DNA of 64,000 nucleotides, taken from Methylocapsa sp. S129. GTDB lineage: Bacteria > Pseudomonadota > Alphaproteobacteria > Rhizobiales > Beijerinckiaceae. The position numbers and the translations under genes were made by a program. Shown piece by piece: positions 1 through 64,000 of the stretch. The stretch is from positions 142,218 through 206,217 of the forward strand of contig NZ_LMUI01000060.1 in the NCBI RefSeq assembly GCF_009765995.1, read 5' to 3'. Positions within the stretch are counted from its first letter, which is position 1. Each line of letters begins with the position of its first letter. Below the pieces are notes generated by a model. The model made no database searches. It was not told the DNA's origin and saw only the letters and a list, made by a program, of their open reading frames with translations.

Positions 1-145
1 TCATCGACAACGCGAAATCGAGCCCGTAATGCTCGGCCTTCTGGACGATCGTGCGGTTGAGATCGAAGGTCGGCATGTATTGCGGCGAGGTCGCCGAGAT
101 GATCCAGCCATTATTGCCGATCGGAATAAAAACACCGACGTCCAT
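1..145 (-). CDS. rutA: RutA-like pyrimidine monooxygenase, N-terminal part only (cut by window edge)
   Basis: The ATG at 145 opens a minus-strand frame that runs off the left edge, giving 48 codons. The peptide has the motifs [15 protein letters not shown] and IVQKAEHY followed by DFALSM, which closely match the start of RutA. RutA is the flavin-dependent (LLM-class) enzyme that opens the uracil ring oxidatively to ureidoacrylate peracid. The gene is divergent from the asparaginase/amidase/carbamoylase set that starts at 340, with 194 bases between them, so a shared control region is likely. The remaining roughly 310 residues lie outside the window, so integrity and the rest of a rut operon cannot be judged. 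A RutA paralogue acting on another ring is possible. Confidence 0.75.
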
Positions 146-339
146 TGTCCAAACCTCTACTTTCCCCTTGCGCGCGGCGACGCGACCTGCGCTTCGCGAC
201 CCACCATGCTCGGCGGTGGAACGGCCTTCGCCAAATGACGATTTCTCATCGCTTGTGGACAAAAGATGCTTGGGCGTCGATGCAATTCGTCGGCTAGATT
301 CGCAGGCTTGACGATTGGGATGCTGGATGGGGTGGGTTC

Positions 340-1338
340 ATGGCGCGTAAGAAGGTGGCGTTCATCGGGACGGGCGGCACGATCTCCTCGATTGGCAAGG
401 GTCCGCTCGACATCTTGGATTACACCGCCAACAACACGATGCTGCACGCCGAGGAGATTTTGGCGGCGGTTCCGAGCGTGAACGAGGTCGCCGACCTCCT
501 TGTCGTCAAGTTCCGGAACATTCCGAGCCCCGCCATCTACTTTCCCGAATGGAAAGAACTCGGAGCGCTCTGCGAGCAGCTCGTGCGGGAGAATCCTGAT
601 CTGAGCGGCATCGTGATCGGCCACGGCACTGCGACTCTCGAGGAAACGGCGTATTTCCTCAATCTCACCGTGCGGGTTCCCGTGCCGGTCGTGGTCGTCG
701 GTTCGCAGCGTCCGCTGAGCGGCCTGTCCACCGACGCCGCCATGAATCTGGTGGCGGCTATCCGGACGGCGGCCAGCCCAGCCTCACGCGGACGCGGCGT
801 GCTCGTCGTGCTCAACGACGAAATCCAGGCGGCGCGCGAGGTGACGAAAACCTCGACCTTCCGCCTGCAGACCTTCCGGACGCCGGACTTCGGCGTGCTC
901 GGCAGCGTCGACGGCGACCATGTCCGCTATTATCGCCGGACGGAGCGGCGGAACGCGCCGGAGGCCGAATTTGACATCCGGCGGCTCGACGCCCTGCCGC
1001 GCGTGGACATCGCCTATGCCTATGCCGGTTCGGATGGTTCGGCGATCCGGGCTTTCACGGCGGCCGGGGCGAAGGGGATCGTCGCCGCCGCCTTTGCGCC
1101 GGGCATGGTGACGCCGGGCGATGCGGAGGCGATCAGGGAGGCTGTCCAGGCCGGCGTCGCCGTCGCGCTCTCGACGCGGGCGGGAAGCGGCGTGGCGCTC
1201 GACGGCTCCAAGGCGAAGGCGCTGGGTATGCTTCCTGCCGACAACCTCAATCCGCAGAAGGCGCGTCTGCTGCTTGCGCTCGCTTTGACGGTCACAAACG
1301 AACCCGACGAAATCAGGCGGATATTCGCCATCTATTGA
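340..1338 (+). CDS. Asparaginase-family amidohydrolase with altered active site
   Basis: This is a 332-residue protein of the type I/II L-asparaginase family, cytoplasmic because no signal peptide is seen. The first catalytic loop GTGGTIS carries Thr14. The second loop is HGTATLEET at 95-103, where Thr97 is present but the usual Asp (Asp90 of E. coli AnsB) is Ala98. The family lysine is kept in REVTKT (Lys170). The Thr-Asp-Lys relay is therefore incomplete, so activity may be weak or directed at another amide or a lactam. It is the first gene of a run with an amidase (42 bases downstream) and a carbamoylase, which suggests a step in amide or ureide breakdown rather than general asparagine use. 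Confidence 0.8.
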   Translation: MARKKVAFIGTGGTISSIGKGPLDILDYTANNTMLHAEEILAAVPSVNEVADLLVVKFRNIPSPAIYFPEWKELGALCEQLVRENPDLSGIVIGHGTATLEETAYFLNLTVRVPVPVVVVGSQRPLSGLSTDAAMNLVAAIRTAASPASRGRGVLVVLNDEIQAAREVTKTSTFRLQTFRTPDFGVLGSVDGDHVRYYRRTERRNAPEAEFDIRRLDALPRVDIAYAYAGSDGSAIRAFTAAGAKGIVAAAFAPGMVTPGDAEAIREAVQAGVAVALSTRAGSGVALDGSKAKALGMLPADNLNPQKARLLLALALTVTNEPDEIRRIFAIY

Positions 1339-1380
1339 CGCTTTTGGGGCCGTCCCCCGACCTATTTTTCGGAGTCCATT

Positions 1381-2676
1381 ATGGAAAGCGCCAACGAACT
1401 GACCGCGACCCAGGCCCTGGGTCTCATGCGGGAGGGACTGCTCTCCGTCGAGGAGATGGCGCAGGCCTGCCTCGCGCGCATCCGCGCGCGCGATCCCATG
1501 GTGAGGGGCTGGGTCCATCTCGACCCCGAGCTCATTCTGCGCAACGCCCGCGAACTCGACAAACGGGAGGTCAAGGGTCCGCTGCACGGCATACCCATCG
1601 CGGTCAAGGACGTCATCATGACAGCCGACATGCCGACGCAGCACAATTCGCCGCTCTACAAGGGGAGCTTCCCCACCGTCGACGCGGGCTGCATCAAGAC
1701 GTTGCGCGCAGCGGGCGCCCTGATCTTCGGAAAGACCGATACGACGGAGTTCGCGTCCGTGACGCGCGGCGGCACGGCGCGCCATCCGCTCGACCCCAGC
1801 CGCACGCCCGGCGGCTCGTCGAGCGGCTCGGCGGCGGTCGTCGGCGACTTTCAGGTCCCGATCAGCCTCGGCACGCAGACCGCCGGCTCGACGATTCGCC
1901 CCGGTTCGTTCTGCGGCGTCTACGCGATGAAGCCGACCTGGGGCGCGATCAACCGGGAAGGGCTCAAGATGCTGTCGGTGAGCCTCGACACGCTGGGCCT
2001 TTTCGCCCGTTCGGCTGAAGATCTTGATCTGCTCGCCGATGTCTTCGCCCTCGAGGACCGTGGCCCCGTCAAGCCCTTCGCACTGCGCGGCGCCCGCATC
2101 GTGGCCTGCCGGTCTCCCGCCTGGGACAAGACCGAACCGGCAACGTGGGAGGCGTTCGACCGTGGGATCAACCTCTTGAGGGACGCAGGCGCCGAGGTCG
2201 CGCCGCTGGATTTGCCGGCGGCCTTTTCGGCGCTCCCCGATAACCACGCGACCGTGATGGCTGGCGAGGCCCAGGTGAGCTTTCTCAGCGAGATCCGGGC
2301 GCAGCCGGAGCTCCTGCATGAGGATCTTACTGCCATGGCCAAGAACAGCAAGGGCGTCACCAAGGGAGCGCTGGTGGCGGCCTATGATTCCGCGGCGCAG
2401 TGCCGGATAGCCTTCGACGAGCTCGCCGCCGGTTTCGATGCCGTGTTGACGCCGAGCGCGCGGGGCGAAGCCCCTGTCGGAACGGTGACGGGCGATGCCG
2501 CGGTCAATGCGATGTGGACCCTGCTGCATGTTCCCGTCATTCAGGTCCCGGGCTTCAAGGGTCCCTTCGGCCTGCCGGTGGGCTTGTCGCTGACCTCGCC
2601 GCGCTATACCGATCGTCATCTCCTCCAAGTGGCCAGGGTGATCGGACCGTTGTTCGGCGCCCGAGGCGCGGCCTGA
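1381..2676 (+). CDS. Amidase-signature family hydrolase
   Basis: This 431-residue protein belongs to the amidase-signature family. The catalytic triad can be read directly: Lys76 in IAVKDV, the cis-Ser in GGSSSGSAA (about 146-147) and the nucleophile Ser170 in GTQTAGSTIRP. Such enzymes hydrolyse a wide range of amides, and some cleave ureido acids. It follows the asparaginase-like gene by 42 bases and precedes the N-carbamoyl hydrolase by 37 bases, so the three are probably one transcript. Length and motif order are normal. The substrate cannot be read from the sequence, but a ureide or monoamide made by the neighbouring enzymes would fit. Confidence 0.88.
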   Translation: MESANELTATQALGLMREGLLSVEEMAQACLARIRARDPMVRGWVHLDPELILRNARELDKREVKGPLHGIPIAVKDVIMTADMPTQHNSPLYKGSFPTVDAGCIKTLRAAGALIFGKTDTTEFASVTRGGTARHPLDPSRTPGGSSSGSAAVVGDFQVPISLGTQTAGSTIRPGSFCGVYAMKPTWGAINREGLKMLSVSLDTLGLFARSAEDLDLLADVFALEDRGPVKPFALRGARIVACRSPAWDKTEPATWEAFDRGINLLRDAGAEVAPLDLPAAFSALPDNHATVMAGEAQVSFLSEIRAQPELLHEDLTAMAKNSKGVTKGALVAAYDSAAQCRIAFDELAAGFDAVLTPSARGEAPVGTVTGDAAVNAMWTLLHVPVIQVPGFKGPFGLPVGLSLTSPRYTDRHLLQVARVIGPLFGARGAA

Positions 2677-2713
2677 AGCGCCGGGCGGTCGAAGCAGTAG
2701 AGGGAACGGTTGA

Positions 2714-3652
2714 ATGGCGCGCATTTTGAACATTGCGTCCGCGCAGATGGGCCCGATCGCGCGGTCCGAAACGCGCAAGGACGTCGTGCAGCGGTTGCTT
2801 GCGTTGATGCGCCAGGCCAAGGCGCGCGGCAGCGATCTGGTCGTCTTCCCCGAGCTTGCGCTGACGACTTTCTTTCCGCGTTGGTTCATGACCGACCAGG
2901 AGGAGATCGACAGCTTTTTCGAACGCGCCATGCCTGGCGAGGACACGGCGATCCTGTTCGAGACCGCGGTGCGGCTTGGGATCGGTTTTTATCTTGGCTA
3001 TGCCGAACTCGATCTCAGCGAAGGCCGGGCGCGCCGTTTCAACACGGCGATCCTGGTCGACAAGACGGGCGTGATCGTGGGCAAGTATCGCAAGATCCAC
3101 CTGCCCGGACATGCCGAACACGAGCCCAAACGCGCCTTCCAGCATCTCGAGAAGCGCTATTTCGAACCGGGCGACCTCGGCTTTCCCGTCTGGCGGACGT
3201 TTGGCGGAATCTTCGGCATGTGCATCTGCAACGATCGGCGCTGGCCGGAAACCTACCGCGTCATGGGCCTGCAGGGCGTGGAAGTCGTAATGCTCGGCTA
3301 CAACACGCCGGTGGGACACACGGGCTATCCCGATGTCGACGGCCTGTCGCATTTCCACAATCATCTTTCCATGCAGGCCGGCGCCTACCAGAATTCGACC
3401 TGGGTGATCGGAACCGCGAAATGCGGGATCGAGGAGGGTTCGTTGATGATTGGGCAGAGCGCGATCATCGCGCCCTCCGGCGAGATCGTCGCGACCTCCC
3501 TCACGCTGGAGGACGAGGTGATCGCCGCCGCCTGCGACCTCGATTTCGGGAGGCGCTACAGCGAGACGATCTTCAATTTCGCCAGGCATCGCGAACCTAG
3601 CAACTACGGTCTCATCGTGGAGCGCAAGGGCGCCATCCCGCCGCCGGCATAG
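2714..3652 (+). CDS. N-carbamoyl-D-amino-acid hydrolase (nitrilase superfamily)
   Basis: This 312-residue protein resembles the Agrobacterium D-carbamoylase along its whole length. The nitrilase triad falls at the same numbers as in that enzyme: Glu47 in FPELAL, Lys127 in KYRKIH and Cys172 in CICNDRRWPE. Other shared blocks are FFPRW, HLEKRYFEPGDLGFPV and YNTPVG. The family removes the carbamoyl group from N-carbamoyl-D-amino acids, releasing CO2 and ammonia, and is the last step of hydantoin degradation. No hydantoinase is seen nearby. The RutA-like gene at the window start offers another source of a ureido compound. It is the last gene of the run, and nothing clear follows for 780 bases. 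Confidence 0.88.
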   Translation: MARILNIASAQMGPIARSETRKDVVQRLLALMRQAKARGSDLVVFPELALTTFFPRWFMTDQEEIDSFFERAMPGEDTAILFETAVRLGIGFYLGYAELDLSEGRARRFNTAILVDKTGVIVGKYRKIHLPGHAEHEPKRAFQHLEKRYFEPGDLGFPVWRTFGGIFGMCICNDRRWPETYRVMGLQGVEVVMLGYNTPVGHTGYPDVDGLSHFHNHLSMQAGAYQNSTWVIGTAKCGIEEGSLMIGQSAIIAPSGEIVATSLTLEDEVIAAACDLDFGRRYSETIFNFARHREPSNYGLIVERKGAIPPPA

Positions 3653-4432
3653 ATTCACAATGGCGTCGTCATGCTGGAGCATCGCGATGTACGCCGCTTA
3701 GTCGTCCCGCGGCGCCTCATGCTGAACGGCATTGTCGCGTGAGCAAATTTTACTTGTCGCTCAAGCCTTTTTGCCACTGGCCTCCCCAGGTGAAATCGAG
3801 GGCTTATGCCGGAGTCCGCGGACCGACAGCGACTTCGAAATCGTCTATACTTGAGCAATGCGACAGCGCCGTCTGTCGTAGCTGAGGACAAACAGCCGAC
3901 CGACAGCAGCGCGGACGATACAGCGAACGCTAAGAACGGCAAAACCGATCAGTAGGCAAGCGATTCGCCTTCTTAACTCGTGCGCGTTGCGCTGGCGAGA
4001 CGAGCATGGTAGTCGCGAGAGAGGCAGCCAAACGCCGACGGGGTTGGCTTCTGATGGATTGGGCGGAGACCCGTTAGATTTCAATGTGCTAGAGAAGCTC
4101 GTGTGCAAGGAATGCGCACGGTGGTTCTACTTTTCTTTCTTTCTTTTTGGTTCGCGCACGGGGCATCTATTTTCACCGCCAACTGACACTGTGATGATCG
4201 ATCGCTGCCAAATGGTCGTGAAATTGCGGGGTCAATATTGTTGGACGACTCGTCGAAGCGGCGAATCTAAGTCCGCGCCAGTTCAGCCGCGCCGCGACAG
4301 GCCAATCGCCGGCCAAAGCGATCGAGAACCTGCGAGTCTAGGTCGCTCGGTTGTCGCTCCACATCTCGGAGACACCTGACCAGCGCGTCGCTGCCGCGCA
4401 GGTGTTTACCTTCAAAGCGAAATTGTCACACT
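3653..4432. other. Gap between two gene clusters, eroded DNA
   Basis: These 780 bases separate the carbamoylase from the convergent sox operon. No full gene is convincing. A 49-codon frame on the plus strand (3806-3955) starts after a GAGGG stretch and encodes a hydrophilic peptide ending in DDTANAKNGKTDQ; I do not recognise it and doubt that it is real. A fragment of an AraC-type DNA-binding domain is visible at 4243-4341. A T-rich stretch of repeated TTTC units lies near 4132-4150. Stop codons in every frame and a less GC-rich composition than the flanks suggest decayed, imported or rearranged DNA. Confidence 0.5.
4243..4341 (+). pseudogene. Remnant of an AraC/GlxA-type regulator HTH
   Basis: One frame reads GRLVEAANLSPRQFSRA then ATGQSPAKAIENLRV before a TAG stop. 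This matches the first helix-turn-helix of GlxA/FtrA-like AraC regulators, where the usual text is close to LAEAANLSPRQFSRAF followed by ATGQSPAKAIENLRVE. Two or three residues appear to be missing between the blocks, and the second half of the domain and the amidase-like N-terminal domain are absent. It is therefore a relic, not a gene. It may mark the edge of the region that brought the sox cluster. Confidence 0.5.
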
Positions 4433-5029
4433 TCAGTTATATTCAGCCGCTGAGGCGCTGGCCCATGACCAGAAGCTGGCGGCCATGCTTCGCGCGACGA
4501 GGATATCGAATATGGCGGGGCGGTCGTAAGGCTGCTCATCGACGCGCCAGAGGTGAACGCCGATATGGGCGATGCTCGTCATCGCGGCGGCGCCGGAGGG
4601 GAAGGCTGCCGGATGCAAATCGATCATGCAGCCCTTCGCCAGCATGTCGCGGACATTGGGGCCGCTGAGCCGCAGCGCCGCGCGCCCGTCGCTTTGGTCG
4701 CTCACCGCGGCCAGTTCTGAAAGCTCCGCGAAGCTCTCTTTCTGCTCGGCGACGAGCAGCCATTGTCCGGGGCCCGCCCAGACGAACGCATGCGCCGCGT
4801 CGCGGACAGCGCGGGGCGTGGTCGGAAGTTCGAGACCGTAGCGCATCTTGACCAGCGCCGAGAGCGCGGCCTTGCGACCGCGTTGTGCCTGGATGCCGGC
4901 GACGCCAAGGCCCTCGCGGGCGACTACATTCACGCCACAGGGCCGCGCCGCATCGGATGGACTCGCCGTGAGAATGTCGGCCCAGGCGCTGTGCCGCGAC
5001 CATTTCGTTTTCAGCGACGGATCAGCCAC
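4433..5029 (-). CDS. soxG: Sarcosine oxidase gamma subunit
   Basis: SoxG is the small structural subunit of heterotetrameric sarcosine oxidase and is related to the C-terminal (GcvT-like) part of the alpha chain. I chose the GTG at 5029, which overlaps the soxA stop by eight bases and has a GGAG a few bases upstream; this gives 198 residues beginning VADPSLKTKW. Features include the WAGPGQWLL and LRLSGPNVRDMLAKGCMIDLHP blocks typical of the subunit. It is the last gene of the minus-strand operon. Upstream in-frame ATGs lie inside soxA and would add residues that do not belong to the family. Confidence 0.88.
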   Translation of the reverse strand: MADPSLKTKWSRHSAWADILTASPSDAARPCGVNVVAREGLGVAGIQAQRGRKAALSALVKMRYGLELPTTPRAVRDAAHAFVWAGPGQWLLVAEQKESFAELSELAAVSDQSDGRAALRLSGPNVRDMLAKGCMIDLHPAAFPSGAAAMTSIAHIGVHLWRVDEQPYDRPAIFDILVARSMAASFWSWASASAAEYN

Positions 5030-8012
5030 GAAGCCGCGCTCCTTCCACGTCGAGAAACAACGCGTTGCAGATTTCGACTTCCACATCGCCATTGCGAACC
5101 GGATCATAGGCGCGCACGCGCTCACCGATGCGCTCCGCGCCGCGCTTGATGAGCCCGAGGCCGATCCAATGGCCGAGATTGGGGGAATAGGCGACGGAGG
5201 TCATGTAGCCTTCGTCATTGTCCAAATCGGCCGACCGGCCGAGGCCAAGGAAATGCGCGCCGGCCCGCAGCCTCTGTGCGCGATCGACGGGCTTGAATCC
5301 TGCGAGGATCGGCCTGTCCGGCTCGACCAAGGCGGGACGGCCCGCCATGACGCGGCCGATGAAATCCTTCCTGCCGGACATCATGCGCGCGAGGCCGAGA
5401 TCGCGCGCCGTTGTCTGGCCGTTCAGCTCGCCGCCGGCGACATGGCCTTTTTCGATGCGCATGACGCCCATCGCTTCGAGGCCGTAGGGCGTGACGCCGA
5501 AAGGGCGGCCCGCCGCCATCAGCGCACGCGCCAGGGCGTCGCCATAGCCGGCGGGGACGGCGAGTTCATAGGCGCGTTCGCCGGAGAAGGAGACGCGAAA
5601 CAGCCGCGCCTCGACGCCGCCGCCCACTGAGACCATCCGCGCGGCGAGATAGGGAAAAGCGTCGTCGGAGATGTCGTGCTCCTCGTCGATCACGGCGCGC
5701 AGCAGATCGCGCGAGCGCGGCCCGGCGATCGCCATTTGCGCCCATTGTTCGCTGACCGATGCAATCTGCACGTCGAGCGTGGGCCAGAGAACCTGAAGGC
5801 AGAATTCGAGATGCTGCATGATCTTGACCGCGTTGGCGGTCGTCGTTGTCATCAGGAAATGGGTTTCGCCGAGCCGCGACGCCGTGCCGTCGTCCATGAC
5901 GAAGCCGTCTTCCCGCAGCATGACGCCATAGCGCGCCTTGCCGATGGGCAAGTTCGACCAGTTGTTGATATAAACGCGCTCGAGCAGGGTCAGCGCATCC
6001 GCGCCTTGAATGTCGATCTTGCCGAGCGTCGAGACATCGCAGACGCCGACGCCGCCGCGCACCGCGAGCGTTTCGCGATTGACGGTCGTCAGCCAATCGT
6101 TCTCGCCCGGCTGAGGATAATATTGCGCGCGGCGCCACAGGCCGGATTCGACGAAGACGGCGCCAAGCTCTTTCGACCATTGGTGCGTCGGCGCGAGACG
6201 CACGGGGCGGAAATCTTGGCCGCGATGATGCCCGGCGAGCGCGCCGATCGCCACCGGCGCATAGGGCGGGCGAAACATCGTGACGCCGGTTTCGGCGATC
6301 GTCTTGCCGGTGAGTTCGGCCATGATCGCGAGGCCTGCCAGATTGGAGGTCTTGCCCTGATCGGTGGCCATGCCGAGCGTCGTGTAGCGCTTGAGATGTT
6401 CGACCGAGCGAAAGCCCTCCTGGGCGGCGAGTTCGATGTCGCGATCGGTGACGTCGTTCTGGTAGTCGACGAACGCTTTGCCCCGGCTACCGGCGACGCG
6501 CGAGACCGGCGCGACCGCGACGGCTTCCGGATCGGTCGCCGGCGCGGGCGCGCTTTGCTTCGTCGCCAAGCCGCAATCCTGCGCGGCTTCCGCGCCGAGC
6601 TGGGCGCCGTCGAGGAGCGCCTCGCGCAGGGAAAAGCGACCGGCCGCGCTCCCGGCGACGCGCATGCCATCGGGCAGGTCTCCCGCGACAAACGCATGGA
6701 TCGCGGCGTTCCAAACAGGACGATGTCCCTGATGCGAGGCGAGGTGGATTGTCGGATTCCAGCCGTTGGAAACGGTGAGAAGATCACAAGCCAGCGTCCT
6801 GACGCTCCCATTCGCCTCGCGGATCGCCAGGCGCCGCAAGGATTTGCCGCCCGATGCGCCAAAGACGCTTGCGCCTGCGTAAAGTGGCGCGCCGAAACCC
6901 TCGCATAAAGTCCGAAGGTTGGGATCGACTTGCTCCCGGGAATCGACGACGGCGACGATCTTCACGCCCGCCGCCGCAAGATCGCGCGCCGTATTCCAGC
7001 CATCGTCGCCGGCCGTGAAGATCGCCGCTTCGCGCCCGGGCGCCACGCCAAAGCGATTGACATAGGTGCGCACTGCGCCGGCCAGCATGACGCCGGGCGT
7101 ATCGTTGCCACCGAACACGGTCGGCCGTTCGATCGCGCCGGCGGCGAGAATCGCCCGTTTGGCGACGATCCGCCAGGCGCGCTGACGCGGCTGATGCGGT
7201 GCTGGAGCCATCACATGATCGGCGACGCGCTCCAAAGCGCCGTAGACGCCGTGATCATAGACGCCAAATATCGTGGTGCGCCGCATGACGCGAATGTCGG
7301 GAAAGCTTTCGAGCTCCGCGATTGTTCGGGCGAGCCATTGCGAGGCGGGGAGGCCATCGATCTCGCGCCGCTCCGACAAAAGCCGGCCACCGAGCGCGAA
7401 ATCGTCGTCGCAGAGAATGACGCGCGCACCAGCGCGGCCTGCTGCGAGCGCGGCGGAGAGTCCAGCCGGGCCGCCGCCAATCACCAGGATGTCGCAAAAG
7501 GCGAAGGCCTTTTCATAGGTGTCAGGATCTTCCGCATTGGCGGCGCGACCAAGCCCCGCGGCGCGGCGGATCGCAGGCTCGTAAAGCCGTTCCCAGAAGC
7601 TCGCGGGCCACATGAAGGTCTTGTAGTAGAAGCCCGCCATCAACGCGGGCGCGAACAGCGCATTGATCGATAGAAGATCGAAGCCGAGGGAAGGCCAGCG
7701 GTTCTGGCTCGTCGCCTCCAGCCCGTCATAGAGTTCGGCGACGGTGGCGCGGGTGTTGGGTTCGCGCCTCGCGCCGGTGCGAAGCTCGACCAGTCCGTTC
7801 GGCTCTTCCGGGCCGGCCGTCAGCAAGCCGCGCGGGCGATGATATTTGAACGAACGCCCGATGAGGCGCGCGCCATTGGCGAGCAGCGCGGACGCGAGCG
7901 TGTCGCCGCGAAATCCGGACAAGGCCTGGCCGTCGAACCGGAACGTCAGCGGCGCGTTGCGATCGACGAGACCGATTTGGGGAAGCCGGAACGGTTGCGT
8001 TGCATTGGCCAC
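5022..8012 (-). CDS. soxA: Sarcosine oxidase alpha subunit
   Basis: The largest subunit of the heterotetrameric enzyme, which oxidises sarcosine to glycine, passes the methyl carbon to tetrahydrofolate and makes hydrogen peroxide. In order it shows a ferredoxin-like N-terminal domain (FDGQALSGFRGDTLASALL, then GRSFKYHRPRG), a dinucleotide-binding motif VIGGGPAGLSAALAAG near residue 180, a second Rossmann region, and a GcvT-like folate-binding domain over roughly the last 380 residues. The GTG at 8012, six bases after the soxD stop, gives 996 residues and matches the family start; a TTG at 8021 overlapping that stop is the alternative. An upstream ATG at 8123 would overlap soxD heavily and is unlikely. 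Confidence 0.93.
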   Translation of the reverse strand: MANATQPFRLPQIGLVDRNAPLTFRFDGQALSGFRGDTLASALLANGARLIGRSFKYHRPRGLLTAGPEEPNGLVELRTGARREPNTRATVAELYDGLEATSQNRWPSLGFDLLSINALFAPALMAGFYYKTFMWPASFWERLYEPAIRRAAGLGRAANAEDPDTYEKAFAFCDILVIGGGPAGLSAALAAGRAGARVILCDDDFALGGRLLSERREIDGLPASQWLARTIAELESFPDIRVMRRTTIFGVYDHGVYGALERVADHVMAPAPHQPRQRAWRIVAKRAILAAGAIERPTVFGGNDTPGVMLAGAVRTYVNRFGVAPGREAAIFTAGDDGWNTARDLAAAGVKIVAVVDSREQVDPNLRTLCEGFGAPLYAGASVFGASGGKSLRRLAIREANGSVRTLACDLLTVSNGWNPTIHLASHQGHRPVWNAAIHAFVAGDLPDGMRVAGSAAGRFSLREALLDGAQLGAEAAQDCGLATKQSAPAPATDPEAVAVAPVSRVAGSRGKAFVDYQNDVTDRDIELAAQEGFRSVEHLKRYTTLGMATDQGKTSNLAGLAIMAELTGKTIAETGVTMFRPPYAPVAIGALAGHHRGQDFRPVRLAPTHQWSKELGAVFVESGLWRRAQYYPQPGENDWLTTVNRETLAVRGGVGVCDVSTLGKIDIQGADALTLLERVYINNWSNLPIGKARYGVMLREDGFVMDDGTASRLGETHFLMTTTTANAVKIMQHLEFCLQVLWPTLDVQIASVSEQWAQMAIAGPRSRDLLRAVIDEEHDISDDAFPYLAARMVSVGGGVEARLFRVSFSGERAYELAVPAGYGDALARALMAAGRPFGVTPYGLEAMGVMRIEKGHVAGGELNGQTTARDLGLARMMSGRKDFIGRVMAGRPALVEPDRPILAGFKPVDRAQRLRAGAHFLGLGRSADLDNDEGYMTSVAYSPNLGHWIGLGLIKRGAERIGERVRAYDPVRNGDVEVEICNALFLDVEGARLRG

Positions 8013-8017
8013 GGCGG

Positions 8018-8284
8018 TCAACTCTGAACCAAAGGCTTGGCCGGCTCGGCCGATTCGATCCGATGCGTCCTGGTATCGCGGGTGACGACGATCCACGCAT
8101 GGCAGCCCGAACTGTGATGCCAATATTCGCGCTGGCGGCCAGCCGGATTGTCGCGCTCATAGACATATCTCGTCATCGCGGCTTCGGACATTTCGTCTGC
8201 GCCGGGCCGCTTGACGTTCGCGTCGCCAAGATAGGTGAATTCTTGAACGTCGCGGGTTCCGCAATGAGGGCAGGGCAGGCGCAT
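8018..8284 (-). CDS. soxD: Sarcosine oxidase delta subunit
   Basis: This 88-residue zinc-binding subunit shows Cys5 and Cys8 in CPHCG, then His56/57 and Cys61 in WHHSSGCHAW, which corresponds to the zinc site of characterised delta chains. It stabilises the alpha-beta-gamma-delta complex and has no redox centre. It lies 21 bases after soxB and is tightly coupled to soxA. Length and motif spacing are normal for the family. Confidence 0.93.
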   Translation of the reverse strand: MRLPCPHCGTRDVQEFTYLGDANVKRPGADEMSEAAMTRYVYERDNPAGRQREYWHHSSGCHAWIVVTRDTRTHRIESAEPAKPLVQS

Positions 8285-8305
8285 CTCACAAGACCCCGTG
8301 CGAGT

Positions 8306-9556
8306 TCAATGAAGGTTCGGCTGGGCGCCCGCGCCCTTTTCGTCGATAACATGGCCCGTCGCGAAACGATCGAGCCGATAGGCGGCGGCGACGGGATGCG
8401 ATTGGTCGCGCGCGATTAGATGGGCGAAGCACCAGCCGGAGGCGGGCGTCGCCTTGAAGCCGCCATAGCACCATCCCGCATTGAGATAGAGGCCGTGAAC
8501 CGGGGTGTGGTCGATGATCGGCGATCCATCCATCGACATATCCATGATTCCGCCCCAATGGCGCAGGACGCGGATGCGGCCGAGCCCCGGCCACAGAGCC
8601 ATGCCGGATTCCATTACGTCTTCGATCACCGGAAGATTGCCGCGCTGCGCATAGGAATTGTAGCCATCGATATCGCCGCCGAACACCAGCCCGCCCTTGT
8701 CCGATTGGCTGACATAGAAATGGCCGGCGCCGAAGGTTACGACCGTGTCGATCAGCGGCTTCAGGCCTTCTGAGACGAAGGCCTGCAGCACATGACTCTC
8801 GATTGGCAGGCGCAGGCCCGCCATCGCCGCCAGCCGCGAGGAGCTTCCCGCCACTGCGAGCGCCACTTTCCTCGCCCTGATGGGCCCGCGCGACGTCTCG
8901 ACGCCGTGGATGCCATCGGCGTCGATCGTGAGCCCGGTCACTTCGCAGTTCTGCACGATGTCCACACCGCACCGGTCGGCGGCGCGCGCATAGCCCCAGG
9001 CGACCGCGTCATGGCGAACCGAGCCGCCGCGCTTTTGCAGCAATCCGCCCTGAATCGGAAAGCGCGCGTTGTCGTAATCGAGGAACGGCAGCATTGCGCG
9101 CACCTGCTCGCGATCGAGCAATTCGGCGTCGGCCCCCGCCAGCCGCATGGCGTTGCCGCGCCTGGCGTAGGCGTCGCGCTGGGCATCGGAATGATAGAGG
9201 TTCAGCACGCCGCGCTGGCTGACCATGGCGTTGTAATTGATGTCCTGTTCGAGCCCCTCCCAGAGCTTCATCGACAACTCGTAGAAAGGCGTATTGCCCG
9301 GCAAGAGATAGTTGGAGCGAATAATCGTCGTGTTGCGCCCCACGTTTCCCGAGCCGATATGCCCCTTCTCCAGCACGACGATATTGGACAGGCCATGCTG
9401 GCTCGCCAGATAATAAGCGGTCGCCAGTCCGTGTCCGCCGCCGCCGACGATGATGACGTCATATTCGGGCCTGGGGTTCGCATCGCGCCAGACGGGTTTC
9501 CAGCCCCGGTGTCCCCTGAGCGTTTGCGCCGCGAGCGTGAAGATTGAATAGCGCAT
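8306..9556 (-). CDS. soxB: Sarcosine oxidase beta subunit
   Basis: The beta subunit (416 residues) carries FAD and the covalent FMN and is where sarcosine is oxidised. The FAD-binding motif IIVGGGGHGLATAYYLA is at 35-51. RHDAV at 181-185 holds the histidine (182) that corresponds to the covalent FMN attachment site described in other enzymes. ISAGWCYGGFK-type C-terminal text is present as NAGWCYGGFK. It is the first sox gene, and the SABATH-type methyltransferase ends 31 bases upstream, so they are probably co-transcribed. The gene order soxB-D-A-G is the usual one. Confidence 0.93.
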   Translation of the reverse strand: MRYSIFTLAAQTLRGHRGWKPVWRDANPRPEYDVIIVGGGGHGLATAYYLASQHGLSNIVVLEKGHIGSGNVGRNTTIIRSNYLLPGNTPFYELSMKLWEGLEQDINYNAMVSQRGVLNLYHSDAQRDAYARRGNAMRLAGADAELLDREQVRAMLPFLDYDNARFPIQGGLLQKRGGSVRHDAVAWGYARAADRCGVDIVQNCEVTGLTIDADGIHGVETSRGPIRARKVALAVAGSSSRLAAMAGLRLPIESHVLQAFVSEGLKPLIDTVVTFGAGHFYVSQSDKGGLVFGGDIDGYNSYAQRGNLPVIEDVMESGMALWPGLGRIRVLRHWGGIMDMSMDGSPIIDHTPVHGLYLNAGWCYGGFKATPASGWCFAHLIARDQSHPVAAAYRLDRFATGHVIDEKGAGAQPNLH

Positions 9557-9587
9557 GACGAATCCGATGGCTTTTGCGGGCGAGCGT

Positions 9588-10697
9588 CTAGCTGACCTTG
9601 GTGATTTCCATCAGGCAATGGACATAGTCCATGCGGTGGCCGTCGGGCGCCTGCGCCACATCCGCCTCATAGGCCCCGTAGAAATCATCAAGGATCGCCG
9701 CGCGCATATCAGCGGGACGGGCCGGATCGAGCGCGCCGGCGAACACCGTCTCCGACCAGGAGCGCAATGTCGGCACATAGGCCTTGGCGAAAGCCGCGGC
9801 GTCGCGATGATTGAGGTGGTCGGCGGCGTAGGGGCAGGGCGTCACGATCGTTGAGAGATGCCCAAGCCGCAATCCTGCCTTGGATACCGGGGAGTTCGCG
9901 TCGCGGAAAGGCGCGGCGAATTCGTCGGGCGTTTTATAGAACTGCTGGAAGGTCGCGTTGACATATTCGGCCTCGTTGATGCGTCCGGCAGCGAGCAGGC
10001 CGCGCCAGCGCCTTGCAAATTCGTCGAACATGTTGACCCCGACCGTGGCGCCGAGATAGCGGCCTGCTTCGTCGACGCAGAAATTGGCGAGTAGAAGCTT
10101 GCCGCCCCGGCGCAATTCCCTGGCGCGACGCAAGAGGATCGTGTCCCAATCCGCGAGCCCCTGCGCGCGGAACTGCTCGCACTCGGCGGGAGCCGCGCCG
10201 ACGGCCTGGACGTGGTCCTTGATCATGCAGGGGCGCGCGCTGATCCAATGCATCGCGGTGGCGGAGAAGCCGAAGGACAGGCTGCCATCGGGAACGATCT
10301 GCCGATAGAAGCTGGTGCCGCTGCCGAAAATGAACAGGCCGGGAATATCGGCGAGCGGTTTGTCCGCTCGCTGGCCGAGCAGGCCTTGCGTCAAGCGGAA
10401 CAGAGCGGCGAAATCGTTGTGCGGCAAATCGGTGTAGGTGATCGTGATCTGGCGATCGGGTTCGCGCGCGCGTATCGCCTCGACCATGCGGCGCATCAAG
10501 TCGATCGACGTCCCGCCATCCGCTGCGCCGAAATCGGCGATGGAAAAGGGCTGCGCATCTGCGATCGCAGGCATGCGGCCGATCGCCTCGACGACGAGAT
10601 CGCCGACCTTGTCGATCACCGCCTTCGCGCCGACCGTGTTGGAGGAATAATAGCCTGCGCCCCGCATGGCGATCTTGGTTGCGCCCGTCGTATTCAT
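9588..10697 (-). CDS. SABATH-type (plant-like) S-adenosylmethionine methyltransferase
   Basis: This 369-residue protein matches the SABATH methyltransferase family, best known from plants (salicylate, jasmonate and caffeine-pathway enzymes). Visible blocks are MRGAGYYSSNT at the start (SAM/substrate binding), FSIADFGAADGGTSIDL (the SAM motif), TYTDLPHNDFAALF, then FYRQIVPDGSLSFGFS and TAMHWIS, the counterpart of the SFY...LHWLS region. A strong ribosome site (GAGGGGAG) precedes the ATG. Family members methylate small-molecule carboxylates or ring nitrogens. Here it lies between a DUF3726 gene and soxB in one operon. A methyltransferase next to a demethylating oxidase is unusual, and its substrate is unknown. 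Confidence 0.8.
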   Translation of the reverse strand: MNTTGATKIAMRGAGYYSSNTVGAKAVIDKVGDLVVEAIGRMPAIADAQPFSIADFGAADGGTSIDLMRRMVEAIRAREPDRQITITYTDLPHNDFAALFRLTQGLLGQRADKPLADIPGLFIFGSGTSFYRQIVPDGSLSFGFSATAMHWISARPCMIKDHVQAVGAAPAECEQFRAQGLADWDTILLRRARELRRGGKLLLANFCVDEAGRYLGATVGVNMFDEFARRWRGLLAAGRINEAEYVNATFQQFYKTPDEFAAPFRDANSPVSKAGLRLGHLSTIVTPCPYAADHLNHRDAAAFAKAYVPTLRSWSETVFAGALDPARPADMRAAILDDFYGAYEADVAQAPDGHRMDYVHCLMEITKVS

Positions 10698-10778
10698 CTT
10701 GATGCTCCCCTCAGCGATGGCGACGGCTTCGGACTCGTCGTCGATGGAACTGTGACGCGGATACGCAAGCTCATATTT

Positions 10779-11426
10779 CTACTCTTCATCGACGCTGCCG
10801 CCTCCAGCGCCCATGGCGCGCGAACTCTCGCTCGCCGGCACGTTTACACGCGCGGCGAAGGAGCCGAGGGCGGTCAGGACTACGTCATCTACGATCGTGC
10901 GCCGTGGCGGCCGCGTTTCTCTCGACGGGGCCGCGCCTGGCGAAATCGTGACATCGGCGGCCGGCGTCAGCCAGGCGCCACCTGGCGCTTTCGGCATGAC
11001 GCCTTGCCGGTCGACCCACGCCGACGCCGTCGGCCAGGCGACCTCGAAACCGCCTGCGGCGCTCGGCGCGGCGAGCACGCCGACGATCCAGATGGGAAGG
11101 CCGACGTTCCTGAGATGCATGAGCGCAGCTTGCAGGATCGCAGGATCGTCGATCAGCAGCGCCGCGGTGCGCACCGGGCACAGCGTCGTCGTCGAGTCCG
11201 TTTCGGATCGATGCACTCGCCATTGTTCCGCCTGGGCCGGCGAAGGCGCCTGCATCGCTTCAGCTTTCTCGGCCAAGGCCAAAAGCGCATCCGCCCAGGG
11301 GAAGCCGCCCTGCGCCAATCGACGCGCGCCTCGTCCGATTTCCTCCGCCAGACCCCATGAGAAGCCGGCGCCGCGGCCGACTTTGGCGGCGAGGGACTCC
11401 ACTTCGTTGAGCGAAAGCTCGGTCAT
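10779..11426 (-). CDS. DUF3726 family protein
   Basis: This 215-residue protein starts MTELSLNEVESLAAKVGRG and continues with FSWGLAEEIGRGARRLA, which I recognise as the opening of the DUF3726 family, whose function is unknown. The ATG at 11426 overlaps the stop of the upstream 550-codon gene (ATGA), so translation is probably coupled. No signal peptide, membrane segment or catalytic motif is evident. Its fixed place between the unknown protein and the methyltransferase suggests an accessory role, for instance a partner or stabilising subunit of the 550-residue protein, but that is inference. Confidence 0.7.
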   Translation of the reverse strand: MTELSLNEVESLAAKVGRGAGFSWGLAEEIGRGARRLAQGGFPWADALLALAEKAEAMQAPSPAQAEQWRVHRSETDSTTTLCPVRTAALLIDDPAILQAALMHLRNVGLPIWIVGVLAAPSAAGGFEVAWPTASAWVDRQGVMPKAPGGAWLTPAADVTISPGAAPSRETRPPRRTIVDDVVLTALGSFAARVNVPASESSRAMGAGGGSVDEE

Positions 11427-13075
11427 GAGGCCGCTCCGCATTCCCGCGCGATGTCTTCCGGGAACGGCTCGCCGGCAAAAAGCGAAATGCGCAGCCAGCG
11501 GTCCGATCGCGGGTCGAAACGGCTAGCGCCGAAGAAGGCGAGCTTGCTGCGCAAAAGATCGATCGGCCGCATGCCGGCGTCGATCAGATTATCGCGAATT
11601 TCAGCATAGGGATGCCGCGCGGCGATCTGCGCGCGCCTGACGACGTGACGCCATTCGGGATGGCGCAGAAGGAAATCGGCGACGGCGATTGAAATGGGCT
11701 CCACTTCAAGCGCGCGAGAAAGCTTGGCAATGTCGCGCGCGATCGCCAAAGGCTGCTCGCGTTCGGCGCCCGGCTCGTTCAGGCGCTCGCCGAGGCGCGG
11801 CTCGAGCTTTTCGGCCGATACGTACCAGAAACGCGCATTCGCCTCTTCCGAGCTGAAATCATAGCGCCGCGTCCAGGCATAGTCTCGCGCGATCAGCGCC
11901 CTCAGCGCGCCGCAACTCATGGCGCCGTCGATGCGGAAGGATTGGCTTTCGTCGGCCCCCATGCTTTCGGCGAGGTCGTCGATCAGTTCGCCATGCGGCT
12001 CCAGGATCAAGGCGACGGTCGCCTCCTGACCCTCGAGCGAAAAATTCGCTTCGGCGAAACGATAGAGCGCGTCCCAGGGAAGGGCGGCGCCGCGGGTGAC
12101 GTCGGCTGCGATTCGCTCAAGGGTGGCGAGGTCGGCGTCGAGCGCGGCGATCGCCTCCGCCTGGCGCGTGTCGGCGGTGCGCCAGGTGCGAACCTTGCTC
12201 TGCATGGCGGCGAGGGCCGCCAGAAAGCCGGCTTGCGTGGCGCCGCTGGCCGCAGGTTGCGCGCGCACGCGGGCGAGCGCGGCTTCCCGCGCATGAAACC
12301 AATTGTGCATCAGCACGGGGTGGCGCACCAGAAATGGGGCCATGCCGAGCCCGGTGGCGTTGCCGACGCCGAGGCTGCGCTGCAGCGCCGGGTCTAGCTG
12401 CGCCGCGTGTCCTGACGCGCGTCGCGCGGCGACATGTTCGGCAAGATCGATCGTGAAGGAACGGATGAGCCAGACCGTCAGCATTTCGGCCTGGAACGGG
12501 CCGGACAATTCGGGACGTTCCGCGATCTCCTCGCGATCGGCGATGCCGAACTTGCCATTGCCGTAAACGGCGGTGGTGCGCATGAGATAGCCGACGCTCG
12601 CCAACAGCGCGGCACCCGGCTGTTCGCCTTTCGCCAGGGCGTCGACGACGGCGTCAAACAGCCTGACGCTCTTGTTGGCGCGGGCCAGCACAAGGTCGCG
12701 CGCGCAATAGCGGCCGGCTTCCTGCAACGGAGCATTCTGACGCAAGCGCGCGATCTCGTCCGCGTCGGGGACGCCGTCGTAAAGGACATAGCTCGTGTCC
12801 CAGGCTTCGGCGATGACGCGATCGGTTCGCTGCGCGTCCTCCAATGGCGTTGAGAAGGCGACGAGGCAGTAAGTTCGGCGCGGCGTCGCCACGCTGTAGA
12901 CGGCATGGCCATAGCCCGCGTCGCTTATCGCCCATTCGGCGCTCCTGACCCGCCAGCGCTCTCGCGCCGCCCTTCGCATCAGAGTTCGCAAGAAACTCAG
13001 ACGTGTCGGATGCGAAGCGCCGAGCCGTTCGAGCCGCATGACGACGTCTGGAGGTCTCAATGCGATCGCGTTCAA
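11423..13075 (-). CDS. Conserved-looking protein of unknown function, about 550 residues
   Basis: I do not recognise this protein. It is a soluble, mostly helical-looking chain with no signal peptide or membrane segment. Notable stretches are YGHAVYSVATPRRTYCLVAFS (near 55-75), the HAREAALARVRAQP region after HPVLMHNW, and SLEGQEATVALILEPHGELIDDLA. The TTG at 13075 follows the upstream dehydrogenase stop by one base; an ATG at 13039 (538 residues) is the alternative. It overlaps the DUF3726 gene by four bases. The conserved operon context and full-length open frame say it is real. Given the neighbours it could be an enzyme or a large subunit acting on the pathway substrate, with DUF3726 as partner. 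Confidence 0.7.
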   Translation of the reverse strand: MNAIALRPPDVVMRLERLGASHPTRLSFLRTLMRRAARERWRVRSAEWAISDAGYGHAVYSVATPRRTYCLVAFSTPLEDAQRTDRVIAEAWDTSYVLYDGVPDADEIARLRQNAPLQEAGRYCARDLVLARANKSVRLFDAVVDALAKGEQPGAALLASVGYLMRTTAVYGNGKFGIADREEIAERPELSGPFQAEMLTVWLIRSFTIDLAEHVAARRASGHAAQLDPALQRSLGVGNATGLGMAPFLVRHPVLMHNWFHAREAALARVRAQPAASGATQAGFLAALAAMQSKVRTWRTADTRQAEAIAALDADLATLERIAADVTRGAALPWDALYRFAEANFSLEGQEATVALILEPHGELIDDLAESMGADESQSFRIDGAMSCGALRALIARDYAWTRRYDFSSEEANARFWYVSAEKLEPRLGERLNEPGAEREQPLAIARDIAKLSRALEVEPISIAVADFLLRHPEWRHVVRRAQIAARHPYAEIRDNLIDAGMRPIDLLRSKLAFFGASRFDPRSDRWLRISLFAGEPFPEDIARECGAAS

Positions 13076-13076
13076 T

Positions 13077-14087
13077 TCAACCGACCCCGGCGAGGTTCAG
13101 CAGCGTGGCGTGCGCGGCCTCGCCGATGTCGACGCCATCCCGCTCGCTGTTCATTCTGGCGGCGCGGCGCCGGCCGCCGGGGAGGCGCCCGTTGGTCTCG
13201 GCGCCGAAAGCGGCAACGACAATCTCCAGGCGGTCGGCGAAAGCGCCGCCGGAAGAGGCATTGGGGGCGATGGCGATGAAGAACTGGCCGGTGCCTGGCG
13301 GTCCGCCGGCGGTTCCGGAAAACGGGCTCGCCACGACGCCTGGATTGGCGCCGGCGAGGCAAGCCGCGAAAACTTCAACCATCAGCGCGGCTCCGACCCC
13401 TTTGTAGCCGCCGGCCGGCGCCATCGTCCCGGTCAAGGCGGCGGCGGGATCGATGGTCGGCTTTCCCTCGGCGAACGCCCAGCCTTCCGGGATAGGCTCG
13501 CCGGCGCGCGCGCGTTTCATGACTTCGCTCTTGGCGACGACGCTGGCGCTCTGGTCGATGACGAAACGCGCCGCGCCGTTGCCGTCGGGAACGGCGAGCG
13601 ACCAGGGATTGGTGCCGAGCGCTGGTTTTCGCGCGCCCCAGGGCGCGATCGAGGCGGGCGCATTGGTGAAACCGAGCGCGACCACACCCGCCTTCGCGAG
13701 GCGCTCGGTGTGATAGCCAAGGACTCCACAATTATAGGAATTGCGGATGGCGAGGCTCGCGACGCCATTGGCCGCCGCCGCGGCGATCAGCGCGGGCAGG
13801 CCAAAGTCGATGGCGGCATGGGCGAAGCCCGAATGCGCATCGACGACGAGGCTTGCCGGCGCCGCCCTCGACAAGACCGGCAGCGCCTCGCCGACGACCT
13901 TGCCGCAGGTGAGATGCTCGCAATAGGTCGGCAGATACATCAGGCCATGCGATCGCAGGCCGTCGCGCTCGGCCGCCGCGATGCCAGCCGCCAGCGCCTC
14001 GGCCTGGCTTTCAGAGGCGCCGTGATTGCGCAAAGCCCGGGCGGCGAGCGAGGCGATCTCGGCGACGGATAAGATGTGAGCGCTCAT
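13077..14087 (-). CDS. Ldh2-family NAD(P)-dependent oxidoreductase
   Basis: This 336-residue protein belongs to the malate/L-lactate/ureidoglycolate dehydrogenase (Ldh2) family, which also contains delta1-piperideine-2-carboxylate reductase and N-methyl-amino-acid dehydrogenases. Supporting blocks are LRSHGLMYLPTYCEHL, PWGARKPALGTNPWSLAVP, the E-G-W-A-F-A-E-G-K-P-T segment and MAPAGGYKGVGAALMVEV. The usual NSNHFG motif, which carries a catalytic histidine, reads NSYNCG here, so that histidine appears to be Asn. It is the first enzyme gene after LysR and is followed one base later by the unknown protein. In this setting a cyclic imine or N-methyl amino acid substrate is plausible. Confidence 0.82.
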   Translation of the reverse strand: MSAHILSVAEIASLAARALRNHGASESQAEALAAGIAAAERDGLRSHGLMYLPTYCEHLTCGKVVGEALPVLSRAAPASLVVDAHSGFAHAAIDFGLPALIAAAAANGVASLAIRNSYNCGVLGYHTERLAKAGVVALGFTNAPASIAPWGARKPALGTNPWSLAVPDGNGAARFVIDQSASVVAKSEVMKRARAGEPIPEGWAFAEGKPTIDPAAALTGTMAPAGGYKGVGAALMVEVFAACLAGANPGVVASPFSGTAGGPPGTGQFFIAIAPNASSGGAFADRLEIVVAAFGAETNGRLPGGRRRAARMNSERDGVDIGEAAHATLLNLAGVG

Positions 14088-14120
14088 TCGCTTTGGCCTC
14101 CCTCGGATGCGACGCGCTTA

Positions 14121-15020
14121 TCAAACCGCCGCATAGCCAAATTCCTTTGCGCATTCGCGCGTCAATTCGCGAATGTAGTTCAACAGTTTGGCCGTCGCGG
14201 GCTGCAGCGCCCGGCCCTCCCTGGCGATCCAGCCGACCGTGCGGCTGACGGCGGCGTCGGCGAGCGGCAGGAAACGAAGCTCGCGGCTGCATTGCCAACG
14301 GCACAGACGGGGCAGAATCGTCACGCCGAGACCAGCCTCGACCATCGCGAGGTTCGAATTGACGTTGCTGGCGATCAGCTTCGAATTGGCGGCGAGCTTT
14401 GAAACTTCTGGCAGCCCGAGCGCGGAGACGCTGCCATTCAGGATGAGGCCGCAGCCCTCGAGTTGCGTCCATTTCAGCGGACCCTTCTTTTTCGTCAACG
14501 GGTGATCGGCCCGACAGACGAAATCCAACGGCTCGCGAAAAAGCGCTTCAAAAGTCAGTTCGGGGCGTTTGTTGGCGAGCACGCAAAGCCCTACTTCGAC
14601 GACGCCATTCTCGACCGCGTCGACGATCGCGGAGGAATCGATGTCGCGCACATGAATGTCGAAGAGCCCCTCGGCCTGCCTGACCCGCGCAATCGCCCGG
14701 GGCAAAAGCGTCACGGCGACGGACGGCACGCTGGCGATGTCGCAGCGCCCGAGGCGATCGGCGGCGAAAGTCGTCATCGCCGAGCAGGCGCGCTCGTAAT
14801 GGGCGAGCACGCCGCGCGCCTCCTCCAGCACCACGCGGCCGACATTCGACAATGCGGATTTGCGCTCGCTTTCAAACAAAGGCGCGCCAATATCGAGTTC
14901 AAGCTGCTTGAGCGTCATCGAGACGGCGGAAGGCGTGCGATGGATATGATCGGCGGCCGCGCGAATGCCGCCGGTCTCGACGACGGCGACAAAGCTGCGC
15001 AAACCCGTCAGGCTGATCAT
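14121..15020 (-). CDS. LysR-family transcriptional regulator
   Basis: This 299-residue LTTR has an N-terminal winged helix (LRSFVAVVETGGIRAAADHIHRTPSAVSMTLKQLE at about 6-40) and a C-terminal effector-binding domain typical of the family. It is divergent from the aldehyde dehydrogenase and lies 33 bases ahead of the Ldh2-type gene on the same strand, so it may be the first gene of the long operon and also control the divergent one. A perfect inverted repeat in the intergenic region (15031-15047) is its likely site. Confidence 0.88.
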   Translation of the reverse strand: MISLTGLRSFVAVVETGGIRAAADHIHRTPSAVSMTLKQLELDIGAPLFESERKSALSNVGRVVLEEARGVLAHYERACSAMTTFAADRLGRCDIASVPSVAVTLLPRAIARVRQAEGLFDIHVRDIDSSAIVDAVENGVVEVGLCVLANKRPELTFEALFREPLDFVCRADHPLTKKKGPLKWTQLEGCGLILNGSVSALGLPEVSKLAANSKLIASNVNSNLAMVEAGLGVTILPRLCRWQCSRELRFLPLADAAVSRTVGWIAREGRALQPATAKLLNYIRELTRECAKEFGYAAV

Positions 15021-15030
15021 TATCGCCTCT

Positions 15031-15047
15031 GTTCAGGCAAACTGAAC
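15031..15047. promoter_or_regulatory. Candidate LysR box
   Basis: GTTCAG and CTGAAC are perfect inverted half-sites separated by five bases, and they contain the T-N11-A pattern of LysR boxes. A further TGAAC half-site lies at 15063-15067. The element is only eleven bases upstream of the regulator start and 80 bases upstream of the aldehyde dehydrogenase start, as expected for an autoregulating LTTR that activates a divergent gene. Confidence 0.6.
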
Positions 15048-15126
15048 ATTTATCAAAATAAATGAACTTGATTGAAATTGTGCCGATTGATTAGGTGAAG
15101 TCAATGAAATTCTGGGAAGCGCGCCA

Positions 15127-16575
15127 ATGATCGCCGGACGAAATCTCATCGCGGGACTATGGAGGGAAGGGGCGAGCGAAATCGAGGACCGCAATCCCTC
15201 GGACCTTGCCGATCTTGTCGGCTTATTTTCGCAAGCGTCTCCCGCTGATGTCCATGAAGCTGTCGCCGCCGCGCGCGAGGCCCAGCCGCAATGGGCCGCG
15301 ACGGGCCTCGAGGCGCGCGCCGCCGTGCTGGACGCGATCGGCCGGGAATTGATGGCGCGCTCAAAGGAGCTCGGTGAGCTGCTATCCCGGGAGGAGGGCA
15401 AGACCCTCGCCGAGGGGGTGGGCGAGGTCTATCGCTCCGGACAGTTCTTCACTTATTTCGCCGCCGAAACGCTGCGCATTCTTGGCGAGACGGCGGATTC
15501 GACGCGGGCTGGCGTCGAGGTGCTGGTGACGCGCGAGCCGTTAGGGGTCGTCGCGGTGATTTCGCCCTGGAACTTTCCGATGGCGACGGCGTCGTGGAAA
15601 ATTGCGCCGGCGCTCGCATTCGGCAACGCCGTCGTTTGGAAGCCCGCCAATATCACGCCCGCCAGCGCCTGGGCTCTCACCGAGATCATCCACCGCCAGG
15701 CCATCCCGGCCGGCCTGTTCAATCTCGTGATGGGGCCGGGCTCGGCGATAGGGCGCGAGCTCGCGGCCAAGGCGGAAATTCAAGGCCTGAGTTTCACCGG
15801 ATCTGGCGAAGTCGGCAGCGGCATCGCCGGCGCCGCGGCGGCGCGTTTCGTCAAACTGCAACTCGAAATGGGATCGAAAAATCCGCTCGTGATCATGGAC
15901 GACGCCGATCTCGATCGCGCCGTCGATCTTGCCGTAAACGGCGCTTTCGGCGGGACGGGGCAAAAGTGCACGGCCTCGTCACGGCTCATCGTGCATCGGC
16001 CGATCCATGACGCCTTCGTCGAGCGGTTCCTTGTGAAGACCAAGGCGCTGAAAGTCGGCCATGCGCTCGGGGAAGGCACACAAATGGGGCCGGTCGTCAG
16101 CCAGGCCCAACTCGACAGCAACCTCGCCTATGTCGCTTTGGCGCAAAGCGAAGGCGGAGAACTCGCGACCGGCGGCCATCAGCTCGAGAGAGCGGAAAAG
16201 GGCTATTACATGGCCCCAACTGTCTTCCTCAATACGACCCCTCGGATGCGCGTCAATCAGGAGGAAATGTTCGGTCCGATTACTTGCGTCCTGTCTGTCG
16301 CCGACCTCGACGAGGCGATCGATGTCGCCAATGATACGCTCTATGGCCTGACGGCCGGGATCGCGACGCGTTCGCTCGCCCGGGCGAGCAAATTTCGTCG
16401 GGCCTCGCGATCGGGCTGCGTCATGGTCAACCTGCCGACGGCCGGCACCGACTATCACGTGCCGTTCGGCGGAACCCGCGCATCCAGTTACGGCCCGCGC
16501 GAACAGGGGCGCGCCGCGGTGGAATTCTACACGCAGATGAAGACCTCCTACATTTACGCGGGTCCCGCACTATGA
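15127..16575 (+). CDS. NAD(P)-dependent aldehyde dehydrogenase
   Basis: This 482-residue aldehyde dehydrogenase has VISPWNFP (144-151), WKPANITPAS, FTGSGEVG, the catalytic Glu247 in LEMGSKNP and nucleophile Cys281 in GGTGQKCTASS. The text is closest to semialdehyde dehydrogenases of the alpha-ketoglutaric semialdehyde type, but the aldehyde is not known. It is divergent from LysR and overlaps the M19 homologue by four bases (ATGA), so both are one transcript. It would oxidise an aldehyde released by the pathway of the neighbouring operon. Confidence 0.88.
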   Translation: MIAGRNLIAGLWREGASEIEDRNPSDLADLVGLFSQASPADVHEAVAAAREAQPQWAATGLEARAAVLDAIGRELMARSKELGELLSREEGKTLAEGVGEVYRSGQFFTYFAAETLRILGETADSTRAGVEVLVTREPLGVVAVISPWNFPMATASWKIAPALAFGNAVVWKPANITPASAWALTEIIHRQAIPAGLFNLVMGPGSAIGRELAAKAEIQGLSFTGSGEVGSGIAGAAAARFVKLQLEMGSKNPLVIMDDADLDRAVDLAVNGAFGGTGQKCTASSRLIVHRPIHDAFVERFLVKTKALKVGHALGEGTQMGPVVSQAQLDSNLAYVALAQSEGGELATGGHQLERAEKGYYMAPTVFLNTTPRMRVNQEEMFGPITCVLSVADLDEAIDVANDTLYGLTAGIATRSLARASKFRRASRSGCVMVNLPTAGTDYHVPFGGTRASSYGPREQGRAAVEFYTQMKTSYIYAGPAL

Positions 16576-17567
16576 CGCGGGACACCGCCGATGCGGCGAC
16601 GCTGATCGACGGGTTGCAATATTGCAAATGGTCGCGCGAAATCTTTCAACAGATGCGCGAGGGCGGCATGTCGGCCGTGCACGCCACTGTGAGCTATCAC
16701 GATGGATTTCGCGACACGGTTCGCAATCTCGTGGAATGGAACTGGCGCTTTCGCGACCACGCCGATTTGATTCTTCTGGGGCGCGATGCCGACGACATCG
16801 CCGCCGCCAAGGCGTCGGGACGGACCGCGATTTTTCTCGGCCTGCAAAACCCGATGCCGATCGAGGACGATCTCGGCCTGGTCGAGATCCTGCATGAACT
16901 CGGCATCAGATTCATGCAGATCACCTACAACAATCAGTCGCTGCTCGGCGCCGGATGGATGGAGGCGGTGGATGGCGGCGTCACGCGCATGGGGCGCGAA
17001 GTCATCGCCGAAATGAATCGGCTCGGCATGGTGATCGACATGTCGCATTCGGGCGAGCGGACGACGCTGGAGGCGATCGAATTGTCGACGCGTCCGATCG
17101 CGGTCACCCACGCCAATCCGTCGTGGTGGCGCGAGACCGGGCGCAACAAGTCGGCTGAAGTGGTGAAAGCGCTCGCCGAGACGGGCGGCATGCTCGGACT
17201 GTCGATCTATCCCCATCATTTGCGCGACGGCGGCGCGACGACCTTGCAGGATTTTTGCGCGATGGCCGCCGAAGTCGCTGTTATGATCGGCGTCGACAAT
17301 CTTGGAATCGGCTCCGACCTCTGTCAGGGTCAACCGGACAATATCGTGCAATGGATGCGCGAAGGCCGCTGGACCCGGCCCGACCGGCGCTCCGCCAGAG
17401 CCGCATTCCCTGCCCAGCCGGAGTGGTTTGGCGACAATAGAGACTTTGCGGGCCTTGCGGCGGGTCTGAAAGCGGCGGGCTTCAGCGGCGCCGACACAGC
17501 AAAAATTCTCGGCGAGAACTGGCGGAATTTTATGCGCAAAGCCTTCAAGCCAGGAGACTTGAGCTGA
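16572..17567 (+). CDS. M19 (membrane/renal dipeptidase) homologue missing metal ligands
   Basis: This 331-residue protein has the M19 fold signature but unusual key positions. The family HxD motif (as in DGHND) reads DGLQYC at 13-18, so both ligands are lost. The bridging Glu is replaced by Gln92 (GLQNP), and the LTHN histidine by Tyr119 (ITYNN). The histidines of the other site remain as DMSHSG (His159) and AVTHANPS (His180). A classical two-zinc dipeptidase is therefore unlikely. From memory, similar M19-like genes sit in the glycine betaine/dimethylglycine catabolic cluster of Pseudomonas, which would fit the sarcosine oxidase here. Its reaction is unknown. Confidence 0.8.
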   Translation: MTRDTADAATLIDGLQYCKWSREIFQQMREGGMSAVHATVSYHDGFRDTVRNLVEWNWRFRDHADLILLGRDADDIAAAKASGRTAIFLGLQNPMPIEDDLGLVEILHELGIRFMQITYNNQSLLGAGWMEAVDGGVTRMGREVIAEMNRLGMVIDMSHSGERTTLEAIELSTRPIAVTHANPSWWRETGRNKSAEVVKALAETGGMLGLSIYPHHLRDGGATTLQDFCAMAAEVAVMIGVDNLGIGSDLCQGQPDNIVQWMREGRWTRPDRRSARAAFPAQPEWFGDNRDFAGLAAGLKAAGFSGADTAKILGENWRNFMRKAFKPGDLS

Positions 17568-17639
17568 ATTCAAGCCTGGAGTGCGGCCACGCGACGCGCG
17601 GTCTGCGACAACTTTAACACTCGCGCCGATGTTTCGTCA

Positions 17640-18173
17640 TCAACCTTTGACAGTGCGAAGAGGGGGCTGCGGGTCCTTCACCTCGGCGTATCGGCCTCGA
17701 CAGAATGCGAGGGGCTTCAGGGCGGTTGTAGCAAAAGCCTCGACGCGTCCCAAGAGAACTACGTGGTCCCCCGCGTCCACCCGCTCATGCACCGTGCAGT
17801 CAAACCAGGTCAGACAGTCGCTGAGCACCGGCGCGCCGGTATGGAAGATGTCGTGATCGATGTCCGCGAATTTATCGACGACCTTTGATGCGAAGAGAGA
17901 CGAGATGCGCCCCTGTTTCTCATGCAGCAGGTTGACGGCGAAGGCATCGCAGCCGCCAAACGCCGGAAAGCTGGACGCCATCTTGCTTACGCAGACAAGA
18001 ATCAAAGGCGGGTCGAGCGAAACCGACGTGAAGGAATTGGCGGTCATTCCACGGGGGTTCCCTTCGGCATCGCGCGTGGTGACGATGCTGACGCCGGTTG
18101 GGAAGGAACCGAGCGCGCGCCTCAATTCTTGGGGGTCGATATGCAGGCGATCCAACGCCGGACATGAAGCCAT
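17640..18173 (-). CDS. NAD(P)H:flavin oxidoreductase (flavin reductase domain protein)
   Basis: This 177-residue flavin reductase of the HpaC/NtaB class shows ALGSFPTGVSIVTT at 20-33, GMTANSFTSVSLDPPLILVCV and the FAVNLLHEKQ block. These proteins bind FMN or FAD and supply reduced flavin to a partner monooxygenase. The partner is almost certainly the NtaA-family protein at 20410, although the regulator gene lies between them and the two are on opposite strands. A CGGAG ribosome site precedes the ATG. It is convergent with the M19 homologue, 72 bases away. Confidence 0.85.
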   Translation of the reverse strand: MASCPALDRLHIDPQELRRALGSFPTGVSIVTTRDAEGNPRGMTANSFTSVSLDPPLILVCVSKMASSFPAFGGCDAFAVNLLHEKQGRISSLFASKVVDKFADIDHDIFHTGAPVLSDCLTWFDCTVHERVDAGDHVVLLGRVEAFATTALKPLAFCRGRYAEVKDPQPPLRTVKG

Positions 18174-18280
18174 TTGCGAACTCCGAAGCCATCGCCCACA
18201 CGATACTCCGCCAATCGAGCCGCGGCTTTCTCCGACTTGGAGGATTTGGCGAGGTCGAGCTTCCTACGTTGCAGAGCAGA

Positions 18281-20161
18281 TCATCTGCGGAGAGATCGGG
18301 CGAGCGGCGAGGACCCGCTGAGGGACGCATAGAGTCGGATCGCCAACTCGAGTGAAAACCGCTGTTCTTGCGTTCCGAATTCGATACCGAAAAGCTCGCG
18401 GACACGAGCCAATCTATAGCGCAGAGTCGTGACGTGCAGGCCCATGACATCCGCACAGGCCTGGCCGCGACAGCCGGTCCCCAAATATTTCGACAGCGTC
18501 TCCAAATAGGCCGTGCCGCGCTTAGCATCGTGCCGCACCATGGCGCCGACGCTGCTTTCAACGAAAAGTTTCACCTCACTTGTGTCCGCGGCGGCAAGGA
18601 GCTGCGGGAACGGGCCGAAGTCCTGTGCGGTTAGGGCGCCGCGTCGCCCGAATCGTCTAGCGAGCGACACGATTCGTTGGCATCGCACCCAGGCGACCGG
18701 ATAGTCGTCCAACCCTCCCCGAAGACCGACTTCGACGAGGATCGGCTCTTCGCCGAATATTCTTACCGCCTCATCAAGGATGCTGCGGATCAGCGGATCT
18801 GAGCGGTCGGTCCTTCCGGGCTGACGGGGCGGCGCGTGGCATATGATCGTGTCACCCAAAGTGACGACCCGTCCGTCCTCGTGGTGGTGCTGGACTATGC
18901 GAGCGACGGACCGATGCGCGTCGATCGACAAGCCTTGCTTCGCTTGGGCGTCGCCCGTCGAGCTGATGGTTATCAGCCGCGCCGCAAGCGACGGGTCAAT
19001 TCCAAGACGACGCGCGCGCGCCGCTACATCTTCTGCGTCGCGCCAGCGGCCGTCGAAAATCTCCTTAAATAGATCCGTGAGCGTCCGAGTTTCGTTCTGA
19101 AAGCGAATATAGCTACGCATCATCTGGACACTGAGCGCAAACTTCGCGCTCTCCAACATCAGATGGTCCAACTCTTCCAAGATCTCCGATTGCGGGAACA
19201 TTATAAGCGCGCCTACAGCCTCGCCATCGACAGAGAGGGGCTCAATGTTGGCAGTGATCCTGAGGCGTTTATGCCCATCGTCGAGAAAGAGATCGCGCGG
19301 CCCCTCTCGAGACACATCGATGGCGAAGCGCGCGGCATGCATGAATTGTTTTCCGAAGCCCGCTCGGACGGCCGCCTGCCAGGCCGCGTCGTTATAGAGC
19401 TCTGGCCGCGGGGAACGGCCGGCAACAATGAGGCTCGCGGAAAAGTCGATTGCGATCACCGGATTGGGGAAGAGCTGGCTGATCATCGCCGTAGCCGAAC
19501 TCACAGACCCGTCGGAAAGCACTTGGCTCAATAGCCTCGAATGCACGGCCAACGCCGTCTGAAGGCGCTCGGTCAGCAGGCGGTCGGCTCGCAGACGGTG
19601 AGATTTCTCAACCGCAATGACGCCCAGGTGAACGATGGAGCTGAGGAACGTCAGCTCTTCCTCACCGACAGCAACGACCTCCCTGGATTGCACGGTGAGG
19701 ACCATCGAACGACCTTCCGCATCGGCGCAGCCCATCGGCAGCACAACGACGGTGTGATAGCCGCGTTCAACGGCCTCCTTTCGGTAGCCCGGAAACTCCT
19801 TAGCCAGGAAAGCATCGGCGATGACGACGGGTTCGTTGCGGCTCAGCGCCACGAGCGTCGGGCTGGTGGCAAGATTCCAACGCCCCTCCAGCCTGGTTTC
19901 CAGAAGCGTTGGATCATATCGCGTCATGACCTGAGCGTGGCCGTTCTTCTGGTCGATGCTCATGACCGAGCCCATCACCCAGGGCGGATTTTGGCAGGCT
20001 GCGTAGACGAGTTGTTGGAGCGTGAGGTCGAGATCGCCGCTGGAGCTGATGAGACGCGCGACGTCACGTAGCGTGCGAAATTGCGAAGCGGCGTCCAAGG
20101 CGACCTGAACCTTATGGGGACCTGTTTGGTCATAGCCGAGTCGGCGCAAGGGAAACTCCAT
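18281..20161 (-). CDS. GAF-domain / PucR-type (CdaR-like) transcriptional activator
   Basis: This 626-residue regulator has an N-terminal GAF-like sensor (about 25-185), a central GGDEF-like or CdaR-type region (about 400-500) and a C-terminal PucR-type helix-turn-helix (YLGTGCRGQACADVMGLHVTTLRYRLARV). Such proteins respond to small metabolites and activate purine, sugar-acid or aromatic catabolism. It is divergent from the flavin monooxygenase and the ABC importer, and a perfect 10-3-10 inverted repeat lies 26 bases upstream of its start. It probably controls the reductase, the monooxygenase and the importer together. Confidence 0.82.
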   Translation of the reverse strand: MEFPLRRLGYDQTGPHKVQVALDAASQFRTLRDVARLISSSGDLDLTLQQLVYAACQNPPWVMGSVMSIDQKNGHAQVMTRYDPTLLETRLEGRWNLATSPTLVALSRNEPVVIADAFLAKEFPGYRKEAVERGYHTVVVLPMGCADAEGRSMVLTVQSREVVAVGEEELTFLSSIVHLGVIAVEKSHRLRADRLLTERLQTALAVHSRLLSQVLSDGSVSSATAMISQLFPNPVIAIDFSASLIVAGRSPRPELYNDAAWQAAVRAGFGKQFMHAARFAIDVSREGPRDLFLDDGHKRLRITANIEPLSVDGEAVGALIMFPQSEILEELDHLMLESAKFALSVQMMRSYIRFQNETRTLTDLFKEIFDGRWRDAEDVAARARRLGIDPSLAARLITISSTGDAQAKQGLSIDAHRSVARIVQHHHEDGRVVTLGDTIICHAPPRQPGRTDRSDPLIRSILDEAVRIFGEEPILVEVGLRGGLDDYPVAWVRCQRIVSLARRFGRRGALTAQDFGPFPQLLAAADTSEVKLFVESSVGAMVRHDAKRGTAYLETLSKYLGTGCRGQACADVMGLHVTTLRYRLARVRELFGIEFGTQEQRFSLELAIRLYASLSGSSPLARSLRR

Positions 20162-20186
20162 CGCAAAAGAGGATCGCTGCCAGTTA

Positions 20187-20209
20187 TCTTCCTATGAATC
20201 ATAGGAAGA
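20187..20209. promoter_or_regulatory. Perfect 10-3-10 inverted repeat, candidate operator
   Basis: TCTTCCTATG and CATAGGAAGA flank the spacer AAT. The repeat lies between the divergent regulator (start 20161) and the monooxygenase (start 20410). No T-tract follows on either strand, so an operator is more likely than a terminator. Its place close to the regulator start suggests autoregulation. Confidence 0.65.
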
Positions 20210-20409
20210 CGCCACCCGCATGCCTTCATAGGCTCAACCGTCTTGTGTCTCAGGCGCCGCTGCCTGCTGTCCGAAAGTCTCCATGCCAACTGACATTCAC
20301 AAAATTACCTCGGAAGTCTCAGGGCGGCGGACCATCAGCGGCGGATCGTCGCTCAAAAATAACGCTGGCTTGCGCACTGCGGGCCGGTCTTCGGAGGAAT
20401 TTTGAAGCG

Positions 20410-21717
20410 ATGACCAAACGCCAAATGCATTTGATCGCCTACCTCAAGACAGGCCCGACCGCTCAACACACTGGTGGCTGGCGGCACCCCGAATCGAGGC
20501 TGGACGATATTCTGGATGCGAGCCGTTACGAGCATATCGCCCGCGTGCTGGAAGATGCGAAGTTCGACGGGTGCTTCTTCGCTGATCTCTTCGGTCTCTA
20601 TGACATTCACGACGGAAGCTACGACGCCTATGTGCGAGGCGGCGGGCAAATCAGCTTTCTCGACCCGACCGTCGTTTTGCCGGTGATGGCGGCGGCCACG
20701 CGCAATCTCGGACTCGGCGCTACGCTGTCCACGAGCTTTCATACCGCCTATCATCTCGCGCGCTGGTTGGCGTCGCTCGATGTGATGAGCAAGGGACGGG
20801 TGGCCTGGAACGTCGTGACCTCCGCTACCGATCTCGAGGCGCAAAATGCAGGCCTCGACGGGTTGCCGCCGCGCGAACTGCGCTACGACAGAGCCGACGA
20901 GGTCTTGGAAGCCTGCTTTGCGTTGTGGAACGGCTGGGAGGAGGGGGCCTTCGTTCTGGACAAGCAGGCCGGCGTCTTCGCCGACCCAAGCAAAGTTCAC
21001 TACGCCAATTACGAGGGGCGATGGATCAAGACCCGCGGACCTCTCTCTATACCTCGCAGTCCCCAAGGGCATCCCGTGATCATGCAGGCCGGCAGTTCGG
21101 ATCGCGGTCGCGAATTCGCTGCGCGCTGGGCAGAGGTGATCTTCACGATCCAGCGCGGGCAGAAGGAAATGAGCGAGTTCTATCAAGATATCAAAGGGCG
21201 CATGCAGGCGAAAGGACGCGCTCCCGCCGAATGCGCTATCCTGCCGGGCATCTCTGTCGTGCTCGGCGAAACCGAGTCGATCGCGCGCGAGCGAGCCGAC
21301 TATTTGAACAGCCTGATCAATCCTGAACTGAACCGGGCGGCGACGTCCAGCAACCTTGGCGCCGATATCACCAAGCTCAGAGAGGGCGTCACCTTGGCCA
21401 GTTTGCAAGGTAATCAGGGAATGCAGGGCTCGGAGGACATGCTAAACCAGACAATGAAGGCGCAAGGGCTGACCTTTGAACAGGTGGCTGTGCAGCGCGG
21501 ACAAGGGCGAGAGTTCGTCGGCACGGCGTCGATGGTCGCCGATCGCATGCAAGACATCTTCGAATCCGGCGTGTGCGACGGCTTCGTGGTGTCGCCTGTG
21601 ACATTTCCCGGAATGTTCGAACAATTCTGCCGCAGCGTTGTTCCGGAACTGCAGCGCCGCGGACTGTTCCGGACCGATTATGCAGGACGAACCCTGCGGG
21701 AGAACTTGAGGAGCTGA
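20410..21717 (+). CDS. NtaA/SnaA/DszA-family FMNH2-dependent monooxygenase
   Basis: This 435-residue LLM-class monooxygenase resembles nitrilotriacetate, dibenzothiophene sulfone and pristinamycin-type enzymes. Motifs are MHLIAYLKTGPTAQHTGGWRHP at the start (read in two blocks around GPTA), FFADLFGLYD, WNVVTSAT near 138, and HPVIMQAGSSDRGREFAARWAEVIF. It uses reduced FMN from a separate reductase (17640). The ATG at 20410 has GGAGG twelve bases upstream; an open frame extends to 20194 but has no family content. The importer genes follow within 45 bases, so substrate uptake and first oxidation are probably co-expressed. The substrate is unknown; a C-S, C-N or chelating amine compound would fit the family. 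Confidence 0.85.
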   Translation: MTKRQMHLIAYLKTGPTAQHTGGWRHPESRLDDILDASRYEHIARVLEDAKFDGCFFADLFGLYDIHDGSYDAYVRGGGQISFLDPTVVLPVMAAATRNLGLGATLSTSFHTAYHLARWLASLDVMSKGRVAWNVVTSATDLEAQNAGLDGLPPRELRYDRADEVLEACFALWNGWEEGAFVLDKQAGVFADPSKVHYANYEGRWIKTRGPLSIPRSPQGHPVIMQAGSSDRGREFAARWAEVIFTIQRGQKEMSEFYQDIKGRMQAKGRAPAECAILPGISVVLGETESIARERADYLNSLINPELNRAATSSNLGADITKLREGVTLASLQGNQGMQGSEDMLNQTMKAQGLTFEQVAVQRGQGREFVGTASMVADRMQDIFESGVCDGFVVSPVTFPGMFEQFCRSVVPELQRRGLFRTDYAGRTLRENLRS

Positions 21718-21762
21718 GGAATACCGCTTTCCATCGCGGCGCGTTTTTTGCAGGAGAATTTC

Positions 21763-22848
21763 ATGACTTCATCTCCCCGGATCAGCCTTTCTGCGAACAA
21801 CAGCCTCACGCGGCGCTCCATGCTGATGGGCGGCGCCGGATTGGCGGCGCTTCCACTCGCGGCGTGGGCGCAGGGAGTTCCGGATTTGAAGGGCACGACG
21901 GTGGTCTTCGCGAGTTTTGGAGGGGCCTATCAGGACGCCGAGCGGGCGAGCTACTGCGATCCCTTTGAAAAGGCGACCGGGGCGAAGGTTTTGCAGGACG
22001 GGCCGATGAACGTGGCCAAATTTCGCGCGATGATCGAAAGCGGCTCGCCGGACTGGGACGTGGCCGATGTCGTGGGCGGCTTCCTCGAAGCGGGCATCAA
22101 AGACGGACTCTTCGAGAAGATCGACGCCAGGCTCGTCAATACGGGCCGAATTGATTCGCGCTTCGTGAACGATTACGGCGTTGGATGCATCGTTTGGTCG
22201 TACAACCTCGCCTTCAACACCGCGTCCTTTGATAGCGGCGCCGTGCCGAAAACCTGGGCCGACCTGTTCGACCTTAAGAAATTTCCCGGCAAGCGGACTC
22301 TGCTGGATCAGCCGGTGTCCTCGCTCGAGATCGCGCTGCTTGCCGATGGGGTCGCGCCCGACAAGCTTTATCCGCTGGATGTGGAGCGCGCGTTCAAAAA
22401 ACTCGACATCATCAAGGAACAGACGATCTTCTGGGCGACCAATTCGCAATCCCAGCAGCTTTTCGTCGATCGCGAAGTATCGGTGGGCGTGATCCTCAAC
22501 GGCCGCGCCTACGACGCTGTGCAGAAAGGCGCGAAGATCGGGATTTCCTGGGAGCAGAACATACAAGCCGTCGACTATCTCGTCGTGCCGCGCGGCAGCC
22601 GCAACCGTGACGCCGCCATGCGTCTGATCGACACGATGACTCTGCCAGAAAATCAAGCGAAACTCGCCAATCTGATCGCCTATTCGCCGACCAACGCCGC
22701 GGCGTTCAATTCGATCGATCCGAAGATCGAGCCATGGCTTTGCACGAGCCCTGAGAACATCAAGCGTGGCTTCGTGATCAGTCAAGTTTTCTGGCGCGAC
22801 AATCTAACCAAGCTTACCGAACGCTGGACCTCCTGGAAGCTTTCATGA
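21763..22848 (+). CDS. Polyamine-type ABC transporter solute-binding protein
   Basis: This 361-residue PotD-like periplasmic binding protein has a twin-arginine-like signal (TRRSMLMGGAGLAALPLAAWA). The mature part opens TTVVFASFGGAYQDAERASY. Regions such as DWDVADVVGG and CIVWSYNLAFNT followed by PKTWADLFDLKKFPGKRTL match spermidine/putrescine family binding proteins. The ATG at 21763 is preceded by CAGGAGAA. It is the first transport gene after the monooxygenase. The family binds polyamines and many other small cations or acids, so it does not define the substrate. Confidence 0.88.
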   Translation: MTSSPRISLSANNSLTRRSMLMGGAGLAALPLAAWAQGVPDLKGTTVVFASFGGAYQDAERASYCDPFEKATGAKVLQDGPMNVAKFRAMIESGSPDWDVADVVGGFLEAGIKDGLFEKIDARLVNTGRIDSRFVNDYGVGCIVWSYNLAFNTASFDSGAVPKTWADLFDLKKFPGKRTLLDQPVSSLEIALLADGVAPDKLYPLDVERAFKKLDIIKEQTIFWATNSQSQQLFVDREVSVGVILNGRAYDAVQKGAKIGISWEQNIQAVDYLVVPRGSRNRDAAMRLIDTMTLPENQAKLANLIAYSPTNAAAFNSIDPKIEPWLCTSPENIKRGFVISQVFWRDNLTKLTERWTSWKLS

Positions 22849-22882
22849 TCCTTCGGAGAGCAATTGTGCCGACGCCATATCA

Positions 22883-23707
22883 ATGAGGGTCATCGACCCG
22901 CGCGCCTGGCTGGTCCTCCCGGCATGCCTGTTGCTGATGGCGGCCTTCATCCTACCCGTAGGATGGTTGCTGGCGCGCGCCTTCACCTTTCCACAAGCGG
23001 GGATGCAAAATTTCGAGTTGCTGTGGGGGCGGCCAGTCTATCTTCACGTCATGGGCAATACCTTGTTCATCAGCGCCGTCGTGACGCCGATCGTGTTGCT
23101 GCTTGGCTTCCCGGTTGCGCATGCGATGGCGAATGGTCCCGCACGCCTTCGGCGGTGGCTGGTGTTCCTGGTCCTGGTCCCGTTCTGGACGAGCCTTCTC
23201 GTGCGCAGCCTTGCGACGATGATCCTGCTGCAGCGACATGGCCCCCTGAACTCCTTTCTACTCGGGGTTGGCCTTGTCGATGAGCCTTTACCGCTGCTTT
23301 ACAACATGATGGGACTAATGGCCGGCTCGGTGCAGGTCCTGCTGCCTTTCGTGATTTTCCCTTTGTATTCCGCGATGGCGCGCATCGATCCGTCTTTCAT
23401 GCAGGCGGCGATGACGCTTGGCGCATCGCCCGCACGGGCCTTCGCCCGAGTGTATCTGCCGCTGACGCTGCCGGGCTTGATGACCGGGGCGACCTTGGTC
23501 TTCATCAGCACGCTGGGCTACTACGTCACCCCCGCTTTGCTGGGCGGAGCGCGTCAACAGATGATTGCCCAGATGATCCAGGATCAGATCGCCCAGTTCG
23601 GCAATTGGGGCATCGCGGGCGCGTTGTCGCTTTTGCTCCTGTTAGCGACCGGAGCGCTGCTGCTGCTTCTCCAGTTCACCGTCGGATTAAAGGAAATTAC
23701 GCGATGA
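22883..23707 (+). CDS. ABC transporter permease, PotB-like
   Basis: This 274-residue inner-membrane permease of the polyamine class has about six transmembrane segments and the EAA-like loop AAMTLGASPARAFARVYLPLTLPG near 172-196, which contacts the ATPase. It lies 34 bases after the binding protein and 15 bases before the second permease, all in one operon. Confidence 0.9.
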   Translation: MRVIDPRAWLVLPACLLLMAAFILPVGWLLARAFTFPQAGMQNFELLWGRPVYLHVMGNTLFISAVVTPIVLLLGFPVAHAMANGPARLRRWLVFLVLVPFWTSLLVRSLATMILLQRHGPLNSFLLGVGLVDEPLPLLYNMMGLMAGSVQVLLPFVIFPLYSAMARIDPSFMQAAMTLGASPARAFARVYLPLTLPGLMTGATLVFISTLGYYVTPALLGGARQQMIAQMIQDQIAQFGNWGIAGALSLLLLLATGALLLLLQFTVGLKEITR

Positions 23708-23722
23708 GGGGGTCATCGCCTG

Positions 23723-24526
23723 ATGAGCAATGACGGGACGAGACGCTGGCGTATTCTGCGCGGCGCGGTCTGCGTTTTCGTGGCCATCTATCTCTTGGCG
23801 CCGCTCGCGGTGGTGCTGATCATCTCGTTCAGCGCCGCTCCATTCCTGCAATTCCCTCCCCCCGGCCTCTCCTTGCGATGGTACGAGCAATTGTTCACAA
23901 CGCCGGCATGGACGGACTCGCTGCTCGTGAGCGTCGAGATCCTTGTGCCGTCGTCTATCCTGGCGACGGTCATGGGGACCGCCGCGGCTCATGCTCTGGT
24001 GCGCGGACGCGTGCCCGGAGCCTCGTTGATCATGGCCTGTCTCATGCTGCCGATCGTCGTGCCCGGCATGATCACCGCCGCTGCGCTCTTTGGCGTTTAT
24101 CGCGGTCTCGGCCTGAATGGCACGCTCACCGGACTCATCATCGGCCATACCGTCTTGAGCCTTCCTTATGTCGTCGCGACGGTCGCCTCTTCCTTGCGCG
24201 TGCAGGACGAGCGATTGGAGCAGGCGGCCTCGACCCTCGGAGCGCCGCCTTGGGCGACGTTCCGACGGATCACCTTGCCCCTGGTGTTGCCCGCTGTGCT
24301 ATCGGCGCTGCTTTTCGCGATGATCCTCTCGTTCGACGAATTGATCGTGTCGTTGTTCGTCAGCTCCGCTCGCGTCCGCCCGGTCGCGGTGCAGATGTGG
24401 TCGAATCTGATGGGTGATTTTGACCCGACGATCGCTGCGATCGCGTCCATTTGTTTCCTGGCCGCCTTGATCGTGCTGCTGGCCGACTTGGCGTTGCGAG
24501 GACGGCGCGGCCCGCGATTGACCTGA
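23723..24526 (+). CDS. ABC transporter permease, PotC-like
   Basis: This second permease (267 residues) has about six membrane segments and the coupling loop QAASTLGAPPWATFRRITLPLVLP near 170-193. It pairs with the PotB-like protein to form the channel. The gene starts just after a GATGAGGGGG ribosome site and ends 13 bases before the ATPase. Confidence 0.9.
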   Translation: MSNDGTRRWRILRGAVCVFVAIYLLAPLAVVLIISFSAAPFLQFPPPGLSLRWYEQLFTTPAWTDSLLVSVEILVPSSILATVMGTAAAHALVRGRVPGASLIMACLMLPIVVPGMITAAALFGVYRGLGLNGTLTGLIIGHTVLSLPYVVATVASSLRVQDERLEQAASTLGAPPWATFRRITLPLVLPAVLSALLFAMILSFDELIVSLFVSSARVRPVAVQMWSNLMGDFDPTIAAIASICFLAALIVLLADLALRGRRGPRLT

Positions 24527-24539
24527 CGAGGAGAATGGG

Positions 24540-25610
24540 ATGGGTGGCGTCGTCCTGGAATTGTCCGGCATCCGGAAGCACTACGGCGCGGTTGTGGCCG
24601 TCGATGAACTGGATCTCCAACTGCGTACCGGCGAGTTTCTAACCTTCCTCGGGCCGTCCGGATCCGGCAAGACGACGACCTTGATGATGGTCGCTGGTCT
24701 GCAGCAGCCCGACGCAGGCTCAATCATGCTGAACGGCGCCTCCGTCGCGCAAACGCCGCCCTATCGGCGGGATATCGGAATGGTGTTTCAGAACTATGCG
24801 CTATTCCCGCACATGACGGTCCGCCGCAACGTCGCCTTTCCGCTTGAGATGCGTGGCAAGAACCATCAGGAAATCGGGCGCCTGGTGGACGAAGCCTTGC
24901 GTCTGGTGGGCCTGCCCGAACACGGCGACCGCCTGCCCAAACAGCTTTCGGGCGGCCAGCAGCAACGCGTTGCGCTCGCTCGGGCCATGGTCTATCAGCC
25001 GGCGCTATTGCTTATGGACGAGCCGCTGGGGGCGCTCGACCGCAAGTTGCGCGAACAATTGCAGCTCGAGATCAAGCGGGTGCATCGGCAGCGCGGGATT
25101 TCTGTTCTCTATGTGACGCACGACCAGGAGGAGGCGCTGACGATGAGCGACCGGATCGCGGTCTTCAATCACGGCCGCATCGAGCAGATCGGCACGCCAA
25201 CGGAACTCTATGACGCGCCGGCGACACGCTTTGTGGCGGGCTTCATCGGCGACACGAATTTCCTCAGCGGTCGTGTGCGAGACATATCGGATGGCGTCTG
25301 CGAGATCGAGACCGCGGCTGGCCGCGTTCAGGCGATGGCGAGCCCTGGGCTGATCACCGGAGCGCTCGCTTCGGTCGCCATCCGACCCGAGCGGATCGTG
25401 TTGTCGTCGGTTCATGTGGATGGGGCGGGGCTGCACGGCAACATCTCCGATGTGATTTATCTGGGCAATGCGCGCAAATATGTAGTGCGTCTGTCGGACG
25501 GTAGCGATTGCTTCGCCCTGCGCCAAGCCAACGCGCCCGCCCTTGAAACAATTGACGAGAAAATTTGCCTCTCTTGGGAGATACAGCACGCCATAGCGTT
25601 CCCCACCTAA
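24540..25610 (+). CDS. ABC transporter ATPase, PotA-like
   Basis: This 356-residue ATPase has Walker A GPSGSGKTT (about 38-46), Q-loop VFQNYALFPHM, signature LSGGQQQR, Walker B LLLMDEPLGALD and the H-loop YVTHDQEE, followed by a C-terminal TOBE domain (about 280-350). All motifs are intact. It closes the operon that starts at the monooxygenase. The 204 bases downstream up to 25814 hold no gene or clear terminator. Confidence 0.92.
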   Translation: MGGVVLELSGIRKHYGAVVAVDELDLQLRTGEFLTFLGPSGSGKTTTLMMVAGLQQPDAGSIMLNGASVAQTPPYRRDIGMVFQNYALFPHMTVRRNVAFPLEMRGKNHQEIGRLVDEALRLVGLPEHGDRLPKQLSGGQQQRVALARAMVYQPALLLMDEPLGALDRKLREQLQLEIKRVHRQRGISVLYVTHDQEEALTMSDRIAVFNHGRIEQIGTPTELYDAPATRFVAGFIGDTNFLSGRVRDISDGVCEIETAAGRVQAMASPGLITGALASVAIRPERIVLSSVHVDGAGLHGNISDVIYLGNARKYVVRLSDGSDCFALRQANAPALETIDEKICLSWEIQHAIAFPT

Positions 25611-25814
25611 GATTGCATAGGGTCATGGCGCCGCTTGGCGCTCAAACGAGCTCCAGGTCGAAGTTGGCGCTCCGTGGGTGTGGCGAGTAGTAGCCCACGG
25701 GTGCGGAGTAGGTCGGAGCCGGCCCACCAATCGCTCACGCGGAGCGCAGCAGACTAAACGCCAAATACCATCTACTGCTGACACTAGCCGCTCAGATGTG
25801 GACAGAGGACCGAG

Positions 25815-26519
25815 CTATCGACAATGAATATCCGGCCACGCAAGAATTGTCTCGATGATATGGTCGATCAGCGCTCGAGCTTGGACATCAAGAGCAACAT
25901 TGCAGTTTGCGACATCCATTCCGCGAATGTTCTCGAGCTTCTCCTCTGTGAGCTGACGCATATCGCAGACCGTCATCCCGCGGGTAGGGCCGCGACCGAG
26001 TTGAATCTCGACCGGGCATTGCCGGCAGGTCATCAATTCCGCCGCGATAAGCGGCACAAGCGCGCAAGGATCGTGCAGTGAGGCCGTTGACAGGCGGTGA
26101 ACCTTTCGGAGCCGCTCGCGGAAGAAGGCGAAGAGGTCTCCGAAAGCCCTCGCAACTCGCCCCCCCGATCATCAGCCGCGCGATGTCGTCTTCAGTGATA
26201 CCGACTTGACGGGTCACGTTCAGGCCGACCATCCACAGCGGCGCGCCGCTTCAGAAAACGATGTTGGCCGCCTCCGGATCGCACCATATGTCGAATTCAG
26301 CCGCGACCGTGGTGTTGCCGATCCCGCTCGTACCGCCCATTACGCTGATACCTTTCAGCCAGCCCGCGAGTCGGGGTTCTTTTCGCATGACAGTCGCTAC
26401 GCCAATCCCGGCCAGCAATCCCATCCGGCGGGTGCGGGCCGCCGCCGCGCGCGCATGGAGATACGAAAGCAGACGTGAAACCTTCACGATTGAGACGACA
26501 GGCGTGGCCGGGGGAGCTC
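25815..26519 (-). pseudogene. Broken inosine-uridine nucleoside hydrolase
   Basis: Read on the minus strand, the residues match the C-terminal two thirds of a nucleoside hydrolase: MRKEPRLAGWLKG, VMGGTSGIGNTTVAAEFD, WCDPEAANIVF, then MVGLNVTRQV, LHDPCALVPLIAAEL and a LGRGPTRGMTVCD tail. An in-frame TGA interrupts it after NIVF (26251-26253). A one-base gain in a run of seven C (26160-26166) shifts the frame before the RAFGDLFAFFRERL block. The N-terminal third, with the aspartate metal site, is absent because the beta-galactosidase gene ends at 26520. The C-run could be a sequencing error, but the TGA and the truncation could not. An intact paralogue is at 63018. Confidence 0.75.
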
Positions 26520-28667
26520 CTATACTGAGTGGAGCTCGACGATAACACATCCATACGCCGGCAGGACCAGAGCGCCGTCGTCGACCGGAGCGTCGGCGAC
26601 AAGCAACGCGCCGGCGGGGACGCGCTCGAGGCGGACAGGCTCGTCCTTAGTGTTGAGGATGAAGAGCAATCGAGTGTCGCCGCTTTGGCGTAGGGTCACC
26701 TCGACACCCTCGGGCAGGTTCGGCAACAATGGTTCGACGCCGGCTTGCGCGATGAGGTCGGCAATGAGGACGCCGACGAGATTTTCGGTCAGATAGGTGC
26801 CGACATAAACGATGCTGCCCTTGCCAACGCGCCGGGAGGTAACCGCGGCCCGACCGGCGGCGAAGCGGTTAGACCAGGCGCCAAGTATCTCGGTCCCGGC
26901 GGCGAGATCGAGCAATTCATACATATGGGCGGCGGCTATCTCGTGATTGCCGATCTTCAGCAAATAGCGCCGCCGAGCCGATTCGGCGGCGAACATCTTC
27001 CGGGCAGCGCCGCCGCCATAGCGGCCCGCGAGCGCGAACAGTCCATCACCATCGATGGGCGCGAGGCGGCCAAACTCCTCAACGGTGATGCCGGCGAGCG
27101 CGGAAAGTGAAGGACCGGGGGCCGGATCGCGGATGATGTGATTATTCTCGTCACGTGAGCCAGTGCGGGCGCTGAGGATAACGGTGCCCCCGTTGCTCGC
27201 GAATTTCTCGATGCGCGCCGTCCAATCGTCCTTCCACATCAGCCAGTGAGGAACGTAGAGCACCTTCAACGGCGATAGGTCGTCTTCGGGGTGGATGTAG
27301 CCGCAAGCAATGCCGGCCCGGTAACAATGCCGATGGAGGATTATCGCATCATCGTGTGGGCTCGGCAGCCCGATCGGATAGGTGCGATGGGCCTCCTGAT
27401 TGTCGAAGTCCGATCCCGCAATGCCCACGTCCATGCGTACGTGGGTGCCAAGGATTTTGTCCTTGATGGCATTGATTTCACCAGAAAATTGCTTGGCCTC
27501 GTCATAGCGCCGGCGCGGAATGTCGTCGTGATCGACGATCCCCATCCAATATATTTCGGCGCCGAAATGGGCCGGTCGCCAGCGGAAGAACAGCACGCCA
27601 TCGGCGCCGCGCGCGACCGATGTGTACGCCATGCGGCGCATCTCCCCGGGCTCGGGCGTCATGGTGGAAAAGGTCGGCTGAGCGCCGAATCCCGACTGTT
27701 GTTCGGGCACAATGAAATTGCCGGAAAAACCACGACAGATGTCGAGATGCAGAGCCTGGATTTCGGCGTGGCCGCCGACCCGCTGCATCTCGTCGTAAAG
27801 CATGGGGTAGATGTCGTAGCCGGCGAAGTCGAGATCGGTGGAAAACTGTCCACGGAAGTCGATATCATGGAGGCGTCCCAGATTGTGAAAGATGAACCAC
27901 GCGGGATTGCTGGCGCGTAGTATTTCGACCTGGTCGTGCTGGAAGCACGCGGTGGCGACCGCGAGGAACCGGTGATAGTCCTGAACGTGCCCTGGGCTCA
28001 GGAACCCTGGCGCGTGGTCGAACGGCAGCACGATTTGATCGAAGTTGTCATAGCGGGTGGCCCAGAAATCACCGCCCCATGCGAAATTGAGCGCATCAAT
28101 CGTGTTGTAGCGGTCCTGCAGGTAGATCTGGAATTCGCGACGCGTAGCCGGCGAATAGGATTCCGACGCGGTGGTGTTGAGCTCGTTGTCCGTCTGCCAG
28201 CCAACCACATTAGGATTGTGCCGGTAGTGCTTCGCCATCGCCCCGGTTATGCGGCGGCTGTGGGCGCGGAATACTGGGCTCGAGGTATCGGCATGCTGGC
28301 GAGAGCCGTGACTAGCCTGCCGGCCATTGCCGTCGACCCGCAGCACTTCTGGATAATGCGCCGTCAGCCAGCGCGGTGGGGTGGCGGTCGGCGTGCACAT
28401 AATCGTCTTGACGCCGCGCCGCCCAAGAACGGCGATGGCGCGATCAAAGAGTTCGAAGTCGAACTGACCCTGGCGCGGCTCGAAGATGTGCCAGGCGAAC
28501 TCGCCCATTCGCACCGTGTTGAAACCCGCCGCCGCCATCCGCTCGGCGTCGCGCGCCCAATAGCTTTCGTCGACATGTTCGGGATAGTGCGGCGCTCCCA
28601 ATAGGAAGGTATCGGTATCAATCGGCCGCCACACCGAAATCGCAGCGGGACTCGTTCTGGTCTTCAC
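26520..28667 (-). CDS. GH42 beta-galactosidase
   Basis: This 715-residue glycoside hydrolase of family 42 has no signal peptide, so it acts in the cytoplasm on imported galactosides. The acid/base Glu is in VVGWQTDNE (about 162) and the nucleophile Glu in FIVPEQQSG (about 322). TPTATPPRWL and a trimerisation-type middle domain (about 400-600) are present. I chose the GTG at 28667 with GGAG nine bases upstream; upstream ATGs fall inside the ATPase gene. It is the last gene of the sugar-importer operon under probable ROK control. Confidence 0.88.
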   Translation of the reverse strand: MKTRTSPAAISVWRPIDTDTFLLGAPHYPEHVDESYWARDAERMAAAGFNTVRMGEFAWHIFEPRQGQFDFELFDRAIAVLGRRGVKTIMCTPTATPPRWLTAHYPEVLRVDGNGRQASHGSRQHADTSSPVFRAHSRRITGAMAKHYRHNPNVVGWQTDNELNTTASESYSPATRREFQIYLQDRYNTIDALNFAWGGDFWATRYDNFDQIVLPFDHAPGFLSPGHVQDYHRFLAVATACFQHDQVEILRASNPAWFIFHNLGRLHDIDFRGQFSTDLDFAGYDIYPMLYDEMQRVGGHAEIQALHLDICRGFSGNFIVPEQQSGFGAQPTFSTMTPEPGEMRRMAYTSVARGADGVLFFRWRPAHFGAEIYWMGIVDHDDIPRRRYDEAKQFSGEINAIKDKILGTHVRMDVGIAGSDFDNQEAHRTYPIGLPSPHDDAIILHRHCYRAGIACGYIHPEDDLSPLKVLYVPHWLMWKDDWTARIEKFASNGGTVILSARTGSRDENNHIIRDPAPGPSLSALAGITVEEFGRLAPIDGDGLFALAGRYGGGAARKMFAAESARRRYLLKIGNHEIAAAHMYELLDLAAGTEILGAWSNRFAAGRAAVTSRRVGKGSIVYVGTYLTENLVGVLIADLIAQAGVEPLLPNLPEGVEVTLRQSGDTRLLFILNTKDEPVRLERVPAGALLVADAPVDDGALVLPAYGCVIVELHSV

Positions 28668-28692
28668 GTCAAAAACTCCGGGATTTGGGTCG

Positions 28693-29826
<1,134 letters not shown>

Positions 29827-29872
29827 GGCGATGAATTCCTGAGGCTTGCGGGCACGGGCGGTGGAGGCATGT

Positions 29873-30724
29873 TCATCCCTTGACGGCGCCCATGGTGAGG
29901 CCTGCGATGAAGTGGCGCTGCATGAGGAAGAACATGACAACCGGCGGAACGGCGACGATCATGGTGGCCGCCGAGATGATGTTCCATTCGGACACGTATT
30001 GTCCGCGCAGGTTCGCAAGGCCCGCCGTCACCGGTTTCACAGTGTCGCTGATGGTCAAAACCACCGCCCAGAAATAATCGTTCCAAATGAAGGTGAAGGT
30101 CAAAATGGCGAGCGCCGCGAAGGCTGGGCGAACCAGGGGAAACACCACGTGCCGGAGGATCTGGGCGGGGGAGGCGCCCTCGGCTCGCGCCGCTTCGAAC
30201 AACTCGTCGGGGAGGGCCGCGACGAAATTACGCATGAACAGCGTCGCAAAGCCGGTCTGGAAGGCGACGTGAAAGATGATCAGCGCAAAGGTCGTGTCGT
30301 AGAGCCCGAGGCGCACCATTAAGTCCCGGACGGGGATCATCATGATCTGGGCCGGCATGAAATTGCCGCCGACGAACACGGCGAACAGCGCCATGTTGCC
30401 GCGAAACCTGTACTTTGCCAGCACGAAGCCCGAAAGCGTCGAAAGAACGAGGACGCCAATCACCGACGGGACAGTGATGAGGAGGCTATTGAGAAAATAC
30501 TGCGCCATCGGCGTCCGGGAGAAGACGCCAGTATAGTTATCGATGAGGTTGAACTGGGTCGGCCAGCCCCAGAGATTGCCGTTCGCGACATCCGCCGATG
30601 AACGAAATGAAGTGAGGATGATGGCGAAGAGCGGCGCCAGCCAAACTACGAGAATGGCGATGACGAGGACGAGGTAGAGCCGGCGCTCGGTTCTGGCGGT
30701 CGGCGGAATCGGGCGCGGATACAT
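29873..30724 (-). CDS. Sugar ABC transporter permease, MalG/UgpE-like
   Basis: This 283-residue permease has an N-terminal membrane anchor (LYLVLVIAILVVWLAPLFAI), about six segments and the coupling loop EAARAEGASPAQILRHVVFPL. The ATG at 30724 overlaps the previous stop by one base (TGATG). It pairs with the permease encoded upstream. Confidence 0.9.
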   Translation of the reverse strand: MYPRPIPPTARTERRLYLVLVIAILVVWLAPLFAIILTSFRSSADVANGNLWGWPTQFNLIDNYTGVFSRTPMAQYFLNSLLITVPSVIGVLVLSTLSGFVLAKYRFRGNMALFAVFVGGNFMPAQIMMIPVRDLMVRLGLYDTTFALIIFHVAFQTGFATLFMRNFVAALPDELFEAARAEGASPAQILRHVVFPLVRPAFAALAILTFTFIWNDYFWAVVLTISDTVKPVTAGLANLRGQYVSEWNIISAATMIVAVPPVVMFFLMQRHFIAGLTMGAVKG

Positions 30725-31605
30725 CAGGATCTCGCCTCGGCGCGAATGATGCGGCTCAGATACCAGGCGATGAACACGGCCATGATGGCCAGCAGCACGG
30801 TCGCGATCGCCGCGCCATAGCCGAACCGGTACGAGAAGATCGACTGCTCGTACATTTGGTAGGCCAGCACCGAAGATGAGCCGAAAGGGCCGCCCTGGGT
30901 CATCACCGAGACCATGTCGAAGGAGCGCAATGCGCCGATCGCGGTAATGGCAATGGCGATGAAGGTGACCTGCGTCAGTTGCGGCAGCACCACGTGGCGC
31001 AACATGTTCCAGCCCTTGGCCCCGTCGACCCGCCCGGCCCCGATCAAGTCGCTGCTGAGGCTGTTGAGGCCGGCCAGGTAAAGCACCATGCAGAAGGCGA
31101 TCTGGGGCCAGAGCGCGGCGAATACGACGGCGAAGGTCACAAAGTGTTCGTCGGAAAGCAGCGCCGGCGCGGTAGCGCCGAAGGCGGAGAAAATCAGCGC
31201 GAGGAGACCAAAGCCAGGGGTGTAGACCCAGGTGAACACCACCCCGACGGCGACCGAGGCCAGGACCAGCGGCACGAAGAACAGCGACTTCAGAATGCGC
31301 ATGCCGGCGATCTGCTGGTTGACGAGAAGCGCGATGCCAAGACCGGCGGGCGGCGCCGCCATGAAGATGATGAGCCAGATGAGGTTGTTCTTGAGCGACA
31401 CGAAGAATTGCGGATCGCCGAACAGCTCCCGGTAGTTGTCGAGGCCGACCCAGGTCATCGCGCCCATGCCGTCCCAGTCGTGCAGGCTGATCCACAAGCT
31501 TTGCAGCGACGACAGCACGATGACGACGCCGAACAGAATGATGGCGGGAAGAATGAACAGGGTAGGCGTAGCCCATCCGCTTTGTCGGCGCCAAATGCTG
31601 GTCAT
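30724..31605 (-). CDS. Sugar ABC transporter permease, MalF/UgpA-like
   Basis: This 293-residue permease has about six membrane segments, beginning LFILPAIILFGVVIVLSSLQ, and a GRVDGAKGWNMLRHVVLPQL coupling loop near 187-206. It is separated from the binding-protein gene by 70 bases that contain two competing hairpins, and is coupled to the next permease. Confidence 0.9.
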   Translation of the reverse strand: MTSIWRRQSGWATPTLFILPAIILFGVVIVLSSLQSLWISLHDWDGMGAMTWVGLDNYRELFGDPQFFVSLKNNLIWLIIFMAAPPAGLGIALLVNQQIAGMRILKSLFFVPLVLASVAVGVVFTWVYTPGFGLLALIFSAFGATAPALLSDEHFVTFAVVFAALWPQIAFCMVLYLAGLNSLSSDLIGAGRVDGAKGWNMLRHVVLPQLTQVTFIAIAITAIGALRSFDMVSVMTQGGPFGSSSVLAYQMYEQSIFSYRFGYGAAIATVLLAIMAVFIAWYLSRIIRAEARS

Positions 31606-31613
31606 CTCTATGT

Positions 31614-31655
31614 CTTCGCGTGCGAACGCGAAGGGCGGAACGGGCCCACCCTTCG
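31614..31655 (-). promoter_or_regulatory. Two mutually exclusive hairpins between binding protein and permease genes
   Basis: In the minus-strand RNA, 31655-31629 can form a ten-pair hairpin (CGAAGGGUGG with CCGCCCUUCG, one G-U pair). The 3' arm of that hairpin overlaps the 5' arm of an eight-pair one at 31633-31614 (CUUCGCGU with ACGCGAAG), so only one can form at a time. Hairpins after a binding-protein gene commonly lower downstream expression. No U-tract is present. Confidence 0.5.
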
Positions 31656-31675
31656 TCCGTTGCCGGGATGGGAGG

Positions 31676-32947
31676 TCAGATCTTGAAGATGCGCTTCCGC
31701 GTTTCGTCCAGGCGCTTCAGGATGTCGGCACGGCGCTCGGGATGGGTCATATATTCCTGGAACGCGTTGAGACCGACCTGCGCCATATCGGGGTCGGTGT
31801 CGCGATCGTAGTACTGCGACGTGCCCTCGACCGTCTTGAGGCTTTGCAAGGCCTGGTTGATGAGGGGATCGGCGCTTGCCGGCGCATCGGTGCGCGGCGA
31901 GATATTGCCGGTCGGCTCAAGATAGGTCGACAGGTTTTCGGGCCTGTAGAAAAAGGCCAGGAAGTCGCGCGCCAATTCCTTGTTCTTGGCATTGGCCGGA
32001 ATGTGCACCGAATCCACTGAAAAGTCCTCGAAGCGGCCTATATCGGCGATCTTGGGGAACGGTGCGAAGGTCAGATTGGGTTGAGCGTCGGCGGGAATGG
32101 CGTATTTGATGAAGTTCCCCAGGTTCATCATCCCGGCCTTCTTCTGTCCGAGCAAAGCGCCCGCTTCCTGCCAGCCATAGGACGACCCGTTCGGGAGGAA
32201 AAAGCCCGCCTTGATCAACTGGTCCCAATGGTCGAAGACGGGCGCCAGCAAGGGATCGAGATAGCTGAGCTGACCGTCCATCAAGGCCATGTGGGTCTTG
32301 AGGCCGTTGATGCGCAGGTTCATCTCGTCGAAGAACCCGGCCGCTGGCCAGAGTTCCTTGGTGCCCATGGCGAGGGGCACGAGGCCCGCGGTCTTGGCTT
32401 TTTCGCCGTAATCGAGCGTCTCTTCCCAGGTCGTCGGCACGGTGAGCTTGTTGGCCTCGAACACGTCCTTGAGGTAGAAATTGCCCCAGAGCGTGCCTCC
32501 CATGGGCAGGCCGTACTGCTTGCCGTCGACGGTGACGGAACCGATCGTGCCGCCGAGCGGTCCTTTGAGGTCTTCGCGTGCGATAAGGTCGGAGATGTCG
32601 TCGAAAAGGTTGCGCTTGACGAACGCCTTCATGCGGTTGCCTGAAAACCAGAAGCAGATGTCGGGCGCGCCGGCCACCAGATAGTTCCGGATGGCTGTCT
32701 TATTGGCCTCGTGATCCATATTATTGATCACGACTTTGACGCCCGACTGCGCCTCGAAGGCGGTGGCGATCTTGGCGAAGACCGCGTTGGCGTTGGCGTT
32801 GCTCTGGTCGTTGATGATGGTAATCTGCTTGGTTTGCGCAATGGCGGGCATGGGGAAACCGCCCATGGCCGCGAGCGTGGCGCTGCCGCCGACCGCTTTC
32901 AGAAAGGCGCGGCGATTCGCCGTCGACCCGAGCGGGGTGTGCTCCAT
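31676..32947 (-). CDS. Extracellular sugar-binding protein (family 1)
   Basis: This 423-residue binding protein of the MalE/UgpB class has a twin-arginine-type signal (NRRAFLKAVGGSATLAAMGG). The mature part opens TIINDQSNANANAVFAKIAT. Later text such as DICFWFSGNRMKAFVKRNL and FPKIADIGRFEDFSVDSVHI is typical of the class. The ATG at 32947 is preceded by GGGAGGAGAC. It is the first gene of the galactoside operon, divergent from ROK, and probably binds a galactoside or related oligosaccharide. Confidence 0.9.
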   Translation of the reverse strand: MEHTPLGSTANRRAFLKAVGGSATLAAMGGFPMPAIAQTKQITIINDQSNANANAVFAKIATAFEAQSGVKVVINNMDHEANKTAIRNYLVAGAPDICFWFSGNRMKAFVKRNLFDDISDLIAREDLKGPLGGTIGSVTVDGKQYGLPMGGTLWGNFYLKDVFEANKLTVPTTWEETLDYGEKAKTAGLVPLAMGTKELWPAAGFFDEMNLRINGLKTHMALMDGQLSYLDPLLAPVFDHWDQLIKAGFFLPNGSSYGWQEAGALLGQKKAGMMNLGNFIKYAIPADAQPNLTFAPFPKIADIGRFEDFSVDSVHIPANAKNKELARDFLAFFYRPENLSTYLEPTGNISPRTDAPASADPLINQALQSLKTVEGTSQYYDRDTDPDMAQVGLNAFQEYMTHPERRADILKRLDETRKRIFKI

Positions 32948-33031
32948 AATGTCTCCTCCCAGAGATAATGCGATCAATCCTGACCGTTGATCGCGGGGTA
33001 GTGTAGACATTCTCGAAGCGTGGATCAATAA

Positions 33032-33048
33032 TTAATTTACAAAATTAA
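33032..33048. promoter_or_regulatory. Candidate ROK operator
   Basis: TTAATTT and AAATTAA form a perfect 7-3-7 inverted repeat in an AT-rich stretch between the divergent binding-protein and ROK genes. It resembles NagC/Mlc-type sites, which have AT-rich TTATTT-like half-sites. It lies 16 bases upstream of the ROK start. Confidence 0.6.
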
Positions 33049-33063
33049 CAATGGAGACAATGT

Positions 33064-34242
33064 GTGCGACTGAAGGGCGACCCGAGCACCTCGCGAGCGA
33101 TGAATCGGCGATTGATACTCAATCTCCTGCGGGCCGACGGCCCCAGGAGTCGGGCGGACATCGCCATCGCTACCGGTCTCAGTCGGGCGGCCGTGACGTT
33201 TGTCATCGCGGACCTGCTTAGCGAGAATTTCCTCATCGAAGGAGAAACGCGGGTGGGCAATAGCGGGCGGCGTCCGATTCCGCTCGACATCAATTATGCG
33301 GGCCGGCTGGTGGTCGGCGTACAGCTGCGAGTAGGCGCGATCGCCTGCGTTTTGACCGACCTGGCGACCACGCCGATCGCCTCGCTGCAACTGCCGCTAC
33401 CCGATCACCGACCTGAGACGGTAGGGAAGGTTGCCGCCGAAGCGTCGCGGCGCCTTCTCGCCAAAGTCGTAGCCCCCAATGCCGGCATTACCGGCATCGG
33501 CCTTGCCGTGCCGGGCATTGTCGACACCGCTAGCGGGGTATGCCGCCGATGCCATCGGTTTGATTGGACGGATGTGCCGATCGGGGCGATTCTGGCCGAC
33601 GAGGTGCGCGTTCCCGTGTGGGTCGACGACGACACCAACGCCTTTGCGTTATCGCAGCAACTGTTCGGGCCGGCGCGCAATCGAAAGACCGTCGGGGCGC
33701 TGGCGATCGGCGCGGGCGTCAGCTGCGCGGTCATTGTGGAAGGCAGCGTTCACCACGGCGCCAATGGAGCGGCGGGCAAGCTCGGGCACATCACAGTCGA
33801 TCCAGAGGGGCCGATGTGCGAATGCGGTCGGCGAGGATGTTTGCAGACCTTGTTCTCGGAGCCGGCGTTGGTGCAGCGCTGGCGTGAGCGCCGCTCGCTC
33901 GGGCCCGAAATGACGCGTCACGATATGCTCGCGGCGGCGCAGGCCGGCGATGCCGACGCGATCGGTCTGCTCGCCGAAGCGGGTGAGGGGATAGGTCGGC
34001 TGCTCGGAGACTTCTGCAATATCGTCGATCCGGAAGTCATCGTCGTCGGCGGCGAGGCGGTCGTCTTCGGCGACCTGTTGTTCGACCCGATGCGCGCGGC
34101 GCTCAAGCGCTTCGTTCTATGGGCGCCGCCGCCGATACAGCCGGATTGGACCGATAATTCGTGGGCGCGGGGCGCGGCAGCCCTGGCGACCCAGCAGCTC
34201 TTCGACTTTGAGGCCGTATCAGGCAATGTTCGCGCCGGCTGA
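33064..34242 (+). CDS. ROK-family transcriptional repressor
   Basis: This 392-residue protein has an N-terminal helix-turn-helix (MNRRLILNLLRADGPRSRADIA, then ATGLSRAAVT) and a ROK sugar-kinase-like domain. The zinc motif is seen as CECGRRGCLQ near 258-267, with GKLGHITVD just before. A GTG start at 33064 gives this frame; no strong ribosome site is evident. It is divergent from the galactoside importer and GH42 operon and most likely represses it in the absence of sugar. Confidence 0.85.
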   Translation: MRLKGDPSTSRAMNRRLILNLLRADGPRSRADIAIATGLSRAAVTFVIADLLSENFLIEGETRVGNSGRRPIPLDINYAGRLVVGVQLRVGAIACVLTDLATTPIASLQLPLPDHRPETVGKVAAEASRRLLAKVVAPNAGITGIGLAVPGIVDTASGVCRRCHRFDWTDVPIGAILADEVRVPVWVDDDTNAFALSQQLFGPARNRKTVGALAIGAGVSCAVIVEGSVHHGANGAAGKLGHITVDPEGPMCECGRRGCLQTLFSEPALVQRWRERRSLGPEMTRHDMLAAAQAGDADAIGLLAEAGEGIGRLLGDFCNIVDPEVIVVGGEAVVFGDLLFDPMRAALKRFVLWAPPPIQPDWTDNSWARGAAALATQQLFDFEAVSGNVRAG

Positions 34243-34373
34243 GCAGATTCCCAGCCGATGCGGCGTTCCTCTACCAATGCGTCGAGCGAGCTATTTGCGC
34301 CACACCCCGCGGACGGCCAAACGCTCCATCTCAGGAGAAAAACTAACGATCGGGCCTGGAAGGCTGCAAGTCG

Positions 34374-35459
34374 TCAGACTGCCGGGACGTTGCGGCCGGC
34401 GCCCCGTGGTTTAATGCGTTTCGACGGCGTCCGGGCTCCGTCGCTGGCTCTCACGATGAGTCGCGCGCCGACCAGTATCTTGACGGCTGGTTGGGCCTCA
34501 GAGGCGTTGATAAGGTCATCCAGCATAGCGACGGCGAGATAGCCGATCTTGCGCTTGGACACGTCGATCGTGGTCAACGGCGGGTCGAGCGTCGCGCTCA
34601 GTGGCAGGTTATCAAATCCGATGATCGAAACGTCCTTGGGGATGCGGATGTTGTGCTCCCGGAGCGCCTTGATGAAGCCATAGGCGATCACATCGTTTGT
34701 GCAGAAATAGCATTCGGCCAGGTTCGGCCGCCCTTTGAGCCATGCCATCGCATCGGCATAGGCGCCGTCCAAAGTGGACTCGAACGAGACGACATCCGCC
34801 TCTCGCACGTCCAGTTGGAGGCGATGCATGTTCTTGAAGAAGGCCTCTCGACGTAAGCGGAAGTTGGTCGTGTCGACGTGGCTGGCGACGAAGCCAATGC
34901 GGGAAAACTGCCGGCCCTTGAAGTGGGACAGCACCTGGAACACCGCGTCCTCATTGTTCATGTTGACGAAGGTGGCGTCGAGCACGTCAAAGAAGGTGTC
35001 GATGAATACGGTCGGCAGCCCGGCACTCTGAATGGCTTTGACATCCGCTTCCGAAAGCTCCGTGCCGAGCGCGATGATTCCGCGCGCGGACGCGCCAGCC
35101 AGGGAGGCGACAATGGCGTCGATCGACTGTTCCTCGTGGCTCACCACTTCCAGCGCATAGCCACGCCGCCCCGCCTCGACCGACATGCCGTCAATGTAGT
35201 CCGAGATGAAATGGCTGTGGTCGCGGTTGACGGTATGGGCGTGCTTGGAGATCTTCAGGAATCGGAGCGAGTCGCTCGGCTCGGCCCCGCCTTTGCTGCT
35301 CCGCGGACGGTATTCGAGGCGGGCCGTCGTCTCGAGAACGCGGGCGCGAGTCGTGCCCGAGATTTCTCCCTTGCCGTTCAGCACCAGGGACACAGTGGCG
35401 GGCGACACGCCTGCAGCGTCGGCGATGTCGCGTAGCGTCGGCTTTTTTCTATCTGTCAT
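34374..35459 (-). CDS. LacI-family transcriptional regulator
   Basis: This 361-residue regulator has the LacI helix-turn-helix at the start (PTLRDIADAAGVSPATVSLVLNGK) and a periplasmic-binding-like effector domain with GFDNLPLSATLDPPLTTIDV near the end. The ATG at 35459 gives the family start. It is divergent from dhaK and the ribose-type importer and is expected to respond to their sugar or phosphorylated product. Confidence 0.88.
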   Translation of the reverse strand: MTDRKKPTLRDIADAAGVSPATVSLVLNGKGEISGTTRARVLETTARLEYRPRSSKGGAEPSDSLRFLKISKHAHTVNRDHSHFISDYIDGMSVEAGRRGYALEVVSHEEQSIDAIVASLAGASARGIIALGTELSEADVKAIQSAGLPTVFIDTFFDVLDATFVNMNNEDAVFQVLSHFKGRQFSRIGFVASHVDTTNFRLRREAFFKNMHRLQLDVREADVVSFESTLDGAYADAMAWLKGRPNLAECYFCTNDVIAYGFIKALREHNIRIPKDVSIIGFDNLPLSATLDPPLTTIDVSKRKIGYLAVAMLDDLINASEAQPAVKILVGARLIVRASDGARTPSKRIKPRGAGRNVPAV

Positions 35460-35585
35460 CAGGGAGATGGCTTCGCAGGGCGGAGTCGAGCAGCGCAAGC
35501 GCGTCGCCAGATACAGAACGACTTTGTAGGCGAAACGCAACCGCGATTTTGCCCGCTTGCGCGAGGCGCAGGGTCGTGTTATTTT

Positions 35586-35618
35586 TTTCACTAAAGAAAC
35601 GCAAGTTTTACTAAACTT
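35586..35618. promoter_or_regulatory. Tandem TTTYACTAAA elements upstream of dhaK
   Basis: TTTCACTAAA (35586-35595) and TTTTACTAAA (35606-35615) are repeated with a 20-base period. The second is inside a 6-4-6 inverted repeat (AAGTTT, AAACTT, 35603-35618). They lie in an AT-rich stretch between the LacI gene and dhaK, about 100 bases before dhaK, so they may be operator sites for this LacI protein. Confidence 0.5.
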
Positions 35619-35719
35619 AAAAACCGCAAACATGTTGCGGAGCGGGGATCATCCGCATGACGGCCGACTGTCCGTCATGCGCGAGCTCCCGTAGCGAAGG
35701 GAAAAGTCGGGAAACGCTC

Positions 35720-36721
35720 ATGAAGAAGTTTCTGAACGAAGCGGTCGACTTCGTCGACGAGATGCTGGAAGGCATCTATCTCGCGCATCCGCAACTGACC
35801 TCCGTGAACGACGACAAGCGCTGCATGGTCGTCGCCCGGCGGAAGAGCGGCAAGGTGGGGATCGCCACCGGCGGCGGCTCAGGACATCTTCCCCTGTTCC
35901 TCGGCTACGTGGGCGAGGGAATGCTCGACGGCGCGGCTGTGGGAGGGGTCTTCCAGTCTCCCAGCGCCGAGCAGATGACCGAAGTCACTAAGGCGATCGA
36001 TCAGGGCGCGGGCGTGCTCTACATCTACGGCAACTACAGCGGCGATCTCATCAACTTCGGCATGGCGGCCGAAATGTCCGAACTCGACGGCATCGCGGTC
36101 AAGCAGGTCGTCGGCAACGACGATGTCGCGTCCTCGGTGGTGGGCGAAGAGCACAAGCGGCGCGGCGTCGCCGGCATCTTCTTCGTTTTCAAGGCCGCGG
36201 GCGCCGCGGCGGCGGAGGGCCTCTCGCTCGACGAGGTGACGCGCGTGGCCGACAAGGCGCGCGCGAGAACCCGCACTATGGGCGTAGCGCTCAGCTCCTG
36301 CGTCGTGCCAGAGATCGGCCATGCCACCTTTTCGATCGGCGAAGACGAGATGGAAATTGGCATGGGCATCCATGGCGAGCCCGGGATCAGCCGCAGGACG
36401 CTGGCCAAGGCCGACAAGGTCGTCGACGAGATGATGGGCCGCGTCTTCGCCGAGCAGACGCTTGGGCGGGGCGACGAAGTCGCCGTGCTGATTAACGGGC
36501 TTGGCGGCACCGCCAAGGAGGAACTTTACATCCTGTTCCGGCGCGTCTCGCAGTTGTTGACGGAGCGCGGCGCCGCGGCAAAGCATGTCTGGATCGGCGA
36601 ATATGCGACGTCGATGGAAATGGCGGGCGCCTCCATCTCGATCCTTCACCTCGACGAGGAGCTCGACCGCCTGATCGCCGCCCCGGCCAACACCCCCTTC
36701 TTCAGCCACAGCAAAGCCTGA
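35720..36721 (+). CDS. Dihydroxyacetone/tetrulose kinase, DhaK-like subunit
   Basis: This 333-residue DAK1-domain protein matches E. coli DhaK at its functional positions: His56 in GGGSGH, Asp109 in NYSGD and His218 in GMGIHGEPG, the histidine that binds the substrate carbonyl covalently. The ATG at 35720 begins MKKFLNEAVDFVDEML. No PTS DhaM gene is nearby, so an ATP-dependent two-subunit kinase with the adjacent DhaL-like protein is more likely. In sugar-importer operons such enzymes often act on tetruloses or other ketoses, not just dihydroxyacetone. Confidence 0.87.
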   Translation: MKKFLNEAVDFVDEMLEGIYLAHPQLTSVNDDKRCMVVARRKSGKVGIATGGGSGHLPLFLGYVGEGMLDGAAVGGVFQSPSAEQMTEVTKAIDQGAGVLYIYGNYSGDLINFGMAAEMSELDGIAVKQVVGNDDVASSVVGEEHKRRGVAGIFFVFKAAGAAAAEGLSLDEVTRVADKARARTRTMGVALSSCVVPEIGHATFSIGEDEMEIGMGIHGEPGISRRTLAKADKVVDEMMGRVFAEQTLGRGDEVAVLINGLGGTAKEELYILFRRVSQLLTERGAAAKHVWIGEYATSMEMAGASISILHLDEELDRLIAAPANTPFFSHSKA

Positions 36722-36732
36722 GGAACGCCGGC

Positions 36733-37608
36733 ATGGACGCGATTTCTTCAACCGATCTCGTCGCGCTGTTCGCCGCTTGGCGCGCGACGTTCGCCGCGCA
36801 ACGGGAGTTCTTGATCTCGCTCGACGGTAGGGTGGGGGACAGTGACCTTGGCATCACCATGGCGAAGGCGTTCGCCGCCGCCGCCGAGGCGGTCGCCGCC
36901 GCGCCGTCAGGCGCGCCGATCGGCAAGATTCTCATCACGGCTGGCTTGGCCATGGCCAAAGCGGCGCCTTCCACCATGGGCACGCTCACGGCGACCGGTT
37001 TCATGCGCGGCGGCAAGGCGTTGGAGAGCGCCAGCGCCATGGGTGTGAGGGAAGTCGCTGCGTTCTGGCGGGCATACGGTAACGGGGTTGCAGAACGGGG
37101 AAAGGCGAAGTTGGGGGACAAGACGATTCTGGATGTGATCGACCCTGTCGCCACGACCCTTAAGGGCGCGGTGGAGACCGGCGACGCCTTGGCGGCCGCG
37201 CTTTCGGCCGCCGCGAGCGTCGCGGAGGAGGCGCTCGAGAATACCAAGACTATGGTGGCCCAGCACGGCAAGGCCGCGGCCTTCCAGGAGAAATCCGTCG
37301 GGCATCAGGACGCCGGCGCCACCGTCGGCGTGCTTATGATCCAGATCATGCGCGATTTTACTGTCGCACGGTCCAGCGCCGCCGGCTTGCAAGCGGGTGG
37401 CGAAACGGCGCCCGCCCTCAAAGACTCGACTGCTTCGTTTTTAGAGTCGACCGACCCTTCGGCAGTCGCCCGGCGGCTTGTTTTGCGGCGGCCTTTCGGA
37501 ATTTCGGTTCGAAGGTCGCTTGCGGCTGTCCCTTCTCTTTTCGCGGCGCGCATTTCGTCCGTCTTGGCGAGATGGATGCAAGTCCCGTTTACTTCTAACG
37601 CGCGGTAG
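36733..37608 (+). CDS. Dihydroxyacetone/tetrulose kinase, DhaL-like subunit with odd C-terminus
   Basis: This DAK2 (nucleotide-binding) subunit shows the Mg-binding aspartates Asp31, Asp36 and Asp38 in LDGRVGDSDLG and the SVGHQDAGATVGVLMI block that normally ends the domain near residue 205. The frame continues to 291 residues, so about 80 extra residues follow (rich in Ser, Arg and Ala, with no family content). A lost native stop or a frameshift near the end is the likely cause. The kinase core looks intact. Confidence 0.8.
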   Translation: MDAISSTDLVALFAAWRATFAAQREFLISLDGRVGDSDLGITMAKAFAAAAEAVAAAPSGAPIGKILITAGLAMAKAAPSTMGTLTATGFMRGGKALESASAMGVREVAAFWRAYGNGVAERGKAKLGDKTILDVIDPVATTLKGAVETGDALAAALSAAASVAEEALENTKTMVAQHGKAAAFQEKSVGHQDAGATVGVLMIQIMRDFTVARSSAAGLQAGGETAPALKDSTASFLESTDPSAVARRLVLRRPFGISVRRSLAAVPSLFAARISSVLARWMQVPFTSNAR

Positions 37609-37673
37609 CCTGCGTCGTACGTCAAGAACCGCCGATGATGTTTCCAATAAACAATCAATCAGGGAGAACCAAG

Positions 37674-38810
37674 GTGAGAGAATTTCTTTTCGATACAGCC
37701 GCGCGGCTGAGGACGATCGCCGGTACGGCGATCGTCGCTGGATCGATCGGCGCGGCGCCGATCGCGAGCGTTTCCACCGCCGCGGCGGCTGACGACGGCG
37801 TGCTCCAGGCTGCGCGCAGCATGACGCCGCCCGACTATGCCGGCCCCACGATTCCCGCCAAGGCGCCCAAGGACATCAAGATCGCCGTGGTGACCTGCCT
37901 GTCGGTGCTCCACGGCTGCGTGTCCCCGGCCGATGGAATTCAGCATGCCGGTGAAAAGCTCGGCTGGACCGTCAAGGTTTACGACGGCGGCGGAACGCCA
38001 AACAAGCAGAACGCTGCGATCCTGGATGCGATCTCATCCGGCGCCAACGTGATCGCGACAATCGCCATCGACCCCAACCTCATCCAATTGGCGCTGAGCG
38101 AAGCCAAGAAGGCCGGCATCCCCGTGGTCGCTGGCTCAAACGGCATCGACACGCCCAATCCGGTCAAGGCCCCGGCGAACGGGGGGTTGGGCTTCGCGTT
38201 CGACGTATCGCCCGATTACGGCACGCTGGGCGTGCACGCCGCCCAGTGGATGATCGCGGACTCGAATGGCAAGGCGAACATCGCCCTGTTTTCCGACAGG
38301 GAATTCCCCTCGATCATGGCGCAGGAGGCCGGCATCCTTCAGGGGCTCGCCGACTGCAAGACCTGCACGGTCTCCAAGCAGATCTACTTCACCGCGACGC
38401 AGATCGCGAGCCAGCTCGGCCAGATGACGGTCGATTACGTCCGCAGCCATCCGGACGTCGATTACATCTACGGCGCCTTCGACCCGCCGGTCGCCGCGCA
38501 GGTCGCGGCTCTGATGCAGGCCGGCATGGCCAACAGGGTGAAGATTGTCGGTGCGCTCGGCAATCAGCAAAACCTGAACTTCATCCGCGCCGGCCGCCTG
38601 CAGGTCGCCGATATGGCCTATGACAACGAATATATGGGATGGGCCATGGTGGACCAGACCATCCGGCTGTTGAACAAGCAGCCGCTGATCGAGCCGCATG
38701 GCGAGAACCTGCCCTTCGTCATCCTCGACAAGACGAACCTTCCGGCGCCGGGCGCAGATTGGCAGGCCAAGACGGGGTACCAGGATAAGTTCCTCGCGCT
38801 CTGGAAGTAG
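37674..38810 (+). CDS. Ribose-type sugar-binding protein
   Basis: This 378-residue periplasmic binding protein has a long signal region with an alanine-rich cleavage area (VSTAAAADDG). The mature part opens DIKIAVVTCLSVLHGC and has GANVIATIAIDPNLIQLAL and GSNGIDTPNP, typical of the RbsB-like class. The GTG at 37674 sits after AGGGAGAACCAAG; an upstream ATG at 37635 lacks a ribosome site. It precedes the ATPase by six bases. Confidence 0.87.
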   Translation: MREFLFDTAARLRTIAGTAIVAGSIGAAPIASVSTAAAADDGVLQAARSMTPPDYAGPTIPAKAPKDIKIAVVTCLSVLHGCVSPADGIQHAGEKLGWTVKVYDGGGTPNKQNAAILDAISSGANVIATIAIDPNLIQLALSEAKKAGIPVVAGSNGIDTPNPVKAPANGGLGFAFDVSPDYGTLGVHAAQWMIADSNGKANIALFSDREFPSIMAQEAGILQGLADCKTCTVSKQIYFTATQIASQLGQMTVDYVRSHPDVDYIYGAFDPPVAAQVAALMQAGMANRVKIVGALGNQQNLNFIRAGRLQVADMAYDNEYMGWAMVDQTIRLLNKQPLIEPHGENLPFVILDKTNLPAPGADWQAKTGYQDKFLALWK

Positions 38811-38816
38811 ACTCCA

Positions 38817-40349
38817 ATGGCGGTGACTGCGACGGGCGTACGGAAGGTGTTCGCGGGCTTGAAAGCTCTCGACGATGTCGCTATCGACCTCCGCAATGGT
38901 GAGATCCACGCGCTGCTGGGGGCGAACGGCAGCGGAAAGTCGACCCTGGCCAAGGTGCTGACCGGGGTCTACCAGCCCGATCGCGGCGAGATCACGGTCG
39001 GCGCGGCGCGCGTGAGCCGCATTGCCTCGCCCAGTCACGCGAATGAGCTTGGAATAGCGGTGGTGCACCAGGAGGCGCCCCTCATCGACAGCATGACGGT
39101 CGCGGAAGGCATGGCGCTGTTCCGCGGCTATCCCACGGCGAGCGGACGAGTACGGTGGGACCGGCTGCGGGACGAAACGACCGCGCTGCTCCGAGCCTTC
39201 GACGTCGATGTCGATCCCGATCGCCTCGCCGGAACACTCAGCCCGGCCGAACGGGCGCTTGTCGCGATGGTGATCGCGCTCGACCAGGTGAAGATCGGCC
39301 TCGAACTGCTGATCCTTGACGAGTTGACCGCCTCGCTGCCCGAAAAGCAGGCCGCGACCTTTCTCGATCGCGTCGTCGCCGTCGCACGCGCTGGCACGGC
39401 GGTTCTGATGGTGACGCACCGCTTGGCGGAGTTGCAGGGGCGCGCCGACAAGGTGATGGTGTTGCGCAATGGCCGGGTGGTGCACAGCGCCCCGGCCGAC
39501 GCAGTCGATCACAAGACGCTTGTCTCGATAATGGTTGGTCCGCACGACGCCCCGACCATGCCCGGGGACGCCGCCACGAGCGACATCGTTTCGCGGCTCT
39601 GGGCGACCGTGTCGCGGTTCGGCGCCGGCAAGGAGGAGCAAGGACCGGTGCTCCAGGCGCGGCATCTCGCGGGCCGGTTCATGCGGGACGTCTCCTTTGA
39701 TGTTCGTCGCGGCGAGATCGTTGGGGTCGTTGGGCTGATCGAAAGCGGCATCAACGAGCTGCCACAGATGCTCGGCGGCATAGTGCAACGGCAGGGAGGC
39801 ACGCTCGTGGTCGGCGACCACGACCTGCCGCGCAGCATGACGCCCCGCGCGGCCATTCGAGCCGGCCTCATGCTGCTCCCCGTGGATCGGCTCCGTTCGG
39901 GCGGCATCGGCACGCTCGATCTGACCGAGAACGTGCTTCTCCCCGAGCTCGGCGACTTCTGGCATGCGCGGTCCCGAGAGTGGCGGGTGATGGAGGAGAT
40001 CATCGCTTGCTTTGACGTGCGGCCTCCGCATCCCGAGGCGCTGTTCGGCCGGCTGAGCGGCGGCAATCAGCAGAAGATCCTGCTCGGGAAATGGCTGCTG
40101 CTGCGGCCTTCCGTTCTGGTTCTCGAGGATCCGACCTCCGGGGTGGATCCGAACGCCCGGGCGAAGATGTTCGAGGCCCTCGCTGATGCGGCCCGCCAGG
40201 GCGTCTCGATCCTGTTCTTTTCGACCGAGCCCGAACAACTGGCCGCCATGTGCTCTCGCGTCCTCGTTCTGCGCGATGGGGTCGTGGCGGCGGAGCTGAC
40301 GGGCGGCGACCTCGACCAAGAAATCATCAGCCAGTGGTCTTACGCATGA
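38817..40349 (+). CDS. Sugar ABC transporter ATPase, RbsA/XylG-like, with changed motifs
   Basis: This 510-residue tandem ATPase has Walker A GANGSGKST and Q-loop VVHQEAPL in the first half. The first signature is degenerate (LSPAERALVAMV instead of LSxGxxQ) and Walker B reads LLILDELTASLP. In the second half the signature LSGGNQQK is intact, but Walker B is VLVLEDPTSGVD, with the Asp-Glu pair reversed. The first half may have lost activity. It overlaps the permease by four bases. Confidence 0.85.
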   Translation: MAVTATGVRKVFAGLKALDDVAIDLRNGEIHALLGANGSGKSTLAKVLTGVYQPDRGEITVGAARVSRIASPSHANELGIAVVHQEAPLIDSMTVAEGMALFRGYPTASGRVRWDRLRDETTALLRAFDVDVDPDRLAGTLSPAERALVAMVIALDQVKIGLELLILDELTASLPEKQAATFLDRVVAVARAGTAVLMVTHRLAELQGRADKVMVLRNGRVVHSAPADAVDHKTLVSIMVGPHDAPTMPGDAATSDIVSRLWATVSRFGAGKEEQGPVLQARHLAGRFMRDVSFDVRRGEIVGVVGLIESGINELPQMLGGIVQRQGGTLVVGDHDLPRSMTPRAAIRAGLMLLPVDRLRSGGIGTLDLTENVLLPELGDFWHARSREWRVMEEIIACFDVRPPHPEALFGRLSGGNQQKILLGKWLLLRPSVLVLEDPTSGVDPNARAKMFEALADAARQGVSILFFSTEPEQLAAMCSRVLVLRDGVVAAELTGGDLDQEIISQWSYA

Positions 40350-41368
40350 GCTCCAGGGAAACCGCCCGCGCCGGCATCGCGCCCAACGATAAATCGGACG
40401 TGGTCGCCGGCCCGTCGTCGGTGCTGCGGAAGGCCGCGACGATCGTCTTCACGCGCTATGCGACCGTCCTCCTGTTGGTGTTGTTCGCGATCGTTTTCTC
40501 GGCGACCAGCCCTCAGTTCCTGACCGCAGCCAACTGGCAGAACCTGCTTGTCGTCCAGGCGGTGGTCAGTTGCTCGGCCTTTGCGGCCATCCTGCCGCTG
40601 GTCGTCGGCGAGTTCGACCTGTCGCTGGGCAACATGATCGGCTTCCTCACGATGCTCGGCGCCTTCCTGAGCGGGCAGGGCTATGAGGCGCCCACCGTCA
40701 TCCCCGTGATGCTGCTGGGCGGTGTGCTGGTCGGTCTGCTGAACGGCTTTCTCACCGTCTACTTCCAGATCAGCTCCTTCATCGCGACGCTGGGCATCGG
40801 CATCCTGCTCAGCGGCGTCACCATGGGGCTGAGCGGCGGCCAGGTGCTGTTTGACGGCATCCCGCAGATGATCCTGTCGGTCGGCCAGGGTCATTTCCTG
40901 GGCCTGGGCGTCACGGTCTGGCTTACCGCGATCATTGCCGTCATTCTGCTGTACGTGCTCGAGCAGACCCCCTTCGGGCGGAAGCTCTATGCGGTGGGCG
41001 GCTCGGAGCGGGTGGCCTTCCTGGCCGGCATCCGCACCGGGCTCCTGAAGATCGCGGCTTTCGCGCTCGCCGGCCTCCTGATCGGCATCGGGGCGATCTT
41101 CGCCCTCGGGCAGAACGGCGCCGCCAATGCCGGCTTCGGCCCCGAACTGCTGCTGCCTGCGTATGCAGCCGCCTTTCTGGGCGTCACAACCTATCGACCC
41201 GGCTACTACAACATTCCTGGGGCCGTGATCGCGATCCTGCTAATGGCGGTCGGTTTCAACGGCCTCAATCTGCTCGGCGCGCCGTTCTGGGTGCAGCCCA
41301 TCTTCAATGGAACGGTCCTCGTCGTAGCGGTCATCTGCGCGCGGGCCGAGTCGCGTCGCACGAAATAG
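40346..41368 (+). CDS. Ribose-type ABC transporter permease
   Basis: This 340-residue permease of the RbsC/XylH class has about nine membrane segments. Key blocks are LPLVVGEFDLSLGNMIGF and ISSFIATLGIGILLSG, then QTPFGRKLYAVGGSERVAFLAGI, the family coupling region. The ATG at 40346 overlaps the ATPase stop. It completes the importer of this operon. Confidence 0.9.
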   Translation: MSSRETARAGIAPNDKSDVVAGPSSVLRKAATIVFTRYATVLLLVLFAIVFSATSPQFLTAANWQNLLVVQAVVSCSAFAAILPLVVGEFDLSLGNMIGFLTMLGAFLSGQGYEAPTVIPVMLLGGVLVGLLNGFLTVYFQISSFIATLGIGILLSGVTMGLSGGQVLFDGIPQMILSVGQGHFLGLGVTVWLTAIIAVILLYVLEQTPFGRKLYAVGGSERVAFLAGIRTGLLKIAAFALAGLLIGIGAIFALGQNGAANAGFGPELLLPAYAAAFLGVTTYRPGYYNIPGAVIAILLMAVGFNGLNLLGAPFWVQPIFNGTVLVVAVICARAESRRTK

Positions 41369-41383
41369 CGAGTGGAGGACGGC

Positions 41384-42235
41384 ATGGCGGAGACTGCAGC
41401 GATGGATGGAAAGATCTGGGAAATCTTCGTGCTCGAATATGCGCGCAGCAAGGACCAGCCGGTCGCGACACTGATCCAGGGCGCCTATGACGCAGGCGCC
41501 ATCGACCTGCCTTTCGCCTTCGTCCTGGCGCGGAGCGGAAGTCGCAACATCCTGGTCGACTGCGGCTTCATGAAAGAGGGCAACGGCGTCGCGGTCGCAG
41601 AGAAGTTCGGGATCCCGAAATGGATCTCGCCAGTCCGCATGGTGGAGGCGATGGGCGTCCAAGCGGGCGACATCACCGACGTCGTGTTGTCTCATGCCCA
41701 CTTCGACCACATGGGGTCGATCGAGAAGTTCCCCAACGCCATGCTGCACCTCCAGAAGCGGGAGTTGCTGAGCTGGGTGGAGCTGATGGCGCTGCCTCCA
41801 AGGTTCGGCTTTCTCACGCTCGTGCTCGATCCGGACGACATCTACAGCGCCCTCGATGCCGCAAAGGAGCACCGATTGTCGTTGATCGAGGGCGATGCGG
41901 ACGACGTCGTGCCCGGCGTCCACGTGCGCTCGGGCGAGGGGCACACATTTGGCCAGCAGTTCGTGGTCCTGGAGACTGCGCGGGGCCGCATCGTCGTGGC
42001 GGGCGACTGTGTTTACGGGGCGCAGAATCTGACTGGGCACAATCACGATGGTGTCTACATCCCACTCGGCTCCGGCATCGGCAGCGCCTGGGATCAGTTG
42101 AAATCCCTCGATCGCATCAACAAGGAGATCGGCGGCGACCTCAACCGCCTCGTCATCTTGCACGACTTCGACCGCTGGACACGCTACCAGCAGATCAACG
42201 AAATTGAGGGCTTCCGTATTTTCAAGGTCGCCTGA
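41384..42235 (+). CDS. Metallo-beta-lactamase-fold lactonase (AHL-lactonase-like)
   Basis: This 283-residue protein has the dinuclear zinc motif SHAHFDHMG (His104, His106, Asp108, His109), GEGHTFGQQ with the later His and VVAGDCVYG with the bridging Asp. It belongs to the group annotated as N-acyl homoserine lactonases, which also includes gamma-butyrolactonases. In an operon with a kinase and a sugar importer, a sugar-lactone ring-opening role fits better than quorum quenching, but that is inference. The ATG at 41384 has GGAGG at a normal distance. Confidence 0.75.
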   Translation: MAETAAMDGKIWEIFVLEYARSKDQPVATLIQGAYDAGAIDLPFAFVLARSGSRNILVDCGFMKEGNGVAVAEKFGIPKWISPVRMVEAMGVQAGDITDVVLSHAHFDHMGSIEKFPNAMLHLQKRELLSWVELMALPPRFGFLTLVLDPDDIYSALDAAKEHRLSLIEGDADDVVPGVHVRSGEGHTFGQQFVVLETARGRIVVAGDCVYGAQNLTGHNHDGVYIPLGSGIGSAWDQLKSLDRINKEIGGDLNRLVILHDFDRWTRYQQINEIEGFRIFKVA

Positions 42236-42242
42236 CGTCCAG

Positions 42243-42274
42243 TGCAAATCGCTTGCCCCGGGGATGCATTTGCA
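42243..42274. terminator. Inverted repeat between convergent genes, possible terminator
   Basis: TGCAAAT and ATTTGCA are seven-base inverted arms around an inner CCCC/GGGG pair, eight bases after the lactonase stop and before the convergent LacI gene. No strong T-tract follows, so rho-independent termination is uncertain. Confidence 0.4.
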
Positions 42275-42391
42275 GAGCGTCGCCGCCTCGACGCAGGCGT
42301 GACGATGGTCGGCGCAGGTCCGAGTCTGGAGCGAGTTCTCAGGCGCTTCGAGAATGGGCGCCTCGCTCCAAGACGCCGTGTCGGACGACGG

Positions 42392-43426
42392 CTACGCGAG
42401 CGGCGGGGCGGTCGTTCGACGCTCAATCAGCGTTGGCGAGATGATGACATTCGAAAGGGCGCCGCCGCCGCTCAAGCGCGCGAGAAGGTGGTTTGCCGCC
42501 AGCCGGCCAATCTCAGCATTATCGACCCTCATCGTGGTCAGGGCGGGATCGAATTCTCCTGCCATGCTGATATCGTCGAAACCCGTTATCGATAGATCGC
42601 GGGGAGCCTCGATGCCCATGGCTCGGGCCTCTAGCAGCGCGCCGATCGCCAGCAAGTCGTTGCCGCAGATGATCGCTGTTGGACGCGGACCGGCGTTGCC
42701 AAAAATGCACCGTAACCCTTTGCGGCCTGCGGCTATCCCGTATTCACCTTCGCAGAGATGCTGTGGGCGCAATCCTAGCCCCTGCTCCGCGAGAGCGTCA
42801 CGTACGCCGGCGAGGCGGGCGACAACGCGCTCATTATTGAGCGTCGGCTGCAGGATCATTCCAATGACCGAGTGTCCCAGTGCAAGCAGATGCCGGGTGA
42901 TGGCGTGGAACGCCGCGCGATTGTCGAATCCGATGCAGGGATGCGATGTGCCCGGCGCGGATCCATATGTGATGATATATGGCACGCGCCGGGCCTGGAT
43001 AACTTCGAACAACCGCGGCTCCGGCACATCTCCAAGGATCGCCAGCGCTTCGACGCCGCGCGCGAGCATAGCGTACACCTGCGCCGCCGCCTGCTTTGGG
43101 TCATAGTTGGAGCAACCGATTAGCAGCGTGATGTTCTGCTCGGCGAACGAGGCCTGCATAGCTCCCACCTGGGTTGCGAAAACCTCTTGCCCTAGTGTCG
43201 GCATAACGACGCCGGCGATTAACGTACGACGCTTAGCCAGGGCGGAACCGGCGGCATGCGGTAGCCAACCGAGCGACGCCGCGGCTGCGAGAACGCGCTC
43301 TCGAACCGCTGGCGCAACTTTTGTCGGCGTGTTGAACGTACGGGACACGGTAGCCGTCGACACCCCGGCTGCTTCCGCGACGTTTTGGGCGCGGGCGGCC
43401 CGAGGTGGATGCTTGTCTGCGTGCAT
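42392..43426 (-). CDS. LacI-family transcriptional regulator
   Basis: This 344-residue regulator has the helix-turn-helix NVAEAAGVSTATVSRTFNTP near 16-35, a hinge, and a periplasmic-binding-like domain with GFDDISMAGEFDPALTTMRV. The ATG at 43426 gives MHADKHPPRAARAQNV; an upstream frame to 43474 is possible but unlike the family. It is convergent with the lactonase and divergent from the HD-domain gene, and two LacI-type palindromes lie between them. Confidence 0.87.
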   Translation of the reverse strand: MHADKHPPRAARAQNVAEAAGVSTATVSRTFNTPTKVAPAVRERVLAAAASLGWLPHAAGSALAKRRTLIAGVVMPTLGQEVFATQVGAMQASFAEQNITLLIGCSNYDPKQAAAQVYAMLARGVEALAILGDVPEPRLFEVIQARRVPYIITYGSAPGTSHPCIGFDNRAAFHAITRHLLALGHSVIGMILQPTLNNERVVARLAGVRDALAEQGLGLRPQHLCEGEYGIAAGRKGLRCIFGNAGPRPTAIICGNDLLAIGALLEARAMGIEAPRDLSITGFDDISMAGEFDPALTTMRVDNAEIGRLAANHLLARLSGGGALSNVIISPTLIERRTTAPPLA

Positions 43427-43514
43427 ATCCGTGCCCTGTTTCAACTCCCACTGTACCCGATAAGCACGATGCAAACCGTTCTTTTATCCTGCTTCCCCAG
43501 CGGTTACCAGCAAT

Positions 43515-43526
43515 GTATGCGCATAC
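43515..43526. promoter_or_regulatory. Candidate LacI operator 1
   Basis: GTATGCGCATAC is a perfect 12-base palindrome with the central CG of LacI-family sites, 89 bases upstream of the LacI start. The 353 bases between 43427 and 43779 hold this site and the next one but no gene. Confidence 0.5.
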
Positions 43527-43600
43527 TCATATTATTTATCCGTGATCGCCACAATAATGTGGCGACTTTCTAAGTTATGGTCTTGAATGGCGAGATTATG

Positions 43601-43614
43601 TGAAAGCGCTTGCA
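43601..43614. promoter_or_regulatory. Candidate LacI operator 2
   Basis: TGAAAGCGCTTGCA fits the LacI-family pattern TGnAAnCGnTTnCA. It lies 75 bases downstream of the first palindrome and 166 bases upstream of the HD-domain gene, so a looped pair of operators is possible. Confidence 0.55.
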
Positions 43615-43779
43615 TACTCTCTTGAGCTTGGCTACTTTCCTCGCAACAAAGATGGGTGGAACGTCGATAGGAAGAGGCTCGGGTGCTCTATTTCCTGCTC
43701 AGTCGACAGCAATCTAGGCCGGGGCGCGCTTGCAATCCTCAGCTCAGATTCGCCGCCTCGCATAGGAGCTGAGCCGACC

Positions 43780-44436
43780 ATGATGGCTGGATATCGCGCC
43801 GACTTTTCGCTTGAGCTTCGAGCTGGCGTCATCGAAGACCTGCCGGAGTTGCGGCTCATCGCCGATCAAGATTTGCGCGAACAGGCCATCGACGCCTGGG
43901 CCATCGCTCTTGCACAGTCGAGCTTCCGCCGGATCAAGGATATTCCGGGCGAAGCCATTCCCGGCGTGCTGGTGCTGAATCGAGGCGGTCAGGACATGCA
44001 CCTGCGCGGGGTGACTCGTCTTGCCCTGAGCTATGTCGAATATTTCGCCGACGCCTTTCCTGAGGCCGACATCGACCGCGACATCGTCATTGCGGGCGGC
44101 TTATGCCACGACGTCGGGAAGACCTTCGAGTGCGATCCCGAGAATTTGCGGCGCTGGAGGGCCGACGGCAGCCGCGTCGGTCGGCCTTCTCTGCGTCACC
44201 CGGTTTATGGCGCCCACATCTGCCTGTTGGCGGGGCTGCCCGAGGCGGTCGCCCATATCGCGGCTTGCCATTCGCCCGAAGGCGACAATGTGCGGCGGAG
44301 CCTCGAATGCCAGATGGTTCACGAGGCGGACGTCGCCTGGTGGAGGATCGCCGCTGGTTCCGGCCTGGTCCGACCCGACACGGTTCCCGACGAATTCGTC
44401 CGGATGTTCGATCAGAGAGCGGTGCGCAAGCCATGA
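43780..44436 (+). CDS. HD-domain phosphohydrolase-like protein
   Basis: This 218-residue protein has an HD domain: His74, GGLCHDVGK with His110 and Asp111, then RHPVYGAHICL and ACHSPEGDN, as in metal-dependent phosphohydrolases. The ATG at 43780 follows GGAGC; the frame remains open upstream but looks noncoding. It is the first gene of the operon and could hydrolyse a phosphorylated sugar or nucleotide derived from the transported compound. Substrate unknown. Confidence 0.78.
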   Translation: MMAGYRADFSLELRAGVIEDLPELRLIADQDLREQAIDAWAIALAQSSFRRIKDIPGEAIPGVLVLNRGGQDMHLRGVTRLALSYVEYFADAFPEADIDRDIVIAGGLCHDVGKTFECDPENLRRWRADGSRVGRPSLRHPVYGAHICLLAGLPEAVAHIAACHSPEGDNVRRSLECQMVHEADVAWWRIAAGSGLVRPDTVPDEFVRMFDQRAVRKP

Positions 44437-44545
44437 CGCGCGCGACGCTGCAAATGCTTTCGCCGAAACGCCCGCCGTAATGGGGGGGGCAGCAAGCGAC
44501 ATGACCGACAAAACGCCGTCAATACGAAAAGAAGGGGAGGTATTT

Positions 44546-45844
44546 ATGGAACAACGCACACCGTCACGCAGGCAAGCGATTAGCCGACGCGCTCTGCTCA
44601 AAGGCGCGGCCGGGGCATCGGGAGCGGCGGCCCTCGGGACCTCTTTCCCATGCCCGGCATTGGCGCAATCGGCGACCATCAATGTGCTGACTCTCGGCGA
44701 AGGAATCTTCGGCCAGCCATTCGTCGATCTTGCTCCGGAATTCACGAAAGCCACGGGGATCAAGGTCAACGCCATCACGATGGGTTACAATGAGGCGATT
44801 CAGAAGCAGGCGGCGGCCTTTGCTGCCAAAAGCTCAGCTTATGATGTCGTCCAGGTCGACTCGATCTATATTAAAGGGTTTGCACAGGCTGGCCATTTGC
44901 AACCTCTCGAAACCCTGATCCCGAACGATCAACTCGCGGACTATTTCAGCGACATCCCCGCCACGTTCAAAGGCATGTGGTCGTTCGATGGCAAGACCTA
45001 CGGCTTGGCCACGATCGGCAATTGCCAACGTTTCATCTATAACGAAGGGCACCTCAAAGCCGTCGGGCTGTCTGCGCCGCAAACTTGGGACGAGTTGCTG
45101 GCCGCCGCGCAAAAAGTTGTCGACCCGTCTGCGAAACGCTTCGGCTTCGTCGCAGGGACGGAGCGTCTCGCCAAGGCATTCTCAATATGGCTGCCGATCT
45201 TCTGGGCCAATGGCGGCGTCCTACTCGACGACAAGATGAAGCCGATTTTTGCCGATCAAACAGGGATAGACGCGCTGGCGTTTCTGCTGGAGCTGGTCAA
45301 AACCATGCCGACCGGAGGCCCGGCCTATACGGAGGCCGACGAGACGAAAGCCATGGCGACGGGCCTCGGCACGCTCGATCCCGTCGCCTGGATCCCAGAC
45401 GCCATTATAACCGCCGATGCCGCCACCAAAACGCAGCTCGCAAGCGGCGTGTCGCCAAAAGGGACGACGACACGCGCGCCCGTCATGGGCGGTTTGGGCC
45501 TCACCGTTTCCAAATATGCTCATGATGCGCCGGCGGCCGCGCAATATGTCGCCTGGTTCAACAGCCGAGAGGTTCAGACTGGCAAAATCGTGCAGCACGG
45601 CGGCCAACCTTGCCGGAATTCGGCCTGGGCTGCGAACGCCGCCTTCAAGCCATGGTATCCGGCAGTCGCCGACAGTCTTAAGGTCGCCAAGGTCAGGCCG
45701 CAGATCCCCGAATGGGGACAGATCGACGGCGAAGTCGGCGCGTGGCTCAGCCGTGCTTTTGTCGGCGAGATCTCGCCGAAAGAAGCTTTGGAGGGCGGGC
45801 AAAAGTCTGTCGACGGCATCATGCGCGACGCTGGCTACTATTGA
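44546..45844 (+). CDS. Sugar ABC transporter solute-binding protein (family 1)
   Basis: This 432-residue binding protein has a Tat-type signal (SRRALLKGAAGASGAAALG). The mature part opens TINVLTLGEGIFGQPFVDLA and contains YDVVQVDSIYIKGFAQAG and LATIGNCQRFIYNEGHLKAV. The ATG follows GGGGAGG. It is followed directly by two permeases but no ATPase, so the system depends on an ATPase encoded elsewhere. Repressible by the LacI protein at 42392 is likely. Confidence 0.88.
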   Translation: MEQRTPSRRQAISRRALLKGAAGASGAAALGTSFPCPALAQSATINVLTLGEGIFGQPFVDLAPEFTKATGIKVNAITMGYNEAIQKQAAAFAAKSSAYDVVQVDSIYIKGFAQAGHLQPLETLIPNDQLADYFSDIPATFKGMWSFDGKTYGLATIGNCQRFIYNEGHLKAVGLSAPQTWDELLAAAQKVVDPSAKRFGFVAGTERLAKAFSIWLPIFWANGGVLLDDKMKPIFADQTGIDALAFLLELVKTMPTGGPAYTEADETKAMATGLGTLDPVAWIPDAIITADAATKTQLASGVSPKGTTTRAPVMGGLGLTVSKYAHDAPAAAQYVAWFNSREVQTGKIVQHGGQPCRNSAWAANAAFKPWYPAVADSLKVAKVRPQIPEWGQIDGEVGAWLSRAFVGEISPKEALEGGQKSVDGIMRDAGYY

Positions 45845-46737
45845 TGGCGGTACGGTCGCGGGGCGCCGCGCTCGCCTTCGTGGCGCCCAGCCTTCTGTGT
45901 CTTGCGGGCGCCGTCGGATACCCGCTTGTCGATGCAGTCACGACCAGTCTCTACCGTTGGAACCTGATCTCCGGGCACAAGCGGTGGTATGGACTGCAAA
46001 ATTACATCGACATCGCGCAAGATCCGGGGACCGCGCGGGTCGCGATCGTGACCGCCTTGTATTCAGGGCTCTCGGTTGTCCTGGAGCTGGCGCTCGGCTT
46101 CGCCCTGGCCCTGATCTTTCGTGAGGGACTGTCACGACGACTGCGGGGCTTTGCCGGCCTTCGCGTGATTCTCTGCGTTCCAATCGTGATCGCGCCCTTG
46201 ATCTGGGCCTTCTACTTTCGAAGCATGTACAGTCCGCAATTTGGCGCATTCAACGTTGTCCTCGGCTGGTTCGGCGCGGCGCCAGTGGCCTGGGTTAACA
46301 GCCCGGCACTCGCTCTCTACAGCTTGGTCGTCGCCGACGTCTGGCAGTGGGCGCCTTTCATGTTCGCGGTGATTCTCGCCGGCATGTTGACCTTGCCGGG
46401 CGACGTGGTCGAAGCCGCTCGCGTCGATGGCGCGAGCTGGACGCAGGTTCTCTGGTGGATCGAGCTGCCGCTCCTTCAGCCGATCCTCTTGGTCGCCGTT
46501 CTCCTGCGGCTGATCGACTCGATCAAAAACATCGACTTGATTCTTGTCATTACCCAGGGCGGCCCGGGGACGAGCACTGAAATCCTGAACTTCTTCGCCT
46601 ATCGGACAAGCTTTCAGGATTTCCAGATCGGACGCGGCGCCGCGCTTGCCGTCATCGTCCTGGCGTTGATCCTGGTTCTGGTCATTGTCCTGCTCGGCAC
46701 GCTGCGCCGTCTGAACCTGACGGAGAAGGAAGCGTGA
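45844..46737 (+). CDS. Sugar ABC transporter permease, MalF-like
   Basis: This 297-residue permease has about six membrane segments and the coupling loop EAARVDGASWTQVLWWIELPLL. The ATG at 45844 overlaps the binding-protein stop by one base (TGATG). It pairs with the next permease. Confidence 0.9.
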   Translation: MAVRSRGAALAFVAPSLLCLAGAVGYPLVDAVTTSLYRWNLISGHKRWYGLQNYIDIAQDPGTARVAIVTALYSGLSVVLELALGFALALIFREGLSRRLRGFAGLRVILCVPIVIAPLIWAFYFRSMYSPQFGAFNVVLGWFGAAPVAWVNSPALALYSLVVADVWQWAPFMFAVILAGMLTLPGDVVEAARVDGASWTQVLWWIELPLLQPILLVAVLLRLIDSIKNIDLILVITQGGPGTSTEILNFFAYRTSFQDFQIGRGAALAVIVLALILVLVIVLLGTLRRLNLTEKEA

Positions 46738-47516
46738 AGATACGGCTGCTCTATGCCGTGGCGCTTCTCGCCTGCGTCCTGACGATCATCCCGCCTCTTT
46801 GGGCGCTGTTCGTTTCTCTCTCGGTTCAGGCCGACGGGGCGACCGGGCTTGGCATAGACAATTACCGGGAGGTTCTCTCTCAGCCACAGTTCTGGACGTC
46901 GCTTTGGCATTCCTTCGCAGCCGCCGCCTCCAGCACGATAATCTCCGTAACGCTCGGGTCGATGGCGGCTTATGGAATGACGCGGTTCGGGATCAATTTC
47001 GATCGCCTTGCGCTGGGCATCCTCGCCATCCGCATGATTCCAAGCATCGTTCTCGTCATTCCGTTTTACTTGTGGTTCCAAAGCGCCGGAGCGCTGGATA
47101 GCGTCGCCGGTCTTTCGGTGACCTATCTGACCTTCTCGGTTCCCTTCGCGATCTGGATGATACGCGGCTTTTTCGCCGCGATTCCCATCGAGATTGACGA
47201 GGCGGCGCGCATGGACGGCGCGAACGCCTGGACAATCCTGTGGAGGATCATTCTACCGATCGCCGCGCCGCCGGTGCTCACGACGGCCGTTTTGATCTTC
47301 TGCTTTTGTTGGAATGAATTCCTGTTTGCGCTCGTGCTGACCGACCAAAACGCCCTGACGTTTTTGCCCATGCTGATGCGTTACGTGCCGCCGCAGGGTC
47401 CGCTCTATGGCCAGATATTCGCGGGATCGACCATCTACTTCACCGTTCCGATCATTGCGATCGCCTTGATCAGACGCCAATTGGAGGGAAGCTTCTCGGC
47501 CGGCAGCGTCAAATAG
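46734..47516 (+). CDS. Sugar ABC transporter permease, MalG-like
   Basis: This 260-residue permease has about six membrane segments and the coupling loop DEAARMDGANAWTILWRIILP. The GTG at 46734 overlaps the previous stop (GTGA) after GAGAAGGAAG. It ends the operon without an ATPase gene. Confidence 0.9.
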   Translation: MKIRLLYAVALLACVLTIIPPLWALFVSLSVQADGATGLGIDNYREVLSQPQFWTSLWHSFAAAASSTIISVTLGSMAAYGMTRFGINFDRLALGILAIRMIPSIVLVIPFYLWFQSAGALDSVAGLSVTYLTFSVPFAIWMIRGFFAAIPIEIDEAARMDGANAWTILWRIILPIAAPPVLTTAVLIFCFCWNEFLFALVLTDQNALTFLPMLMRYVPPQGPLYGQIFAGSTIYFTVPIIAIALIRRQLEGSFSAGSVK

Positions 47517-47823
47517 CCGAACCGATGCGCCTGTAAGCGCGGAGGCGATGGGTGGATGCGGTTCCGATCGGGCTTTCATAAAACAGGCTGGCGTCTGGAT
47601 GCTGGCGTAGCGCCGCCTCGACAGAGCGCTTGTTGAGGAGAAGACGACAATAGAACGTATTCGTCCGATGCGCCGGCGAACGTTGCGTCCTGCCCAGCAA
47701 GCGGCGAGGATGCGCGCAGATTCTGTTTATTTGCTTTAGGATATGTCGCGCACGGCGATGTTTTATTTTCGCGCCGTGGGCGGCGAAGAAAATTTCAAGC
47801 AAGCAGATAGGGAGAGAGCCAGC
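47517..47823. other. Intergenic region without recognisable gene
   Basis: These 307 bases separate the importer operon from the membrane protein. I see no convincing coding frame, RNA or strong inverted repeat. A somewhat AT-rich stretch (about 47726-47765) may hold the promoter of the membrane protein. Confidence 0.5.
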
Positions 47824-48363
47824 ATGGAGACCCAGTACAGCAAGGTCGCGCAGGATGGCCGAACGGCGGGTGCCTCCAGCGCCGCCGATGCGCATGGCTT
47901 GGCGCAAACAATAAGCGCCGGCCTGGTGGGCGGGTTGGCAGGCGCCGTCACGATCTGGATCTACGAGGCTGTTGTCTGGGTCGGCGTGGAGCGCCTGATG
48001 CCGCTAGCCGGCATTCCACGCAACGCGACAGGCTTGGTGTTCGGCGCGGACGTGCAAGAATCGCTGGGGCCGGCAGCCTATGTCCTCGGCACGGCGATAC
48101 ACGTCGTCTTCGCATGCGCCTGGGGCGTGTTGTTCGCTTTCCTATGGCCCTTCTTCCGACGCCGCGGGTTCGAGGCGACGCTGGTCGCTTTGTTTTATGC
48201 GATGGCCGCCTGGATCGTGATGCATCTCGCGATCATGACGGTCTCCTCGAACCACCCCAATTATTATGATCCGAACGTGATCATTGGCGGCTTTATGTCG
48301 CATTTCTTCTTCACAGTACCGCTCGCTTTGATCGTCAAGCAGCGTCTTGCCCCCGCCTCTTAA
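47824..48363 (+). CDS. Small multi-pass membrane protein of unknown function
   Basis: This 179-residue protein has about four hydrophobic segments (ISAGLVGGLAGAVTIWIYEA; TAIHVVFACAWGVLFAFLW; TLVALFYAMAAWIVMHLAIM; GGFMSHFFFTVPLALIV) and a hydrophilic N-terminus. I do not recognise the family. The ATG at 47824 is preceded by GGGAGAG; an upstream frame to 47743 lacks a ribosome site. It stands alone, 154 bases before the MmgE/PrpD gene. Confidence 0.6.
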   Translation: METQYSKVAQDGRTAGASSAADAHGLAQTISAGLVGGLAGAVTIWIYEAVVWVGVERLMPLAGIPRNATGLVFGADVQESLGPAAYVLGTAIHVVFACAWGVLFAFLWPFFRRRGFEATLVALFYAMAAWIVMHLAIMTVSSNHPNYYDPNVIIGGFMSHFFFTVPLALIVKQRLAPAS

Positions 48364-48517
48364 AGCGCGGCATCGGGACGCCGGCATACGCTTTGGGAAC
48401 GGCTCGGTGCGGATCGACTTCAACCGTTTTCGCCTTGTCGGCGAAGTTCGAGCGCTTCGCCGACCCTGATCCGGCCGCGATTATGTGAGAACAAATCTCG
48501 CTTTGGGAGGACCTCAT

Positions 48518-49987
48518 ATGCCGATCACTGGCCGCAGAACTTTGCTGCAGACCGCAGCGACGCTTCCCCTCCTGGCGGCCACCGCAAGCCCGGTTTTCGC
48601 GCAGGCTTCGGAAGCCGCGTCTAGCCCTCCCGCAAAAGCAGTCCCGGCGAAAGACGTCACGCGCACCCTCGCGCATTATCTTGTAACCGCCGCCTATGAC
48701 GATCTACCGGCCCCTGTTCGCAAAGAGGGCGTCCGAACGCTGTTGAATTGGGTGGGCGTTGCGATCGGCGGATCGCGTCATCAGACGGTCGACATTGCGG
48801 TCGCCGCGCTCGCGCCCTTCTCCGGCCCGGCGCAGGCTTCGCTGCTGGGTCGCCGCGAGCGATTCGACATTATGAACGCGGCGTTCGTCAATGGCGTGTC
48901 GAGCCATATCTTCGACTATGACGACACGCATCTGAAAACGATCATTCATCCAGCCGGCCCGGTGGCCTCCGCCATTCTCGCGCTGTCGGAAATGCAGCCG
49001 GTTTCGGGCAAGGACTTTCTCAACGCGCTGGTCCTCGGCGTCGAGACCGAATGCCGGATCGGCAATGCCGTTTATCCCAACCATTATGATGTTGGTTGGC
49101 ATATCACCGGCACCGCCGGCGTATTCGGATCAGCGGCCGCCGTCGGAAAATTGCTGAACCTCAACGAACTGCAAATGGTGTGGGCTCTTGGCCTCGCGGC
49201 GTCACAACCGGTGGGGCTGCGCGAATCTTTTGGCTCGATGAACAAGAGCTTCAATCCCGGGCGCGCCGCGAGCAACGGCATCTTCGCGGCGATGCTGGCG
49301 TCCAAGAACTTCACATCCTCAGACCAAATGATCGAAGCCAAGCGCGGTTGGGCCAATGTTGTCAGCACCAAGCAGGATTATAGCGAAATTCTCGGCGATC
49401 TCGGCAAACGTTACGAGGCGGCGCTGAACACTTACAAGCCGTTCGCCTGCGGAATCGTGATGCATCCGGCCATCGACGCCGCCGTTCAATTGCGCGATGA
49501 AAACCGACTCGCCGCCGACCAGATCGAACGCGTCGATCTCAAGGTGCATCCGCTGGTGCTTGAGCTGACGGGCAAGAAGACGCCGCGCGACGGTCTGGAG
49601 GCCAAGTTCAGCATTTATCATGCCGTCGCCGTCGCGCTGGTCGAAGGCGCGGGCGGCGAGAAGCAATTCAGCGACCGGGCCGCCAACGATCCTGTCGTCG
49701 TCGCTTTGCGCAGCAAGGTGCTTCCGGTCGTTACGCCAGGGATTGATCCCGCGCAGGTCGATATGACGATCGTGTTGAAGGATGGGCGGACGCTGCGCCG
49801 CTTCATCGCTCGCGCCATTGGCAGCACGGAAACGCCGATGACGGACAAACAACTGGAAGCCAAGTTCGCCGATCTGGCGGAGGGCATTCTTCCAGCCTCC
49901 GCCATCCGGCGGGTCATGGACGCTTGTTGGAACGTTGAAAGTTTGAACAGCGCAGCCGAGATCGCGAAAATGGCTGTTTCAGTCTGA
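48518..49987 (+). CDS. Exported MmgE/PrpD-family protein
   Basis: This 489-residue protein of the MmgE/PrpD family (2-methylcitrate dehydratase, cis-aconitate decarboxylase and relatives) has FDYDDTHLKTIIHPAGPVASAIL and TGTAGVFGSAAAVGKLLNL, then SMNKSFNPGRAASNG, all typical. Unusually, it begins with a signal peptide: GRRTLLQTAATLPLLAATAS, then a VFAQA cleavage region, which looks Tat-dependent. Most family members are cytosolic. The ATG at 48518 follows GGGAGG. An exported dehydratase, isomerase or racemase for an unknown acid is implied. Confidence 0.8.
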   Translation: MPITGRRTLLQTAATLPLLAATASPVFAQASEAASSPPAKAVPAKDVTRTLAHYLVTAAYDDLPAPVRKEGVRTLLNWVGVAIGGSRHQTVDIAVAALAPFSGPAQASLLGRRERFDIMNAAFVNGVSSHIFDYDDTHLKTIIHPAGPVASAILALSEMQPVSGKDFLNALVLGVETECRIGNAVYPNHYDVGWHITGTAGVFGSAAAVGKLLNLNELQMVWALGLAASQPVGLRESFGSMNKSFNPGRAASNGIFAAMLASKNFTSSDQMIEAKRGWANVVSTKQDYSEILGDLGKRYEAALNTYKPFACGIVMHPAIDAAVQLRDENRLAADQIERVDLKVHPLVLELTGKKTPRDGLEAKFSIYHAVAVALVEGAGGEKQFSDRAANDPVVVALRSKVLPVVTPGIDPAQVDMTIVLKDGRTLRRFIARAIGSTETPMTDKQLEAKFADLAEGILPASAIRRVMDACWNVESLNSAAEIAKMAVSV

Positions 49988-50124
49988 AGTTTGCTCGTCA
50001 TCTCCGATGAGCCATCGGCCCGTTCGCAGGATGGATCGGCCATCTAAGGCTCCCGGCGCGCCTGATCGCGCGCCGAGCGCGAAACCGATCGCTCTCCCGC
50101 GTCTTAACGTGCAAACGACGAACA

Positions 50125-51693
50125 TCATTTCGGCAAACGCGTCGCGAGATAAGCGTCGAACAGCGCTTTCCGCTGAGGATCCAGCACCGATATCGGCCGC
50201 GTCGCGTCGCCCAGTTCCATGACGTCCTGCGCCGAGGCGCCAAAGCGCGGCCACTCAGGCAGTCCGGCTCCATTGGGATTTCCGGTCTTTGCGAAATTGG
50301 TCCAATATTGCTGCATCTGCTCCGACAATGCCCGGTCGCGATCGAACCATGGGCGATCTATGGAAGTCTGTGTCCCGAAGACATAGGCGAGTTCCGCGGA
50401 ATGGAAGGCGCCGACCTTGATGGGGTCGGATCCCGGCGCAAGCCGTGTGAAGCGATAGACATAGACGGACCTGCCCGGCTCCGCGAAAGCCTGCGCCTCG
50501 CGCGCCGACGCGGCGAGCAAATAGTCGCTCTGCATCCGGTCCTGCGCCGCGGTCGCGTGCTCGTCGTCGGCTCCGGTGTAGAGCGCAGCGACCGGGTCGC
50601 CCTCGGCGCCGAAGCGCCGGCGGGCCAATGCCGTCAAACCGTCAGGCGTCGTCGCCTTGAGCAGTTCCGTGCCTTCGTCAAAATTCGCCCCAATCAACAG
50701 GGCGGCGCCATTGCTATCGTGAGCCGCGATCATTTCCGGCAGGTCATGGGGAAGCACATGCCCGTCTACGTTAGGCCGCAACCCGAATCCGACGGCATTG
50801 GCGCCCATCGCCCGAACGAGACCGGCGCTCGGGACCATACGCAGATCGGCCAAAGTCTCGCTGCCGGCAGCGCTCGCGAATTTCTCGCCTCCCTGTTCGG
50901 CCTGCGCAAGCGTCTGCAAAGGATCGGCCATGCCGAACATCGGATAGCTCTCGACGATGGCGCGCCGGAACAATCCGTGCGCGAGCGGCGAAGCCATCAT
51001 TGCATTGACGCCAAAAGCGCCCGCCGACTGGCCGAAGATCGTCACATTGTCGGAATCGCCTCCGAACGCCGCGGCGTCGTCTTGCACCCAGCGGAGCGCC
51101 GCGATCATGTCGAGCAGGCCGTAATTGCCCGACACATGGTCCGAACTCTCCCGATCCAACGCGGGCAGCGCCAAAAAGCCGAGCGGACCGAGGCGATAAT
51201 TGATCGTCACCACGATCACGCCCCGACGCGCCAGAGCCTCGCCGTCGAAACTCGGAAGCGAGCCGGACCCTTGCACGAAACCGCCGCCGTAGAACCAGAC
51301 CATGACGGGAAGCTTTTCGTCCCGCCCATGCGCCGGCGTCCAAACGTTGAGATACAGACAGTCCTCGCTCTGTCGCTCGGAAGTGCGAAAAAATTCGTTC
51401 TGGTAGAACGAGCCGGGCGGCGGCAGCGGTTGCGGGCAGGCGGGCGCGGCATGGATCGTCTCAAGCACGCCCTGCCAAGGCGCGACAGCCTGCGGCGGCC
51501 GCCAGCGCAGCCCGGCGATCGGCGCGGCCGCAAACGGCACGCCGAGATAATGCGCGACGGCGCCATCAGCGCTTGCGGCCCCGAGGATCGCGCCGCCCTG
51601 CACCTGCGCGGTCGCGGCCTTGGCGCCTGAGGTCAACAACAAAAGCAGCGCCGCGGCGCCACAGAAGGCGGCCCAGACGCCCAACGAGCGCAT
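50125..51693 (-). CDS. Exported type-B carboxylesterase
   Basis: This 522-residue carboxylesterase has a signal peptide (MRSLGVWAAFCGAAALLLLL, ending near AKA), the oxyanion region YGGGFVQGSG, nucleophile Ser in FGQSAGAFG (about 212), Glu in NFDEGTEL and His in VGAFHSAEL. It likely hydrolyses an ester in the periplasm or outside the cell. It is convergent with the exported MmgE/PrpD gene (137 bases), so their products could act on related compounds outside the cytoplasm. Confidence 0.88.
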   Translation of the reverse strand: MRSLGVWAAFCGAAALLLLLTSGAKAATAQVQGGAILGAASADGAVAHYLGVPFAAAPIAGLRWRPPQAVAPWQGVLETIHAAPACPQPLPPPGSFYQNEFFRTSERQSEDCLYLNVWTPAHGRDEKLPVMVWFYGGGFVQGSGSLPSFDGEALARRGVIVVTINYRLGPLGFLALPALDRESSDHVSGNYGLLDMIAALRWVQDDAAAFGGDSDNVTIFGQSAGAFGVNAMMASPLAHGLFRRAIVESYPMFGMADPLQTLAQAEQGGEKFASAAGSETLADLRMVPSAGLVRAMGANAVGFGLRPNVDGHVLPHDLPEMIAAHDSNGAALLIGANFDEGTELLKATTPDGLTALARRRFGAEGDPVAALYTGADDEHATAAQDRMQSDYLLAASAREAQAFAEPGRSVYVYRFTRLAPGSDPIKVGAFHSAELAYVFGTQTSIDRPWFDRDRALSEQMQQYWTNFAKTGNPNGAGLPEWPRFGASAQDVMELGDATRPISVLDPQRKALFDAYLATRLPK

Positions 51694-51823
51694 AACGAAC
51701 CTCCCCGCGAACTTCTCGTCGGAAGCTATACCTTCTACCTACACGCGGCCATGGGATTGGCCGGACAATCTCGTTGGGTCTCGCAATTGTGACCGAAGCG
51801 CCAAAGCTCGCCAGCGCCTTTTC

Positions 51824-51847
51824 GAGGCGCGCGACATCGCGCGCCTC
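51824..51847. terminator. GC-rich hairpin after the binding-protein gene
   Basis: GAGGCGCGCGA and TCGCGCGCCTC are perfect 11-base arms with CA between them, 35 bases beyond the stop of the binding protein at 51882 on the minus strand. There is no U-tract on either strand, so the termination role is tentative. Confidence 0.4.
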
Positions 51848-51881
51848 TCCTTCACGGAAGCATGTTTCAAGACTTCGAAGG

Positions 51882-52892
51882 TCACTTCGCGGCTTCGATC
51901 GCCTTGACCACTTCGGCTTGCGTATATTCCACGTTGGCGACGCCGCCGACCGGCGTCGTGGCAAGATATTTGTCGAGATCGCCCTGTTCGATCGTCAGGA
52001 TGCCCATCGGCACTTCCTTGGGAACTTTCTTGCCGTCGAGGATCTGCTGGGCGACCCAGAAGGCGAAAGTGACCATGCCGGGCGCTTCCGAGCCCGACCA
52101 TGAATCGTAGCCGCCGGCCTTGGTCTGCTCCTTCCACCAGACGAGCTCGTCCTGCCGATTGCCGAGCATAATGAGCGGCAGCGCGCGCCCGGCGGATTTG
52201 AAGGCCTGCGCCGCGCCATAGGCGTCGCCGCCCTGGTCGATCACGGCGGCGATCGGGGGCAGCGAAGGAAGCACGGTTGCGACAGCCTTCTGCGCTGTGG
52301 TCTGGTCCCAGTTGCCGTTGACTTCGCCGACGATTTTCAGGTTGGGGTGCTTGGCGAGTTCGCTCTTCACGCCTTTGGTGATGTCTTCGTCGATGCTGGT
52401 GCCGGCCAGACCATGGATATAGAGCAGATTGCCGCCGCTTGGCGTGCGCTTGGCGATCTGGCGGACTTCTTCGGCGCCGTAGGTTCCTGCTAGATCGACG
52501 GTGACCTTGGTCGCGCAAGGTTCGGTGACGAGGCCGTCGAACGCGACGACGACGACGCCCGCGTCGCAGGCCTGCTTCACCGCGCCGTTGAGCGCTTCGG
52601 GCGACGCAGCGTCGATTACGATCGCGTCATAGCCTTGCAGGATAAGATTCTGGATCTGCGCGGCCTGGGTCGGCGCTTCCTTGTCAGCGGTGGTGAACGC
52701 GTCGGCGGCGCCGACGACTTTACCCTTCACCGCCTGCCCGCCGACTTTCGCCCAGCTTTGCAGCATCGCCTGCCGCCAGGAATTGCCGGCGTAATTGTTG
52801 GACAGCGCGATCTTCTTGCCGGACGTGTCGGCGAAAGCCGCCGTCGACAAAGAAATGGCGAGCACCGACGCCAATGTTGTCGCTCGTTTCAT
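51882..52892 (-). CDS. Orphan ribose-type sugar-binding protein
   Basis: This 336-residue periplasmic binding protein has a short signal peptide (MKRATTLASVLAISLSTAAFA). The mature start KKIALSNNYAGNSWRQAM and IQNLILQGYDAIVIDAASPEAL match the RbsB-like class. The ATG follows GGGAGGATCAA. No permease or ATPase gene is nearby, so it must use a transporter encoded elsewhere or act as a sensor. Confidence 0.87.
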   Translation of the reverse strand: MKRATTLASVLAISLSTAAFADTSGKKIALSNNYAGNSWRQAMLQSWAKVGGQAVKGKVVGAADAFTTADKEAPTQAAQIQNLILQGYDAIVIDAASPEALNGAVKQACDAGVVVVAFDGLVTEPCATKVTVDLAGTYGAEEVRQIAKRTPSGGNLLYIHGLAGTSIDEDITKGVKSELAKHPNLKIVGEVNGNWDQTTAQKAVATVLPSLPPIAAVIDQGGDAYGAAQAFKSAGRALPLIMLGNRQDELVWWKEQTKAGGYDSWSGSEAPGMVTFAFWVAQQILDGKKVPKEVPMGILTIEQGDLDKYLATTPVGGVANVEYTQAEVVKAIEAAK

Positions 52893-53367
52893 TTGATCCT
52901 CCCACGAAATTCATTGTTGTTCGAGATCGACCCCGCCCGGGTTTCGGTCCGGTCGCGGCGACGGCCTATGCCAGCCGCTCTGACTGCTAGCGACGCACGC
53001 GCCCTGCCCCGACTTCGGGGCTGCAACGAACGGCTGTTTAGTTAAGTCTCTGAGTTCGCTTGGCTCCTCCCCCTTTTTGGCTGCCCGCCGGACGCTTTGC
53101 GCGCCCGAACGGGCTGCATCCATTTCGCGCCATTAAGGCGCAATCAGACAGGATATTATGAACCTAAGGTACAATATGGCGCAGCATCGCGCAAGGGCGG
53201 CCAGGCGGCGCTCGATTCATGTCGGCGCGCCGACATCGGGAGAATGCGCATGCAGGCGAGTTGCTTCGAGATTTTCGACGACCGCTTTCGCCGTCTATTC
53301 GCGCTGGCCGGCTCGTCGCCTGCGAACATGGCGGTCGGCGGGTTTCGCAGACGGAGTCCGACGGAAC
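52893..53367. other. Intergenic region, no gene recognised
   Basis: These 475 bases separate the binding protein from the end of the GntR gene. I see no convincing gene. A short hairpin (GCGCC/GGCGC, 53125-53139) is present, and the stretch 53150-53180 is AT-richer. The promoter of the binding protein should be here. Confidence 0.5.
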
Positions 53368-54102
53368 CTAACCCTCGCCGATTCCTGCCGAGGCCGCCGG
53401 CGCCGCGCCACGCGGAGGCGCGCCGATCAAGCCCTGTTGCAAGGCCGCCAAATAGGATTCGCGCGTGCCCAGGATGTGGCGGACGAGGATCGATTCGATG
53501 CCGACAATATCGCCCACCGCAAACGCGTCCCTGATTTGCCGGTGCTCGACGAATGAGCGGTCTTGCACCCCGACAAGCGGCCCCGACAGATGGGTCCGCA
53601 GCGTCGCGATCGGCCCCGAGGCGAGCGTATAGCTCTCTTCAAGGTAACGATTGCGGCAGTTCTTGATGAACGCTTCGTGGAAAGACGTGTCCGCCCGGGA
53701 ATAGGCGATGGGATCGTTGCGTCGCCTCGCCTCCTCCATGGCGGCGAGCGCCTGCTCCAGCATCGCCAGCGTCGCATCGCGTCGGCGCGCCATGGAAAAG
53801 CTCACGGCCCGCAATTCGATGACGATCCGGTATTCGCAGACATCGAGGATGTCCTGCTCGGTCGGGAAAAAGACGTAACTGCCTTTTTGCGGGATGATGT
53901 TCACCATGCCCTGCAATTGCAGCATGCTGAGCGCCTCGCGCACCGGCGTCCGGCTGACGCCAAGCTTCGTCGCCAGGCCGACCTCGGACAATTCGCTGCC
54001 CAGCGGCAGTTCGGAGTCGATAATGGCCTGCCGCAACCGCTCCGCGACAGTGACGGTGAGCGAGCGAGGCCGATTGATGGACAGTTCGGTTGGCGAGGTC
54101 AT
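53368..54102 (-). CDS. GntR/FCD-family transcriptional regulator
   Basis: This 244-residue regulator of the FadR/FCD subgroup has an N-terminal winged helix (LGSELSEVGLATKLGVSRTPVREALSMLQLQG near 36-67) and a helical FCD effector domain with EYRIVIELRAVSFSM, FHEAFIKNC and HRQIRDAFAVGD motifs. The ATG at 54102 gives MTSPTELSINR. It is divergent from the aldolase and oxidase genes and probably controls them. Confidence 0.86.
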   Translation of the reverse strand: MTSPTELSINRPRSLTVTVAERLRQAIIDSELPLGSELSEVGLATKLGVSRTPVREALSMLQLQGMVNIIPQKGSYVFFPTEQDILDVCEYRIVIELRAVSFSMARRRDATLAMLEQALAAMEEARRRNDPIAYSRADTSFHEAFIKNCRNRYLEESYTLASGPIATLRTHLSGPLVGVQDRSFVEHRQIRDAFAVGDIVGIESILVRHILGTRESYLAALQQGLIGAPPRGAAPAASAGIGEG

Positions 54103-54585
54103 GTCCCGTTCTAAGAGCCAAATGCGCTGACGCCGACCGAAACAGGCGGAACTCCGACGCTTATGCGTTGACCGCGGCGGCGGAGACGCCCTCGCCAGCC
54201 GCGATAACCGAGGCCTTCGGGCCAATTTTCTGAATACCATATGGAAGATACATTATCAATCCGCATGCCGCCGGGCATCGACCGCACAGGCCGCCATTGG
54301 CCGGATTATACGAACAACTGCCAAAAATGAGGCTTCAAGTTCTCGCTCACGCCTAAAAGTCTTCACCTCGCCGGCAATTATTCACTTCACGCATGTCAAT
54401 TGAGTTCCATTGTTTACAAAAGCACTGCACCTCAGTTATGGAAGAGGCCGTGCCGTCGGGGCGATCCGACAAACGGCGAACGGATCAGACTGCGGCCGCT
54501 CTGCGACGCCACGACGCTTGGCCGGCGATGAACGCCTGTCGCGCCAACATCAGGCTTTGCGACCGACCGCGCCAGGAGAGATGGG
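54103..54585. other. Divergent promoter region, gntR / aldolase
   Basis: These 483 bases hold no gene. Two weak operator candidates are visible: CCATATGG (54237-54244) and TTGT-TT-ACAA (54410-54419), the latter resembling FCD-type TnGT...ACnA half-sites. Neither is strong enough to assign. Confidence 0.45.
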
Positions 54586-55389
54586 ATGTCCAACGGCAAT
54601 ATACTGAAGCAGCGCCTGGCGCGGAGCGAGGCGCTGTTTGGCGCCTGGCTCGAGACGGGGAGCGCCATCAACGCGGAAATCCTCGGCCATCAGGGCTTCG
54701 ATTTTCTCATTCTTGATCTTGAACACGGGCACGGGGATGTCAAAGACGCGGTCGACATGCTCCGCGCCGCCGAGGGGGCCGGAACGCCCTGCATCGTTCG
54801 CGTCCCCTCGACCGATCCGGTCTTCCTCAAACGGATTCTCGACGCGGGCGCGAATTCCCTGATGATTCCTTCGGTCGAGACGGCGCAAGAAGCGGAGGCC
54901 GTCGTGCGCGCCTGCCAATATCCGCCGCAGGGACGCCGCGGCTATGCCGCGCCGCTCGTGCGAGCCTCCGCTTACGGCAAGACCGCCGATTATATGCAGC
55001 GCGCCAACAGCGAATTATTGCTGATCATCCAGATCGAGTCCGCCGAAGCCGTCCGGCGGGCGGCGGAAATCTGCGCCGTCGAAGGCGTCGATGTTCCCTT
55101 TCTCGGCGTCAACGATATGGCGGGGTCGATCGGCCGCCTGGAGCAACTGGATAACCCGGAGGTGCGCAAACTCGTCGCGCAAGCCGAGACGGCGATGCGC
55201 GCCTGCGGTAAGCCGATGGGCACGGTGCCCAGCGCGGGCGCGACATGGCGGGAACTGCTGGAAAGCGGTTACCGCCTCGTGCCCGTGGCGAGCGACGTCA
55301 GCCTGATGCGCGACGCCGCGCTGGCCTGCGTGCGCGAGCAGCTCGGCTTCCGCGCCGGTCGCGCCAATCCGACGACGAACGCCGCTTGA
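54586..55389 (+). CDS. HpcH/HpaI-family aldolase
   Basis: This 267-residue class II aldolase has the base His47 in LEHG, Arg72 in VRVPS, metal ligands Glu151 (IQIES) and Asp177 (GVNDMAGSIG). Such enzymes cleave 2-keto-4-hydroxy acids to pyruvate or glyoxylate plus an aldehyde. It precedes an FAD-dependent hydroxyacid oxidase by 13 bases, so the two likely process the same hydroxyacid. No ketoreductase or transporter is adjacent. Confidence 0.85.
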   Translation: MSNGNILKQRLARSEALFGAWLETGSAINAEILGHQGFDFLILDLEHGHGDVKDAVDMLRAAEGAGTPCIVRVPSTDPVFLKRILDAGANSLMIPSVETAQEAEAVVRACQYPPQGRRGYAAPLVRASAYGKTADYMQRANSELLLIIQIESAEAVRRAAEICAVEGVDVPFLGVNDMAGSIGRLEQLDNPEVRKLVAQAETAMRACGKPMGTVPSAGATWRELLESGYRLVPVASDVSLMRDAALACVREQLGFRAGRANPTTNAA

Positions 55390-55402
55390 GCCAGGTTTGC
55401 CG

Positions 55403-56818
55403 ATGACAAAGACCGCTCCGTCCGTCGCCATGACTGCCGGTCAGGCCGCGATCGCACATCTTCGGGCCGCGCTGGGGGCGGCCGCGGTTCTCTCCGGCGA
55501 CGACATCCCCGCGCGCAACGAACAGGATTGGAGCACGCTCGGCGCGGTCCGGCCGCTCGCCGTCGTCAGGCCGATCGATCCGCAAGGCGTCGCAACCGCG
55601 CTGCGAATTGCGTCCGAACACAAAATCGCCGTCGTTCCGCAAGGCGGCCTGACCGGGCTGGCGGGCGGGGCCACGCCCGTCGAAGGCGCGATCGCGCTTT
55701 CGCTGGAGCGGCTTGTCGGCATCGAAGAGATTGATCCCGCGACCGCGACGATGACGGTACGCGCCGGCACGACGCTCGAGGCGATTCAACGCGCGGCCGA
55801 GGAAGCTGGCTTTTTTTGCGCCCTCGATCTCGGCGCCCGCGGATCCTGCTCGATCGGGGGCAATATTTCGACCAATGCCGGCGGCAATCGCGTCATCCGC
55901 TACGGCATGACGCGGGATATGGTGTTAGGGATCGAGGCAGCGCTACCCGATGGAACGCTGCTCACCAGTCTGAACAAGATGCTGAAGAACAATGCCGGCT
56001 ACGACCTCAAACAATTGTTCATCGGCAGCGAGGGAACGCTCGGCGTCGTCACGCGCGCCGTTCTGCGGCTTTTTCCCGCACCTGCCTGCACCATGGCGGC
56101 GCTGTGCGGCCTGGCGAGCTACGAGGCGGTGCTGAACCTCCTGGCGAGCGCACGCAAATCGCTGGGGCCGCTATTGTCGGCTTTCGAGGTGATGTGGCCG
56201 GACTATTGGACGGTGGCGACCGATCGGGTGCCCGGCGTGCGCAAGCCTATCAGCGGCGCCCATGCCTTCTATGTCCTGGTTGAGGCGCAGGGCAGCGACG
56301 ACAGCGATCAGACGCGATTTGACGCGTGGCTGGAAAACCTCGCCGAGACCGGCCTGATCGAGAACGCGGTGGTCGCGCGGTCGCTCGCCGACGTGAAGGC
56401 GTTTTGGGCGACGCGCGACGCGGCGGCCGAATTCAAGCAGGTCCTTGGGCCTCATTCGTCCTTCGACATCGGATTGCCCACTGCGAAAATGGACGCCTAT
56501 GCGAAGGATTGCCGCGAGGCGCTCGCGGTCGAGATTCCCGGCTGCCTCAGTTTCTTCTACGGCCATATCGCCGACGGAAACATGCATATCATCGCCTGTG
56601 CGCCAGGAGGCAACCTACAGCCCTTCCACGCCATCGACGCCATCGTCTACCGGCTGGTGAAGCAGCACCAAGGGACGATCTCCGCCGAACATGGAATCGG
56701 ATTGAAGAAAAAACCCTTCCTGCATTTTTCAAGGAGCCAGGAAGAGTTGGCCCTGATGAGAACCCTCAAGCGCGCGATCGATCCGGATGGCCTGCTCAAT
56801 CCGGGAAAAGTGCTCTAG
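55403..56818 (+). CDS. GlcD-type FAD-linked 2-hydroxyacid dehydrogenase/oxidase
   Basis: This 471-residue flavoprotein has a PCMH-type FAD-binding domain (PQGGLTGLAGGATPV near 75-89; GGNISTNAGGNRVIRYG; NNAGYDLKQLFIGSEGTLG) and a C-terminal FAD-linked oxidase domain with FYGHIADGNMHI and SAEHGIGLKK. It is in the D-lactate, glycolate or 2-hydroxyglutarate dehydrogenase group. The ATG at 55403 follows the aldolase closely. It ends just before the tRNA fragment. Confidence 0.87.
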   Translation: MTKTAPSVAMTAGQAAIAHLRAALGAAAVLSGDDIPARNEQDWSTLGAVRPLAVVRPIDPQGVATALRIASEHKIAVVPQGGLTGLAGGATPVEGAIALSLERLVGIEEIDPATATMTVRAGTTLEAIQRAAEEAGFFCALDLGARGSCSIGGNISTNAGGNRVIRYGMTRDMVLGIEAALPDGTLLTSLNKMLKNNAGYDLKQLFIGSEGTLGVVTRAVLRLFPAPACTMAALCGLASYEAVLNLLASARKSLGPLLSAFEVMWPDYWTVATDRVPGVRKPISGAHAFYVLVEAQGSDDSDQTRFDAWLENLAETGLIENAVVARSLADVKAFWATRDAAAEFKQVLGPHSSFDIGLPTAKMDAYAKDCREALAVEIPGCLSFFYGHIADGNMHIIACAPGGNLQPFHAIDAIVYRLVKQHQGTISAEHGIGLKKKPFLHFSRSQEELALMRTLKRAIDPDGLLNPGKVL

Positions 56819-56893
56819 CGAACGTTCAGGCGCTTTGCTGACCGGTCGATTGCTTTGGTGGCGGTTTTCTCGGTGAATTCGAGCGCGGGCCTA

Positions 56894-56936
56894 TGGCGCC
56901 GCAAGAGGGATTCGAGCCCCCGCCCCTCATTACGAG
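56894..56936 (-). other. tRNA-Thr(CGU) 3' fragment, candidate attachment site
   Basis: On the minus strand this reads as the 3' part of a tRNA. It has an anticodon loop CTCGTAA (anticodon CGT), 3' anticodon stem TGAGG, T-arm GGGGG-CTCGAAT-CCCTC, acceptor strand TTGCGGC, discriminator G and CCA. The 5' half and a pairing anticodon stem are missing, so the copy starts at the anticodon loop. Such 3' fragments are left at the distal end (attR) of elements that integrate into tRNA genes. The broken integrase 72 bases away supports this. Confidence 0.6.
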
Positions 56937-57007
56937 CTACAGATAAGATACTTTCCGTTGGTCATCATTTGGTCACCAGCAGTCGTAACGAAACGCGCCG
57001 GAGGACA

Positions 57008-57120
57008 ATGGCGAAGCGCGCCAACACAAAACTCACGAAGCGATCGATCGATTAGGCCGAGCCGGTTTCTCGACGTTATTTCGTCTGGGATGCGAACTCA
57101 AAGGCTTTGGAGCGAGGAAA
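57008..57120 (+). pseudogene. Broken tyrosine integrase, N-terminal remnant
   Basis: The frame opens MAKRANTKLTKRSID, then a TAG stop, then AEPVSRRYFVWD; a one-base shift restores ELKGFGAR. Together this is the arm-binding N-terminus of P4-type tyrosine integrases (usual text near TKLTKR...AEP...RYFVWDSELKGFG). After ELKGFGARK the similarity ends, so the catalytic domain is lost. It lies 72 bases from the tRNA-Thr fragment. The remaining bases to 57284 contain nothing recognisable. Confidence 0.6.
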
Positions 57121-57284
57121 GACCTTAGTCGCACATAGCAGCAATCTCGGCTGCGCCCTCGAAACTCCGCGACTGGCGGAGAATAGAAGCGAGCAAAACT
57201 TCCAATACGGAGAGCTGAACATAGTTGCGTTGCGGCTTTCGCTTGGCCTCATTTTTTCTCGATAATGGCCACCACCTCGCTCGT

Positions 57285-57319
57285 CACATGAAACCGGTTT
57301 ACTAAACCGGTTTCATGTG
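57285..57319. promoter_or_regulatory. Perfect 35-bp inverted repeat with two LacI-type operators
   Basis: The 16-base arms CACATGAAACCGGTTT and its complement flank ACT. Each arm contains the self-complementary core AAACCGGTTT typical of LacI-family operators (57291-57300 and 57304-57313), so two binding sites sit 13 bases apart. The repeat ends 13 bases before the LacI start, strongly suggesting autorepression. Confidence 0.75.
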
Positions 57320-57332
57320 CTTAACTGGCGCT

Positions 57333-58412
57333 ATGAAGCAGAATTCAGCCACCATTCGCGACGTTGCGAGCGAGGCCGGCGTGTCCCCAGCGACGGTGTC
57401 TCGCTATCTCAATAAGTCGATCGTCCTGCCGCCGGACACCGCAGCGCGGATCGAACAAGCCTGCAAGAAACTCGACTACCGGCCGAACCAATTGGCTAAG
57501 CGCCTCAGCCTCGGCAGTTCCGAATTGATCGGTCTGGTGACGCCGGAGATAGCCAATCCGTTCTTCGCCGCGCTCGCCGCCGCCGCCGAGGACGAGGCGC
57601 GCCGCGCCGGCTATGCGCTGCTGATCGTCAGCACGGGCGGCGATCCACAGATGGAGATCGCCAACATCCAGCGGCTCGATTCCCATCATGTCGATGGTCT
57701 GATCGTGCTCACCAATCGCCCGGACGACGGCCGCTTACGCCAGATGATCACCGGCCGCAAGGACGTGGTGCTGCTCGACGAGGACGTGCCTGGCGCGGAA
57801 GTCGCGCGGATATTCGTCGACAACGAACAGGGCGCCTATGCCGCGACGCGCCATCTGCTCGACGCTGGCCACCGCCGCATCGCCCATATCGGCGGACCGA
57901 AGGATCTGTTCAGTACGCGCGAGCGCTTCGAGGGCTTTTCGCGCGCGATGAGAGAAGCCGGCGCGCGCCTCGACGAGGCGCTCATTCGCTTTGGCGCTTA
58001 CGATCGCGATTCCGGCCTCGCCGCGATTCGAGACTTTGCGAATCTGAAAGCGCCCACCGCAGTCTTCACGGGTAGCGATTACATCGCCATTGGCGTGCTC
58101 GCCGGCTTGCGCCAGATGGGACTTTCGGCGCCGCGCGATCTTTCGATCGTCGGCTTCGACGATATGCCGTTCGTCGACATGATGCATCCGCCGCTGACCA
58201 CCGTGCGCCAGCCAATCGAGGGAATGGGTCGGCTCGGCGTTCGCACGCTGCTCGCTCAGATCAAAGGCGAAGCGACGGCCAGCCTTGCGCGATTGCCGGT
58301 CGAATTGGTCTTGCGAGATTCCGTAGGACCGCCGCCTTCCCCGCCATCGTCCGGAACCGCCAAGTCCCGAACGACACGACGAGCCGAGGCCCTCGGCTCG
58401 CTTGGATCCTGA
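57333..58412 (+). CDS. LacI-family transcriptional regulator
   Basis: This 359-residue regulator has the family helix-turn-helix TIRDVASEAGVSPATVSRYLNKS near the start and VGFDDMPFVDMMHPPLTTVRQP near the end. I chose the ATG at 57333; one at 57315 lies inside the operator and is unlikely. No Shine-Dalgarno is obvious, so the mRNA may be nearly leaderless. It precedes the nucleoside-type importer, which it probably controls together with itself. Confidence 0.87.
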   Translation: MKQNSATIRDVASEAGVSPATVSRYLNKSIVLPPDTAARIEQACKKLDYRPNQLAKRLSLGSSELIGLVTPEIANPFFAALAAAAEDEARRAGYALLIVSTGGDPQMEIANIQRLDSHHVDGLIVLTNRPDDGRLRQMITGRKDVVLLDEDVPGAEVARIFVDNEQGAYAATRHLLDAGHRRIAHIGGPKDLFSTRERFEGFSRAMREAGARLDEALIRFGAYDRDSGLAAIRDFANLKAPTAVFTGSDYIAIGVLAGLRQMGLSAPRDLSIVGFDDMPFVDMMHPPLTTVRQPIEGMGRLGVRTLLAQIKGEATASLARLPVELVLRDSVGPPPSPPSSGTAKSRTTRRAEALGSLGS

Positions 58413-58460
58413 CCGCAACGCCAACCTGTCCACGCTAACGTCAACTGGGAGAGTGTTATT

Positions 58461-59471
58461 ATGAGTGGTTCGAAGATACTAATTACCGCCGCGCTCGCAG
58501 CCGTCATCGCCGGAGGGGTTCACGCCGCCGCCGCCGCCGCGGAGAAATTCAGCGCCGTATATGTCATGAGCGATAATCTCGGCGACAAGGGCTTCAACGA
58601 TTCCGCCGCGGCGGGGTTCCATCGTGCAGAAAAGGAGGGGGTGCGCATCAAGCTGCTGCAGGCCTCTCCCAGCGATCCGCAGCTCTGGCGCCAGAATCTC
58701 GAAGCAACATCGAACAGCGAAACATGGAGCGTCATCTTCACCGGTCCCGGCATGCATGACAATCTGGCGGCTGTGGCGCCCAAGCACCCGAACCAGAAAT
58801 ACGTCTATTTCGATGACGAACTGCTGCTGCCGAATGTGCTCTCCGTCAAATATGCACAGAACGAGGGCTCCTATCTCGTCGGCGCGCTCGCCGGCGTCGT
58901 AGCCTCCGACAAGACGACATTTCCGCTGGGGACCGGAGCGAAAAAAGTCGGGATCGTCGCAGGTATGGATCTGCCGGTGATCCAGGACTTCATCCTAGGC
59001 TTCAAGCAGGGCGTCGCCACCATCGATCCGTCGATTACCGTCCAGGTCTCGTTCATCGGCAACTTCAACGATGCGCAGAAGGCTTACGAGCTGACCCGCA
59101 ACATGCTGAACGGCGGCGTCGACGTCGTCTACAATGTCGCAGGACCGGCGGGGCTCGGCATTTTGAAAGCCGCCGCCGACGCCAACAAATACGCGATCGG
59201 CGTCGATTCCGACCAGAACGGCCTCTACCCGAAGAACGTCATCGCCTCGATGCTGAAGCAGATCGGCAATTCGATCTACGACACAAGCAAGCAGATCGAG
59301 GAAGGCAACGCGCCAATGGGAACGCTCGAAGTCTACGGCCTGAAGAACGACGGCGTCGCGCTCGTCTATAACGACGCGCTCGTCCCCGCCTCTGCCAAAG
59401 CCAAGGTCGAAGCCGCCAAGGCGAAAGTGCTATCGGGCGAGATCAAGGTCGACACCGCGTTCAAAAAGTAA
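58461..59471 (+). CDS. BMP-family ABC transporter binding protein (nucleoside type)
   Basis: This 336-residue binding protein of the BmpA/Med class has a signal peptide (KILITAALAAVIAGGVHAAA), the NLGDKGFNDSAAAGF motif, and VYNVAGPAGLGILKAA plus IGVDSDQNGLYP, which match nucleoside-binding members. The ATG at 58461 follows GGGAGAG. With the permeases and nucleoside hydrolase downstream, a nucleoside or deoxynucleoside ligand is likely. Confidence 0.88.
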   Translation: MSGSKILITAALAAVIAGGVHAAAAAAEKFSAVYVMSDNLGDKGFNDSAAAGFHRAEKEGVRIKLLQASPSDPQLWRQNLEATSNSETWSVIFTGPGMHDNLAAVAPKHPNQKYVYFDDELLLPNVLSVKYAQNEGSYLVGALAGVVASDKTTFPLGTGAKKVGIVAGMDLPVIQDFILGFKQGVATIDPSITVQVSFIGNFNDAQKAYELTRNMLNGGVDVVYNVAGPAGLGILKAAADANKYAIGVDSDQNGLYPKNVIASMLKQIGNSIYDTSKQIEEGNAPMGTLEVYGLKNDGVALVYNDALVPASAKAKVEAAKAKVLSGEIKVDTAFKK

Positions 59472-59481
59472 GGCATTGTTG

Positions 59482-59511
59482 CAGGCGGGCGTTTTCGCAC
59501 GCCCGCCTGCG
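59482..59511 (+). terminator. Strong hairpin between binding-protein and ATPase genes
   Basis: GCAGGCGGGCG and CGCCCGCCTGC are perfect 11-base arms around an eight-base loop, ten bases after the binding-protein stop. There is no U-tract after it. It probably protects the upstream mRNA and reduces, without stopping, expression of the downstream genes. Confidence 0.6.
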
Positions 59512-59531
59512 CCCGATTGGAGCCTTGCGCC

Positions 59532-61067
59532 ATGTCCGAGCCCATTGTCGTTCCGCTGCTGCGGCTTCGCAACGTCGCCAAGAGCTTTGGCGACAAGGTC
59601 GCGCTTTCGCATGTCGATCTCGATGTCGAAGCCGGCGAGGTCCATGTGATCTGCGGCGAAAACGGCGCGGGCAAAAGCACGCTCATGAATATCCTGGCCG
59701 GCATTCTGCAACCCGACGCCGGCGAGATGCTGCTCGACGGCAAGAGCGTGCGCTTCAGCGACCCGATCGAGGCCGGACGCGTCGGCATCGGCATGGTCCA
59801 TCAGCATTTCAAGCTTGTCTCCTCGATGAGCGTCGCCGAGAACCTGTTCCTCAACCGGCAGCCGCTGCGCTTTGGCTTTATCAGCGACCGCCGCGTGATG
59901 CGCGAGCGCGCGCAAACGCTCATCGCCCGCTATCGTTTCGATCTTGACCCCGACGCATCGATCGCCCAGCTCTCAGTGGGCCAGCGACAGCGCGTCGAAA
60001 TCCTCAAGGCGCTCGCCTTCGACGCCCGCATCCTGATCCTCGACGAGCCGACCGCCGTGCTGACGCCTCCCGAAGTCAGCGAACTGCTCGGTGTGATCGC
60101 CGATCTGAAAGCGCGCGGCCGCACGATCCTTTTTATCACCCACAAGCTTAAGGAAGTGAAAGCCGCCTCCGATCGCGTCACCGTGCTTCGGCACGGCGCC
60201 AGCGTCTCGACACGGCCGACCGCTGGTCTTTCCGAGTCCGACATCGCGCATGACATGGTCGGGCGCGATCTTGCGACGCCGCGCCGCCGGGCAGGCGGTA
60301 TCGGGTCGGGCGCGCCTAAGCTGAGCCTTTCGGGCCTGACGATGACCAATGCATCGGGTCGCCGCCTCCTCGACGAAATCAACCTCGACATAAGGGCGGG
60401 CGAAATCGTCGGTGTCGCCGGCGTCGACGGCAACGGCCAGACCGAACTCAGCGAAGCGGTCGCCGGGCTACAAAATGCGCGCGCCGGCGCCGTCGCTATC
60501 GACGGCAAGGACGCGACGAACGTCAGCCCGCACGAGCGACGCGCCCGCGGTCTCGGTTTCATCCCGGAGGACCGGTTGGATCGCGGGCTTTGCGCTGGAA
60601 TGACGATCGCCGAAAATGTCTCGACGGACAATTATGCTGCGCGGAAACTTACTTCTTGTGGTCTCATTCGCATGGCCGCGCGCGACGCGTTCGCCAGCGA
60701 AAAGATCCGCCAGTTCGACATTCGCGGCGCCAGGCCGGGTTTGCCCGTCGGTCAGCTTTCCGGGGGCAATATGCAGAAGGTGGTGATCGCGCGCGAGATG
60801 GAGAAGGCGCCGAATGTGCTCGTCGTCGCCCAACCGACGCGCGGACTCGATGTCGGGGCCGCCGAATTCGTGCACGGCCAGATTCTCGCGGCGGCCGACC
60901 GCGGTTGCGCGGTTCTGCTCATCTCTTCGGAGCTCTCGGAGATATTCGCGCTGTCGGACCGCATCGCGGTGATGTATCGCGGCGCCGTCCTGCGTGTGCT
61001 CGATCGCACCGACGCCACCGAACATTTGGTCGGTCTGCTGATGAACGGCGTGGACGAGGCGGCGTGA
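59532..61067 (+). CDS. Nucleoside-type ABC transporter ATPase (tandem)
   Basis: This 511-residue tandem ATPase has Walker A GENGAGKST (about 43-51), signature LSVGQRQR and Walker B LILDEPTAVL in the first half, and LSGGNMQK with VVAQPTRGLDVGA in the second, the latter typical of BMP-family systems. The ATG at 59532 follows GGAG. It overlaps the first permease by one base (TGATG). Confidence 0.92.
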   Translation: MSEPIVVPLLRLRNVAKSFGDKVALSHVDLDVEAGEVHVICGENGAGKSTLMNILAGILQPDAGEMLLDGKSVRFSDPIEAGRVGIGMVHQHFKLVSSMSVAENLFLNRQPLRFGFISDRRVMRERAQTLIARYRFDLDPDASIAQLSVGQRQRVEILKALAFDARILILDEPTAVLTPPEVSELLGVIADLKARGRTILFITHKLKEVKAASDRVTVLRHGASVSTRPTAGLSESDIAHDMVGRDLATPRRRAGGIGSGAPKLSLSGLTMTNASGRRLLDEINLDIRAGEIVGVAGVDGNGQTELSEAVAGLQNARAGAVAIDGKDATNVSPHERRARGLGFIPEDRLDRGLCAGMTIAENVSTDNYAARKLTSCGLIRMAARDAFASEKIRQFDIRGARPGLPVGQLSGGNMQKVVIAREMEKAPNVLVVAQPTRGLDVGAAEFVHGQILAAADRGCAVLLISSELSEIFALSDRIAVMYRGAVLRVLDRTDATEHLVGLLMNGVDEAA

Positions 61068-62095
61068 TGCGCGATTCGCTACAAACCCTCTCCCGCTCGC
61101 TGCTCGGGCCTGTTGGGGCGATCGTCGCCGTGATGGCGTGCGGCTTTCTCCTGGTGCTGGCGGTGAGTGACGAGCCGGTACTCGCCTATCGCGATCTGCT
61201 GTTCGCCAATTTCGATTCCCGCTCCAATTTCGCGTTATTCGTCAACCGAATGACGCCGCTGCTGCTGATCGGCCTCGGCGTGGTGTTTTCATTTCGCGCA
61301 GGCGTCTTCAATGTCGGCGGCGAGGGTCAGCTCTATCTCGGCGCGATCGCCGCGACGGCGACCGCGCTTGCGTTTCCTCACGCGCCCGGTCCCGTGCTGA
61401 TCGGCCTTTCACTTATCGCAGGAATCGCCGCTGGCGCGGCGTGGGGTTGGATTCCCGGCATCCTCAAGGTGCGACTGGCGGTCAACGAAGTCGTGACGAC
61501 GCTGATGCTCAATTTCGTCGCGCTGCTGCTCACTGAATATCTCGTGATCAATGGGATGCGCGACACGACCGCCTACGGCGCGGTAAGCTACGTCCTGGCA
61601 GAGCAAGCATGGCTGCCTGATATTCCCGGCCTGCCCGGCGCGACGATCGGCGCGGTGATCGCTCTTCTGTTGGCGCCGCTCGCCTGGGTGGCGCTGTTCC
61701 GCACCGAATGGGGCGCGAACTTGCGCGCCGCCGGCGCCAATATCCGCTTCGCCGAGGCGGTCGGCGTGCGCGCCGCGCGCCAGGTCGTGATCGCGATGCT
61801 GATTTCTGGGGGTCTTTCCGGCCTCGCCGGCGCCTTCTATGTGCTCGGCATCGGTCATCGCTTCGAACAGAATTTCTCACCCGGATTCGGCTTGATCGGC
61901 ATGACCGTCGCGTTGCTGGCGCGGGTGCATCCGATCGGCGTGGTGGCGACGGCGGCTTTCTACGCGCTAATTCTCAACGGGGCTGGCTATATGCAGATCG
62001 ACGCCGACGTGCCGCGCTCCCTGGTCAATCTCCTGGCGGGCTTTCTGGTGCTGTTCATGACCGCGCGGTTCCGCCGCGGACAGGCGCCGGCATGA
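61067..62095 (+). CDS. Nucleoside-type ABC transporter permease 1
   Basis: This 342-residue permease has about eight to ten membrane segments. Blocks are SFRAGVFNVGGEGQLYLGAI and AVNEVVTTLMLNFVALLLTE, then GANIRFAEAVGVRAAR, all typical of the YufP/NupB group. The ATG overlaps the ATPase stop. Confidence 0.9.
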   Translation: MRDSLQTLSRSLLGPVGAIVAVMACGFLLVLAVSDEPVLAYRDLLFANFDSRSNFALFVNRMTPLLLIGLGVVFSFRAGVFNVGGEGQLYLGAIAATATALAFPHAPGPVLIGLSLIAGIAAGAAWGWIPGILKVRLAVNEVVTTLMLNFVALLLTEYLVINGMRDTTAYGAVSYVLAEQAWLPDIPGLPGATIGAVIALLLAPLAWVALFRTEWGANLRAAGANIRFAEAVGVRAARQVVIAMLISGGLSGLAGAFYVLGIGHRFEQNFSPGFGLIGMTVALLARVHPIGVVATAAFYALILNGAGYMQIDADVPRSLVNLLAGFLVLFMTARFRRGQAPA

Positions 62096-63021
62096 GCGCG
62101 TCGATGCAGGCTTCACAATTTCTCGCTTCGGTATTAGAGCAGACGACGCCATTGCTGCTCGCCGCGCTCGCCGCGATGATCACCACGCGCGCCAATATTC
62201 TCAACGTCGCCGTCGAGGGCATGATGCTTGTCGCGGCATTCACCGCGATCGCGGTCGGCGAGGCGAGCGGCAGCGCCAGCCTCGCGCTGATCTCCGCGAT
62301 CGGCGCCTCCGCCATGATGTCGCTGATCTTCGGGTTCGTGTCGATCGTAATGAAAGCAGATTTCATCGTCGCCGGCCTTGGCCTCAACATCCTGGCCGCC
62401 GGCGGAACGCTGTTTGTTCTCGAACAGGTCTATCAGGATCCCGGCGGCTTGCGGCCGGAGGTCTTTCCCGATCTCTGGCGGGTCCCGAGCGGCGCGCTTT
62501 CGTGGTTCCCCATCGTTGGGCCGGCGTTTGAGCGTCAGAGCGTGATCGTCTTCCTCGCGCTCATCGCTGTCCCCGTTTGCTCGTTCGTCCTCTACCGCAT
62601 GCCGATCGGCTACGCCCTGCGCGCGGTCGGCGAAGACGAACCGGCCGCCATCGCCGCCGGCGTGCATGCCGCGCGCATGAAACTGCTCGCGGTGCTGGCG
62701 AGCGGCCTGCTCGCCGGGCTCGCCGGCGCCCAGCTTTCGATGGATCGGCTGCATTTCTTCCTGCCCGACATGACCAGCGGACGCGGCTTCATCGGGCTTG
62801 CCGCGACGCTATTCGGCGGTGGTCTGCCGTGGGCGACCGCCGGCGCCGCCTTCCTCTTCGGCGCCTTCGGCGCGCTCGGCGACCGGCTGCAGACTTTTCA
62901 GGCGCCGCCGCAATTCGTGCTGATGGCGCCCTATATAGCGGCGGTATTGGGCCTGATCCTGTCGCGCGTGCGCGCCGCGGCCCGCAGCCGCCCCGCCCGC
63001 ATCGGGGGAAGAGCGACGTGA
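62092..63021 (+). CDS. Nucleoside-type ABC transporter permease 2
   Basis: This 309-residue permease has about eight to ten membrane segments with NVAVEGMMLVAAFTAI, MKADFIVAGLGLNILAAGG and GEDEPAAIAAGVHAARMK, typical of the YufQ/NupC-type group. It overlaps the previous gene by four bases (ATGA) and the hydrolase by four bases (GTGA). Confidence 0.9.
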   Translation: MSASMQASQFLASVLEQTTPLLLAALAAMITTRANILNVAVEGMMLVAAFTAIAVGEASGSASLALISAIGASAMMSLIFGFVSIVMKADFIVAGLGLNILAAGGTLFVLEQVYQDPGGLRPEVFPDLWRVPSGALSWFPIVGPAFERQSVIVFLALIAVPVCSFVLYRMPIGYALRAVGEDEPAAIAAGVHAARMKLLAVLASGLLAGLAGAQLSMDRLHFFLPDMTSGRGFIGLAATLFGGGLPWATAGAAFLFGAFGALGDRLQTFQAPPQFVLMAPYIAAVLGLILSRVRAAARSRPARIGGRAT

Positions 63022-63980
63022 CGATTTCCATCCTTCATGATTGCGATCCCGGCAATGACGACGCGCTCGGCATTCTCGTCGCGCTCGGCTCTCCCCATCT
63101 TTCGCTCGCCGCCGTCACCACTGGCGCGGGGCATCTTGCCGCCGATCGCACGGGGCGCAACGCCGCGATCACGCTCGGCGTCGCCGGCGCCCGCGCGATT
63201 CCGGTGACGCGCGGCGCGCCGGCGCCGCTGGTGCGCGAGCGACTGATCGCCGGCGTGCTCGATCTCGACAGCGCGCTTGATGGAGAGCGTCCTGATTTGC
63301 CCGCCGTCGCGATCGACGAGACCAGGACCTCGGCCGAGACAATCGCCGATCTGGCTTCGCGCATGGCGGGTTTGACGATCGTCACGACCGGACCTTTCAC
63401 CAATCTGGCGCTCGCGCTACGCAATCGGCCTTCGATCGCCGGCAAGATTGCGCGCATCGTCGCACTCGGCGGCGCCTGGGGACTCGGCAACAAGACCGCG
63501 GCGGCCGAGTGGAATGTGCTCTGCGATCCAGAGGCCGCGTCGATCGTCTTCGGAGCGGGCGTCCCGATGACGCTTCTGCCGATCGACGCCACGGCGCAGG
63601 TGATGATCGATGACGCACTGGTCGAGTCCGTCGCAGCGCTGCGCGGGCGGGCAACGCGTTTCGCCACCGAGCTTTTGCGCTCGCTGCGCGCGACCTTCAA
63701 GGGCGGCGGCCCGTTCGCAGCCCCCGACATGCCGCTCAACGATCCGCTGGCCCTGCTTGTCGCCGCCGAACCGGCGCTCGCGCGCACGATACCCGCGCGC
63801 GTCGATGTCGAACTCGCCGGGCGTTTCACCTATGGCCGCACGGTAATAGATTTCGCGGGCAAATCGGGTCTGCCGCCGAATTGTGAAATCGCGATTCAAT
63901 TCGATGTCGCCGCCACGCGCCTGGCGTTTACTCGATCGCTGGCGCATCTGTCCGAAAATTCCTCGTCCTTTTCTTCCTGA
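63018..63980 (+). CDS. Nucleoside hydrolase (IUNH family) with one changed active-site residue
   Basis: This 320-residue protein has the calcium-binding aspartates in DCDPGNDDA (Asp10, Asp14, Asp15), the GGAWGLGNKTAAAEWN motif near 146-161 and TTGPFTNLALAL. Near the C-terminus the usual HDP motif reads NDP (MPLNDPLALL): the Asp metal ligand is kept but the histidine that often helps protonate the leaving base is Asn. The GTG at 63018 overlaps the permease stop. It would release ribose and base from imported nucleosides. Confidence 0.88.
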   Translation: MTISILHDCDPGNDDALGILVALGSPHLSLAAVTTGAGHLAADRTGRNAAITLGVAGARAIPVTRGAPAPLVRERLIAGVLDLDSALDGERPDLPAVAIDETRTSAETIADLASRMAGLTIVTTGPFTNLALALRNRPSIAGKIARIVALGGAWGLGNKTAAAEWNVLCDPEAASIVFGAGVPMTLLPIDATAQVMIDDALVESVAALRGRATRFATELLRSLRATFKGGGPFAAPDMPLNDPLALLVAAEPALARTIPARVDVELAGRFTYGRTVIDFAGKSGLPPNCEIAIQFDVAATRLAFTRSLAHLSENSSSFSS

Positions 63981-64000
63981 GTCAACTGGAGCTTTCGCCA

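Follow-up and report, generated by a model that had tools for sequence, protein, structure and literature searches.

The genes at 4433-17567 of the window (the whole 64,000-nt stretch of Methylocapsa sp. S129 DNA analyzed here) form an operon of probably known kind: we put at about 0.55 the probability that it is a soil-lineage variant of the operon for catabolism of homarine (N-methylpicolinate). The form found here, which also carries a SABATH methyltransferase gene, is probably new. The genes are as follows.

4433..5029, minus strand: soxG, sarcosine oxidase gamma-type subunit (frame open from GTG 5125, likely start GTG 5029)
5022..8021, minus strand: soxA, alpha subunit (frame open from 8123; likely start TTG 8021 or GTG 8012)
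8018..8284, minus strand: soxD, delta-type subunit of 88 aa, read by eye from its place between soxB and soxA and its CPHCG start
8306..9556, minus strand: soxB, beta subunit, assigned to the general SoxB subfamily (TIGR01373, 702 bits against a cut-off of 529)
9588..10697, minus strand: SABATH-family SAM-dependent methyltransferase (PF03492, Methyltransf_7, 92.3 bits against a cut-off of 29.8)
10779..11441, minus strand: DUF3726 protein (PF12525, 42.0 bits against a cut-off of 22.1)
11423..13075, minus strand: 550-residue protein of no family (TTG start; alternatives TTG 13060 and ATG 13039)
13077..14087, minus strand: Ldh2-family NAD(P)-dependent reductase (PF02615, Ldh_2, E 1.9e-84)
14121..15020, minus strand: LysR-type regulator (Pfam)
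15127..16575, plus strand: aldehyde dehydrogenase (ALDH; Aldedh, E 2.6e-156)
16572..17567, plus strand: M19-like hydrolase without the HxD metal motif (PF01244, Peptidase_M19, E 7.7e-69)

Gene positions and order are as the sequence-only reading gave them, Pfam and NCBIfam bear out its named families, the SABATH assignment of the methyltransferase among them, and the 88-aa soxD completes the sox set. SoxA scores 1395 bits against a cut-off of 1164 with NCBIfam TIGR01372 and carries the Pfam domains GCV_T (E 1.1e-63), SO_alpha_A3, and Fer2_4; SoxB has a Pfam DAO match and 1vrq_B as its closest PDB entry (E 2.1e-131); SoxG matches PF04268 (SoxG, E 3.1e-14) and reaches 98.4 bits with TIGR01375, under the cut-off of 143.95. 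The minus-strand genes had been described as overlapping or lying within 81 bases of each other and as divergent from the ALDH and M19-like genes, and so they do. The lysR and ldh2 genes are 33 nt apart, ldh2 and the gene for the 550-residue protein 1 nt, and the latter overlaps the DUF3726 gene; the largest gap, 81 nt, separates DUF3726 from SABATH, with 31 nt from SABATH to soxB and 21 nt from soxB to soxD. Given a soxA start at TTG 8021, soxD and soxA overlap, and given a soxG start at GTG 5029, soxA and soxG share 8 nt. On the other side, lysR and the ALDH gene diverge with 106 nt between them, and the ALDH and M19 genes share 4 nt. All minus-strand terminator-like sites in the operon fall inside the 550-residue gene, with none in any intergenic gap. 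GC content is 65.0% over 4433-17567 and 62.9% over the whole window. Two other groups of genes lie nearby: an asparaginase-like protein (by reading), an amidase, and a carbon-nitrogen hydrolase stand in a row at 340-3652, and a likely separate catabolic cluster with a flavin reductase, a PucR/GAF regulator, a luciferase-like monooxygenase, and a polyamine-type ABC transporter occupies 17640-25610 beside the operon.

The core of the operon, by which we mean ALDH, the M19-like protein, the 550-residue protein, DUF3726, Ldh2, and LysR, was followed in two sets of loci. Among 289 alphaproteobacterial genomes (the class sample), 39 carry a relative of the 550-residue protein; wider stretches were taken at 37 places, and 36 loci were counted after the fragmented L048 was left out. 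At that place (G077:C43) the relative is broken by many stop codons. A contig scan of the database gave at least 585 confirmed stretches related to the 550-residue protein, of which 80 were kept. Identity limits were at least 45% for M19, 50% for ALDH and Ldh2, and 30% for LysR. DUF3726 directly follows the 550-residue protein in 33 of 36 class-sample and 78 of 80 database loci (80 of at least 585, here and in the counts that follow), and M19 lies within 6 kb in 30/36 and 69/80; ALDH does so in 12/36 and 43/80 and Ldh2 in 11/36 and 17/80, while LysR lies within 8 kb in 5/36 and 38/80. Because of these counts we treat M19, the 550-residue protein, and DUF3726 as a firm unit, often joined by ALDH, Ldh2, and LysR. 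A more distant Ldh2 (37-44% identity) fills the place at some loci, and no ALDH is labelled in L195-L197.

The core neighborhood is conserved far past chance, and the SABATH and sox parts are optional. The proposed search for the neighborhood in other genomes thus has a divided outcome, as the core recurs widely, whereas SABATH (within 6 kb in 3/36 and 5/80 loci) and soxB (within 10 kb in 2/36 and 2/80, the 80 again being from at least 585) appear in few; the whole gene set is not one conserved route. Annotated plasmid records of Ruegeria sp. TM1040, Phaeobacter, Shinella, Aminobacter, and Aliiroseovarius hold the full set LysR-ALDH-M19-unknown-DUF3726-Ldh2, and going by record names the core is found in Rhodobacterales and in SAR116 contigs (L119, L152). 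Small AT-rich genomes of 1.2-1.6 Mb with stretches of 30-36% GC also have it, a size and composition that would suit SAR11. The Phaeobacter inhibens DSM 17395 copy of LysR-ALDH-M19-unknown-DUF3726 (L071:8537-20316) has annotated DMSP demethylase and methylthioacryloyl-CoA hydratase genes as its neighbors. What does hold of the original proposal is a coherent catabolic operon, kept in other genomes and tied to the oxidation of N-methyl amino acids. Of the 39 class-sample genomes with the 550-residue protein, 37 have a SoxB-like gene (E <= 1e-60), as do 77 of the 250 without it (Fisher p 6e-15, a value that ignores kinship and genome size). The two genomes that have the 550-residue protein and no SoxB-like gene are 84% and 68% complete.

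An operon for homarine catabolism, homABCDER, with five structural genes and a regulator, was reportedly described by Ferrer-Gonzalez et al. in 2026 (Nat Microbiol 11:1531); it is said to occur in Rhodobacterales, SAR11, and SAR116 and to have N-methylglutamate as an intermediate. We tie the core to homarine, as a strong lead, since it agrees with this description in how many genes it has, in the bacteria that carry it, and in its link to sox/mgd. Structural genes and LysR are conserved together (the core pair and M19 firmly, the rest variably), and SoxB-like genes co-occur with them. To call the route undescribed was therefore probably wrong for the core, which appears to match the pathway reported in 2026. 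The suggestion that it ends in sarcosine or a similar N-methyl amino acid survives in its second half; N-methylglutamate or a similar acid is the likelier product. Passages of a 2026 paper (PMC13390433) give Mgd, a relative of Sox, a part in homarine catabolism, and passages of PMC12817926 report that Ruegeria pomeroyi draws down homarine fast; the hom genes are unnamed in the passages of PMC12817926, PMC9038784, and PMC9723723 that were read.

Two further findings favor homarine. The closest solved relative of the Ldh2 protein, which reaches no cut-off in the NCBIfam scan, is delta1-piperideine-2-carboxylate reductase (1wtj, E 2.6e-50), an enzyme whose cyclic imine substrate has the same carbon skeleton as reduced picolinate. 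Of 118 loci with no SABATH gene adjacent, 46 have BCCT or betaine-type ABC transporter genes within 8 kb, which agrees with an N-methylated substrate. Against homarine, no betaine transporter lies within 8 kb of the S129 operon, and Ldh2 (at least 50% identity) and ALDH stand within 6 kb in only the minority or middling shares of loci counted above. The S129 Sox genes also weigh against it, in their kinship, in their lack of a clade, and in having a second soxA in the genome.

These features bear on whether the Sox enzyme belongs to the pathway. It could be the strain's ordinary sarcosine oxidase, standing behind the operon by chance and outside the route, a reading that we take seriously and still consider less probable than membership. 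In its favor, soxB lies within 10 kb of the core in only the two class-sample and two database loci mentioned, and a genome of the same genus (G312, L199) has the whole core and SABATH with no sox. In a tree built from 23 SoxB proteins, the nine that are cluster-adjacent need 6 changes against a shuffled mean of 7.4, with 102 of 500 shuffles as low, and the starred branches force 4. Cluster-adjacent Sox as a special clade finds no support in this tree. The S129 SoxB shares 82% identity with its counterpart in G283, a genome of the family that lacks the 550-residue protein; the S129 sox genes appear to belong to the general subfamily, and specificity for the operon is not supported by the tree. 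The SoxB tree instead suggests that a general Sox set has come to stand beside the core several times. Chance placement is harder to square with the spacing, soxB being only 31 nt behind SABATH in S129, with the near-constant presence of SoxB-like genes (37/39) beside the 550-residue protein, and with adjacency that repeats in unrelated records. Among nine annotated close-core regions, soxBDAG lies within 12 kb of the core in four (L070, L187, L188, L194) and not in L069, L071, L072, L189, or L193; L187 holds soxBDAG, the core, betaine ABC transporter genes, and purU in one stretch. The S129 genome moreover has one other full-length soxA, 47% identical, and since it lies near a gene read as L-serine dehydratase, it is the better candidate for sarcosine.

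The SABATH gene is a true partner of the operon. Homologues occur in 9 of the 289 class-sample genomes, eight of them among the 39 with the 550-residue protein and one among the 250 without (p 5e-7). A family sample of 298 genomes contains 18 with a homologue, of which eight have a close one (E < 1e-90, a limit chosen after viewing the list) and ten have distant ones only. A close SABATH is present in all seven family genomes with a close 550-residue protein (at least 58% identity) and in 1 of the 291 others; in that one, G414, the contig stops 19 nt past the SABATH match, where the 550-residue gene would come next. The gene follows DUF3726 in S129, in L199, in Mesorhizobium (L073-L077), and at a contig end (L200), and elsewhere stands between Ldh2 and the 550-residue gene (L195-L197), divergent from M19 (L198), or after Ldh2 (L060, L061, L067); in L110 a SABATH fragment precedes M19. 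This repeated joining at differing positions argues for a functional tie, which looks new. Four genomes (G028, G034, G096, G109) have a SABATH copy by itself, away from the core, and the neighborhoods of the standalone copies L167-L171 offer no functional context.

We infer that some lineages have gained SABATH as an extra step; in its simplest form, the enzyme would methylate a pyridine carboxylate ahead of its entry into the route. Tentatively, and with somewhat lower odds than even, the enzyme might instead methylate the carboxylate of a pathway side product, turning it into something harmless or volatile, and leave the ring nitrogen of the substrate alone. Characterized SABATH enzymes mostly make methyl esters, and the closest solved relative, 5f2k (E 5e-25), is a fatty acid O-methyltransferase. 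Plant carboxyl methyltransferases of this family bind the carboxylate with a Gln/Trp pair. At the positions that we take to match this pair, Trp is retained in the S129 and Mesorhizobium rows and is Tyr in L060, L061, L067, L167, L170, and L171, but the presumed Gln is another residue in every row covering that site; otherwise nothing direct speaks against carboxylate methylation.

Methylation of the ring nitrogen could have a further consequence. None of the 14 loci that carry SABATH has a BCCT or betaine ABC gene within 8 kb, whereas 46 of the 118 remaining loci do (p 0.002). With the 14 taken as four lineages, p is 0.30 and the contrast loses its statistical support; at most it suggests a substrate entering unmethylated, methylated inside by SABATH, with the methyl recovered by Sox. 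In the full scheme, which we regard as distinctly improbable, SABATH would N-methylate a pyridine carboxylate with SAM, making the ring an easily attacked pyridinium, the new-fold pair would open it, and Sox would return the methyl to tetrahydrofolate, from which it could be recycled to SAM. Were this true, each turn would spend and regain one methyl group, and a pathway for a marine osmolyte would have been adapted by soil bacteria to unmethylated acids. Catabolism by way of a borrowed methyl group would then follow a logic that is new.

The pair at the center of the route is formed by the 550-residue protein and DUF3726. The former has no Pfam or NCBIfam family match, and a 50-row profile finds no relative among PDB sequences (best E 0.81). 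PDB profile searches with its alignment A2 and with alignment A3 likewise return no relative. Its AlphaFold2 model (50 rows) is confident (pLDDT 90.7, pTM 0.92), and Foldseek returns nothing for it at E <= 0.001 among the solved structures of the PDB (best 0.27); by this model, the protein may have a fold that is known but unsolved. It is our proposed ring-opening enzyme. In four loci (L069, L094, L120, L150) it forms a single chain with DUF3726; alignment A4, which combined fused and unfused chains, was discarded, as MAFFT set the DUF3726 rows on the wrong half.

A remote kinship of DUF3726 to Ldh2 is suggested by several comparisons. The first 25 Foldseek rows for its model (pLDDT 91.2) are all Ldh2-type, though the best E is 0.033, and hhalign aligns its profile with the N-terminus of same-operon Ldh2 proteins over 48 columns (probability 64%, E 6.5e-5). 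The S129 protein has no PF02615 match, PF12525 alone appearing at E <= 0.1. The archaeon Natrinema has, next after its 550-residue relative, a gene for a 317-residue protein. It scores 36.2 bits with Ldh_2 (E 4.8e-9), slightly short of the 38.8-bit cut-off, and weakly (13.7 bits) with the custom DUF3726 profile; the partner of the relative in S. meliloti reaches E 0.025 with Ldh_2, and that in Neorhizobium has no match. Profiles and model together are suggestive of a reduced (degenerate) Ldh2-family protein turned subunit of the 550-residue enzyme. A literature search found no publication on DUF3726. The region in Natrinema versiforme, a haloarchaeon (L191:9038-17288), holds ALDH, the 550-residue relative, the Ldh2/DUF3726-like protein, and a BCCT transporter. 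In a paralogous module at L190:11944-22327 (S. meliloti pSymB), L192, and L203-L205, a 550-residue relative of 31-34% identity is accompanied by M19, a partner gene, and genes for an IclR regulator and a polyamine-type ABC transporter. The S. meliloti version also includes two RidA genes, a semialdehyde dehydrogenase, and an aminotransferase.

M19 dipeptidases have a two-metal site with an HxD motif and a bridging Glu. The closest PDB entry to the M19-like protein is 2i5g, labelled 'amidohydrolase' (E 3.3e-65). At the positions where we assume these residues to lie, HxD is replaced in 70 of 71 aligned rows (all rows without a gap there), and the bridging Glu gives way to Gln in 70 rows and to Thr in one; the remaining His, His, and Asp are retained in all 71. 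Because HxD and the bridging Glu are replaced, the alignment makes an ordinary dipeptidase unlikely.

Our proposal for the substrate, the order of steps, and the catalytic roles, that of SABATH included, would then run as follows. LysR would sense a pathway compound, and the 550-residue protein with its DUF3726 partner would open or dearomatize the ring of N-methylpyridinium-2-carboxylate. The M19-like hydrolase, ALDH, and the Ldh2 reductase might take the ring product through a semialdehyde and through reduction of a C=N or C=C bond to N-methylglutamate or a comparable N-methyl amino acid, from which SoxBDAG would take off the N-methyl group as methylene-tetrahydrofolate; where present, SABATH would methylate the pyridine carboxylate ahead of entry. 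That the core degrades some other N-methylated or N-heterocyclic acid (e.g., proline or hydroxyproline betaine, or another pyridine carboxylate), its likeness to the homarine route being coincidental, is unlikely. In its favor, the models that give ALDH its highest scores are those for 2,5-dioxovalerate / alpha-ketoglutaric semialdehyde dehydrogenases, which catalyze the final step of hydroxyproline routes, and Ldh2 relatives work on cyclic imino acids. Against it, the ALDH scores fall below the NCBIfam cut-offs (490 bits against 750, 489 against 770), and the core at the loci surveyed has no Rieske demethylase, epimerase, or proline enzyme as a constant member.

If the core is the homarine pathway, that pathway is not marine alone and is tied to a methyltransferase family best known from plants. 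The 550-residue protein is widespread (at least 585 related stretches; 39 of 289 alphaproteobacterial genomes), and its confident model without a match to a solved fold makes its chemistry a testable question. DUF3726 as a reduced Ldh2 relative would give a first handle on that family.

Several known systems invite comparison. With heterotetrameric sarcosine oxidase, the S129 SoxBDAG shares the four subunits in their usual order, with soxA and soxB above NCBIfam cut-offs; it differs in being joined to the tail of the operon, in a soxG under the cut-off, and in a substrate that is predicted. The S. meliloti pSymB module (L190) resembles S129 in a row made of a 31%-identical 550-residue relative, a 242-residue partner, and a 41%-identical M19; unlike S129, it has IclR, a polyamine-type ABC transporter, an aminotransferase, a semialdehyde dehydrogenase, and RidA, with no Ldh2 or Sox. 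Trigonelline degradation by tgnABCDE likewise opens the ring of an N-methylpyridinium carboxylate and uses an aldehyde dehydrogenase, as is proposed here, whereas the core is without a flavin monooxygenase gene and its proposed ring-opener is without a known fold. The closest likeness is to homABCDER, compared by its reported features: six genes including one regulator, the same kinds of bacteria, and a link to a Sox-type N-methylglutamate dehydrogenase. From that operon the one in S129 differs in having no betaine transporter within 8 kb and in its addition of SABATH and soxBDAG.
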